Of a stretch of 41,034 nucleotides of DNA, positions 1-41,034 are shown in pieces. Position 1 is the first letter of the stretch; every line of letters starts with the position of its first letter. The stretch is from Aquimarina litoralis (GTDB lineage: Bacteria > Bacteroidota > Bacteroidia > Flavobacteriales > Flavobacteriaceae). The stretch covers positions 1-41,034 of the forward strand of contig NZ_WEKL01000001.1 of NCBI RefSeq assembly GCF_019295435.1, given 5' to 3'. The notes beneath the pieces are model-generated. The model had not been told where the DNA came from. It did not search any database and saw only the letters and a program-made list of their open reading frames with translations. A program made the position numbers and the translations under genes.

Positions 1-345
1 TTTTATGATCGTTTTAGTGACATTGAGGTTGAGCCTTCGGTGTTGTATCAGAGTTTTGCTGGAGATGGTAGGAGTACAGCAGATTTGAACTTGAAGGTTC
101 GTAAATTACACCGTAGTGATTACTATTGGGCGGGAATTAGTTTACGCTCGTTAGTGGATCAGGATTTTAAGCCGTTATCGGTATCTCCAATGATTGGTAT
201 TAAGAAGTCTAATTTTTATGTAGCATATGGATATCAGGTGAACATCAATGAGGTTTTTGATGCGAGTAATGCAGCAGGTTCTCATATGATTACCTTAGGA
301 ATCGACTTCGGATGTAGACAAAGTAAGTGTGGATGTACTTATTAA
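1..345 (+). CDS. PorP/SprF family type IX secretion protein, C-terminal part
   Basis: This is an open frame running in from the left edge, giving 114 residues before a TAA. The start lies outside the window; an internal GTG at 40 is not a real start because the frame continues upstream. The residues PSVLYQSFAGDG, YYWAGISLRS and the ending MITLGIDFG resemble the last beta-strands of PorP/SprF proteins. These are outer-membrane beta-barrel proteins tied to the type IX secretion and gliding machinery of Bacteroidota, where many paralogs occur, often next to very large adhesin genes. Here only the last third or so is present (family members are about 300 residues). The Cys-rich tail (GCRQSKCGCTY) is unusual. 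I cannot tell whether it is a core T9SS subunit or one of the many paralogs. Confidence 0.75.
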   Translation, partial: FYDRFSDIEVEPSVLYQSFAGDGRSTADLNLKVRKLHRSDYYWAGISLRSLVDQDFKPLSVSPMIGIKKSNFYVAYGYQVNINEVFDASNAAGSHMITLGIDFGCRQSKCGCTY

Positions 346-525
346 AAACTGCTAAAAACGCTAACAAAGATATATCTATTTGCCTTAAACAAGACTTTTT
401 GATTGTAGATAGAAACAACAACACTTGTTTTCCATACTCCAAAAATGAAAAATTAGATAGTGTTTGTTCTTTATAAAAAGACTTTGTCTTTATTCTTTCT
501 TATGACTTCATAATTTGCAAACGTT

Positions 526-557
526 GTTTATCACAATATTAGATATGTTTATCACAA
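526..557. repeat. Direct repeat GTTTATCACAA, two copies 21 bp apart
   Basis: The 11-mer GTTTATCACAA occurs at 526-536 and again at 547-557. The start-to-start distance is 21 bp, about two helical turns, which is what one would expect of a two-site protein binding element. No gene start is close by, so its role is open and chance is possible in AT-rich DNA. Confidence 0.4.
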
Positions 558-713
558 AACTTCAACATAACTTAATTTAAAAGCCTCATTACTATATATT
601 CGAGAGTGATTTTGGACATATTTTTTAATTAGAAAAGGTCAATTCTTGGGATAATACATATAATTTCTTTTTTGGTCCAAAAGCATCTCGTACTTAAAAA
701 GTAACGAAAAACG

Positions 714-738
714 AACCTACCTAATTTTAGGTGGGTTT
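714..738 (+). terminator. Hairpin, possible terminator of the PorP/SprF-like gene
   Basis: AACCTACCTA pairs with TAGGTGGGTT around a short AT loop, with one G-U pair. It is followed only by a short T run (TTTG), so as a terminator it is weak. It lies 370 bases after the upstream stop codon and may mark the end of an untranslated tail or an unrecognised RNA. Confidence 0.4.
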
Positions 739-799
739 GTTGTGATATAAAACGTATAAAAAGCTACATTTTTAAAAGATATCAATCAAAAATGAACAG

Positions 800-824
800 A
801 GGGAGCACTGCATAGGTGCTCTCT
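800..824 (-). terminator. Terminator hairpin downstream of the DoxX-like gene
   Basis: AGGGAGCAC (800-808) pairs with GTGCTCTCT (816-824) around a 7-base loop. It sits 11 bases past the stop codon of the minus-strand DoxX-like gene, as expected for its terminator. The minus-strand read continues into a short T run after a few bases. In the plus direction it is also followed by T-rich sequence, so it could act on both strands. Confidence 0.6.
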
Positions 825-834
825 TTATTCTTTA

Positions 835-1233
835 TTAAGAATGTACAACATATAGTCCAAAAACAGCTACGATAAAATAACAGGTTATCGTAAGTGCTCC
901 TTGATAATCTTTTGCAACCCGTTGACCAAAAAGAAGCATCAATAGGGTGATACAAGCAGAGAACATGGCACCTGTTGCAAAAGCTGTATGATTATAAGCA
1001 ATCAAATGATAAATACCCATTAGACATAATACTGCCGTAATAATTTCAATAAAAAGAACAGTGCCCAAAAGCAAAGGAACTATATTAGCTAAAAAAGTTG
1101 CGGAAAAATGTCCCTTTAGCCAACCTAGATTTCCTTTCCAATCAATCATTTTATCAATACCAGATTGTAAAAAAGTGATCAAAAGAAATAATAGAATAGT
1201 AATGGAAACAATGTGAGTCATAAAATTATCCAT
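835..1233 (-). CDS. DoxX-like small membrane protein
   Basis: The 132-residue product has four hydrophobic segments (about residues 5-24, 45-72, 84-103 and 112-130), the layout of the DoxX/DoxD family of four-helix inner-membrane proteins. The motif LQSGIDKMIDW after helix 1 fits the family, whose members often have R/K and D/W residues there. The biochemical role of most DoxX-like proteins is unsettled, so no substrate is given. It lies 81 bases downstream of holB on the same strand and ahead of a terminator hairpin, so the two could be co-transcribed. The start at 1233 gives MDNFMTH; the Met at residue 5 is an alternative. Confidence 0.7.
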   Translation of the reverse strand: MDNFMTHIVSITILLFLLITFLQSGIDKMIDWKGNLGWLKGHFSATFLANIVPLLLGTVLFIEIITAVLCLMGIYHLIAYNHTAFATGAMFSACITLLMLLFGQRVAKDYQGALTITCYFIVAVFGLYVVHS

Positions 1234-1314
1234 GAGTCTAATTTGTGTTTGAAATAAATGAGAAATCTAAAATCGTAATAAAAAGGGAAGAATAAAAAAT
1301 AATATCCAAAAACC

Positions 1315-2469
1315 TTAAACTGGTTTTTTGTGTAGCAATCTCGTAAGTTTAATAGATAGGTCTGTTAAAATGATTTTAGCATTACCGTTTCTTTCTATAT
1401 GATAAATAGCATTCTGAAGTTCTTCGCTGATATCCATGATATTAGCACCATGAATAAAAGGTGCAAATTTTTGAAGTTTAAAACCATTTGTTTTGGGTTC
1501 TAAAAAAACTAAATCTTCAGCACCATAATTTAATAATAAAGCTTGTCTAAAAAAATCAAGACAATAGTTTAAGAATTTCTTTTGAGTTTCTCTTCCAGCA
1601 CCAGCTATAGATTCGCTCCATTTGATTAAATCGTTTACTGCAGATTTATTTCCTTTAGCTCTAAAAGCTGTTCGCACCCATTGTATAAACCAATCCTCAA
1701 ATTGCTCATCGCCACCATCTTGATGTAATAGATGTAAGGCTTTGCTGTAATCACCATTCGCTTGGTGCGCAATTTTTAAAGCTTCACTATCAGAGATCTC
1801 TTCTGATGCTTTTAGCGCATCTTTAATTACTTGTTCTCCCAATGGTGGAAAATGTAACACCTGACATCGAGAACGAATGGTCTGTATGAGCTGTTCCTCT
1901 TGTTCCGTAATTAAAATAAAAACAGTTTTTTCAGGAGGCTCTTCTATTAACTTTAGTAATTTGTTTGAAGCGGCAATATTCATCTTATCAGCCATCCATA
2001 TTAGCATGACTTTATATCCACCTTCGTAACTTTTTAAAGATAATTTTTTAACAACTTCCAATGCCTCATCCACACCTATTTGACCTTGTTTTTTTTCAAT
2101 ACCAAGTAAAACATACCAATCAAAGATGCTTCCATATGGAGTGTCTTTTACAAAAGATCTCCATTCTTCAGCAAAATGATTTGCGGTTGGATGCTTTTTG
2201 ACTTTATCATTGGTAGCAACTGGATAGGCAAAATGCAAATCAGGATGAGCTAAATGATTAAATTTCACATTGCAAGCCTGGTTGCCACCAGTATTTTCTC
2301 CTTCTATGTTTTGACACAAAATATATTGGGCATAGGCAATCGCCATTGGTAAGGTACCACTACCACTTGGACCTACAAAAAGTTGAGCATGAGGAATACG
2401 ACCTCTTTCTACACTAGTGGTTAGATAACTTTTGATATGGGTAAGCCCTAATATTTCTGAGAAAAGCAT
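1315..2469 (-). CDS. holB: DNA polymerase III subunit delta'
   Basis: This 384-residue AAA+ clamp-loader subunit would act in the complex that loads the sliding clamp on DNA. The N-terminal part shows the expected layout: HAQLFVGPSGSGT near residues 27-39 is a degenerate Walker A motif that lacks the lysine, in keeping with delta' not hydrolysing ATP. NKLLKLIEEPPE at about 169-180 is a clamp-loader hallmark, and SRC at 200-202 is the conserved sensor motif. Two cysteines (52 and 66) remain where many delta' proteins carry a four-Cys zinc site, so that site is incomplete here. The ATG lies four bases from a TATATTTG promoter element on the same strand, which supports this start and suggests a leaderless message. 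Confidence 0.88.
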   Translation of the reverse strand: MLFSEILGLTHIKSYLTTSVERGRIPHAQLFVGPSGSGTLPMAIAYAQYILCQNIEGENTGGNQACNVKFNHLAHPDLHFAYPVATNDKVKKHPTANHFAEEWRSFVKDTPYGSIFDWYVLLGIEKKQGQIGVDEALEVVKKLSLKSYEGGYKVMLIWMADKMNIAASNKLLKLIEEPPEKTVFILITEQEEQLIQTIRSRCQVLHFPPLGEQVIKDALKASEEISDSEALKIAHQANGDYSKALHLLHQDGGDEQFEDWFIQWVRTAFRAKGNKSAVNDLIKWSESIAGAGRETQKKFLNYCLDFFRQALLLNYGAEDLVFLEPKTNGFKLQKFAPFIHGANIMDISEELQNAIYHIERNGNAKIILTDLSIKLTRLLHKKPV

Positions 2470-2473
2470 GAGG

Positions 2474-2481
2474 CAAATATA
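2474..2481 (-). promoter_or_regulatory. Promoter -7 element TATATTTG for holB
   Basis: On the minus strand this reads TATATTTG, a full match to the Bacteroidota TAnnTTTG box. It ends four bases before the holB ATG, so transcription would begin at or very close to the start codon. No clear TTG box is found 19 bp upstream. Confidence 0.5.
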
Positions 2482-2675
2482 ATTTAATAATGTTCAATAT
2501 GTATGAATGATTTAGAGATATAAATTCAATGTGATTTTTTCATTGAAAAGCTTCTTTTAGCTAAAAATCGTTAAAAGTGGAAGTTTAAGGAAAAATTGAA
2601 TCATTTTTTCCGGTTGTTTTCAATGTTTTTGAGGAAATAAAATTATTTTCGTTTGCGAAAAATCAATCCAATCCG

Positions 2676-3863
2676 ATGAAGACAATACAAGATTTCAATT
2701 TTGAAAATAAAAAAGCATTAATTCGAGTAGATTTTAATGTTCCCCTAGACGAAAATTTTAAAGTAACTGATAATACTAGAATCCAAGCAGCTAAGCCAAC
2801 TATTATTAAAGTTTTAGAAGATGGAGGAAGTGCTGTACTAATGTCACATTTAGGTCGTCCAAAAGGAGTTCAGGAAGAGTTTTCATTAAGCCATATCGTA
2901 GAGGAAGTAGCAGATGTTATCGGAGTACAAATTAAGTTTGCTGCAAACTGTGTAGGAGAGGAAGCTGAAGAGGCAATAGCACAGTTAAATCCAGGAGAAG
3001 TTCTATTATTAGAAAACCTTAGATTTCATAAAGAAGAAACATCTGGAGATACGGCTTTTGCTGAAGAATTGTCAAAATTAGGAGATATTTACGTAAATGA
3101 TGCCTTTGGAACTGCTCATAGAGCCCATGCATCTACAACGATCGTAGCACAGTTTTTTCCAGAAAATAAGTGTTTTGGTAATTTATTGGCCAAAGAGATT
3201 CAAAGTATTGACAAAGTCCTAAAAAGTGGAGAAAAACCAGTAACTGCTGTTTTAGGTGGATCCAAAGTTTCTTCTAAAATAACAATCATTGAAAATATTT
3301 TGGATAAAGTAGATCACCTGATTATAGGAGGTGGAATGACTTATACTTTTATTAAAGCACAAGGAGGACAAATTGGAGATTCTATTTGCGAAGATGATAA
3401 ACAAGAATTAGCATTAAATATTCTTAAGCAAGCAGAAGAAAAAGGTGTTCAAATACATTTACCAGTAGATGTAATTGGTGCAGATGCGTTTGATAATGGT
3501 GCAAATACCAAGGCGATGAGTGTGGATGCTATTCCTGATGGATGGCAAGGATTAGATGCTGGACCAGAAACCTTAAAAAACTTTCATCAGGTTATTTTAG
3601 AGTCTAAAACAATCCTATGGAATGGACCATTAGGTGTTTTTGAAATGGAAAACTTTGCAAATGGAACCATTGCTTTAGGACATTCGATTGCTGAAGCAAC
3701 AGAAAATGGAGCTTTCTCATTAGTAGGAGGTGGTGATTCAGTTGCAGCGGTAAAACAATTTGGGTTTGGTAATAAAGTAAGTTATGTTTCTACAGGAGGA
3801 GGAGCGATGTTGGAAAGTTTAGAAGGAAAAACACTTCCAGGTATCGCTGCCATAGGAAATTAA
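2676..3863 (+). CDS. pgk: Phosphoglycerate kinase
   Basis: This cytosolic glycolytic enzyme (395 residues, the usual length) transfers phosphate between 1,3-bisphosphoglycerate and ADP. Family signatures appear in order: [10 protein letters not shown] (17-26), SHLGRPKG (57-64), [10 protein letters not shown] (112-121), [11 protein letters not shown] (141-151), GGSKVSSKI (194-202), WNGPLGVFE (315-323), GGGDSVAAV (351-359) and STGGGAMLE (372-380). The arginines and lysines that bind substrate and nucleotide in the family lie in these motifs. The gene stands alone between a minus-strand gene and a strong terminator. A near-match promoter element (TATTTTCG, 2644-2651, one mismatch) sits 24 bases before the ATG. 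Confidence 0.98.
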
Positions 3864-3914
3864 CAAAAGAGATAAATTTCTGTAAGAAAAGTCTTAATAA
3901 ACACAAAAGTTATT

Positions 3915-3943
3915 AAAAATCAGTCATTTCGACTGATTTTTTT
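3915..3943 (+). terminator. Rho-independent terminator after pgk
   Basis: AAAAATCAGTC (3915-3925) pairs perfectly with GACTGATTTTT (3931-3941) around ATTTC and runs into a T tract. This is a strong intrinsic terminator 52 bases after the pgk stop codon. Confidence 0.9.
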
Positions 3944-4082
3944 GTGTTTTTAACTTGTTGATTTTTTGGATTTTAGAAAAAAAATACGATTTTCGCAGCA
4001 GTGTTGTTAATAACTTATACAAACATTATATAAATCGCTCCAAAATACACGTTAGTTGGAGTACTAGTAAACAATATTCGAA

Positions 4083-5705
4083 ATGATTAAAAATTGTTGG
4101 TTATACCTTAGTTTTCTTTCTTGTTTGGTTTCTCTGTATGGTCAGGATACGATTCCATCATCAAATTCAAAAGCCTCCAGAACATTAAAACTAGATAAAG
4201 AACTAACAGTTAAAAAAGATACAGTTCGTGTAATAGACACTATACAAACTACTAGTACTGTAGGTGAGTTACAAACAACCACTTTTACCAAAACTAGTGT
4301 AAAGGATAGTGTAGTGTATGCTATCGAAGACCATCCACAGTTAGCAAAATTAGATTCGATCTGGAAACAAGAATTATATAATTCAAGTCTTTTTGATACT
4401 ATTTATAAATCGGTTACGGAGTTAACGTATGAACCTGTAGAGTATGTAGATCTTCCAACAGATACATTAAAGGCCAGATTAGCCGAATTAAACGCCCGTA
4501 CTCCATTTAATGTAGAATATAATCCTTCTTTAGAGAGTGTAATAAAAAGATATCTTAAGAATAGACATGAACATTTGGAAAGACTCATGGCGTTGAGTGA
4601 ATTTTATTTCCCATTATTCGAACAAGAGTTAGATAATCAAAACATTCCCTTAGAGATTAAGTATTTGGCGATAGTGGAGTCTGCCCTAAAACCAAGAGCA
4701 AAATCTCGAGTAGGCGCAACAGGACTATGGCAGTTCATGTTTGGAACAGGTAAGATGTTTGGCCTAGAAGTGAGTTCATATGTTGACGAACGTATGGATC
4801 CTATTATGGCTACACAAGCGGCATGTAAATATTTGGCTAGCTTATATCGAGTGTTTGGTGATTGGGATTTGGCATTAGCATCGTATAATTCAGGACCTGG
4901 AAATGTAACCAAAGCGATTAGAAGAAGTGGAGGATATACCAATTATTGGAATATTAGACATAATTTACCAAGAGAAACAGCAGGATATCTACCAGCATTT
5001 CTAGCAACTATGTATATTTTCGAATATGCCGAAGAACATGGATTTAAACCTAGAAAACCGGAGTTTGCCTATTTTGAAACAGATACAATTAAGGTAAAAC
5101 AAATGATTACCTTGGATCAGGTTTCTGAAGTTATGGATATCGATATCGAAGAACTACAGTTTTTAAACCCTTCTTATAAATTAGATATTATACCACATAT
5201 AAAGGATGAAAATTATGTCTTAAGATTACCATTAGATCAAGTAGGTAAATTTGTATCTAATGAGGATCAGATATATGCATTAGCACAAGAAGAGTTCAAT
5301 AAACGAGAAAAGCCACTTCCAAAGTTTTTCGAAGCCAATGATCGTATCAGATATCGAGTACGTAGTGGAGATTATTTAGGAAGAATTGCTCGTAGATATG
5401 GAGTTCGTGTTAGTCAGATTAAACGATGGAACGGGCTAAGAAGCAATAACCTAAGAATTGGGCAGCGATTAACTATTTATCCTAGAAGACCTGTCATAGA
5501 CAGGCCTAAAAAAAGTACTTCTAAGAAAGCTGTTGCAAGTACTAATCCTGGAAACTCTGAAACGTATACCGTGAAATCAGGAGATACCTTATGGAGCATT
5601 TCTCAGAAGTTCAAGGGCGTGACTATCGAAAACCTAAAAAGCTGGAACAATATCAGCGGAACTGGAATAAAACCAGGCATGAAATTGAAGTTGTCTAAAT
5701 CGTAA
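4083..5705 (+). CDS. Exported lytic transglycosylase with two LysM domains (MltD-like)
   Basis: The 540-residue product would cleave peptidoglycan glycan strands in the periplasm. An N-terminal signal sequence (about residues 1-21, hydrophobic WLYLSFLSCLVSLYG) is followed by a low-complexity Thr/Ser/Lys-rich stretch to about residue 80. The SLT (soluble lytic transglycosylase) domain contains KYLAIVESALKP, with E199 as the likely catalytic glutamate, then GATGLWQFM, and ALASYNSGPGNV. Two C-terminal LysM repeats follow (about 425-470, RYRVRSGDYLGRIARRYGV; about 494-540, TYTVKSGDTLWSISQKF), which bind glycan. This architecture matches MltD. It is a single-gene unit after the pgk terminator. Confidence 0.92.
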   Translation: MIKNCWLYLSFLSCLVSLYGQDTIPSSNSKASRTLKLDKELTVKKDTVRVIDTIQTTSTVGELQTTTFTKTSVKDSVVYAIEDHPQLAKLDSIWKQELYNSSLFDTIYKSVTELTYEPVEYVDLPTDTLKARLAELNARTPFNVEYNPSLESVIKRYLKNRHEHLERLMALSEFYFPLFEQELDNQNIPLEIKYLAIVESALKPRAKSRVGATGLWQFMFGTGKMFGLEVSSYVDERMDPIMATQAACKYLASLYRVFGDWDLALASYNSGPGNVTKAIRRSGGYTNYWNIRHNLPRETAGYLPAFLATMYIFEYAEEHGFKPRKPEFAYFETDTIKVKQMITLDQVSEVMDIDIEELQFLNPSYKLDIIPHIKDENYVLRLPLDQVGKFVSNEDQIYALAQEEFNKREKPLPKFFEANDRIRYRVRSGDYLGRIARRYGVRVSQIKRWNGLRSNNLRIGQRLTIYPRRPVIDRPKKSTSKKAVASTNPGNSETYTVKSGDTLWSISQKFKGVTIENLKSWNNISGTGIKPGMKLKLSKS

Positions 5706-5789
5706 ATAAAATTCGTTTCATCTATATTCCTTAGTATAGCATTAATCTATGTTTTAGTACTTTATTAATGACCATTGCTTAATAGGCGA

Positions 5790-6944
5790 TTAGGATCTAG
5801 AGAACCATTTTTTTAAAACTTCCTTTTCTTTGTTTTCAGAATAACATTTGAGTTGTTTCCCGTTTACAATTTCTCCAAATCGAATATCATCTTTGGGATA
5901 TCTACTTTTATAACCATTTAGCTGATCTGTTACAATTTCTACCATAGAACGATTTATAAGACCTGCATTTGTTGCCCTTTGTATATTGAAATAATAAAAA
6001 CCTACTCGATCTTCTCTCCATAATGGCATAGTTTTATACGGAAGAATACCATTTTTAATTAGAAAATCTCCGTCAACCCAATGTAGTTTTTTAGGCATAT
6101 TCGTTGCAAAAACAAGTGCAGATACAAAATCTTTGAAGGGTATAGGATGCGTAGCGACATTGTAAGAACCATGTATTTTTGACTCGGAACAATGAATGAC
6201 AAAATCAGCAAGACTTTGTGCATCCGTGATTTGGATGTGGTGGTTTTCTACATTTGGCAATAATATTTCTCCACCTCTATAAAACCGTATAGGCCAGAAA
6301 GGTTCAGAATCTGGATTGCCAGGACGATTAACCCTGAAACTTTTTATGCCATGCGATCTGTAAATAGTAAAATTATCAATACGTGCTCTAATGGCTTCTT
6401 CTGCCAATGTTTTTCTGATAGCATACCTGAAATCCTCAGATATCGTATTAGGGAATTTTGGAAGAGGATTTAAGGGCTCATCTTCTGTGATAAACTTCTT
6501 ATCCCATTTATCATACACAGAAATAGTTGATATGTAATGATAATGTCCAAATCGACCTTTGAATTCATCGAGAAAATCAGCAACTGCTTTCGGAGATTTT
6601 TGCCAAGTGTCTACAACATAATCCCAATAGGTTTCTTTATACTCTTTTTCTATTGCCTTAAGGCCTTGTTTATGCTCTTTTTCTCTATCACAAATAATAA
6701 TCGGCAAGTCTTTAAAAAGATTAGGGTTTGTTTTTCCTCTGTTTAAAAGCGTTACTTGGTGACCAGATGCTAAGAATGATTTTACTATGGTAGGTCCTAG
6801 AAAACCTCTTCCGCCCAAAATAAGAACTTTTTTAGGAGTTGAACTAGTAGGTATTCCGAAACCTAAAGTTTCTAAAGGATTAAGCAAAGTACATAAAGAA
6901 GCAGCACTAACGGTTTTAATAAAGTCTCTTTTATTCATGATCAT
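5790..6944 (-). CDS. Exported NAD-dependent epimerase/dehydratase-like protein (extended SDR)
   Basis: The 384-residue protein has a Rossmann fold with VLILGGRGFLG at about 40-50 (the GxxGxxG nucleotide site) and a YxxxK catalytic pattern in FRYAIRKTLAEE, marking an extended short-chain dehydrogenase/reductase. The N-terminus (NKRDFIKTVSAASLCTLL) resembles the Tat signals of Bacteroidota cofactor enzymes but has KR in place of twin arginine. It may therefore be an exported protein that carries bound NAD(P), or a derivative that has lost strict Tat recognition. The gene lies 59 bases downstream of the AraC-type regulator on the same strand, so co-transcription is plausible. The substrate is not predictable. 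The Met at residue 3 is an equally good start. Confidence 0.7.
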   Translation of the reverse strand: MIMNKRDFIKTVSAASLCTLLNPLETLGFGIPTSSTPKKVLILGGRGFLGPTIVKSFLASGHQVTLLNRGKTNPNLFKDLPIIICDREKEHKQGLKAIEKEYKETYWDYVVDTWQKSPKAVADFLDEFKGRFGHYHYISTISVYDKWDKKFITEDEPLNPLPKFPNTISEDFRYAIRKTLAEEAIRARIDNFTIYRSHGIKSFRVNRPGNPDSEPFWPIRFYRGGEILLPNVENHHIQITDAQSLADFVIHCSESKIHGSYNVATHPIPFKDFVSALVFATNMPKKLHWVDGDFLIKNGILPYKTMPLWREDRVGFYYFNIQRATNAGLINRSMVEIVTDQLNGYKSRYPKDDIRFGEIVNGKQLKCYSENKEKEVLKKWFSRS

Positions 6945-7003
6945 GTATAATATTTAATGAGCATAAAAATGAAGACTAATAAGCAAACAAAGGAACCCCT
7001 TAA

Positions 7004-8074
7004 TTAATTACTACCTATTTCTTTTTTAAACTGACCAGGAGTTTTACCGGTATGTTTTTTAAAATGATGAAAAAATGCTGATTTAGAATTAAAACCACAT
7101 TCATAACCCAAGCCTTCCAAAGTAAGGTTTAGTTTATCTCCTTCTTTAATTCGAGATATAGCTCGATTGATTCTTTTAGAATTTACCAAATCATAAAAAG
7201 TAGTATTCATATCTGAATTTATGATCTGAGAAAGATGATGTTTAGGAATTTGTAAAGCCTTTGATAATACAGCTAGAGAAAAATCAGATTGTAAGTATTC
7301 CTCATTTTCCTGAAAGTATTGGTTGATATGAGATATAGCTATGGAAATCTTATCTTTTTTTAATGGACTGTACTTATATTTTTTTTCTTCAGCCGTTTGA
7401 ATATATATTTCCGGCTTGTATACTGTTCCATATTTTAATCCATAAAAACCAATGACCGTTACCAAAATTACGTAGCGCAGTACATCCAAAAACTCAAAAT
7501 AGGATACACCAACCATTAGTTCTGTGATAAGTCGAATAATGCTTACCCCAACGCTAATTAAAAAGAGAATAGCTATGGTTTTAATCCAGAAAGAAGCTAA
7601 AATTCGATCATCTGCAATAGTTGATTTAAAAAAACGAAGCCGTTTATGATAATGATAAAGTATATAAATCGGGTAAAAAATCAATGAAGCCAGTTTAGGA
7701 AAAAGGATCAGTAGCTCCCAAGAAACGTCATGAATATCTTCTACAAAAAGACTGAAAGTAAAGAAAACAGTAAATGGTAAAAAGTGTAAAAAATCAATAG
7801 TAATGATCTTCCCGTTGGTAATTGCTTTTGTATAAAGAAAGAAAAAAGGACCATGTAAAAAGCTAATGGTCATTATGAACACATCTATAAATGTAATAGG
7901 ATAAATTTTATGACCTATTCCAAGCAACAAATGAATGGCAAATATCAAAAACCATGTAATCAAGATCCAGTCAGATTGTTGTTGTCGTTTTTTTAACGCA
8001 ATCAACAATGAAAACAGTGTGCTCTGTATCACACCAATCCCCGAAATTATTGTTAAAGTGCTAGATGCAAGCAT
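7004..8074 (-). CDS. AraC-family transcriptional regulator with membrane N-terminal domain
   Basis: The 356-residue protein has an N-terminal half with about seven hydrophobic segments (residues about 6-230) and a C-terminal AraC/XylS DNA-binding domain (about 255-352). The second helix-turn-helix and the family signature are seen in GYECGFNSKSAFFHHFKK and TGKTPGQFKKE. This membrane-bound type of AraC regulator is common in Flavobacteriia and probably senses a signal at the inner membrane. The likely target is itself or the SDR gene just downstream on the same strand. A perfect 7-bp dyad 71 bp upstream of its ATG (8145-8167) is a candidate binding site. The ligand is unknown. Confidence 0.85.
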   Translation of the reverse strand: MLASSTLTIISGIGVIQSTLFSLLIALKKRQQQSDWILITWFLIFAIHLLLGIGHKIYPITFIDVFIMTISFLHGPFFFLYTKAITNGKIITIDFLHFLPFTVFFTFSLFVEDIHDVSWELLILFPKLASLIFYPIYILYHYHKRLRFFKSTIADDRILASFWIKTIAILFLISVGVSIIRLITELMVGVSYFEFLDVLRYVILVTVIGFYGLKYGTVYKPEIYIQTAEEKKYKYSPLKKDKISIAISHINQYFQENEEYLQSDFSLAVLSKALQIPKHHLSQIINSDMNTTFYDLVNSKRINRAISRIKEGDKLNLTLEGLGYECGFNSKSAFFHHFKKHTGKTPGQFKKEIGSN

Positions 8075-8144
8075 ATGATATTTGACAAATAGATGGATGT
8101 TGTGTGTTTAAAAATAAACATTTTAAAATAGCCTATATAAGCAT

Positions 8145-8167
8145 AGTATAAGAATCATTGTTATACT
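8145..8167. promoter_or_regulatory. Inverted repeat AGTATAA-N9-TTATACT, candidate operator
   Basis: AGTATAA (8145-8151) and TTATACT (8161-8167) form a perfect 7-bp dyad with a 9-bp spacer, in the divergent region between the AraC-type gene (minus) and the DUF4837 gene (plus). A dyad here suits a dimeric regulator, but AT-rich DNA gives such matches by chance fairly often. Confidence 0.4.
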
Positions 8168-8252
8168 TGATTTACAATAAATAGGTATGGAACTTATATA
8201 TTAAAGTTTATTACTATCCACTTCATACTACATTGGAATGGTTTATGATGTT

Positions 8253-8275
8253 ATAACCAGAACTATTTCGGTTAT
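8253..8275. promoter_or_regulatory. Inverted repeat ATAACC-N11-GGTTAT
   Basis: ATAACC (8253-8258) and GGTTAT (8270-8275) are inverted copies; CCAGA (8257-8261) and TCTGG (8275-8279) overlap them and form a second inverted pair. The element lies about 50 bp upstream of the DUF4837 lipoprotein gene and upstream of its -7 box, a position where a regulator could act. Confidence 0.35.
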
Positions 8276-8311
8276 CTGGATAGTATTTTTTTAATATTAG
8301 CATATCCCAAG

Positions 8312-8319
8312 TATATTTG
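8312..8319 (+). promoter_or_regulatory. Promoter -7 element TATATTTG of the DUF4837 gene
   Basis: This is a full match to TAnnTTTG ending four bases before the ATG at 8324. The expected -33 region at about 8288-8292 is T-rich (TTTTTTA) but lacks the G. The spacing suggests a leaderless transcript. Confidence 0.5.
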
Positions 8320-8323
8320 TATC

Positions 8324-9307
8324 ATGAAAAAACTAGCGCTTATTATTGTATCAGCTTTATGCCTTTTTAGCTGTAAAGAAACGAAAAAAGATTCTTCAGA
8401 AAAGATAAACGGTTCTCTGGCACAATCTATTGGTAAAATAAATGAACTAGCCGTTGTAATTGATAATGAACAATGGACAGGAAGTTTAGGAGATACGATA
8501 CGTAAGTATTTTGGAGCTGAAGTTCCAGGTCTCCCACAAGAAGAGCCGCAGTTTTCTATGAGACAAATTCCTACGGAAGCGTTTACAGGATTATCCAGAA
8601 GATATAGGTTGTTTGTAAAAATACAGCAAGGAGAGGAATCAAAAGTGTATCGTGCTAATAATAAATATGCCACTCCACAATTAGGTTACGTGATCACAGG
8701 AACAAGTGATGAAGATATTTATAAATTAATTAGAGAAAGATCTGCAGATATTATCTCGAAATATAAGAAGGTAGAAACAAAAGAGAAGCAATATAGAATA
8801 GCTAAATCTTTGGAATATATTCCTCAATTAAAAGAAAAAATGGGGATTACATTAAAGATGCCTTCTGCATATAGAATAGCTAAAGAAGAAGATAAATTCT
8901 TTTGGTTACGTAAAGATGTAACCAATGGAGACATGAATTTGATGATCTATGAATTACCAATAGGAACAGTGCCTAAAGATTCTAATACTGTTGCTAAGAT
9001 TATAAAAATAAGGGACTCAGTAGGAATGCTTAAAATACCTACAAATTCTGGTAAGTTTATTACTGAAAAAGCGTATGCTCCATATCTCTATGAAACTAGT
9101 CTTGATGACAAGTTTACCTTTGAGACAAAAGGAACTTGGGAAATTAAAGACCGATATATGGCAGGACCTTTTGTAAACTATGTAATTGACGATATCCCTA
9201 ATAATAGACAAGTTGTAATCGAAGGTTTTGTATTAGCTCCATCAGTGAGAAAAAGAAACTATATGTTCGAGTTAGAAGCTATTATTAAGAGTATCAAATT
9301 TGAATAA
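8324..9307 (+). CDS. DUF4837 family lipoprotein
   Basis: The 327-residue protein starts with MKKLALIIVSALCLFSC, a lipoprotein signal whose lipidated cysteine would be C17, which also supports the chosen start. The following sequence, with repeated blocks such as GSLGDTIRKYFGAEVPGLPQEEP and a Lys/Glu-rich middle, matches the Bacteroidota family DUF4837, of unknown function. These proteins are presumably anchored in the outer or inner membrane facing the periplasm. tex follows 45 bases downstream with no terminator between, so the two may form a transcript. I recognise the family by sequence pattern only and assign no activity. Confidence 0.75.
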   Translation: MKKLALIIVSALCLFSCKETKKDSSEKINGSLAQSIGKINELAVVIDNEQWTGSLGDTIRKYFGAEVPGLPQEEPQFSMRQIPTEAFTGLSRRYRLFVKIQQGEESKVYRANNKYATPQLGYVITGTSDEDIYKLIRERSADIISKYKKVETKEKQYRIAKSLEYIPQLKEKMGITLKMPSAYRIAKEEDKFFWLRKDVTNGDMNLMIYELPIGTVPKDSNTVAKIIKIRDSVGMLKIPTNSGKFITEKAYAPYLYETSLDDKFTFETKGTWEIKDRYMAGPFVNYVIDDIPNNRQVVIEGFVLAPSVRKRNYMFELEAIIKSIKFE

Positions 9308-9352
9308 AAATAGGTAATTTTATAATATATTTAGCGGTTCAAAATGTAACCC

Positions 9353-11479
9353 ATGAATATTGTTTCCTATATTTCGAAACAGGTACCTGTTTCTGAAAAG
9401 CAAATTACCAAAACCATCGAATTATTAAACGATGGATCTACAATTCCCTTTATTTCTAGATATCGTAAAGAGGCAACAGGAAATCTTGATGAGGTAGAAA
9501 TTGGTGAAATAGTAAAGCATAAAACTGCCTTTGAAGCACTTCAAAAACGAAAAGAAAGCGTTTTAGCATCGATAAAAGAGCAAGATGCACTTACTCCAGA
9601 ATTACAAAAACGTATAGAAGCAGCTCAAACGCTTTCCGAAGTTGAGGATTTATATCTTCCGTATAAGAAAAAACGAAAGACCAAGGCATCTGTAGCCAAA
9701 GAACAAGGGTTAGAGCCATTGGCCAAAGTGATTATGCAACAGCGAGAAGAAGAACTTCTGTATGTTGCATCACAATATCTAAATGACACCATTATTAATG
9801 AAGAACTTGCATTACAAGGAGCTAGAGATATTATAGCAGAGTGGGTCAATGAAGATGAAAAAGTAAGAAATAGGTTAAGAAGACTTTTTCAACGACGTGC
9901 ATCCATAGCTTCATCAGTTATTAAAACTAAAAAAGACGAAGAAGAAGCTCAGAAGTATCAACAATATTTTGATTGGGAAGAACCGCTTCACAAATGTCCT
10001 TCGCATAGATTATTGGCCATATTACGTGCAGAAAATGAAAAGATTGTACGAGTTAAAATTTCAGTTTCAGAAAATGACGCTTTAGACATTATCGATGATG
10101 TTATGATAAAATCTAATGTAGAAGCATGCACCGATCAGATGTTTTTGGCGATTGCTGATGCCTATAAGAGATTATTAACACCTGCAATTTCTACGGAAGT
10201 ATTAAATCAAGCAAAAGAAAAAGCGGATGATAATGCGATTAAAGTATTTGCTCAGAATTTAAAGCAATTATTATTAGCTTCTCCATTAGGACAGAAACGA
10301 ATACTAGCATTAGATCCAGGTTTTAAATCTGGCTGTAAAGTAGTTTGTCTGGATCAACAGGGGGATTTACTTCATAATGAAAACATTTATCCGCATCCTC
10401 CGCAACGCGAAACCACAAATGCGATTAAAAAGATAAAGTCTTTAGTAAACGCATATAAAATTGAAGCAATCGCAATAGGAAATGGTACAGCTGCCAGAGA
10501 AACTGAATCATTTATCAAGAAAATTCCTTTTGAAAATCAAATTCAGGTATTTATGGTGAATGAAAGTGGAGCCTCAGTATATTCTGCTTCTAAAATAGCG
10601 AGAGCAGAGTTTCCTAATTACGATGTTACGGTAAGAGGAGCAGTTTCAATTGGAAGACGTTTGGCAGACCCATTAGCAGAACTGGTAAAGATTGACCCAA
10701 AAGCAATTGGAGTAGGGCAGTATCAGCATGATGTAGATCAAACAAAACTCAAAAATGAATTGGATACTGTAGTGATGAGTTGCGTAAATAGTGTTGGGAT
10801 TAATGTAAACACGGCAAGCGCACCTTTATTGAGCTATGTATCTGGAATAGGTGAAAAATTAGCAGAAAATATTGTTAATTATAGATTCGAAAATGGAGCC
10901 CTACAATCCAGAGAAGAATTAAAAAAGGTTCCCAGACTAGGAGGAAAAGCTTATGAACAAGCAGCAGCATTTTTAAGAATTACAGAACCTACCCATCCCT
11001 TAGACAACTCTGCAGTGCACCCGGAGCGATATAAATTAGTTGCTAAAATGGCAAAAGATGTTGGAGTACCATTACAAGAGCTAATCGGGAACAAGGCGGC
11101 AATCTCCAAAATTCAGTTGAGAGAATATACTTCAGAAGATGTTGGGTTACCTACTTTAACGGATATTATTAAGGAATTAGAAAAACCAGGAGTAGACCCG
11201 AGAAAAAAAGCTACTATTTTTGAGTTTGATCCGAATGTAAAAACAATTAACGACCTCAAAACGGGGATGAAATTACCAGGAATCGTAAATAATATTACAA
11301 ATTTTGGTTGTTTCGTGGATATAGGAATAAAAGAAAGTGGCTTAATACATATCTCTAAACTAGCAAATGAGTACATAAGTGATGTAAATGCTGTAGTGCA
11401 ATTAAATCAACAACTGATGGTAACTGTACTTGATATAGATTTAAGCAGAAAAAGAATTCAACTCTCTTTAGTGGATTAG
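9353..11479 (+). CDS. tex: Tex-family RNA-binding transcription accessory protein
   Basis: The 708-residue protein has the Tex layout: an N-terminal helical region (ending near 200) with IPFISRYRKEATGNLDE near residues 31-46, a YqgF/RuvX-like RNase H-fold domain starting at ILALDPGFKSG (about 317-327), helix-hairpin-helix motifs (SGIGEKLAENIV), and a C-terminal S1 RNA-binding domain (about 640-706, with GIVNNITNFGCFVDIG and SGLIHISKLA). Tex proteins bind nucleic acids and influence transcription and RNA handling; the exact role is not settled. It is slightly shorter than the enterobacterial protein (about 770). A hairpin at 11514-11536 ends the transcript. Confidence 0.95.
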   Translation: MNIVSYISKQVPVSEKQITKTIELLNDGSTIPFISRYRKEATGNLDEVEIGEIVKHKTAFEALQKRKESVLASIKEQDALTPELQKRIEAAQTLSEVEDLYLPYKKKRKTKASVAKEQGLEPLAKVIMQQREEELLYVASQYLNDTIINEELALQGARDIIAEWVNEDEKVRNRLRRLFQRRASIASSVIKTKKDEEEAQKYQQYFDWEEPLHKCPSHRLLAILRAENEKIVRVKISVSENDALDIIDDVMIKSNVEACTDQMFLAIADAYKRLLTPAISTEVLNQAKEKADDNAIKVFAQNLKQLLLASPLGQKRILALDPGFKSGCKVVCLDQQGDLLHNENIYPHPPQRETTNAIKKIKSLVNAYKIEAIAIGNGTAARETESFIKKIPFENQIQVFMVNESGASVYSASKIARAEFPNYDVTVRGAVSIGRRLADPLAELVKIDPKAIGVGQYQHDVDQTKLKNELDTVVMSCVNSVGINVNTASAPLLSYVSGIGEKLAENIVNYRFENGALQSREELKKVPRLGGKAYEQAAAFLRITEPTHPLDNSAVHPERYKLVAKMAKDVGVPLQELIGNKAAISKIQLREYTSEDVGLPTLTDIIKELEKPGVDPRKKATIFEFDPNVKTINDLKTGMKLPGIVNNITNFGCFVDIGIKESGLIHISKLANEYISDVNAVVQLNQQLMVTVLDIDLSRKRIQLSLVD

Positions 11480-11502
11480 CACATAGTTTGATTGTAAGAA
11501 TG

Positions 11503-11536
11503 GGCCAAAAAAAACTCCTTTCGTTTAGAAAGGAGT
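11503..11536 (-). terminator. Bidirectional terminator between tex and the small secreted protein gene
   Basis: ACTCCTTTC (11514-11522) pairs perfectly with GAAAGGAGT (11528-11536) around GTTTA. On the minus strand it is followed by eight T, making a strong terminator for the gene at 11565-11906. On the plus strand it lies 34 bases after the tex stop with a looser T-rich tail, so it probably serves both convergent genes. Confidence 0.88.
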
Positions 11537-11564
11537 ACAAACTATATTTTTTATGTGATTTTTA

Positions 11565-11906
11565 TTATGGCAATAAGCTTGCTACTGCTTTATTGTCAGT
11601 GATTCTTGTGTTTTGTTCTTTATTGATAACGTTTGTTAAACGTGTTGTCTTTTTAGTATCTGTGGTAAAACCGTTTTTTTCTAGTAAAAGATTATAGAAA
11701 TCTTCTTTAGTAGTGTTTGTAACTTCTTTTTTATCTTCTTTAATAGTGATATCAAAATTGTTTGCTTTGATTAATGCTTTATAAAAATCTGTTTTAGAAG
11801 ATTTTACAGTAACAGTAGTAGCGTTAGCTTCAGCTTGAACAGTTTCTTGTGCTGAAATTGTTGTAAAAGAAAATAAAATTGCGATTGTAAAAAATATAGT
11901 TTTCAT
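11565..11906 (-). CDS. Small secreted protein with duplicated motif, function unknown
   Basis: The 113-residue product has a clear signal peptide (about 1-19, cleavage after TISAQ). The mature part is Lys/Thr-rich and carries the same motif twice, KTDFYKALIKANNF (38-51) and KEDFYNLLLEKNGF (67-80), exactly 29 residues apart. This looks like an internal duplication of a short helix-forming unit with conserved D-F-Y, L and N-x-F positions. No catalytic or metal-binding residues stand out and I do not recognise the family. The gene has its own excellent promoter (11944-11975) and a strong terminator just past its stop, so it is expressed alone and perhaps strongly. Confidence 0.75.
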   Translation of the reverse strand: MKTIFFTIAILFSFTTISAQETVQAEANATTVTVKSSKTDFYKALIKANNFDITIKEDKKEVTNTTKEDFYNLLLEKNGFTTDTKKTTRLTNVINKEQNTRITDNKAVASLLP

Positions 11907-11943
11907 AGTTTGGGGCTTTATGAAGTTACTTGTTTGATTTACT

Positions 11944-11975
11944 CAAAGTTAAGACGAAAAAAGAGTGCTACAAAA
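11944..11975 (-). promoter_or_regulatory. Full Bacteroidota-type promoter of the small secreted protein gene
   Basis: On the minus strand the sequence reads TTTTG, then exactly 19 bases, then TAACTTTG. This is a complete match to the -33 (TTTG) and -7 (TAnnTTTG) elements recognised by the primary sigma factor of Bacteroidota. The predicted start of transcription leaves a leader of about 30 bases before the ATG at 11906. Confidence 0.8.
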
Positions 11976-12352
11976 CATATCAGAAACTTTTAGATAAAGT
12001 GGTTTTTTAATTCGATGAAATACACAAATTTTATGGTTTTACCGTAAAATAAAAACGTTTTTTATCCTAATTTTCTGATAATCAAAGCTATTTTTTTGAT
12101 CAAATAAACCATTAATTTCGTTGAAAAGAACAGTATTGTAGGTGTTCGGCTAATTAATAAATCATTAACAATTGTAATTTTTGGACTACCAAATTCTAAA
12201 TTAAATAACGATATAAGGTTTTACTAGAATATGGTTAGCTAAAGTTTCATAAGCTAAAGAAAACAGATCTTTCTATCAAAGAATTAATAATGTTACATAT
12301 ATAATGTGCGCGAGAACTAACACTTTTATAAACGTAAAACGTTACCCAATAA

Positions 12353-12382
12353 AAAATGCCTAACTTAAAAGCTAGGCATTTT
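12353..12382 (-). terminator. Terminator after tatA
   Basis: AAAATGCCTA (12353-12362) pairs with TAGGCATTTT (12373-12382). On the minus strand the stem runs straight into a T tract (TTTTTTATT), 24 bases past the tatA stop codon. This is a strong intrinsic terminator. Confidence 0.88.
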
Positions 12383-12405
12383 GTATGATACATAGTTTAT
12401 AAAAA

Positions 12406-12597
12406 CTATTTCTTTTCTTCAATCTTATTAGGATCTTCATCTTCTTTGGAAGCATCTTTAAATTCTTTGATACCGCTTCCAAGTCCTCTCATCAATTCTG
12501 GAATTTTTTTACCTCCGAATAAAAGTAAAACCGCAGCAACAATCAATGCAATTTGCCAAGGCCCTAACATTCCTAAAAATATACTTAATGATATCAT
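12406..12597 (-). CDS. tatA: Sec-independent protein translocase subunit TatA
   Basis: The 63-residue protein has the TatA/E layout: a short N-terminal membrane helix (about 8-27, [18 protein letters not shown]), the conserved [21 protein letters not shown] hinge and amphipathic helix (two overlapping parts, about 26-46), then a charged tail rich in Asp, Glu and Lys. TatA forms the pore-like part of the twin-arginine pathway that exports folded proteins. No tatC is in the window, so it is an unlinked copy. The start gives a 7-residue head before the helix, normal for the family. It is divergent from the M23 peptidase gene and ends at a strong terminator. Confidence 0.92.
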
Positions 12598-12616
12598 GGT
12601 TCTTAAATTTAGAATA

Positions 12617-12624
12617 CAAAGTTA
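12617..12624 (-). promoter_or_regulatory. Promoter -7 element TAACTTTG of tatA
   Basis: The minus strand reads TAACTTTG, a full TAnnTTTG match, 19 bases before the tatA ATG. The -33 position has TCG in place of TTG at a distance of 18 bp, a near match. Confidence 0.55.
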
Positions 12625-12763
12625 ATAAGATTTACATAAAAACGATCTTTTTAAAGCATGAAAAGATAGTTTTAAGAGAATATTCACACCTTATAACCGT
12701 ATGATTCGCTTTTAGATAACATTTTAATATAAGTTTTAGCATTTTATCCGTTAACAGAATATG

Positions 12764-12771
12764 TATATTTG
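12764..12771 (+). promoter_or_regulatory. Promoter -7 element TATATTTG of the M23 peptidase operon
   Basis: TATATTTG matches TAnnTTTG exactly, with a T-rich -33 region (ATTTTA) 19 bp upstream. It lies 37 bases before the M23 peptidase ATG at 12809 and only four bases before another ATG at 12776 that opens a nine-codon frame. Confidence 0.55.
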
Positions 12772-12775
12772 CGTT

Positions 12776-12805
12776 ATGAGTGGGATTACTCAGATACTAG
12801 ATTAA
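12776..12805 (+). other. Possible leader mini-ORF (MSGITQILD)
   Basis: A nine-codon frame, ATG at 12776 to TAA at 12803-12805, begins four bases after the -7 box and ends three bases before the M23 peptidase start. Its distance from the promoter box equals that of two genes in the window that appear leaderless (holB and the DUF4837 gene). It could be a translated leader that couples to the next gene, or a coincidence. Confidence 0.3.
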
Positions 12806-12808
12806 CCT

Positions 12809-13678
12809 ATGGCTAAAAAGAAAAAAGAACAAAAGAGAATCACCAAGAAGTTACTAAACAAATACAGATTAGTAATTCTTAATGAAGATACTTTTGAAGA
12901 AAGAATATCTTTTAAATTGACCAGGTTAAATGTTTTTGTGCTGGTTACCATCACATCGATTATTTTAATTTCTTGTACGACTATTTTAATTGCTTTTACA
13001 CCGCTTAGAGAATATATTCCAGGATATTCTTCTACTTCACTTAACCAAAAAGCTACAAGACTAGTTTCTACAGCAGATTCTTTAGAAACAGTACTTGCTG
13101 TAAATCAGAAATATTATAATTCGATTAAAAAAGTACTTACAGGAGATGTAAAAACAGTAGAGTTTGATATTGATTCTGCCGTTCAATCCCAAAAGTTGAA
13201 TCCTGATGAGGTGGATTTGAATCCATCAGAGCAAGATATGCAACTTAGAGAAGAGGTTTCACGAGAAGATAAGTATAGCTTGTTTGAAAGCGAAAAATCT
13301 AGTACAGATTTTTCACTATTTCCTCCTGTAAATGGTAGCATTACATCTGGATATGACGTAAACGAAAAACACTATGCGGTAGATATAGCGGTTCCTAAGG
13401 ATACTCCAATAAAAGCAGCAGCAGCAGGAACAGTAATTTTTGCAGAGTGGACTGCGGAAACGGGCCATGTAATCATTTTAGAACACGGAAATGATTTACT
13501 TACTGTATATAAGCACAACGCATCGCTAACAAAAGAACAAGGTGAGGTAGTAAAAGCAGGAGAAGTTATTGCTACAGCAGGATCCACAGGAGAACTATCT
13601 ACAGGGCCTCATTTACACTTTGAATTATGGAGAGATGGATATCCTACAGATCCATCAAAATTTATTGATTTTGAATAA
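12809..13678 (+). CDS. Membrane-anchored M23 family metallopeptidase (peptidoglycan endopeptidase)
   Basis: The 289-residue protein has a Lys-rich N-terminus, one membrane helix (about 40-63) and a periplasmic LytM/M23 domain in the last 120 residues. The zinc site is complete: H188 and D192 in HYAVD, and HLH at 268-270 in GPHLHFELW; H236 in VYKHN is the usual additional active-site histidine. M23 enzymes cut peptide cross-links in peptidoglycan; single-helix forms often work in cell division or envelope remodelling. The 70-170 segment is polar and could be a coiled coil or linker. The GH3-like gene follows nine bases later, so they are co-transcribed. Confidence 0.93.
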   Translation: MAKKKKEQKRITKKLLNKYRLVILNEDTFEERISFKLTRLNVFVLVTITSIILISCTTILIAFTPLREYIPGYSSTSLNQKATRLVSTADSLETVLAVNQKYYNSIKKVLTGDVKTVEFDIDSAVQSQKLNPDEVDLNPSEQDMQLREEVSREDKYSLFESEKSSTDFSLFPPVNGSITSGYDVNEKHYAVDIAVPKDTPIKAAAAGTVIFAEWTAETGHVIILEHGNDLLTVYKHNASLTKEQGEVVKAGEVIATAGSTGELSTGPHLHFELWRDGYPTDPSKFIDFE

Positions 13679-13687
13679 TAAGATACA

Positions 13688-15187
13688 ATGTCTATTAAAT
13701 CATTAGGGGCAAAGATTTTTGCAAAACGCATTCGTAAAAAGATAGATAAATGGGCCAATAATCCTGTAGAGACTCAGAACAGAGTTTTTAAAGAATTATT
13801 GAAATCCGCAAGCACTACTGTTTTTGGAAAGGATCACAATTTTGATAATATTCATACGCACGCTGACTTTGTAAAGGAAGTTCCTGTTAGAGATTATGAA
13901 CAGTTACGTCCTTATGTAGAGCGTGTAGTAGAAGGAGAAAGTAATGTGTTGTGGCGGGGAAAACCTATTTATTTTGCCAAGACTTCAGGTACGACAAGTG
14001 GAGTAAAATATATCCCGTTAACAGCTGATTCTATGCCTACACATATTAAAGCTGCTAGGAATGCTATTCTATGTTACATCGCTGAAAGTGGAAAAGCTTC
14101 TTTTGTGAATGGAAAAATGATATTTCTTCAAGGAAGTCCAGAGTTGATAGAGAAAAATGGAATTAATTTAGGACGCCTTTCGGGTATTGTTGCGCACTAT
14201 GTTCCAAAATACCTTCAAAAAAATAGACTTCCAAGTTGGGAGACAAATTGCATTGATGATTGGGAATCAAAAGTGGATGCAATAGTCGAAGAAACCGTAA
14301 ATGAGGACATGACAATCATAAGTGGAATTCCTCCTTGGGTACAGATGTACTTTGAAAAATTAAAGAAAAAAACAGGGAAGTCGATCGGAGAACTTTTCAA
14401 GAACTTCGAACTCTTTATTTATGGAGGGGTAAATTTTGAACCCTACAGAGCAACTTTCGAAAAGTTAATAGGAAGAAAAGTCCCAAGCATAGAATTATAT
14501 CCCGCTTCAGAAGGTTTTTTCGCCTTTCAAGACAAGCAGGAAGAAAAAGGAATGCTACTTCAATTAGATTCAGGAATGTTTTATGAGTTCATAAAAGCAG
14601 ATGAGTTTTTTGAAGAACAACCAAAACGAATAACTGTAGCTGATGTAGAAATTGGTGTAAACTATGTAATGTTGATCTCTTCAAATGCTGGTTTATGGGC
14701 GTATAACATTGGAGATACCGTAATCTTTACAAGCACTGCACCATATAGGGTAATTGTTTCTGGAAGAATCAAACACTTTATTTCTGCTTTTGGAGAGCAT
14801 GTGATCGGAAAAGAGGTCGAACAAGCCATGAAAGAAGCAACTGAAAAAACAGGCACGGTCATTAAAGAGTTTACAGTGGCACCTCAAATCAACCCCAATG
14901 ATTCGGAATTACCATATCATGAATGGTTTGTTGAGTTCCAGGAAAGCCCTAATAATATGCAGGAATTTGAAATTCAAATAGACAATTCTTTGCGTAAGCA
15001 GAACACTTATTATGATGACTTGATTACAGGAAGTGTATTAAGGACATTAAAGGTAAGATCAGTTCCTAAAGATGGTTTTAATGAGTATATGAAATCTATT
15101 GGGAAACTTGGTGGGCAAAATAAACTTCCAAGACTTTCTAATGATAGAAAGATTGCTGATTCTCTATCGGTAGGTATAGGCAAATAA
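13688..15187 (+). CDS. GH3-family acyl-adenylate-forming enzyme
   Basis: The 499-residue protein belongs to the GH3 family (named for plant auxin-responsive enzymes), a branch of the ANL adenylate-forming superfamily. The ATP-binding signature is TSGTTSG at 99-105 within YFAKTSGTTSGVKYIP; ELYPASEGFFAFQ near 272-284 and GLWAYNIGDTVIF near 335-347 are the other family blocks. Plant members join amino acids to jasmonate or auxin; the bacterial substrate is unknown, so this is probably an acid-amido synthetase or acyl transfer enzyme. It is nine bases after the M23 peptidase gene and 26 before the next gene, in a compact operon seen often in Flavobacteriaceae. Confidence 0.88.
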   Translation: MSIKSLGAKIFAKRIRKKIDKWANNPVETQNRVFKELLKSASTTVFGKDHNFDNIHTHADFVKEVPVRDYEQLRPYVERVVEGESNVLWRGKPIYFAKTSGTTSGVKYIPLTADSMPTHIKAARNAILCYIAESGKASFVNGKMIFLQGSPELIEKNGINLGRLSGIVAHYVPKYLQKNRLPSWETNCIDDWESKVDAIVEETVNEDMTIISGIPPWVQMYFEKLKKKTGKSIGELFKNFELFIYGGVNFEPYRATFEKLIGRKVPSIELYPASEGFFAFQDKQEEKGMLLQLDSGMFYEFIKADEFFEEQPKRITVADVEIGVNYVMLISSNAGLWAYNIGDTVIFTSTAPYRVIVSGRIKHFISAFGEHVIGKEVEQAMKEATEKTGTVIKEFTVAPQINPNDSELPYHEWFVEFQESPNNMQEFEIQIDNSLRKQNTYYDDLITGSVLRTLKVRSVPKDGFNEYMKSIGKLGGQNKLPRLSNDRKIADSLSVGIGK

Positions 15188-15213
15188 ATTATATATTTGT
15201 TAGGAAAAATTTT

Positions 15214-16905
15214 ATGGCAAATCTCAAAATTAAAGGAAGAACAAGAGCTCAAGAAAGTTCAAGCGCAATAGAACGCATGTACATTACTATGCGTCATCTA
15301 TTTAATAGAGGTTTTTATAAGCCTATGGGTGTTTCTGGAGATACTTTAAGAGAAGGATTGCTAACACTTCGTCCAGAAATTTATGGTTCAGTAGCCGAAG
15401 AAAAAGTAGAGCTAGATGGACTGTTATACGTAATCGATCGCTTGCCAATCGGAATCGAAGAATGTCGCTATATTAATCTAACGAGTGAAGAGGGATATAA
15501 AAATTCCCATTTTAAGGCGATAGTTCCTCCTAAGCGAAGAAGAAATTGCTACAGAATTGATGAAGAGCAGATGAATATCGAGGTCACTCGCGGAAGATCA
15601 GAAATATATGATATTCTTACACACCTTACTTTTTTATTCATAGAATCTCATAAGATTATGAATCGAGTGGTAATTAATGAAGAAGGTAATGTTACTAGAG
15701 ATTGGGACAAGTTAGAGAAAGCAGTTACTTCTAAAAAAGATCTTACAAAGGCCGAAAGAGAAGTTGTTCTCACACATACTGCAAACATATTGGGAAGAAC
15801 TTTTCAAGAAGTTACCTCAATATATAGTAGTTTTTCTTGTCCAGAAAATAAAGAGCGATTTATACACATAATTTATTGGTTAGGTAAACTGGCTATCGAA
15901 GAATCTGTAAATGAAAATAAAAGGTTAGTAACGTTTACACCAGTATTAAGAGAGCGTTTAGGACATCACATTCATGGAGAGCGATGGGCAAATACTATAA
16001 AAAGTAAATTACAACAATTAGATGTAATAGATCGCCCCATACATATTATAAGTGCGAATATGCATAGTGTAATGAATACATTATATGCTCCATTGGCGCT
16101 TAAAACAGAACTGAAGAATAAGTCTACTTTTGATATTTATGAGTTACTAAGTCAGGATAAAAATGATAAGTTAAGAGCAAAAGTTGAAAAACTAGCACTT
16201 CAGAAAGGAATGACATTTTTGCAAGATGAAAGTGGGACAAATATTGATGTTCAAATTTTCGATACTGCAAAATATACAAACGGAGCTTTTGAAACAAACG
16301 TTTCAAAAAATGAAATTCATAACCAACCAGTTATCATAGTGATGGATTATGCTTTCGGTGAGCAAGCGTATGAAACAATGGATGAACTTTTAAAACCCTA
16401 TGAGCAACCAAATGGCAGGAAGTATCTAAATGTAAAATCTGTTTCATTAATGGGGAAAGCTGGTATTCTTGAAGGAGGAAAAGGGGATATTATGATTCCT
16501 TCTGCTCATGTTTTTGAAGGAACTGCAGATAATTATCCTTTTGACAATGGATTGAAAAAAGAGGATTTAGAAGGTCATGGAATAGATATATTTGAAGGAG
16601 CCATGATTACAGTCTTAGGAACCTCATTGCAGAATAGAGATATTTTGAAGTTTTTTCACGAATCTACCTGGAATGTGATTGGGTTAGAGATGGAAGGAGC
16701 GCATTACCAAAAAGCTATTCAGTCTGCATCAAAATTAAGAGGAAGTATAAGCTCTGATGTAAAGGTGAATTATGCGTATTATGCATCTGATAATCCTTTA
16801 GAAACAGGAAGCACATTAGCATCTGGTGGATTAGGAACGACAGGAGTGAAACCTACATATTTGATAACTGAGAAAATTTTAGAGCAAATATTTAAGAAGT
16901 ACTAA
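15214..16905 (+). CDS. Conserved Bacteroidota protein with nucleoside-phosphorylase-like C-terminal domain
   Basis: The 563-residue protein has two parts. Residues about 1-260 (YNPGxG-free, helical, with FNRGFYKPMGVSGDTLREG near 30-48) match no domain I recognise. The C-terminal half resembles the purine nucleoside phosphorylase/AMP nucleosidase fold: GKAGILEGGKGDIMIPSA (about 412-429), VIGLEMEGAHYQKA (the EMEG motif, which binds ribose in the family) and YYASDNPL. I believe this corresponds to the family DUF6909, but without a search I only give that tentatively. The reaction is unknown. Its stop codon is directly followed by the ATG of the first chain-length protein, so it is read with the polysaccharide genes. 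Confidence 0.7.
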   Translation: MANLKIKGRTRAQESSSAIERMYITMRHLFNRGFYKPMGVSGDTLREGLLTLRPEIYGSVAEEKVELDGLLYVIDRLPIGIEECRYINLTSEEGYKNSHFKAIVPPKRRRNCYRIDEEQMNIEVTRGRSEIYDILTHLTFLFIESHKIMNRVVINEEGNVTRDWDKLEKAVTSKKDLTKAEREVVLTHTANILGRTFQEVTSIYSSFSCPENKERFIHIIYWLGKLAIEESVNENKRLVTFTPVLRERLGHHIHGERWANTIKSKLQQLDVIDRPIHIISANMHSVMNTLYAPLALKTELKNKSTFDIYELLSQDKNDKLRAKVEKLALQKGMTFLQDESGTNIDVQIFDTAKYTNGAFETNVSKNEIHNQPVIIVMDYAFGEQAYETMDELLKPYEQPNGRKYLNVKSVSLMGKAGILEGGKGDIMIPSAHVFEGTADNYPFDNGLKKEDLEGHGIDIFEGAMITVLGTSLQNRDILKFFHESTWNVIGLEMEGAHYQKAIQSASKLRGSISSDVKVNYAYYASDNPLETGSTLASGGLGTTGVKPTYLITEKILEQIFKKY

Positions 16906-17895
16906 ATGAGTATAGAGTCAGATACAGAAGAAGTTAATCTAAATTACATAGTTAAGAAACTTGAGAAAGGTTTTAAAAATCTATTAAGGGTTTGTCTTTC
17001 CATTGCTCGATTTTATAAAAAGAAATGGATACTATTCTTGGTTATAGTAATTGTAGGTTCGATAGGAGGATATATTTTGGACAGTAAATTTGGATATTCA
17101 AAAAAATACATTCAAGAAATAATTATTGAACCAAAGTATGATTCTAAAAAATATGTTTATGATTTCATAAATTCATTAAAAAGCAAAGTTAAGGAGCCAT
17201 CATTCTTGAAAAAGGCAAATCTAGATAGTACTCTTGTAAAGAACCTAAGACTAGTTGAAATTAACCCCATCATAAGATCAGCTGATATTTTAGATAATTT
17301 GCATAAAAAATATGGAGGTAAAGAAGATTATCATGAAATTATTGAAAGTTATGATACTAAGGTTTTAGAAAAGGAAAAATATAAGAACTTTTACAAGTAT
17401 CATAGATTAACTTTTGTTTTTAATACAAAGGATGAGAATAATTTAAAGTTGTCAAAAAACATTTTGAATTATATTCAATCTAATAATTATTTTCAAAAAA
17501 TATTAAATCAAGAAATCAAACAGACTCAAAAAAACTTAAAGGAAAATAAAGAAACTTTAGCTTATATCAATGATTATTTGGAAAAGCTAAGCAAAGCTCC
17601 AAATGAAAATACCAATGATGTGATTATCGTTGGTGAAGAATCGGAACTACCTACAATTTCAAGCTTGTTAGCTAGAAAGCAGACACTATTGACTACCATA
17701 ACTAAGTATGAGGACCTACTGATGCTAGATAATGAAGTATTTGATATGGTAGAAAGAGGAGAGATGATTACACGAAGTGCAGGTTTGTCGAAAAAAATGA
17801 TAATAAGAGTACCTATAGCACTATTTCTTTTTGTGTCATTACTTTTTTTATTTCAAAAATTACCAAGTAGATTAATCGAATACATTAATAGTTAA
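16906..17895 (+). CDS. Wzz-like polysaccharide chain-length determinant protein, copy 1
   Basis: The 329-residue protein has a short cytoplasmic head, a first membrane helix (about 41-58, ending GGYILD), a long periplasmic helical domain with coiled-coil character (residues about 170-270, rich in Lys/Asn/Leu), and a second helix (about 299-316). This is the two-helix layout of Wzz/PCP proteins that set polymer length. No proline-rich motif or C-terminal tyrosine-kinase domain is seen, so it is not a Wzc. The similarity to the next gene (ILD at the end of helix 1, then a conserved EP segment) marks the two as tandem paralogs. The ATG directly follows the stop codon of the previous gene. Confidence 0.8.
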   Translation: MSIESDTEEVNLNYIVKKLEKGFKNLLRVCLSIARFYKKKWILFLVIVIVGSIGGYILDSKFGYSKKYIQEIIIEPKYDSKKYVYDFINSLKSKVKEPSFLKKANLDSTLVKNLRLVEINPIIRSADILDNLHKKYGGKEDYHEIIESYDTKVLEKEKYKNFYKYHRLTFVFNTKDENNLKLSKNILNYIQSNNYFQKILNQEIKQTQKNLKENKETLAYINDYLEKLSKAPNENTNDVIIVGEESELPTISSLLARKQTLLTTITKYEDLLMLDNEVFDMVERGEMITRSAGLSKKMIIRVPIALFLFVSLLFLFQKLPSRLIEYINS

Positions 17896-17905
17896 AACTC
17901 AAATA

Positions 17906-17925
17906 ACATTACCAAAAAGTAATGT
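17906..17925. repeat. Small inverted repeat between the two Wzz-like genes
   Basis: ACATTAC and GTAATGT are perfect 7-bp arms around a six-base loop, 10 bases past the first gene's stop codon. No T run follows, so it may be a weak 3' stem or an attenuator rather than a terminator. Confidence 0.35.
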
Positions 17926-18068
17926 ATTAGTGGGAGAAGAGAGGTTTATAAGTTTGAACGATTTGGTCAATATTGGATTCTTGAATAGTGTATTTTTTTA
18001 TGAAATATAATTAAGAACGCCGTTATGATGATAATTTATCAAAAGACATTACCTTTACCCTCGAATCA

Positions 18069-18076
18069 TATTTTTG
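18069..18076 (+). promoter_or_regulatory. Promoter -7 element TATTTTTG before the second Wzz-like gene
   Basis: TATTTTTG matches TAnnTTTG and lies 21 bases before the ATG at 18098. No TTG is found 19 bp upstream, so this may be a weak internal promoter giving the rhamnose and downstream genes a separate start. Confidence 0.4.
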
Positions 18077-18097
18077 GCCTATAATACTTAAATCATA

Positions 18098-19150
18098 ATG
18101 AGTAGTAATAAGGAAAACGCATCTGAAGAAATAGATCTAGGACAGTTATTTAGACTAATTGGGAATGTGTTTAATAAATTGTCTTTATTTATTATCAAGT
18201 TTTTCAAGGAGATATTTCATGCTATTGTTCTTCTTCTTTTATTCTTTCGGAATCATTTTTTGAAGTTTGTAATTGCGGGTGTTGTTGGACTAATACTTGG
18301 ATGGATATTAGATGGTTCGACAAAATCGGCTTATCAATCTTCTATGATTGTTGAACCAAATTTTAATAGCGCACAACAGTTGTATAATAATATAGAGTTT
18401 TATAATGAACTTGCCGAAGAAGAAGATTTTAACAGCTTGGCAGCGGCTTTAAAAATTTCTAGTCAAGAAGCCAAAAGCATTAGAGAAGTATCTATTGAGG
18501 CCTTTACAGATGACAATCAAAAATTAAAACATTTTAGCGATTTTGTAACAACTTTAGATAGTATATCTAGAGCGAATTTAAGTTATAAAGATTATTTGCA
18601 GAACTTTAATAATATTAATGCAAAATTTCATAAAGTTACCATTGAGGCTATTGATTCAGAAGTTGCAAAGAAATGCCAAAACGCAATAGTAAGGTCTATT
18701 TCTAATAATGAATATTTTAAATTACAAAAGAGTACAAACGACCTTAACTTAAGATTAGATGATTCCATTGTTCGCAAACAGTTAGCAGAAGTGGATTCCT
18801 TGAAGTCATTTTATCAAAAATTAAAACTATTAGATATTCAGAAAGAACAGTCTGCAACAAATACAAGTATTAATTTAAGTTCTGAGAATAAGGATTTGGA
18901 CAAATCTGAAATTGAATTGCTTAAAGAAGCAAAATCTTTAAGTAGAGAAATTCTTGAAATTAATAATAAAAAAGCAAACACTAAAGATATTATTAATGTT
19001 ATATCGAATTTTCCTGATAGAGCTGCTGTGATTAATGATCTCTTTAGACAGAAGAAAGTATTATTGCCGATTTGTTTTATTGTAGTTGTATTATTATTCC
19101 TAGTTCTATTGGACTTAAATCGATATTTGAAAAATTACCAAAAAGTATAA
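18098..19150 (+). CDS. Wzz-like polysaccharide chain-length determinant protein, copy 2
   Basis: The 350-residue paralog of the gene before it has a longer cytoplasmic head with an extra hydrophobic stretch (about 41-50), a first membrane helix (about 55-71, ending GWILDG), a coiled-coil periplasmic domain, and a second helix (about 321-338). The segment MIVEPNFNS after helix 1 matches IIIEPKYDS in copy 1. The two would probably form a mixed or alternative ring that sets chain length in a Wzx/Wzy pathway. It lies 202 bases after copy 1 and is followed closely by rfbB. No Wza outer-membrane export protein is in the window. Confidence 0.8.
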   Translation: MSSNKENASEEIDLGQLFRLIGNVFNKLSLFIIKFFKEIFHAIVLLLLFFRNHFLKFVIAGVVGLILGWILDGSTKSAYQSSMIVEPNFNSAQQLYNNIEFYNELAEEEDFNSLAAALKISSQEAKSIREVSIEAFTDDNQKLKHFSDFVTTLDSISRANLSYKDYLQNFNNINAKFHKVTIEAIDSEVAKKCQNAIVRSISNNEYFKLQKSTNDLNLRLDDSIVRKQLAEVDSLKSFYQKLKLLDIQKEQSATNTSINLSSENKDLDKSEIELLKEAKSLSREILEINNKKANTKDIINVISNFPDRAAVINDLFRQKKVLLPICFIVVVLLFLVLLDLNRYLKNYQKV

Positions 19151-19169
19151 TCAAATTATATCATTTGTT

Positions 19170-20189
19170 TTGAAAAATTTATTAATAACAGGAGGAGCAG
19201 GATTTATTGGCTCAAATTTTGTTTGCTATTTACTTGAAAAATATCCAAAGACTCATATCGTTAATATTGACAAGTTAACATATGCAGGAAATACGGAAAA
19301 TTTAGATGAAATTGGAAATTCGACAAATTATACTTTCATTGAGGGAGATATATGTGACAGGAAGCTTGTAGAAAAATTATTTCAAGAGTATAATTTTGAC
19401 GGTGTTATTCATTTAGCAGCTGAATCTCATGTCGATAATTCAATTTCTAATCCAGATGAATTCATTAAAACAAACGTTTTTGGAACTTTTACATTGATTG
19501 ATGTAGCTAGAGATTTTTGGATGGAAGCTCCGCACAATTATAAGCAAGATCGCGAAAACTGTCGTTTTCATCATGTGTCTACAGATGAGGTATATGGTAC
19601 TCTTGGAGAAACAGGATTGTTCAAGGAAACCACTCCTTATGCTCCTAATAGCCCATATAGTGCCTCTAAAGCGTCGTCAGATTTTATAATTAGAAGTTAT
19701 TTTCATACCTATGGAATGAACGTAGTTACTACAAATTGCTCCAATAATTATGGACCAAAACAGCATGATGAGAAGTTAATACCTACGATTATTAGAAAAG
19801 CAATTTCAGAAGAAAATATACCTATTTATGGAGATGGCAAAAATGTAAGAGATTGGTTATATGTCCTGGATCACTGTAAGGGTATTGAGTTAGTTTTTAG
19901 AAAAGGAGTTTCTGGTGAGACGTATAATATTGGAGGAAAAAATGAACGAAATAACAACTATATCGCAAAAAAGATTTGTGAATTGTTAGACAAAAAGATG
20001 CCAAGAAAAAGCGGTGGTTCTTATGAAGAATTGATTACTTATGTTAAGGACAGACCAGGACATGATTTAAGATATGCCATAGACGCATCTAAAATTGAAA
20101 ATGAATTAGGATGGGAAGCCGAAGAAAATTTTGAAACGGGCATTGATAAAACAATAGATTGGTATTTAAAAAAATATAAGAACACATGA
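19170..20189 (+). CDS. rfbB: dTDP-glucose 4,6-dehydratase
   Basis: The 339-residue extended SDR converts dTDP-glucose to dTDP-4-keto-6-deoxyglucose, the second step of dTDP-L-rhamnose synthesis in the cytosol. It shows GGAGFIGSN (8-16) for NAD binding, the STDEVYG motif (137-143) with the conserved Asp-Glu pair that protonates and deprotonates the substrate, and YSASK (163-167). The start is TTG at 19170; there is no in-frame ATG between the preceding stop and this codon, and TTG gives the proper N-terminus [12 protein letters not shown]. The last four bases overlap rfbA (ATGA), so the genes are coupled. Confidence 0.95.
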
Positions 20190-21049
20190 AAGGAATCGTT
20201 CTTGCAGGAGGTTCAGGTACAAGACTACACCCTCTAACTTTAGCAGTTAGTAAACAGCTTGTTCCCATTTATGATAAACCCATGATTTATTATCCTCTTT
20301 CAACTTTAATGTGGTCAGGAATAAGAGAGATTCTCATTATTTCTACACCACATGATCTTCCGTTGTTTAAAAAACTACTAGGAAACGGTGAAAAATTCGG
20401 ATGTAGATTTGAGTATGCCGTACAAGAACACCCAAATGGATTGGCTGAAGCTTTTATTATAGGTGCAGATTTTATTGGAAATGACAAAGTCGCTTTGATC
20501 CTTGGAGACAATATTTTTTATGGAACGGGACTTTCAAAGCTTTTACAAGCTAATAACAATCCTGATGGGGGAATTATCTATGCATATCATGTGCATGATC
20601 CCGAAAGATATGGAGTAGTTGAATTTAATGATGACGGAAAAGTAATTTCCATAGAAGAAAAACCTCATAAACCAAAATCAAATTTTGCAGTACCAGGTAT
20701 ATATTTTTATGATAATGAAGTAATAGATATTGCAAAAAATATTAAGCCAAGTGATAGAGGAGAGCTTGAAATTACAGATGTAAATAGGGAATATCTAAAA
20801 AAAGGAAAGCTAAATGTAAGCATTCTGGACAGAGGCACTGCTTGGTTGGATACAGGAACTTTTAATTCGTTAATGCAAGCTTCTCAATTTGTTCAGGTTA
20901 TCGAAGAAAGACAAGGACTAAAAATCGGTGCTATAGAAGAAGTTGCTTATAAAATGAATTATATATCAAAAGAAGAATTAAAGCAGTTGGCAATACCACT
21001 AATCAAAAGTGGTTATGGGAAACACCTAACTAGCATTTTAGAAGAATAG
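20186..21049 (+). CDS. rfbA: Glucose-1-phosphate thymidylyltransferase
   Basis: The 287-residue cytosolic enzyme joins glucose-1-phosphate and dTTP, the first step to dTDP-rhamnose. The nucleotide-binding motif [11 protein letters not shown] (8-18) and [19 protein letters not shown] right after it are the RmlA hallmarks, and EKPHKPKSN with the following GIYFYD helps make the sugar pocket. Length fits the family (about 290). It overlaps rfbB by four bases and is two bases before rfbC, in the standard coupled rhamnose cassette. Confidence 0.97.
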
Positions 21050-21051
21050 AG

Positions 21052-21597
21052 ATGATTGCAACGGAAACTAAGCTAAAAGGATGTTTCGTTTTAGAGCCTT
21101 CAATTTTTGAAGATGAAAGAGGTTATTTTTTTGAAAGTTATAATCAAAAAAAATTTGAAGAATTAATTGGCCAAAAAGTCAATTTTGTACAAGATAATCA
21201 ATCTTTTTCCGCTAAAGGAGTAATAAGAGCACTTCATTATCAAACAGGAGATTATGCCCAAGCAAAGTTGGTTAGAGTACTTAAAGGTAAAGTGTTAGAT
21301 GTAGCGGTGGATCTGCGGAAAGATTCACCAACCTATAAAGAGTATATAGCTATCGAATTGTCTGATAATAATCAAAAACAATTGTTTATTCCTAGGGGGT
21401 TTGCACATGGTTTCGTTACTTTAAGTGATACAGCTATTTTTTTCTATAAGTGCGATAATTTTTATAATAAAGAAGCCGAAGGAGGTATTATTTTCAATGA
21501 TGAAGAATTGAAAATAGATTGGAAAGTTAAGGAAGAAGAGATTATAGTTTCAGAAAAAGACATAATACTTCCAAATTTTAGAAACGCAAAATTATGA
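21052..21597 (+). CDS. rfbC: dTDP-4-dehydrorhamnose 3,5-epimerase
   Basis: The 181-residue cupin-fold enzyme (the usual length) inverts C3 and C5 of the 4-keto sugar. The segment VQDNQSFSAKGVIRALHYQ contains the likely catalytic His at position 62, and DVAVDLRKDSPTY follows with the general-acid partner region. It functions as a dimer in the family. It is separated from rfbA by two bases and overlaps rfbD by four, so translation is coupled. Confidence 0.96.
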   Translation: MIATETKLKGCFVLEPSIFEDERGYFFESYNQKKFEELIGQKVNFVQDNQSFSAKGVIRALHYQTGDYAQAKLVRVLKGKVLDVAVDLRKDSPTYKEYIAIELSDNNQKQLFIPRGFAHGFVTLSDTAIFFYKCDNFYNKEAEGGIIFNDEELKIDWKVKEEEIIVSEKDIILPNFRNAKL

Positions 21598-22451
21598 TAT
21601 CTATACTTGTTACAGGAGCAAATGGACAGTTGGGTTTATGTCTTAAAAAGGCATCAAAAAAAATAGAAAATTTTAATTTTAGCTTTAAAACATCATCAGA
21701 ACTAGATATTACTAACGAGAAGAGTGTCGATACGCTTTTTAGTAGCAATAAATATGATTATGTCATAAATTGTGCAGCTTATACAAATGTTGAACAATCA
21801 GAAAAATCGACTGAGAAAGCTTTTTTTGTAAATGCAGAAGGAGTACATAATTTGGCAAAGGTTTGTAAAAACCAAGACATAACCCTTATTCATATTTCTA
21901 CAGACTATGTTTTTGATGGAAACACAAGAACACCTTACTCCGAAAATCAAATTACCAATCCAATTAATGAATATGGGAGATCTAAGTTAAAAGGAGAGAA
22001 ATATATTCAAGAAATTTTAGACAAACATTTTATTATCAGGACCTCGTGGTTGTATTCAGAATACAATAAGAATTTCTTCAAAACTATTTTAAACAAATCT
22101 GAAACAGAATCTAAGCTTACAATAACAACGGCAGAGAAGGGAACTCCAACTAATGCAAATGATCTTGCAGAATTCATCTTACACATTATTTCTTCCGGAA
22201 GCTTAAAATATGGAATCTATCACTTTAGTAACCTCGGTGAAGCAACATGGTATGATTTTGCTGAAGAAATCTTAAAATATATCAGTAAAGAAAAAAATAT
22301 TGAATTACTGAAAACAGATAACTATCCTACCCTTGCCAAAAGACCTAATTATAGTGTTTTAAGTAAAGAAAAACTTATTAATTCATTTAGCTTTGACGTT
22401 TTAGATTGGAAAGAATCACTAAGAAAATTAATGCACATGATGCTCTTATAG
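21594..22451 (+). CDS. rfbD: dTDP-4-dehydrorhamnose reductase
   Basis: The 285-residue SDR reduces the 4-keto group to finish dTDP-L-rhamnose. GANGQLG (8-14) binds NADPH; STDYVFDG (102-109) and YGRSK (127-131) are the conserved active-site blocks. It closes the rfbB-A-C-D cassette. After it comes a 120-base gap with two hairpins before manC, the first break in the coupled run, which might mark a change in transcript level. Confidence 0.95.
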   Translation: MISILVTGANGQLGLCLKKASKKIENFNFSFKTSSELDITNEKSVDTLFSSNKYDYVINCAAYTNVEQSEKSTEKAFFVNAEGVHNLAKVCKNQDITLIHISTDYVFDGNTRTPYSENQITNPINEYGRSKLKGEKYIQEILDKHFIIRTSWLYSEYNKNFFKTILNKSETESKLTITTAEKGTPTNANDLAEFILHIISSGSLKYGIYHFSNLGEATWYDFAEEILKYISKEKNIELLKTDNYPTLAKRPNYSVLSKEKLINSFSFDVLDWKESLRKLMHMMLL

Positions 22452-22493
22452 TTTGCATTCAATGTGTCAGTTATAAATTATTCTTTACTAATC

Positions 22494-22515
22494 GGATCTG
22501 TGTCTGATACAGTCC
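22494..22515. other. Hairpin in the rfbD-manC gap (bulged stem)
   Basis: GGA-T-CTGT (22494-22501) pairs with ACAG-TCC (22509-22515) with one bulged T and a 7-base loop. There is no T run after it. It is followed 10 bases later by a second, perfect hairpin. Confidence 0.4.
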
Positions 22516-22525
22516 AAATCAAAGA

Positions 22526-22545
22526 CAAATAACACAAGTTATTTG
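22526..22545. other. Perfect 8-bp hairpin upstream of manC
   Basis: CAAATAAC (22526-22533) and GTTATTTG (22538-22545) form a perfect stem with a four-base loop, ending 26 bases before the manC ATG. The position suits a structure that affects translation or transcript stability rather than a terminator. Confidence 0.45.
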
Positions 22546-22571
22546 AAGTTTATATTAAATCAATTATTCAA

Positions 22572-23594
22572 ATGAATAAGATAATTAATGTAGTATTAAG
22601 TGGTGGTTCTGGAACTAGGCTTTGGCCACTTTCAAGAAAATCTAAACCCAAACAGTTTTTAAAAATATTTGATGACCAATCGTTATTTCAGCACACAATC
22701 AACAGAAATAAAAAGCTGGTAGATGATTTTTTATTAATTACCAATACCGAACAAATTGTTGAGGCAAATGAACAAATTAATGAAATTTCAGAAAACTTTT
22801 CGAACAAAGTTATAGAACCAATTGGACGAAATACGGCACCAGCAATTGCATTGACTGCACTTTGTTTAAATCCAAATGATATAATGTTTGTTACACCTTG
22901 TGATCATATGATCACAAATACAGATGTTTATAAAACTTGTTTAGATAGAGCGATACAATTGGCTAAAAAAAACTACTTAGTTACTTTTGGAATTAAGCCC
23001 ACAGCTCCTGAAGTAGGCTTTGGTTACATAGAATATGATAAAGAAGAAGTTTTAAGCTTTCGAGAAAAACCAGATAAAAAAACAGCTGAGAAATTTCTAA
23101 ATTCGGGAAGCTTTCTATGGAATAGTGGCATGTTTTGTTTTAAGGCTAAAACATATTTAGAAGAGTTAAAAAAACACAGAAAGGATATTTATCAAGCTTG
23201 TTTCAATGCTATTACTTCAGCTAAAGACGGCCTTATTAGTTTAGATAAAATGAAAACAATACCAGATGAAAGTGTTGATTATGCTGTTTTCGAAAAAAGT
23301 GACAAAATTAAAACCGTGCCCTCGGATTTTGGATGGACAGATCTAGGAACATTTGATTCGTTGATCGATTTTTTTCAAAATGAAGAAAGTGAAGTAAATG
23401 ACATGGTTGAAATAGATGGGGTAGATTTAGAAAGTACTTATTACCTAGGTAATAAAAAAGTGTTTGGACTTGGAGTATCAAACATTACGGTTGTAGAAAC
23501 AAATGATTGCATTGTTGTTTTGGGTAATGGAAAAAGCCAAGATGTCAAAAAGTTATATAAACTTGTGGAAGAAAAAAATAAATCACTCTTATAA
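22572..23594 (+). CDS. manC: Mannose-1-phosphate guanylyltransferase, single-domain
   Basis: The 340-residue enzyme makes GDP-mannose from mannose-1-phosphate and GTP. The pyrophosphorylase motif GGSGTRLWPLSR (11-22) followed by KPKQFLKIF and FVTPCDHMI are clear family signatures. It lacks the C-terminal phosphomannose isomerase domain found in longer two-domain forms. The product GDP-mannose is the substrate of the gmd gene that begins at 40713, linking the two ends of the cluster. The gap behind it contains a TAnnTTTG element before pseB. Confidence 0.92.
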   Translation: MNKIINVVLSGGSGTRLWPLSRKSKPKQFLKIFDDQSLFQHTINRNKKLVDDFLLITNTEQIVEANEQINEISENFSNKVIEPIGRNTAPAIALTALCLNPNDIMFVTPCDHMITNTDVYKTCLDRAIQLAKKNYLVTFGIKPTAPEVGFGYIEYDKEEVLSFREKPDKKTAEKFLNSGSFLWNSGMFCFKAKTYLEELKKHRKDIYQACFNAITSAKDGLISLDKMKTIPDESVDYAVFEKSDKIKTVPSDFGWTDLGTFDSLIDFFQNEESEVNDMVEIDGVDLESTYYLGNKKVFGLGVSNITVVETNDCIVVLGNGKSQDVKKLYKLVEEKNKSLL

Positions 23595-23629
23595 ATGTAA
23601 TATCATAAGAATTATAAGAAAAATAGAAT

Positions 23630-23637
23630 TATTTTTG
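23630..23637 (+). promoter_or_regulatory. Promoter -7 element TATTTTTG before pseB
   Basis: TATTTTTG matches TAnnTTTG in the 90-base gap after manC, leaving a leader of about 40 bases before pseB. The -33 box is not evident, and the element lies within an AT-rich palindrome, so it is only a candidate internal start for the pse genes. Confidence 0.4.
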
Positions 23638-23684
23638 CAAAAAAATAATTTGAAAAACACAGAACAAAGATAAAATAAGAAATT

Positions 23685-24701
23685 ATGTTGGACTTAAATG
23701 GAAAATCAATCCTTATCACTGGAGGAACTGGTAGTTTTGGCAAAACATTTACTAAGCTCATTTTAAAAAGATTTCCTAAAGTAAATAGATTGGTAATATT
23801 TTCCAGAGACGAACAAAAGCATTTTCAGATGGGACTAGAGTTTCCTGAAGATAAGTATCCTGCATTACGTTTTTTTGTTGGAGATGTTAGAGATAGAGAA
23901 AGACTATTTAGAGCGTTTGAAGGAATTGATATAGTTATTCACGCAGCAGCTATGAAACATGTTCATATAGCGGAATATAATCCTATGGAATGTGTAAAGA
24001 CAAATATTTTAGGAGCAGAAAACGTAATTGATGCCGCATTAGCAAGTAACGTAAAAGATGTAGTTGCATTATCTACGGATAAAGCTGCTGCACCAATTAA
24101 CCTCTATGGAGCTACAAAGCTGGCCTCAGACAAGTTGTTTGTAGCAGCTAATAATATTAGAGGTAAAAGAGATATTAAGTTTTCGGTAGTTAGATATGGT
24201 AATGTTATGGGGTCAAATGGATCGGTAATGCCATTTTTTTTAAAGAAAAAAGCAGCTGGTAAATTGCCAATTACAGATGAAAGAATGACAAGGTTCAATA
24301 TTAGTTTGGAAGATGGTTGTGAAATGGTTTTCAACGCTATTGAAAAGGCTTGGGGAGGAGAAATCTTTGTTCCAAAGATCCCTTCTTATAAGATTACAGA
24401 TGTTGCCGAAGCAATTGCTCCAGAAGCAGTACAAGAAATAGTAGGTATTCGTCCAGGAGAAAAGCTACATGAAGAAATGATAACTATGTCAGATTCTTTT
24501 AATACTTGGGATCTAGGAAAATACTATTCGATACTTCCGCAAAAACCAATTTTTGATTTAAACAAGTATGTAGAGCATTTTAACGCTACAAAAGTTCCGG
24601 AAGGGTTTTATTATAATTCAGGAGAGAATACTGATTGGGAGACGGTAGATAGTTTAAGAAAACTTGTTAAAGAACATGTAGATCCAAATTTCACTGTATA
24701 A
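23685..24701 (+). CDS. pseB: UDP-GlcNAc 4,6-dehydratase (inverting), pseudaminic acid step 1
   Basis: The 338-residue SDR turns UDP-GlcNAc into UDP-2-acetamido-2,6-dideoxy-L-arabino-hexos-4-ulose. It has TGGTGSFG (12-19) for NADP binding, AAMKHV (88-93), LSTDKAAAP (129-137) with the TDK catalytic block, and YGATK (141-145). These match PseB/FlaA1-type enzymes, which lack the membrane domain seen in the CapD/WbpM group. It heads the pse block, directly followed by pseC with a one-base overlap (TAATG). The possibility that it is the retaining enzyme of the legionaminic route is less likely given the pseC, pseG and pseI types nearby. Confidence 0.88.
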   Translation: MLDLNGKSILITGGTGSFGKTFTKLILKRFPKVNRLVIFSRDEQKHFQMGLEFPEDKYPALRFFVGDVRDRERLFRAFEGIDIVIHAAAMKHVHIAEYNPMECVKTNILGAENVIDAALASNVKDVVALSTDKAAAPINLYGATKLASDKLFVAANNIRGKRDIKFSVVRYGNVMGSNGSVMPFFLKKKAAGKLPITDERMTRFNISLEDGCEMVFNAIEKAWGGEIFVPKIPSYKITDVAEAIAPEAVQEIVGIRPGEKLHEEMITMSDSFNTWDLGKYYSILPQKPIFDLNKYVEHFNATKVPEGFYYNSGENTDWETVDSLRKLVKEHVDPNFTV

Positions 24702-25846
24702 TGAAGGCAATACCTTACGGCAGACAATCTATTGACAAAGATGATATAAATGCGGTTATAGAAACATTACAAGCAGATTATCTTACTCAAGGTCCTAAAG
24801 TAAAGGAGTTTGAAGAAAAATTTGCTGCTTATGTTGGTTCCAAATATGCTGTTGCGGTAAGCAATGCAACTGCAGGATTACATATTTCGGTAGCAGCGCT
24901 TGGCTTGAATTCTGGAGATAGAGTAATTACAACACCAATCACATTTGCTGCTTCCGCAAACTGTATTAGATATTGTGGTGGAGAAGTTTGGTTTGCAGAT
25001 ATTGACCCAGAAACCTATTTGCTTTCCATAGAGAGTACTCGAAAACTTATCGAAAGCAAGCCTAAAGGGTTTTTTAAAGGAATTATACCTGTTGATTTTG
25101 CTGGTTTACCGGTAGATACAGAAGCTTTTAGAACACTTGCTAATGAACATGACCTTTGGATAATAGAAGATGCATGTCACGCTCCAGGTGGTTATTTTGA
25201 AGATTCTCAAAATGAAAAACAAATGTGTGGGAATGCCAAATATGCAAATATTGGTATTTTCTCTTTTCACCCTGTAAAACATATTGCTTGTGGTGAAGGC
25301 GGTATGATTACCACTAATGATGAAAAGCTTTACAAGAAATTACTTTTATTAAGAACACATGGTATCACCAAAGAAGATATGTCTGAAAATCATGGAGGTT
25401 GGTATTATGAAATGCAAGAATTAGGATTCAATTATAGATTAACCGATATTCAATCTTCATTGGGAATAACCCAATTGGCAAAAAACACCAATGGAGTTAT
25501 TAAAAGAAATAAAATAGCAAAAAGATATAAAGAGGCTTTTGAAGGTAAAGTAAAATTCCAAGGACTTCCACAAAATAGCTATAATGCACATCATCTTTTT
25601 GTGATTGAGGTAGATAACCGTAAAGACCTTTACGACTTTTTAAGAGAAAATGGAATTTTTGCACAAATACATTATATACCGGTGCACACTCTTCCATATT
25701 ATAAAGAGATAGGGTATAAAGAAGCAGATTTAAAAAATTCTGAAAACTACTATTCTAATTGTTTAAGCCTTCCGATGTATCCCACATTAACTTCGGAAGA
25801 ACAAGATTTTGTCATTTCTAAAGTTTTAGAATTTATTCATGGGTAA
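24701..25846 (+). CDS. pseC: PseC-type PLP aminotransferase (pseudaminic acid step 2)
   Basis: The 381-residue DegT/DnrJ/EryC1 aminotransferase would place an amino group at C4 of the PseB product. The catalytic lysine is K193 in SFHPVKHIACGEGG, and D157 in IIEDACHA would bind the PLP ring nitrogen. The N-terminus (IPYGRQSIDKDDINAV) and overall length match PseC, as does its direct coupling to pseB. The 4-amino sugar it makes is the usual substrate of PseH; here no GNAT PseH is found and the later formyltransferase-like genes are candidates. It overlaps pseF by 8 bases. Confidence 0.9.
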   Translation: MKAIPYGRQSIDKDDINAVIETLQADYLTQGPKVKEFEEKFAAYVGSKYAVAVSNATAGLHISVAALGLNSGDRVITTPITFAASANCIRYCGGEVWFADIDPETYLLSIESTRKLIESKPKGFFKGIIPVDFAGLPVDTEAFRTLANEHDLWIIEDACHAPGGYFEDSQNEKQMCGNAKYANIGIFSFHPVKHIACGEGGMITTNDEKLYKKLLLLRTHGITKEDMSENHGGWYYEMQELGFNYRLTDIQSSLGITQLAKNTNGVIKRNKIAKRYKEAFEGKVKFQGLPQNSYNAHHLFVIEVDNRKDLYDFLRENGIFAQIHYIPVHTLPYYKEIGYKEADLKNSENYYSNCLSLPMYPTLTSEEQDFVISKVLEFIHG

Positions 25847-26546
25847 TCTTGCAATCATACCAGCTAGAGGTGGAAGTAAGCGTATACCTGGGAAAAATAT
25901 TAGACCTTTTTTAGGGAAACCTATTATAGCTTATTCCATAGAATCGGCAATAGATTCAGGTATATTCGATTCAGTAATGGTTTCTACCGATAGCGATGAA
26001 ATAGCAAAAACAGCAAAAGAATATGGAGCTGAAGTTCCTTTTTTAAGGAGTGTAAAAAATGCTGATGATCATGCAACACTTTCCGATGTTGTAATGGAAG
26101 TAATCCATTCCTATAAAGAAAAAGGAAAAGAATATGATAACATATGTTGTATATTACCTACAGCACCATTTATAAGCGGAAATAAAATAAAAAAAGGTTT
26201 TGAAGAACTAATTTCAAAAAAATTACAAAGCGTATTTCCAGTAATTGAATTTTCCTATCCTATCCAACGTTGTTTGGCTTTTGATGAAGGAAAAATAAAA
26301 ATGGTATGGAATGAATTTTTAAATTCTAGATCTCAGGACTTACCAAAACGTTTCCATGATACTGGTCAATATTATTGGTTAAATACGAAAGCATTTTTAA
26401 AAGAAGGAACCTTATTTACTAAGAACTCTGGTGCGATTATTATTTCTGAGTTAGAAGCACAAGATATCGATACTCTAACAGATTGGAAACTTGCAGAAAT
26501 AAAGTATGAACTAATGTTAGATTATGGGAAAGAAAATACTCTTTAG
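25839..26546 (+). CDS. pseF: Pseudaminic acid cytidylyltransferase
   Basis: The 235-residue enzyme activates pseudaminic acid with CTP, the last step before transfer. The CMP-sugar synthetase signature is seen at IIPARGGSKRIPGKNI (6-21), followed by FLGKPIIAYSI, and FHDTGQYYW further on suits the PseF subgroup. It is coupled to pseC by an 8-base overlap and overlaps pseG by 23 bases. Its presence confirms that the final activated sugar is of the nonulosonic acid class. Confidence 0.9.
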   Translation: MGNLAIIPARGGSKRIPGKNIRPFLGKPIIAYSIESAIDSGIFDSVMVSTDSDEIAKTAKEYGAEVPFLRSVKNADDHATLSDVVMEVIHSYKEKGKEYDNICCILPTAPFISGNKIKKGFEELISKKLQSVFPVIEFSYPIQRCLAFDEGKIKMVWNEFLNSRSQDLPKRFHDTGQYYWLNTKAFLKEGTLFTKNSGAIIISELEAQDIDTLTDWKLAEIKYELMLDYGKENTL

Positions 26547-27546
26547 AGCAGATGGAAATTCTTCTATTGGTCTTGGACATTTGTATCGTCTTTTTGCCAT
26601 AGTTGAAATGGTTAAAGAATTATACGAATTTGTGTATATAGTTCGTGCTTCTTCCACCTCAGGTATAATACCAAACGAGTATACAAAACTTTTGATACCT
26701 GAAAATGTAGATGAAAAAGAAGAGCCAGAATGGTTAGCGAAAAGGTATGCTCCAAAAGAACATATCATTATAGCAGATGGATATGACTTTGTATCAAATT
26801 ATCAAAAGAAAATAAAGTCTTTAGGCTTTTCACTGGTTTATATTGATGATTTGGTAAAGGAACACATGTATGCTGATATTGTAATTAATCATTCGCCATC
26901 ATTAAAGTCTTTAGATTTTAGTTCAGAATCATACACTAAATTTGCTTTAGGAACAGAATATTCGATTTTACGACCTTTTTTTATTGAAAAAGCAAAAGAG
27001 AGGAAGGAAAAAACAAGTATCAATAATGTTTTTATTTGTTTTGGGGGATCAGATTTTTATGATTTAACTTATAAAAGTGTAGAAGGAGTTGTTGGAATAA
27101 ATGATGTAAAAGAGATTCATGTTGTGTTAGGAGGAGCTTATAATTATGAAGATATCCATGATTTGATCAAAGATAAAAAGGACAAAGTTTTTATACACAG
27201 GAATTTAGCTGAGAAAGAAATGCTTAATATTATGGATAAGTGTGATCTTGCCATAGTGCCAACAAGCACAATTTGTTATGAGGTTTGTTGTGTGAAAATG
27301 TTGATTTTTGGAGGGTATTATGTTGATAATCAAATAAATATTTATAAAGGATTTCTGAATAATGATGTTATTTATCCTGGAGGTGATTTTAAAAAATATT
27401 CTTCAGGTGATTTTAAAGAAAAAGTGGAGGATATAATGAAAAATCAAACTTCAGATTTCAAAAAAAAACTTGCAAATCAATATAAGTTGTTTGACGGAAA
27501 CCAGAAAAAACGTTTTTTAAAATTATTAAATGAATTAGAAGTATGA
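26524..27546 (+). CDS. pseG: UDP-sugar hydrolase of the pseudaminic acid pathway (PseG-like)
   Basis: The 340-residue GT-B-fold protein would remove UDP from the 2,4-diamido-trideoxy sugar to free the substrate of PseI. The N-terminal motif FRADGNSSIGLGHLYR holds the expected catalytic His (H19) within GxGHxxR. IVPTSTICYEVCCVKM near residues 245-260 corresponds to the nucleotide-binding C-terminal domain. It starts inside pseF (23-base overlap) and overlaps the next gene by four bases. Sequence is moderately divergent from better-known PseG proteins, which could reflect a different acyl group on the substrate. Confidence 0.85.
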   Translation: MGKKILFRADGNSSIGLGHLYRLFAIVEMVKELYEFVYIVRASSTSGIIPNEYTKLLIPENVDEKEEPEWLAKRYAPKEHIIIADGYDFVSNYQKKIKSLGFSLVYIDDLVKEHMYADIVINHSPSLKSLDFSSESYTKFALGTEYSILRPFFIEKAKERKEKTSINNVFICFGGSDFYDLTYKSVEGVVGINDVKEIHVVLGGAYNYEDIHDLIKDKKDKVFIHRNLAEKEMLNIMDKCDLAIVPTSTICYEVCCVKMLIFGGYYVDNQINIYKGFLNNDVIYPGGDFKKYSSGDFKEKVEDIMKNQTSDFKKKLANQYKLFDGNQKKRFLKLLNELEV

Positions 27547-28181
27547 TAATTCAAATACTAGTTGACAACCCTAATTCGTGGATCATTCCATATACTAATG
27601 AATTAATAAATACTATTAAACTGAAATTTGGGTATTCACCAGTTCTCTTACATGATCATAGCGAAGTCGTAGCTGGTGAACTATTATTTTTGTTGTCATG
27701 TGAGAAAATTTTTAGAGCCCTTCATTTGAATAAGCATAATTTAGTAGTTCATGAAAGTGATCTTCCAAAAGGAAAGGGATGGTCGCCTGTTACGTGGCAG
27801 GTATTAGAAGGTAAAAAGGAGATACCTGTTACATTATTTGAAGCTGTTGAAAAAGTTGATGCTGGAGAAATATATTTTCAGAAAAACATTGAATTAATAG
27901 GGCATGAACTTATAGATGAAATAAAAGATATGCAAGGTAGAATTACCAATGAATTAATTTTAAAATTCTTGGAAAATTATCCAAAGATCAATGGAACTGC
28001 TCAAAAAGGAAAAGAAACATTTTATAAAAAAAGAACACCTAATGATAGCGAGCTGGATATTAATAAATCAATTAAAGAACAGTTTGATCTATTAAGAGTT
28101 TGTGATAATGAAAGGTACCCTGCTTTTTTTGTGCACAATACAAAAAAGTATATAATAAAGATTTATAAAGAAGATGAATAA
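27543..28181 (+). CDS. Short formyltransferase-fold protein 1 of the pse block
   Basis: The 212-residue protein has a formyltransferase-like core. VVHESDLPKGKGWSP (68-82) aligns with the NxHxSLLPxxxGxxP motif of folate-dependent formyltransferases, and VDAGEIY (105-111) with the DxG block. The catalytic His (H70) and Asp (D106) are in place, but the usual Asn two residues before the His is Val68. It is too short for methionyl-tRNA formyltransferase (about 310) and lacks the C-terminal tRNA domain. By context it would transfer a formyl group from N10-formyltetrahydrofolate to an amino sugar in the pseudaminic route, possibly in place of PseH. That is inference. It overlaps pseG by 4 bases. Confidence 0.75.
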   Translation: MIIQILVDNPNSWIIPYTNELINTIKLKFGYSPVLLHDHSEVVAGELLFLLSCEKIFRALHLNKHNLVVHESDLPKGKGWSPVTWQVLEGKKEIPVTLFEAVEKVDAGEIYFQKNIELIGHELIDEIKDMQGRITNELILKFLENYPKINGTAQKGKETFYKKRTPNDSELDINKSIKEQFDLLRVCDNERYPAFFVHNTKKYIIKIYKEDE

Positions 28182-28854
28182 TTTTGTTGTATTATCAGAA
28201 AAAACATGGAATACCCGATTGGTAGAAAATCTAAAAAAAAATATTCCAGATGCTCAATGGTTACTGATAAATAATAAGAGTGATTTTTTATTAGAAAATT
28301 TAAAAAAAATCAATCCTAGTAAAATATTTATTCCACATTGGTCATATATTATTCCTGCGGAAATTTTTTCATCTTTTGAATGTATTGTTTTTCATATGAC
28401 AGATTTACCTTATGGAAGAGGTGGTAGTCCTTTGCAAAATTTAATTGTTCGAGGACATAAAAAGACCAAAGTTTCTGCATTAAAAGTGGTAAAAGAGTTA
28501 GATGCAGGTCCGATTTATCTGAAACAAGAATTAGATCTTTACGGAACAGCAGAGGAAATTTTTATTCGTACCAATGAAACAATTGAAGAAATGATTGTTA
28601 AAATCGTTTCAAATAATTTATCACCTATTGAGCAGGAAGGAGAGCCAGTTTTTTTTAAAAGGAGAAAACCAGCTATGAGTGAAATAGCGCAGATAGATGA
28701 AATAGGTAAACTCTATGATCACATTAGAATGTTGGATGCTGAAGGTTATCCCAAAGCATATTTTGAAAATGATCACTTTAAATTTGAATTTACTAGAGCA
28801 AGTTTGAAATCCAATAATACAATATTAGCAGATGTTAGAATCATTAAGAAATAA
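28174..28854 (+). CDS. Short formyltransferase-fold protein 2 of the pse block
   Basis: The 226-residue protein is a second, clearly different formyltransferase-like protein. IFIPHWSYIIPAEIF (about 51-65) matches the strand and helix before the active site in these enzymes. VFHMTDLPYGRGGSP (72-86) carries the catalytic His (H74) and LDAGPIYL (109-116) the Asp (D110); Val72 stands where Asn is usual. It overlaps the first formyltransferase-like gene by 8 bases and the PIG-L gene by 23. Two such proteins in one pathway suggest two different amino positions, or one that lost activity. The substrate is inferred from context only. Confidence 0.75.
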   Translation: MNNFVVLSEKTWNTRLVENLKKNIPDAQWLLINNKSDFLLENLKKINPSKIFIPHWSYIIPAEIFSSFECIVFHMTDLPYGRGGSPLQNLIVRGHKKTKVSALKVVKELDAGPIYLKQELDLYGTAEEIFIRTNETIEEMIVKIVSNNLSPIEQEGEPVFFKRRKPAMSEIAQIDEIGKLYDHIRMLDAEGYPKAYFENDHFKFEFTRASLKSNNTILADVRIIKK

Positions 28855-29542
28855 AAGAATACTACTAGTAGTAGCGCATCCAGATGATGAATTATTAGGC
28901 TTAGGAGCTACAATGCACAAACTTATTAAAGAATGCAATTGCGCTATAAGAACGATAATACTAGGAGAAGGAATCACTTCAAGATCAGATAAACGAGATC
29001 CAAAATTGTGGGAGGATGAATTGAAAAAGCATAGACAAAATATTGAGGATGCTAGAGCAGCAATAGGTTATGAATCAGTTGGTGTTTATGATTTCCCAGA
29101 TAATAGATTCGACTCGGTTGATTTGTTGGATATCGTTAAAGTAATTGAAGCGGAAAAACAAGAATTTCAACCAGAAATTATTTTTACTCATCACGGAGGA
29201 GATGTCAATATCGATCATCAAAGAACTTTTGAAGCGGTAATTACAGCTACTAGACCTATGGAACATGAAAAGGTGCATACAATAATCACTTTTGAAACGC
29301 CATCTGGTACAGAGTGGAGAGCATCTTCAGATCCTAAACATTTTATCCCTAATTTTTTTGTAGAGGTTTCTGAGGAAAATGTCGATGCTAAAATAAAAGG
29401 AATGGAAAGTTATGAATTCGAAAAAAGAGCTTTCCCTCATCCAAGATCACCAAAAGCATTGAAAGTTTTAGCACAGCAAAGAGGAATAATAGTAGGAAAA
29501 AAATATGCTGAAGCGTTTGTTATAATAAGAACAATAAGTTAA
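28832..29542 (+). CDS. PIG-L family deacetylase in the pse block
   Basis: The 236-residue zinc-dependent hydrolase has AHPDDE (15-20), whose H16 and D19 bind zinc, and HHGGDVNIDHQ (120-130), whose H129 is the likely third ligand. PIG-L/LmbE enzymes remove N-acetyl groups from GlcNAc-type sugars. Here, between the formyltransferase-like genes and pseI, it may free an amino group on a pathway sugar for re-acylation, or act on the finished sugar. It has no signal sequence and should be cytosolic. It starts within the previous gene (23-base overlap) and is six bases from pseI. Confidence 0.85.
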   Translation: MLESLRNKRILLVVAHPDDELLGLGATMHKLIKECNCAIRTIILGEGITSRSDKRDPKLWEDELKKHRQNIEDARAAIGYESVGVYDFPDNRFDSVDLLDIVKVIEAEKQEFQPEIIFTHHGGDVNIDHQRTFEAVITATRPMEHEKVHTIITFETPSGTEWRASSDPKHFIPNFFVEVSEENVDAKIKGMESYEFEKRAFPHPRSPKALKVLAQQRGIIVGKKYAEAFVIIRTIS

Positions 29543-29547
29543 AAAAA

Positions 29548-30591
29548 ATGAAGATAGGAAATAGAAATATAGGAGAGAATCATCCCTGTTTTATAATTGC
29601 AGAACTCTCAGCAAATCATAATGGAAGTTTAGAAGTTGCAATAGAAACAATTAGAGCAGCTAAAAGAACAGGAGCAGATGCCATAAAATTGCAAACATAT
29701 ACTCCAGACACTATGACCATTGATGAGAATAATGAGCACTTTCAAATTAAAGAAGGTACTTTGTGGGACGGAAAAACGCTGTATGAGCTTTATAAAGAAG
29801 CGTATACACCATGGGAATGGCATGAAGAGCTTTTTAAGGTTGCTGCTGAAGAAGGATTGATGTGTTTTTCTTCTCCTTTTGACATAACAGCTGTGGACTT
29901 TCTGGAGAAATTTGATGTACCCGTATATAAAATAGCATCTTTTGAGATTCAGGATATACCTTTAATAGAGTATACAGCTTCTAAAGGAAAGCCTATCATT
30001 ATTTCTACTGGAATTGCAACAAAAGAAGATATTCAATTGGCAGTTGATACGTGCAGAAATGTTGGCAATGAAGATATTGTTTTATTAAAATGTACATCCT
30101 CGTATCCTGCACCATTGGACTTGGCAAATTTAAATACAATTCCAGATATCAAGAATCAATTTAATGTTGAGGTAGGTTTTAGTGACCATACGTATGGTTC
30201 TTTAGCTCCAGCAATTGCAACAACTCTTGGTGCTAATGTTATTGAGAAACACTTCATCCTTAACAAATCAATTGGAGGACCTGACGCAGACTTTTCACTA
30301 GATGAAAAAGAGTTTACCGAAATGGTAAAAGCTGTAAGAGATACTGAAAAGATGCTTGGTGTACCTAATTATGAAGTTTCAGAGAAAGTAAAGAAAAATA
30401 GAAAATTTGCGCGATCCTTGTTTGTAGTAAAAGATATAAAAAAGGGCGATGTATTATCTTCAGAAAATGTAAGATCTATAAGACCTGGAAACGGAATGCA
30501 TCCTAAATATTACAATCAAATATTGGGCAAAACTGTAAATGAAGATATAAAAAGAGGAACTCCTCTTTCATTAAATCAAATAAATAGGTAA
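29548..30591 (+). CDS. pseI: Pseudaminic acid synthase
   Basis: The 347-residue enzyme condenses the free 6-deoxy di-N-acyl hexose with phosphoenolpyruvate, giving the nine-carbon sugar. The NeuB-type TIM-barrel is seen from AELSANHNGS (18-27) onward with KLQTYTPDTM and SFEIQDIPLIEY, and the C-terminal SAF domain (about 285-345) with RSLFVVKDIKKGD and IRPGNGMHPKYY is present. The SANHNGS motif and neighbours favour PseI over the NeuB or LegI versions. It closes the biosynthetic set begun by pseB and is five bases ahead of the amidotransferase-like gene. Confidence 0.92.
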   Translation: MKIGNRNIGENHPCFIIAELSANHNGSLEVAIETIRAAKRTGADAIKLQTYTPDTMTIDENNEHFQIKEGTLWDGKTLYELYKEAYTPWEWHEELFKVAAEEGLMCFSSPFDITAVDFLEKFDVPVYKIASFEIQDIPLIEYTASKGKPIIISTGIATKEDIQLAVDTCRNVGNEDIVLLKCTSSYPAPLDLANLNTIPDIKNQFNVEVGFSDHTYGSLAPAIATTLGANVIEKHFILNKSIGGPDADFSLDEKEFTEMVKAVRDTEKMLGVPNYEVSEKVKKNRKFARSLFVVKDIKKGDVLSSENVRSIRPGNGMHPKYYNQILGKTVNEDIKRGTPLSLNQINR

Positions 30592-30596
30592 CGCCT

Positions 30597-32378
30597 ATGC
30601 TACTTTTATTTAATTATTCAAGTGTTGCCGGCACTAACGAACTTATTGCAAATAACCTATCATTTCAGTATAAACTTAATGATAGGGAGTATTTTTTTGA
30701 AAATGAAATAGCATTTTTTTTTCTAATCTCAAATGCTAATATAAAAGATGAATTAGAATCCATTTTTTCTAAAGATACCCTTAGCATTGAGTTGATAAAA
30801 TCATCTCTTAAAGGTGATTATTTTGGCGTATTCATAGAAAAACTCACCTCAGAAATAATAGTGATCAGAGATAAATCAGGAATAAATACTGGATATTATC
30901 GACATGACGAGACAAACCGAAAATTGGTAATAAGTAGTTTAATGCATGAAATTACGCAATTTTCTTCTTGCAATTTTGATGATGAAGCCGTTTACCAGTT
31001 TTTATATTCTGATTACCTATGGGATGGTCAAACATTTTATAAAGAAGTAAACGAATTTAAAATAGGAGGAGAGTACTTTTTTGATAAGAACTTGCAATTA
31101 CTAAGAGAGGAAAAATTTGAAATTGTTTTTGATAACAAGGAGAACGATCTTTCTGAACAACAGAATATTAGTGTTTTAAGAGAAAAAATAGTTGAGGCTC
31201 ACAAAAAATATATCAATAAAGAAAATGTAGTTCTACTATCTGGGGGTATCGATTCAGTGGCAATTATTATTGCTTTAGATGATTTAATTAAAAAAGATAG
31301 AATAAAGGCTCATTCTTATAAAGTAAAAAACGCAATAAATGCTGATGAGACAGTATACGCGAAAAGCATAGCAAATCACTTGGATATCGATATTGATGTT
31401 TTTGAAACGGAATTAAGACAAAATACATCATCGTTAGAGTTTGAAAAATTAATATTAAAAATGAATAATCCATATATGGGTGTACACATTTTTAATGATA
31501 ATTTTGAAAATGTTGATAAGATAACATACTACGCTGGTCAAGACACAAGACTTCATACCCCTTCGGTCAATAAAGTAGATTTATTAGCATTCAACTTAAT
31601 TAATAAACCAAAAATAATTTTAAAATCACTAAATGGACTTATGTATATTTTAAGACCATTGTTTAAGTTATTTGAAGGATCTAGGAATAGAAAATTAAGA
31701 GGTCTATTAAGGGTAACATATATTTTTAATCTAAAAAAATACGTGTATAAATACTATTTTAAAATAGATAAGATGCACCTTAAATCTCAGGATTTACCTT
31801 TAGAGTTTTTTGATAAGTTTAAAAGCAATTATCAATTAGATTTAAGTAAAATTAATACTGCAAGAGGCTTGTATAATGAAATTGTAGCGCTAAAATGGAG
31901 AGAACAATACGTTTCGGATATTAGATATTTACAAGATATGGCTAGAATGAATAACTCATATATAGCTTTACCTTTTTATGATATGGAGATTGCGAAATAT
32001 AAAGCTGGAATACCCTTTAATTTAGCAATAAAAACCATGCTTGGGAAGGCTGAGTTCGGGGAAGCAAAAAAAATCGTTTATAAATATTTATTGCGTATGT
32101 CTCTTAAAGATAAGATAGATGATAAAACGTTCTACAGATCCAAAGCTGCACCAGCAACATTTTATGTTCTTTTTAATGAAGGATTGTCAAATACTATAAA
32201 ATCAGTTTTCACCTCTGATTTAAATTCGGAAAAACCATTTATCAAAAAATATAAGTTAGATAGGTTTATTAATAAGTTTATGGAAAAATCATTACCATGG
32301 AAGGAAGAGGATCAAGGCTATTTATTAAAAATATATAATACCGCAGCAATGATTTGTTATTATAACAGATTAATTTAA
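30597..32378 (+). CDS. Asparagine-synthetase-like protein lacking the catalytic cysteine
   Basis: The 593-residue protein has an N-terminal half that resembles the class II glutamine amidotransferase part of AsnB but starts MLLLFNYSS, without the Cys2 nucleophile. The synthetase half has the ATP pyrophosphatase motif VVLLSGGIDS (211-220) and an Asn-synthase domain to about residue 590. Without Cys2 it cannot take ammonia from glutamine in the usual way; it may use free ammonia or a different amine, or the N-terminal half may only be structural. In polysaccharide clusters such proteins amidate uronic acids or modify nonulosonic acids. The substrate here is unknown. It is five bases after pseI, so co-transcribed with it. 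Confidence 0.75.
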   Translation: MLLLFNYSSVAGTNELIANNLSFQYKLNDREYFFENEIAFFFLISNANIKDELESIFSKDTLSIELIKSSLKGDYFGVFIEKLTSEIIVIRDKSGINTGYYRHDETNRKLVISSLMHEITQFSSCNFDDEAVYQFLYSDYLWDGQTFYKEVNEFKIGGEYFFDKNLQLLREEKFEIVFDNKENDLSEQQNISVLREKIVEAHKKYINKENVVLLSGGIDSVAIIIALDDLIKKDRIKAHSYKVKNAINADETVYAKSIANHLDIDIDVFETELRQNTSSLEFEKLILKMNNPYMGVHIFNDNFENVDKITYYAGQDTRLHTPSVNKVDLLAFNLINKPKIILKSLNGLMYILRPLFKLFEGSRNRKLRGLLRVTYIFNLKKYVYKYYFKIDKMHLKSQDLPLEFFDKFKSNYQLDLSKINTARGLYNEIVALKWREQYVSDIRYLQDMARMNNSYIALPFYDMEIAKYKAGIPFNLAIKTMLGKAEFGEAKKIVYKYLLRMSLKDKIDDKTFYRSKAAPATFYVLFNEGLSNTIKSVFTSDLNSEKPFIKKYKLDRFINKFMEKSLPWKEEDQGYLLKIYNTAAMICYYNRLI

Positions 32379-32668
32379 AAATGGAAACAAATTTATATTG
32401 TAAAAGCTATTAAAAAGTAACTATAGTTATTCCCAATAAGATTTTTATTAATTGAAATTTAGATTTATTGATATTCTTATAGATTTTCGAACTAAAAAGA
32501 TGTAATATTAAAATAAAAATAATTGCATATAAATTCGGAGTAGTTTTTTGAAGACACTTTTACGGTTAAAAAGTAGTTTCATTTTGGTCAAATATGACTA
32601 TAGTCTCAATTTGAACGTGTTCCAAATTTCTATGAAAATCACCATAATGATTAAACATTAAAGCATAT
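32379..32668. other. Gene-free gap before the flippase gene
   Basis: A 290-base AT-rich gap with no convincing reading frame. A weak AT hairpin (ACTTTT with AAAAGT) lies near 32559-32577, but there is no T run. No full TAnnTTTG box is seen, so the promoter, if any, is unclear. This is the longest break in the polysaccharide run. Confidence 0.45.
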
Positions 32669-33892
32669 ATGCAGTTAATAAAAAAAAACTATGCTCTATT
32701 GAAATTTATTTCATTAAGTTATTTTGATAAAGCGATTATTTTTTTAGTACCGTTACTGGTACTTTATCTTTTTAATAGTAAGTCAATTTACGTATCGGTA
32801 GAGTATATTTATTCTATTGTACTTGTCGCTGTCCCTTTTTTAGATTTCGGATTAACAGGATATTTTTTTTATTATTATCGTGAACATAAGTCTAAAAGAA
32901 CAGCAATAATCGCAATATTTAACGCATTTCATATTCTTTATGCAGTATTGTTTACGATTGGTATTCTTTTCATTTTGGTTCATTACTTATGGATTCCTTT
33001 TGAAGATTATATTGTTTTTATAGTATTTAGATGTCTTTTCGTAGTACTGTTTATGTTTCTATCTTCTTATTATAGGTTGGTAAACAAACCTCAGAAAGCA
33101 CTTTTTGTTACTATTATTTCAAATATAATTTCATTAATCACAATATTTTGTTTTTATATTTTAAAACTAGAAGTTAATGTTTTTATAGTTTTTGTAGGAC
33201 AAATTTTATTTTGTTTTTATTTCTTTTTCAAAATCATCAAACGATTTGTCAAAAAAATGAATATAAATAAAAAAGTACTTTATGCTATTTTACACAAGTC
33301 ATTTCTATTCTCTTGGCCAACTATTATTCAGGCTTTTTTAATAATGTACATTGCCAATTACGGAAAAGTTAATGCACTACATTATTTGACTTTAGATGAA
33401 GCAACCTTATTATCTTTAACACAACGATATGCTATGTTAATTCAATTAACGCACACATCTATAGTTGCTTTTTTGATGAAAGATTTATATTTAGAAGAAA
33501 TTAAAGAAATTAACTTAAAAATACTTTTAAAATATATTACCCTTATAATATTAAGTGCTATAGTTGTATTCATAGTTCTTAGCATTAATTGGTATTTTAA
33601 AGCAATTGATATTACGAGTGAAAGGATTTTTCAGGTTTCTATAGCTATAATTGTATATACAGTATTGTGGTGTATTTATTCATATATTGAAATATTTTAT
33701 AGTAGGGAAAATAAAAACATTATTAAACTTTATTTAGCTATTGTAAATGCATTAGTTTTTATAGGGGTAATAAGTCTGTTTTCAATTCCTTTTCTTGAAA
33801 AAGTAATTTATGCGATGACGTGCAGTATCTTTGTGGCTTTAGTTACATCTACTGGTATTTTAATAAGAAGGCGCTATTATTTTAAAATATAA
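32669..33892 (+). CDS. Wzx-type lipid-linked oligosaccharide flippase
   Basis: The 407-residue, very hydrophobic protein has about 11-12 membrane helices and no soluble domain, as expected of a MATE/MOP-type Wzx flippase (usual length 400-480). It would move the undecaprenyl-linked repeat unit across the inner membrane. Sequence identity within Wzx is low and no motif fixes the identity; the call rests on topology, length, and position amid glycosyltransferase and Wzy genes. The stop codon overlaps the next ATG by one base (TAATG). Confidence 0.75.
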   Translation: MQLIKKNYALLKFISLSYFDKAIIFLVPLLVLYLFNSKSIYVSVEYIYSIVLVAVPFLDFGLTGYFFYYYREHKSKRTAIIAIFNAFHILYAVLFTIGILFILVHYLWIPFEDYIVFIVFRCLFVVLFMFLSSYYRLVNKPQKALFVTIISNIISLITIFCFYILKLEVNVFIVFVGQILFCFYFFFKIIKRFVKKMNINKKVLYAILHKSFLFSWPTIIQAFLIMYIANYGKVNALHYLTLDEATLLSLTQRYAMLIQLTHTSIVAFLMKDLYLEEIKEINLKILLKYITLIILSAIVVFIVLSINWYFKAIDITSERIFQVSIAIIVYTVLWCIYSYIEIFYSRENKNIIKLYLAIVNALVFIGVISLFSIPFLEKVIYAMTCSIFVALVTSTGILIRRRYYFKI

Positions 33893-34554
33893 TGAAAAAT
33901 ATTACAACACTTTTAATATCAATAATTCCAATTAATAAACTGAAGATTTATATGTATAACAAAATTTTTGGGTTTAATATATCATACGAATCAAAATTAG
34001 GGTATTTTAATATTTTTAAAGTAAATAAATTTGTTGTACAAAAATCAACTATTGGCAATTTTAACCTTATTCAGGCTGATAAAGTTATATTAAAAGAAGG
34101 AGCCTGGATTAATAAATTTAATAGGATCAAAAACTGTAATAAATTAATTTTAAAAGAAAAAGCCATTATTTTTAGTTGGAATTTTATCGCTGGTATTCCT
34201 ATGAATAGCACCCATAAGGGGCTCGTGTTTGAAAGACAAAATCTAACTTTAGGCAAAACTTCAGAAATTTTAAGGAGTAATTACGTGGATTTGACAAATG
34301 AAATTACAATTGGAGATAATGTTGTTTTTGCCGGAAACGGGTCAGAGTTATGGACACATGGTTTCGATACAAAAAGGAATTACCAAAGTGGATCTATTGT
34401 TCTCGGAAATAATATTTTCATAGGTTCTAACTGCACTTTTACAAAAAATGTGTCAGTTTGTGACAATGTAACAATTGGACCATCATCGGTTATATATAAA
34501 TCAATAAATGAAGAAGGAGTTTATTCTTCTCAGAAATTATACAAAGTAAAATAA
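33892..34554 (+). CDS. Hexapeptide-repeat acyltransferase
   Basis: The 220-residue protein has left-handed beta-helix repeats in its C-terminal half (from about 130; EITIGDNVVFAGNGSELWTH, then IVLGNNIFIGSNCTFTKN and VTIGPSSVIYKS), as in O-acetyltransferases of the WcaF/LacA group. The His in ELWTHGFD is a likely catalytic base, and N-terminal strands carry more irregular turns. It probably adds acetyl or a similar group from acyl-CoA to a sugar of the repeat unit; an N-acyl role in the pse pathway is an alternative. It joins the flippase and the next gene by one-base overlaps. Confidence 0.75.
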   Translation: MKNITTLLISIIPINKLKIYMYNKIFGFNISYESKLGYFNIFKVNKFVVQKSTIGNFNLIQADKVILKEGAWINKFNRIKNCNKLILKEKAIIFSWNFIAGIPMNSTHKGLVFERQNLTLGKTSEILRSNYVDLTNEITIGDNVVFAGNGSELWTHGFDTKRNYQSGSIVLGNNIFIGSNCTFTKNVSVCDNVTIGPSSVIYKSINEEGVYSSQKLYKVK

Positions 34555-35900
34555 TGAAGAACATTTGTTTCGTTTCGAATTTTGAGAAGACTTATGTTTT
34601 TGATGGTGTTGCTCGAATTTTAAAAGATCAGCATCAAATTAAGGTTTTTTGGATAGTAGTTAATTCTAAATACTTGAAATATTTGTCTGAAAAGAATGAC
34701 TTAGATGAAATTTTATATATCCATAAAGATTTAGAAGCACATGAATCAGTTGGGGATTATAAAATAAACGAATTAGTTGCGAATGATAGATTTTTATCTC
34801 TGGATAAAGAAGTTGGGTTGCGCTTTTTAAACAGTATCCAGAAACCAGTGTATGAATTCATTAGAAAAAACAAAATAACAACTATTTTTGGAGAATTGAC
34901 ATGGTCTCATGAACTACTAATTAGTAGAATGGTTAATACTAATGTTGAGTTAGATTGTAGATATTATAATCCTCATGTGGTTCGAATTCCGAATGGAAGA
35001 TTTGCTTTCTTTAAAGAAGAAAAAGAGGACCTCAAATTAGATGATAATGTACACTATCAAGAATTAAATCACCCATTAATTAAATTAGAAAAACCAGACT
35101 ACGTAAATGTAAATGATAAAATAGTAAATGAATCATTAAAGCTTAAAACAAAATATAATAGATTTCAACGCTTTCTATCGAAGAAGAATGTGGAGAAAAA
35201 TGATCCTAGCTTATTGTATAATTTTAAGGATAGATTGAAAAGGGGCTATACTGAGGAGAAAAATAGAAGAAGATATTACAGTATAAAAACAATTTCATTT
35301 GATGAAATAAAAAATAAAAAGTATGTAGTTTATCCTCTCCATAAACAACCCGAAGCGTCTATTGATGTATTAGGTAAATACTACAATAATCAATGGATAA
35401 ATATTTTTAATATATGGAAGTTACTTCCAGGAGATTGGTGTTTAGTTGTTAAAGAGCATAGCAATGCAATTGGAGATAGAGATAAAAGTTTTTATCAAAA
35501 AATACAGAATCTTCCGAATAGTTACTTAGTAAATGAAAAGACCGATTCTTACGCTTTAATTAGAAATTGTCAAACTATTTTTACCGTTAGCGGCACCATT
35601 GCATATGAAGCTGCTTTAATGGAAAAAACTGCTTTTACATTTGCCCCCATGTTTTTCAATAAGCTAAAATACTGCCATCAAATTTCTATAGAAGACTTTA
35701 ACAACTGTGATAATTTATCAGCATTGATTTTGGAAAAAAATGGGGAAAATGATAAAAAAATGAGTGTTAAGGAGTTTTCTAATTTTGTGTATCATCACTC
35801 TTTTGAAGGAACATGGACACCTACGTCTCCTGATGTGCTCTCGCAAAGAAACCTGAATTTGTTGTCAGATGCTTTGATTCAACATCTAAATAAATCATAA
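34554..35900 (+). CDS. KpsS/Kdo-transferase-like protein, candidate pseudaminyl transferase
   Basis: The 448-residue protein resembles capsule glycosyltransferases of the KpsS/LipB type. The YPLHKQPEASIDVLG block, followed by WCLVVKEHSNAIGDRD and TVSGTIAYEAALMEK, follows the pattern of these GT-B enzymes, which bind CMP-activated nine- or eight-carbon acids (Kdo and relatives). As pseF makes CMP-pseudaminic acid nearby, a role as the transferase that attaches it is a reasonable inference. There are no membrane helices, so it would act at the inner face of the membrane. It overlaps the acyltransferase gene by one base; the polymerase gene begins 10 bases after it. Confidence 0.6.
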   Translation: MKNICFVSNFEKTYVFDGVARILKDQHQIKVFWIVVNSKYLKYLSEKNDLDEILYIHKDLEAHESVGDYKINELVANDRFLSLDKEVGLRFLNSIQKPVYEFIRKNKITTIFGELTWSHELLISRMVNTNVELDCRYYNPHVVRIPNGRFAFFKEEKEDLKLDDNVHYQELNHPLIKLEKPDYVNVNDKIVNESLKLKTKYNRFQRFLSKKNVEKNDPSLLYNFKDRLKRGYTEEKNRRRYYSIKTISFDEIKNKKYVVYPLHKQPEASIDVLGKYYNNQWINIFNIWKLLPGDWCLVVKEHSNAIGDRDKSFYQKIQNLPNSYLVNEKTDSYALIRNCQTIFTVSGTIAYEAALMEKTAFTFAPMFFNKLKYCHQISIEDFNNCDNLSALILEKNGENDKKMSVKEFSNFVYHHSFEGTWTPTSPDVLSQRNLNLLSDALIQHLNKS

Positions 35901-35910
35901 AGCGAAAGGT

Positions 35911-37155
35911 ATGGTCATAAGCAGATCTAAATTAAACACTTTTGTTTTTGGAATAATGATGTTTTTGTTAGCAACTACAAATTTGTTTTTTGTAGAGGTG
36001 GCAAGTGTAAAAATTTCAATTTATATTCTGTTTGCCTTATTTGGAATGTTTTTTCTTTCGTTGTTGAACAATCGTATTCCGAATTTTTATTCTGATTCTG
36101 CTTTTTTAATATTGATGTTTATGATTATCTCATCGGTAATTAATTTTACCGATCTTAAATATACATCAGTAATTTACTCATTTTTGTTTCTAGTTTTATT
36201 CATTTACTATAAAAACACACATGAAATATATGTGTCTAAAAGACAGGTTGTTAATATTTTAAAAGCTATTTTTTATTCTTATTTCATAGTGCTAATAATT
36301 TCACAAATATTAGTTTTTTTTGACTTAGTTGCTTTAAAAACCGAAATACAGGGGTATTATCTTTTACATGGTCCGTTGGGCATAATTTATGATGAAAGTA
36401 AAAGTTTATACAGATATTCGTCGCTCTCTTCTGAGCCTTCTTATGCTTGCATTATCGTTATAGTTATATACTATTTACTAAATAATCTAATCACAAAGCG
36501 AAAAGAAAAACTTATTCTTATGAGTATTTTATTCTTTATGGTATTTAGTTTTAAATCTACTATTGGTATTATTTTAATTTTAGTTTTGGCAATATCATTT
36601 TTGAAATTAAATTACCGTCAATTATTTTATATTTTAATTACATCAATTCTATTAATTCTAATAATTTCAATATTTGAAATAGGAACGAATAGTATTTTAC
36701 GTTTCAAAAAGTTACTGTCGCTATTATTTTCTTTCGACGGGAATTTTTTACAAAACCTTAATTCAATCGATTCAAGTGCTTATTTTAGGGTGGCACCTTT
36801 TTTTTATTATATTGAAAAAATAGATTTTTTGGATTTGCATTTTTATTTGGGATATGGCGCCAATGCTTCTCAAAGTTATTTCTCGAGATTGTTGTTTCCA
36901 AATCATCCAGAAATGATTTTTTCTCCTCAATTTTTACCGGGATTTCTATATGATTATGGATTTTTTGGAGCCTTATTAGTGGTATATGCCATCTTTAAAA
37001 AAGTAGCAAGAAGATCAGTTTTCGAAATTTTATTAATACTTTTGACCCTTCTAAATTCAAACTTTAATACGCAGCTTTTTTGGTTTGTAGTAACTTGTTT
37101 ATTTATCAATAAAGCTTTTTTACTTAAGCAATTATCACATGAACATACTCATTGA
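35911..37155 (+). CDS. Wzy-type oligosaccharide repeat-unit polymerase
   Basis: The 414-residue membrane protein has about 10-12 hydrophobic helices and a long periplasmic loop near residues 245-330 (holding IDSSAYFRVAPFFYYIEK and LGYGANASQSYFS). The SSLSSEPSYA segment in the middle, with conserved Glu-Pro-Ser, is typical of Wzy polymerases in Bacteroidota. It would join repeat units at the outer face of the inner membrane, with length set by the Wzz-like proteins at the other end of the locus. The next gene begins 17 bases before its end. Confidence 0.75.
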   Translation: MVISRSKLNTFVFGIMMFLLATTNLFFVEVASVKISIYILFALFGMFFLSLLNNRIPNFYSDSAFLILMFMIISSVINFTDLKYTSVIYSFLFLVLFIYYKNTHEIYVSKRQVVNILKAIFYSYFIVLIISQILVFFDLVALKTEIQGYYLLHGPLGIIYDESKSLYRYSSLSSEPSYACIIVIVIYYLLNNLITKRKEKLILMSILFFMVFSFKSTIGIILILVLAISFLKLNYRQLFYILITSILLILIISIFEIGTNSILRFKKLLSLLFSFDGNFLQNLNSIDSSAYFRVAPFFYYIEKIDFLDLHFYLGYGANASQSYFSRLLFPNHPEMIFSPQFLPGFLYDYGFFGALLVVYAIFKKVARRSVFEILLILLTLLNSNFNTQLFWFVVTCLFINKAFLLKQLSHEHTH

Positions 37156-38251
37156 TGCTCACATATTTAATTATCCCTATCAAGGCTCTAGAACTTATTT
37201 AAAAGAGTTATATAGTAGTCTAATTCCAATAGCTAAGGATATTAATTTTTATTTTGTAGCTGATGATATACAAATCTTAAAAGAAGAATTTGGTGAGGAA
37301 AATAAGAATGTATTTTTTGTTCAGTTTGCTTCAAAGAATAAATTTTATCGTTTGGCAATAGATCTTCCAAAAATCATCAAGAAATATAAAATTGATTTCG
37401 CTCATTTTCAATATATAAGTCCGCTTTTTAAAACTTGTAAGGAAATTGTTACAATGCATGATGTGCTTTTTAATGATTTTCCTGAATATTTCCCTAATTC
37501 TTACCGAATTAAGAACAACATTTTATTTAAACGTTCCGCTAAAAGAGCTGATATATTATTAACTGATTCGATATATTCTAAAACACGCATTTCCGAACAT
37601 TACAATATTGAAGAAGATCGCATAGAATTTATTCCTTGTGGTGTAAGTAAACGCTTCTTTGAAAATAGTAATATTGAAAACATTGATGATATAAAAGTAA
37701 AGTATAAGATTTCTAATGATTACATACTTTATTTAAGCAGAATTGAACCAAGAAAAAATCATATAGCATTAGTAAGAGCTTTTGTGGAATTAAAACTTTA
37801 TGATAAAGGTTATAATTTAGTTTTGATTGGTAAAGAGGATATTAAAAGTAAAGACTTATTTGATTTCGTAAATGAGCTAGATAAACAAATAAAGGAGAGT
37901 ATTATCTTTATATCTAATGTAGATAATTCAGAACAAGAAGCGTTTCTTAAAGGAGCTAAGCTTTTTGTTTGCCCAAGTTTTGCTGAAGGGTTTGGAATTC
38001 CTCCTTTGGAAGCGATTGCGGTTGGCACCACTACCTTGTGTTCTAATGCAACTGCAATGGCAGATTTTACTTTTTTTGAAGAAAACCACTTTGATCCTTA
38101 TAATATTCAGGAACTGAAGAATAAAATAGAACGATGCTTAGAATTTGGAGATCCAGATATAACGAAAAAGGTTTCCTATATAAAGGAACATTATAATTGG
38201 GATAAAATAGCTCAAGATTATCTTCAAATTTTGAGGGAAAACTCTATATAA
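37139..38251 (+). CDS. GT4-family glycosyltransferase
   Basis: The 370-residue GT-B enzyme has the C-terminal donor domain signature ILYLSRIEPRKNHIALV (about 196-212), then FVCPSFAEGFGIPPLEA (276-292), where E283 and E291 are the E-x7-E pair of GT4 retaining enzymes. It is cytosolic and would add a sugar (perhaps rhamnose or a GDP-derived sugar) to the lipid-linked repeat unit. Donor and acceptor cannot be predicted. It overlaps the polymerase gene by 17 bases and the ligase gene by one. Confidence 0.9.
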   Translation: MNILIDAHIFNYPYQGSRTYLKELYSSLIPIAKDINFYFVADDIQILKEEFGEENKNVFFVQFASKNKFYRLAIDLPKIIKKYKIDFAHFQYISPLFKTCKEIVTMHDVLFNDFPEYFPNSYRIKNNILFKRSAKRADILLTDSIYSKTRISEHYNIEEDRIEFIPCGVSKRFFENSNIENIDDIKVKYKISNDYILYLSRIEPRKNHIALVRAFVELKLYDKGYNLVLIGKEDIKSKDLFDFVNELDKQIKESIIFISNVDNSEQEAFLKGAKLFVCPSFAEGFGIPPLEAIAVGTTTLCSNATAMADFTFFEENHFDPYNIQELKNKIERCLEFGDPDITKKVSYIKEHYNWDKIAQDYLQILRENSI

Positions 38252-39519
38252 TGGGAAGTGAAAAAATTACTTTTTTTAATAAGTATCGAGATGATTTTAT
38301 ACTTTATGCATTATCACTAGTACTAATTACATTATTTCTTCCTATTAATTTTAATAGCATTGCCATAAATGTTTTTATCCTATCATGGTTACTACAATCT
38401 AATTTTATTAAAAAAATACGGACCATTAAAATTAGTAAGAGTAATTGGTTCTTAATGGGGTTCTTTTTGTTGTATCTAGTGGGATTATTGTATACCGCAA
38501 ATAGTAAAGAAGGATTAAAATATATAGTTAGAATTTTACCATTTTTCCTTTTTCCATTAATATTAGCAAGCTCAAGTATTACACAACTAAAAAAAGAAAA
38601 GGCTTTATTGTTTTTTGGATATTCTGGCTTGGTTATAAGTTTGATATTATTTTTAATTTCTGGGTATAATTATCTGCATAGCAGGGATATAAATTGTTTC
38701 TTTTATAAAGAATTTACCAAATTGGAAGAATTACATCCTGTATATTTTGGGATGTATTATGTTTTGAGTGTTGTTTTGGTTTTAAAAAACATTTATAAAA
38801 ATAATGTAAAAAATAAGCAAGTATATATGGGTATTCTTGTGGCGTATTCATTAGTGGTTCTAATGTTAATATCTTCGAAAATTATTATACTCGCAGCATT
38901 GATTTTAGGATTTTATGCTATTTTTCGAACCAAAGGACTTAAGGCTCAAAAATTAATATTAAGTATTCTTTTAATTGTAACAACCAGTTTGGCCATTGTT
39001 TTTTTTTCAGTTACTAAAGAAAGATTTTCGGATGTATTGAAACCTAATCTTGAGATTGTTTTCAAGGATAAATATGCCTATAATGAAAACTTCTCTGGAT
39101 TAACGCTTAGATTAGTTTTTTCAAGATTGGCTATAAAGCATTTAATAGAGGACAATCATTTTTTGTTGGGAGTTGGCACGGGCGATTATAAAGATTACAC
39201 AAATGAATTCTATGTAAAACATGATCTGCATCGTGGAAAATATTTAAATTATAATTTACATAATCAATATACTCAGACTTTTCTGTCTTTAGGGATTTTT
39301 GGCCTTATTTATTTATTTTTCATGTTGGGCAGCTTTGTTAAAAAATCAATTATATACGAAGACCCTGTTTTTTTATCTTTTGCTGTAATTATACTATTGG
39401 TTTTTTTAACAGAATCTGTACTACAAGTACACAAAGGAATAGTTTTTTTTGCTTTATTAAGCTCGCTATTTTTAATTAACAACAAAAAGATGAAGAATGA
39501 CTCAAAAAAGCAAGGTTAA
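38251..39519 (+). CDS. O-antigen ligase/polymerase-family membrane protein (Wzy_C type)
   Basis: The 422-residue protein has about 11 membrane helices and one large loop (about 285-345) containing LGVGTGDYKDYTNEF and YNLHNQYTQTFLSLGIFGL. The HNQYTQ and GIFG pattern is the hallmark of the WaaL/Wzy_C family. It may ligate the finished chain to the lipid A core or another acceptor, or act as a second polymerase. With a Wzy-like protein two genes before, a division of labour between polymerase and ligase is likely. It overlaps the next gene by 23 bases. Confidence 0.8.
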   Translation: MGSEKITFFNKYRDDFILYALSLVLITLFLPINFNSIAINVFILSWLLQSNFIKKIRTIKISKSNWFLMGFFLLYLVGLLYTANSKEGLKYIVRILPFFLFPLILASSSITQLKKEKALLFFGYSGLVISLILFLISGYNYLHSRDINCFFYKEFTKLEELHPVYFGMYYVLSVVLVLKNIYKNNVKNKQVYMGILVAYSLVVLMLISSKIIILAALILGFYAIFRTKGLKAQKLILSILLIVTTSLAIVFFSVTKERFSDVLKPNLEIVFKDKYAYNENFSGLTLRLVFSRLAIKHLIEDNHFLLGVGTGDYKDYTNEFYVKHDLHRGKYLNYNLHNQYTQTFLSLGIFGLIYLFFMLGSFVKKSIIYEDPVFLSFAVIILLVFLTESVLQVHKGIVFFALLSSLFLINNKKMKNDSKKQG

Positions 39520-40585
39520 AATAGCTGTAATAGGAACAGTAGGAGTTCCTGGGATATATGGAGGTTTTGAGACTCTTGCAGATTATCTAATTCAGAATCT
39601 AAGCAACGAGTTTGATTTTACTGTGTATTGTAGTAAGAAAAAATATAAAGATAGACCCAAAACATATCATGGAGCAAGATTAATTTATTTACCAATTGAG
39701 GCAAATGGAAAATCAAGTATTTTGTATGATATAGTTTCAATTTTTCATGCTTTATTTTATGCGGACACTTTGTTGATTTTAGGGGTAAGTGGTGCCTTTG
39801 TTCTTCCATTTGTGAAGCTTTTTACAAGAAAAAAAATAATTACTAACATTGACGGTTTAGAATGGAAAAGAGATAAATGGGGTAAATACGCGAAAAAATA
39901 CTTAAAAAAACAGGAAGAAATAGCTGTTAATTATAGTCATGAAATTATTTCTGATAATAAGGGAATTCAAGATCACGTTTCAGAATCATATAACAGTAGT
40001 AGTAATTTAATTGCTTATGGAGGTGATCATGTTTTTTATGAAAAATTAAATAGTGATACTAAGACTAAGTATAATCTACCAGATAAATATGCTTTTAAAG
40101 TATGTAGAATAGAACCAGAAAATAATATTCATATTATTCTAGAAGCCTTTAGAAATACCAATCTCAATTTGGTGTTAGTAGGTAATTGGAATAATAATCT
40201 TTATGGTACAGAGTTGAAAAACGAATATACGGATGATAACCTTTATCTTTTAGATCCAATTTACGATCAAAAGAAATTAAATGAATTAAGAAGTAATTGT
40301 TGGTTTTATATTCATGGACATAGTGCAGGAGGAACTAACCCTTCTTTAGTAGAAGCAATGAATCTAGGTTTAGCGATTATTGCATTTGATGTGCATTATA
40401 ACAGATTTACTACCAATAATAAAGCCGTATATTTTAAAACAGCTCAGGACTTAAAGGAGAAATTGAATTATATAATTGAACATGATGAAATTGTCAAAAT
40501 AGGATCAAAAATGAAGTCGATCGCCAAAGAAGAATATACTTGGCCAGTTATATCTAAGAAATATAAAAATCTATTCTTACTATAA
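39497..40585 (+). CDS. DUF1972/GT4-type glycosyltransferase
   Basis: The 362-residue protein starts KIAVIGTVGVPGIYGGFETL, the N-terminal signature of DUF1972 glycosyltransferases (GT4-like, many of them rhamnosyltransferases). NIDGLEWKRDKWG in the middle is another family block, and SAGGTNPSLVEAMNLG carries the conserved donor-site residues. It likely adds a deoxysugar at the cytosolic membrane face. As dTDP-rhamnose is made here, rhamnosyl transfer is plausible but not shown. It starts 23 bases inside the ligase gene and is followed by a 127-base gap before gmd. Confidence 0.88.
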   Translation: MTQKSKVKIAVIGTVGVPGIYGGFETLADYLIQNLSNEFDFTVYCSKKKYKDRPKTYHGARLIYLPIEANGKSSILYDIVSIFHALFYADTLLILGVSGAFVLPFVKLFTRKKIITNIDGLEWKRDKWGKYAKKYLKKQEEIAVNYSHEIISDNKGIQDHVSESYNSSSNLIAYGGDHVFYEKLNSDTKTKYNLPDKYAFKVCRIEPENNIHIILEAFRNTNLNLVLVGNWNNNLYGTELKNEYTDDNLYLLDPIYDQKKLNELRSNCWFYIHGHSAGGTNPSLVEAMNLGLAIIAFDVHYNRFTTNNKAVYFKTAQDLKEKLNYIIEHDEIVKIGSKMKSIAKEEYTWPVISKKYKNLFLL

Positions 40586-40712
40586 CAGACAGGTATTAGA
40601 ATTTAGAATTCAGGTTGATTAACTTCAAAGTGCATTATTAATTGATATTTTCGTTGAATTTCATATTTAGAAATTATTTCAGAAGACAATAAATTTATTT
40701 TAATAAAAGATT

Positions 40713-41034
40713 ATGAAAAAAGCTATTATAACAGGAATTACAGGCCAAGATGCAGCTTACTTGGCCGAGATGCTGTTGTCTAAAAACTATAAGGTCTATG
40801 GTACTTATAGAAGAACCAGTTCAACAAATTTTTGGAGGATAGAAGAGTTGGGAATAGATAATCATCCGAATCTTCATTTGTTGGAGTATGATTTAATTGA
40901 TTTATCTAGTGCCTATAGAATAATTAATGAAGTAGAACCAGATGAGATATATAACTTAGCGGCACAAAGTTTTGTAGGTGTTTCCTTTACACAACCAATT
41001 GCTACGGCTCAAATAACTGGAGTTGGTGCTATGA
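40713..41034 (+). CDS. gmd: GDP-mannose 4,6-dehydratase, N-terminal part
   Basis: The gene starts at ATG 40713 and the open frame runs to the window edge (107 codons). The N-terminus [18 protein letters not shown] is the Gmd dinucleotide-binding block, and [15 protein letters not shown] is a strong family motif; [16 protein letters not shown] also fits. The GQDG of most members reads GQDA here. The enzyme turns GDP-mannose, supplied through manC, to GDP-4-keto-6-deoxymannose, the precursor of fucose, rhamnose or perosamine. The missing part should hold the YxxxK active site. The next enzyme, beyond the edge, would decide the end product. Confidence 0.92.

Follow-up and report, generated by a model that had tools for sequence, protein, structure and literature searches.

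A run of eight genes in Aquimarina litoralis probably makes up the CMP-pseudaminic acid section of a locus for a surface polysaccharide, in a remodelled version that would yield 5,7-di-N-formyl-pseudaminic acid (Pse5Fo7Fo). We analysed a window of 41,034 nucleotides, meaning the whole stretch studied, on contig NZ_WEKL01000001.1 of a genome whose completeness is given as 99.99%. Within it, PseB, PseC, PseF, PseG, two formyltransferase-fold proteins (FT1 and FT2), a PIG-L/LmbE-family protein and PseI form a single tight run at 23685-30591 on the + strand (Table 1). From PseB to PseI, the spacing between consecutive genes is -1, -8, -23, -4, -8, -23 and +5 bp. The five pse genes were called by the curated NCBIfam equivalog cut-offs, and all five score above them, which places them in the CMP-pseudaminic acid pathway. 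PseI has a single match in the A. litoralis genome and is thus present in one copy. Further along the window, the product of 34554-35900 has a predicted structure of moderate confidence (pLDDT 73), and its Foldseek matches to GT-B-type epimerases/transferases, with low TM-scores, are only suggestive.

Table 1. Features of the A. litoralis pseudaminic acid gene run (positions in the window).
Feature	Position	Strand	Basis
PseB, UDP-GlcNAc 4,6-dehydratase (5-inverting)	23685..24701	+	TIGR03589 504 bits, cut-off 408
PseC, C4 aminotransferase	24701..25846	+	TIGR03588 458 bits, cut-off 424
PseF, CMP-pseudaminic acid synthetase	25839..26546	+	TIGR03584 301 bits, cut-off 206
PseG, UDP-sugar hydrolase, no fused PseH domain	26524..27546	+	TIGR03590 168 bits, cut-off 154, residues 4-273 of 340
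FT1, formyltransferase-fold protein, proposed C7 formylation (PseH replacement)	27543..28181	+	PF00551 above cut-off; fold; PseG-adjacent relatives
FT2, formyltransferase-fold protein, 1zgh family, proposed C5 formylation	28174..28854	+	PF00551 and PF21553 above cut-off; phmmer to 1zgh, E 7e-71
PIG-L/LmbE-family deacetylase, proposed 2-N-acetyl (future C5) removal	28832..29542	+	PF02585; metal motif
FT2/PIG-L reading-frame overlap, 23 bp	28832..28854	+	same length in 29/80 FT2 loci
PseI, pseudaminic acid synthase	29548..30591	+	TIGR03586 523 bits, cut-off 340

A PseH acetyltransferase was found neither in the window nor in the genome. Pfam gave no GNAT family match among the 26 ORFs at 12809-40585 (E-values of 0.1, 1e-5 and 0.001); the 12 listed ORFs before 12809, outside the Pfam scan, were covered by the PseH profile search only, and that whole-genome search (E up to 1e-6) had no match inside the window. 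Likewise, Pfam found no GNAT domain in the 340-aa PseG of A. litoralis. The PseG proteins of relatives are often about 490-530 aa, and a GNAT domain was present in all three such proteins scanned. A PseH profile built from 17 cluster GNATs (A5) scored 53 bits at best in the A. litoralis genome, compared with 145-167 bits in 9/9 control genomes; the GNATs of these controls were outside the profile, and the genomes were chosen on the strength of a cluster GNAT already detected in them by another profile. In 13 of the 15 FT1-bearing genomes tested, the same profile found nothing above 53 bits. Other GNATs of the A. litoralis genome score 50-55 bits, a level that we regard as background because genome G102 has a 50-bit GNAT besides its cluster PseH. 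TIGR03585 was also tried as a PseH test, with a top score in A. litoralis of 55 bits against a cut-off of 93. Among the matches of the first-look search, 2 of 395 genomes of the phylum passed this cut-off. It was dropped as non-discriminating, because the PseH-type domains of three relatives (L179, L196 and L080), at only 38-52 bits, score as low as the background GNATs of A. litoralis. A sequence-only reading of this DNA had described the gene order and its tight coupling, and all eight genes were indeed recovered on the + strand with gaps of -23 to +5 bp. Its remark that no GNAT-like gene is visible in the window also held in both searches above, and the genome-wide search for a PseH homolog that it had proposed returned none.

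FT1 looks like the replacement of PseH at C7, where it would formylate the C4 amine that is the future C7 nitrogen. It is predicted to have the fold of a sugar N-formyltransferase: the AF2 model has a mean pLDDT of 96, and the top Foldseek matches are 1zgh, VioF and ArnA, its nearest structural neighbours being sugar and tRNA formyltransferases. Relatives of FT1 adjoin PseG, in the place of PseH. In six loci, FT1 stays with PseG and FT2 with PIG-L, though PseI intervenes. In another locus (L082, genome G217), FT1 lies between PseG and PseI with neither PIG-L nor FT2, and the genome has no PseH match. One further FT1 is surrounded by unrelated genes. A PseG-FT1 fusion was considered as proof of the slot and rejected; the only FT1 fusion noticed (586 aa) runs into a phosphotransferase-looking part, not PseG. 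A non-catalytic role for FT1, in which it would assist or regulate FT2 while a general GNAT encoded elsewhere in the genome sets the C7 acyl group, is highly improbable. Although the genome does hold GNATs at 50-55 bits and three loci have both FT1 and a PseH-type GNAT, the active-site residues are conserved in 16 FT1 sequences, L082 keeps FT1 where FT2 is absent, and the GNAT of G102 places such scores in the background.

The usual catalytic motif of formyltransferases is Asn-x-His followed by Asp. Both proteins keep the His and the Asp, 36 residues apart, but have a hydrophobic residue or Cys in place of the Asn, a loss that the sequence-only reading missed. Residues N66, V68, H70 and D106 are invariant across 16 aligned FT1 sequences, V68 occupying the Asn position. 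In FT2, H74 and D110 are invariant in 20 sequences and position 72 is V, I or C, never Asn, whereas Asn is found there in five of six intact other formyltransferases compared (the sixth has Gly). The replaced Asn is the reason to consider that FT1 and FT2, despite their formyltransferase fold, might transfer a group other than formyl or draw on a different donor. We judge this unlikely, given the invariant His and Asp, the nearest folds and, in FT1, an invariant Asn (N66) two residues ahead of the usual position. Formyl transfer is the chemistry that we infer for both enzymes, and its mechanism in the absence of the usual Asn is a question for enzymology.

FT2 is closely tied to the PIG-L gene. 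The metal motif of the latter is complete (H16, D18, D19 and H129, invariant across 17 sequences) and corresponds to the HxDD plus distal His of PIG-L/LmbE deacetylases, as given in the accessible text of PMC4101496. We surveyed the best 80 of 297 FT2 relatives, with loci chosen by FT2 alone and irrespective of PIG-L. Locus counts were made with profiles rebuilt from trimmed domains, since PseG-GNAT fusions otherwise merge families, and adjacency was recounted over all ORFs, since single-layout ORF picks drop some short genes. In 78 of these best 80 loci, a PIG-L gene lay no more than 2.2 kb from FT2 and shared its strand. It lay within 50 bp in 71 of them, with the exact 23-bp overlap in 29, and at 0.6 to 2.1 kb in 7 more; the two loci in which it was not seen are on short contigs (4.6 and 6.4 kb). 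In a comparison set chosen by PseI, PIG-L was present in 6/56 loci. At least two of PseB, PseC, PseG and PseI accompany FT2 in 69 of the best 80 loci, spread over many phyla. Cultured carriers include Fodinibius roseus DSM 21986 (L198), with FT1, FT2 and PIG-L, and Salinimicrobium terrae DSM 17865 (L192) and Ulvibacter antarcticus DSM 23424 (L187), in which FT2 and PIG-L are accompanied by a PseH-type GNAT. These figures bear on a reading with a single formyl group, in which FT1 would yield Pse5Ac7Fo while FT2 and PIG-L modify some other sugar of this polysaccharide. Pse5Ac7Fo itself is known from Pseudoalteromonas distincta (cited in PMC3210612), and genes for other sugars are also present in the locus. 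However, FT2 and PIG-L are overlapping genes inside the pse run, and their steady tie to pse genes makes a module for an unrelated sugar hardly likely; we consider this reading distinctly unlikely.

The two formyltransferases differ in the company that they keep. Within 6 kb of FT2, counting GNATs as PseH-type when above 80 bits, the best 80 of the 297 loci comprise 42 with a GNAT and no FT1, 14 with FT1 and no GNAT, 3 with both and 21 with neither (Fisher p 6e-4, the loci not being independent). The three loci with both have more acyl transferases than amines. In L179 and L196, PseH-like GNAT domains are fused to FT2, which shows that FT2 supplements PseH and does not replace it. Since FT2 is paired with PIG-L in 78/80 loci and a GNAT is present without FT1 in 42/80, the pair is best read as acting on the C5 nitrogen, and looks like a C5 acetyl-to-formyl exchange. 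We regard as very unlikely the swapped assignment, in which FT2 sets C7 while FT1 and PIG-L set C5, the product still being di-formyl. One locus (L272) speaks for it, having PIG-L and, on the opposite strand, FT1, with FT2 absent from the fetched 15.5 kb. Against it stand the 42 GNAT-bearing loci without FT1, the GNAT-FT2 fusions, and G217, with FT1 in a run without PIG-L and a genome without PseH. The proposal of the sequence-only reading, a formyl group at C7 with PseH replaced and perhaps another at C5, gains support from the absent PseH and the linkage of FT2 to PIG-L, and that linkage also accounts for the deacetylase, the odd part in that reading.

From these assignments we infer the following substrates and order of steps. 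By orthology, PseB and PseC would produce UDP-4-amino-4,6-dideoxy-L-AltNAc. FT1, in the stead of PseH, would place a formyl group on the 4-amine, presumably from N10-formyl-tetrahydrofolate. PIG-L would strip the 2-N-acetyl that stems from UDP-GlcNAc, either ahead of UDP removal by PseG or following it, and FT2 would formylate the amine thus freed. PseI would condense phosphoenolpyruvate onto the resulting hexose derivative, and PseF would activate the product. We found no N-acetylating enzyme among the products of the run; since the inherited acetyl would also be removed, two formyl groups would be expected whichever formyltransferase acts where. FT2 and PIG-L would together form a C5 acyl exchange module compatible with any enzyme that sets C7, and the A. 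litoralis gene set may be one combination within a widespread modular system.

A broader proposal, towards and away from which we lean about equally, is that pse clusters hold a combinatorial acyl code. PIG-L would serve as a general C5 deprotection enzyme with exchangeable acylators, chiefly FT2, though in other clusters the partner might be an ATP-grasp ligase, a hexapeptide transferase or a further GNAT, and the C7 slot would be filled by PseH, FT1 or an ArnA-like formyltransferase. FT1 and FT2 would be Asn-less formyltransferases, one for each nitrogen, with proteins labelled 'methionyl-tRNA formyltransferase', such as 1zgh, among them, and A. litoralis would make the di-formyl form. The acyl groups of pseudaminic acid are part of the bacterial surface met by phages, antibodies and lectins. 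If the assignment is correct, gene content would suffice to predict a C5 formyl group, in what may be hundreds of genomes (the best 80 of 297 FT2 relatives were surveyed), and proteins named after tRNA formylation would gain a function.

In the literature searched (subscription papers not included), we found no description of an FT2 and PIG-L module for C5, nor an account of the origin of C5 substituents other than acetyl. The classical CMP-Pse5Ac7Ac route (PseB, PseC, PseH, PseG, PseI and PseF) has five of its six enzymes in common with the A. litoralis locus, which differs in being without PseH and in having two formyltransferase-fold proteins and PIG-L. A formyltransferase in the stead of PseH has a precedent in the pseudaminic acid enzyme PseJ. 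We know of no PIG-L or second formyltransferase in the PseJ route. PseJ (PDB 6ci2, 6ci4, 6ci5, 6edk) resembles FT1 in its place in the pathway, but the two are distant: the FT1 profile scores PseJ at 31 bits versus 78 bits for 1zgh, and single-sequence searches with FT1 or FT2 did not match 6ci2/6ci4 at E 0.001. Another counterpart is 'FTc', an ArnA-like formyltransferase that neighbours PseI in five pse loci of Bacteroidota, all five of them without a PseH-type GNAT above 80 bits. It differs from FT1 and FT2 in being classical, of about 290 aa and with N-x-H in the one inspected, and no PIG-L occurs in the five loci. Halorubrum sp. PV6 has 5-N-formyl-legionaminic acid, and its cluster includes a gene proposed to encode a formyltransferase (PMC6137143); the configuration is that of legionaminic acid, and the word 'deacetylase' is absent from the available part of that paper. 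The LmbE/PIG-L deacetylases (GlcNAc-PI deacetylase, MshB and BshB) share with the A. litoralis protein the metal motif and, presumably, a 2-N-acetyl sugar substrate, as covered by the review PMC4101496, whose accessible text does not contain the words 'pseudaminic' or 'nonulosonic'. Unlike theirs, the proposed substrate in A. litoralis would be a 2,4-diamino-L-altrose or a nonulosonic intermediate. A close relative of FT2 is the Clostridium thermocellum protein 1zgh, a 'methionyl-tRNA formyltransferase' likewise without the motif Asn in the alignment, and its tRNA name is probably wrong, because its relatives sit in pse clusters.

The eight genes of the run, all on the plus strand and separated by intergenic gaps of -23 to +5 bp, encode PseB, PseC, PseF, PseG, two formyltransferase-like proteins (FT1 and FT2), a PIG-L type protein and PseI. 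Curated NCBIfam cut-offs are exceeded by PseB, PseC, PseF, PseG and PseI, and every NCBIfam equivalog model matching FT1 or FT2 falls far below its cut-off. The genome (6.3 Mb, 115 contigs, completeness 99.99%) has a single PseI, and among its six formyltransferase-N matches are FT1 and FT2 themselves. The neighbourhood looks like a surface polysaccharide locus. The asparagine-synthase-like protein, which starts 5 bp after PseI, may convert a sugar acid in the polysaccharide to its amide, and a working glutaminase half is doubtful because its N-terminus is not Met-Cys. The 448-aa protein has no Pfam match at 0.001, 15 relatives among the fetched pse loci and a GT-B-like fold predicted with moderate confidence; its family is a candidate for CMP-pseudaminic acid glycosyltransferases. 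Three further polysaccharide genes are common to the window and a Winogradskyella bin (L184; 314-345 bits), and therefore this locus type recurs elsewhere.

Coordinates of features in the window and in loci fetched from other genomes (L-numbers)
Locus	Position	Feature	Length (aa)
Window	19170-22451	dTDP-rhamnose-type genes	
Window	22572	nucleotidyl transferase	
Window	23685-30591	eight-gene run, PseB to PseI	
Window	27543-28181	FT1	212
Window	28174-28854	FT2	226
Window	28832-29542	PIG-L type protein	236
Window	30597-32378	asparagine-synthase-like protein	593
Window	32669-38251	region sharing three genes with L184	
Window	34554-35900	protein with predicted GT-B-like fold	448
Window	37139 and 39497	glycosyltransferases	
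Window	38251	O-antigen-ligase/Wzy-like protein	
L085	6487-8166	carbamoyltransferase	
L184	12457-17556	region sharing three genes with window	
L222	11965-13725	FT1 with fused C-terminal part	
L251	9989-11391	FT2 and PIG-L	
L274	7283-7921	FT1	

The best match of the genome to the PseH model TIGR03585 reached 55 bits against a cut-off of 93 bits. By itself this proves little about PseH absence, since the cut-off is passed by just 2 of 395 phylum genomes, and in relatives three domains of PseH type that are fused to PseG or FT2 score 38-52 bits. For this reason another profile, A5, was constructed from 17 GNATs situated in pse clusters. In nine control genomes (G343, G345, G440-G446), which were chosen because a different profile had revealed a GNAT there and whose cluster GNAT lies outside A5, the A5 score was 145-167 bits; G102 gave 176 bits, but its GNAT is a profile member. 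The best A5 match in our genome was 53 bits, comparable to a background GNAT of G102 (50 bits), and PseH is thus missing from the genome; the sequence-only reading had claimed this for the window. Among matches listed at E up to 1e-6, 13 of the 15 FT1-bearing genomes put to A5 (G000, G217, G309, G345, G429-G439) have none above 53 bits. The exceptions are G432, with a 101-bit match in a second cluster on another contig alongside PseC-, PseF-, PseG- and PseI-like genes, and G345, where a GNAT is fused to PseG in a cluster also holding FT1 and FT2.

A scan of genome contigs with an FT2 alignment gave 297 relatives, the best 80 of which were fetched as loci. These come from Bacteroidota, Ignavibacteria, Firmicutes, desulfobacterial and gammaproteobacterial groups, cyanobacteria, Nitrospirae, Planctomycetota and an archaeal bin, the nearest named relatives being mostly Flavobacteriaceae-type Bacteroidota. 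Of these best 80, 71 have a same-strand PIG-L no more than 50 bp from FT2, and 78 have one if the limit is set at 2.2 kb; none was found in L186 and L253, both short contigs. In 29/80 the two genes overlap by exactly 23 bp, the length also seen in the window, and at least two of PseB, PseC, PseG and PseI are present in 69/80. FT2 adjoins PIG-L also where PseI stands between FT1 and FT2. The pair occurs together in a Prochlorococcus genome (L251), with no pse gene recognised within the fetched 20 kb. For comparison, 56 loci were chosen by PseI in a phylum survey, the window not included, and counted within 6 kb on the same strand: PIG-L (>100 bits) was present in 6, FT2 in 2, FT1 in 2, a GNAT above 80 bits in 37, and an ArnA-like formyltransferase without such a GNAT in 5, while 13 had neither GNAT, FT1 nor ArnA-like formyltransferase.

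Within 6 kb of FT2, a GNAT (threshold 80 bits) occurs without FT1 (threshold 120 bits) in 42 of the 80 loci, FT1 without GNAT in 14, both in 3 and neither in 21 (Fisher p 6e-4 for alternation, common descent ignored). The last group includes short contigs and a GNAT just below threshold (L252, 63 bits), and some of its loci hold other enzymes: a hexapeptide transferase and ATP-grasp protein (L204), an ATP-grasp protein (L223), a WbqC-like protein (L231; also in L256, together with a GNAT) or a methyltransferase (L233, L258). FT1 directly follows PseG, within 20 bp, in 9 of 17 FT1 loci (L181, L184, L185, L191, L198, L201, L207, L218, L215); in L235 it is preceded by a PseG-GNAT fusion, in L234 by PseG at a distance of 0.6 kb and in L222 and L255 by PIG-L, whereas a PseG immediately upstream could not be recognised in L212, L230, L244 and L246. 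The FT1 of L222 carries a fused C-terminal part that, on reading the sequence, resembles a phosphotransferase or sugar kinase. FT2 is fused with a PseH-like GNAT in L179 and L196. The counts, the placement of FT1 by PseG and FT2 by PIG-L, and the two GNAT-FT2 fusions argue that FT2 is an addition to PseH and not a substitute. FT1 would be the PseH replacement, because in G217 (L082) it sits between PseG and PseI, with neither PIG-L nor FT2 nearby, in a genome without any A5 match to PseH; a separate classical formyltransferase lies 6.7 kb away on the opposite strand. This supports the earlier proposal of N-formyl at C7, and perhaps also at C5.

Several loci count against this reading: FT1 and a GNAT share L215, L235 and L244; in L272, FT1 is flanked by PseG and PIG-L but lies on the opposite strand, and FT2 is lacking; in L274 it stands among unrelated genes, none matching pse profiles; an FT1-like gene (190 bits) is close to a distant NeuB-type gene in L276; and L275 has FT1 in a pse locus on a short contig without visible PseI, PIG-L or FT2. 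FT1 is uncommon, since the searches detected it in 5 of 395 phylum genomes (at least 187 bits) and 6 of 345 class genomes, our genome being counted both times. Three of the FT2 loci (L212, L234, L235) have contigs equal in length to contigs of the phylum search and are probably the same records. Nor is the cluster a trait of the genus, because in 20/20 same-genus genomes no score of the FT1 search exceeded 39.1 bits, the level of ordinary formyltransferases.

The AF2 model of FT1 (16-row alignment) has a mean pLDDT of 96 and 1zgh, VioF and ArnA as best PDB matches; FT2 is close to 1zgh (E 7e-71), a solved structure named methionyl-tRNA formyltransferase. In the tree the two proteins fall into separate clades (100/99 and 96/96) that group together more weakly (94/84); its bootstrap was unsettled and its rows were partly long or fragmentary. 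His and Asp are retained in both at a spacing of 36 residues, as in ArnA. The usual Asn at position -2 from His is missing, FT1 having V there and FT2 having V, I or C, which we also count against the reading; position -4 is an invariant Asn in FT1 and an invariant Cys in FT2. The metal site of PIG-L is complete, with the HxDD and distal His described for such enzymes in PMC4101496.

The analysis establishes the gene content, the lack of PseH, the patterns of linkage and alternation, the predicted fold and the motifs; substrates, donor, step order and product are what we infer from here on. An acetyl group would enter with UDP-GlcNAc and then be taken off by PIG-L. Most simply this is the acetyl at C2 of the hexose, later C5 of pseudaminic acid, because deacetylating a freshly made C4 N-acetyl would be futile. 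Since the inherited acetyl would be removed, and a search of the run found two formyltransferase-like proteins but no acetylating enzyme, the product should, judging by gene content, be 5,7-di-N-formyl-pseudaminic acid, irrespective of which formyltransferase serves which position.

In pse loci free of FT2, PIG-L has other neighbours: in L083 a second GNAT-like protein, in L086 a hexapeptide transferase, in L088 an ATP-grasp protein and in L085 a carbamoyltransferase. This variety of partners suggests that PIG-L may be a general C5 deprotecting step with various acylations afterwards. The carbamoyltransferase gene has PseG on one side and PseI on the other, which points to a possible carbamoylated pseudaminic acid. 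A pseudaminic acid with C5 lactoyl and C7 acetyl is reported from Psychrobacter marincola (PMC7281560) and would presumably need such a deprotecting step. The five PseI-chosen loci with an ArnA-like formyltransferase (L130, L133, L140, L142, L149) have neither PIG-L nor a GNAT above 80 bits; the enzyme, of classical type and ~290 aa, is a candidate second route to the 7-formyl sugar.

Neither a C5 exchange module nor di-formyl pseudaminic acid turned up in the non-subscription literature searched. PseJ, which replaces PseH, is represented in the PDB. A C7 formyl group is already known from Pse5Ac7Fo of Pseudoalteromonas distincta, as cited in PMC3210612, and so is 5-N-formyl-legionaminic acid (PMC6137143). 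In Geobacillus, PseH is missing from the pse gene sets of the type II to IV flagellar islands, and both type III islands additionally hold a formyltransferase gene (PMC5109656).
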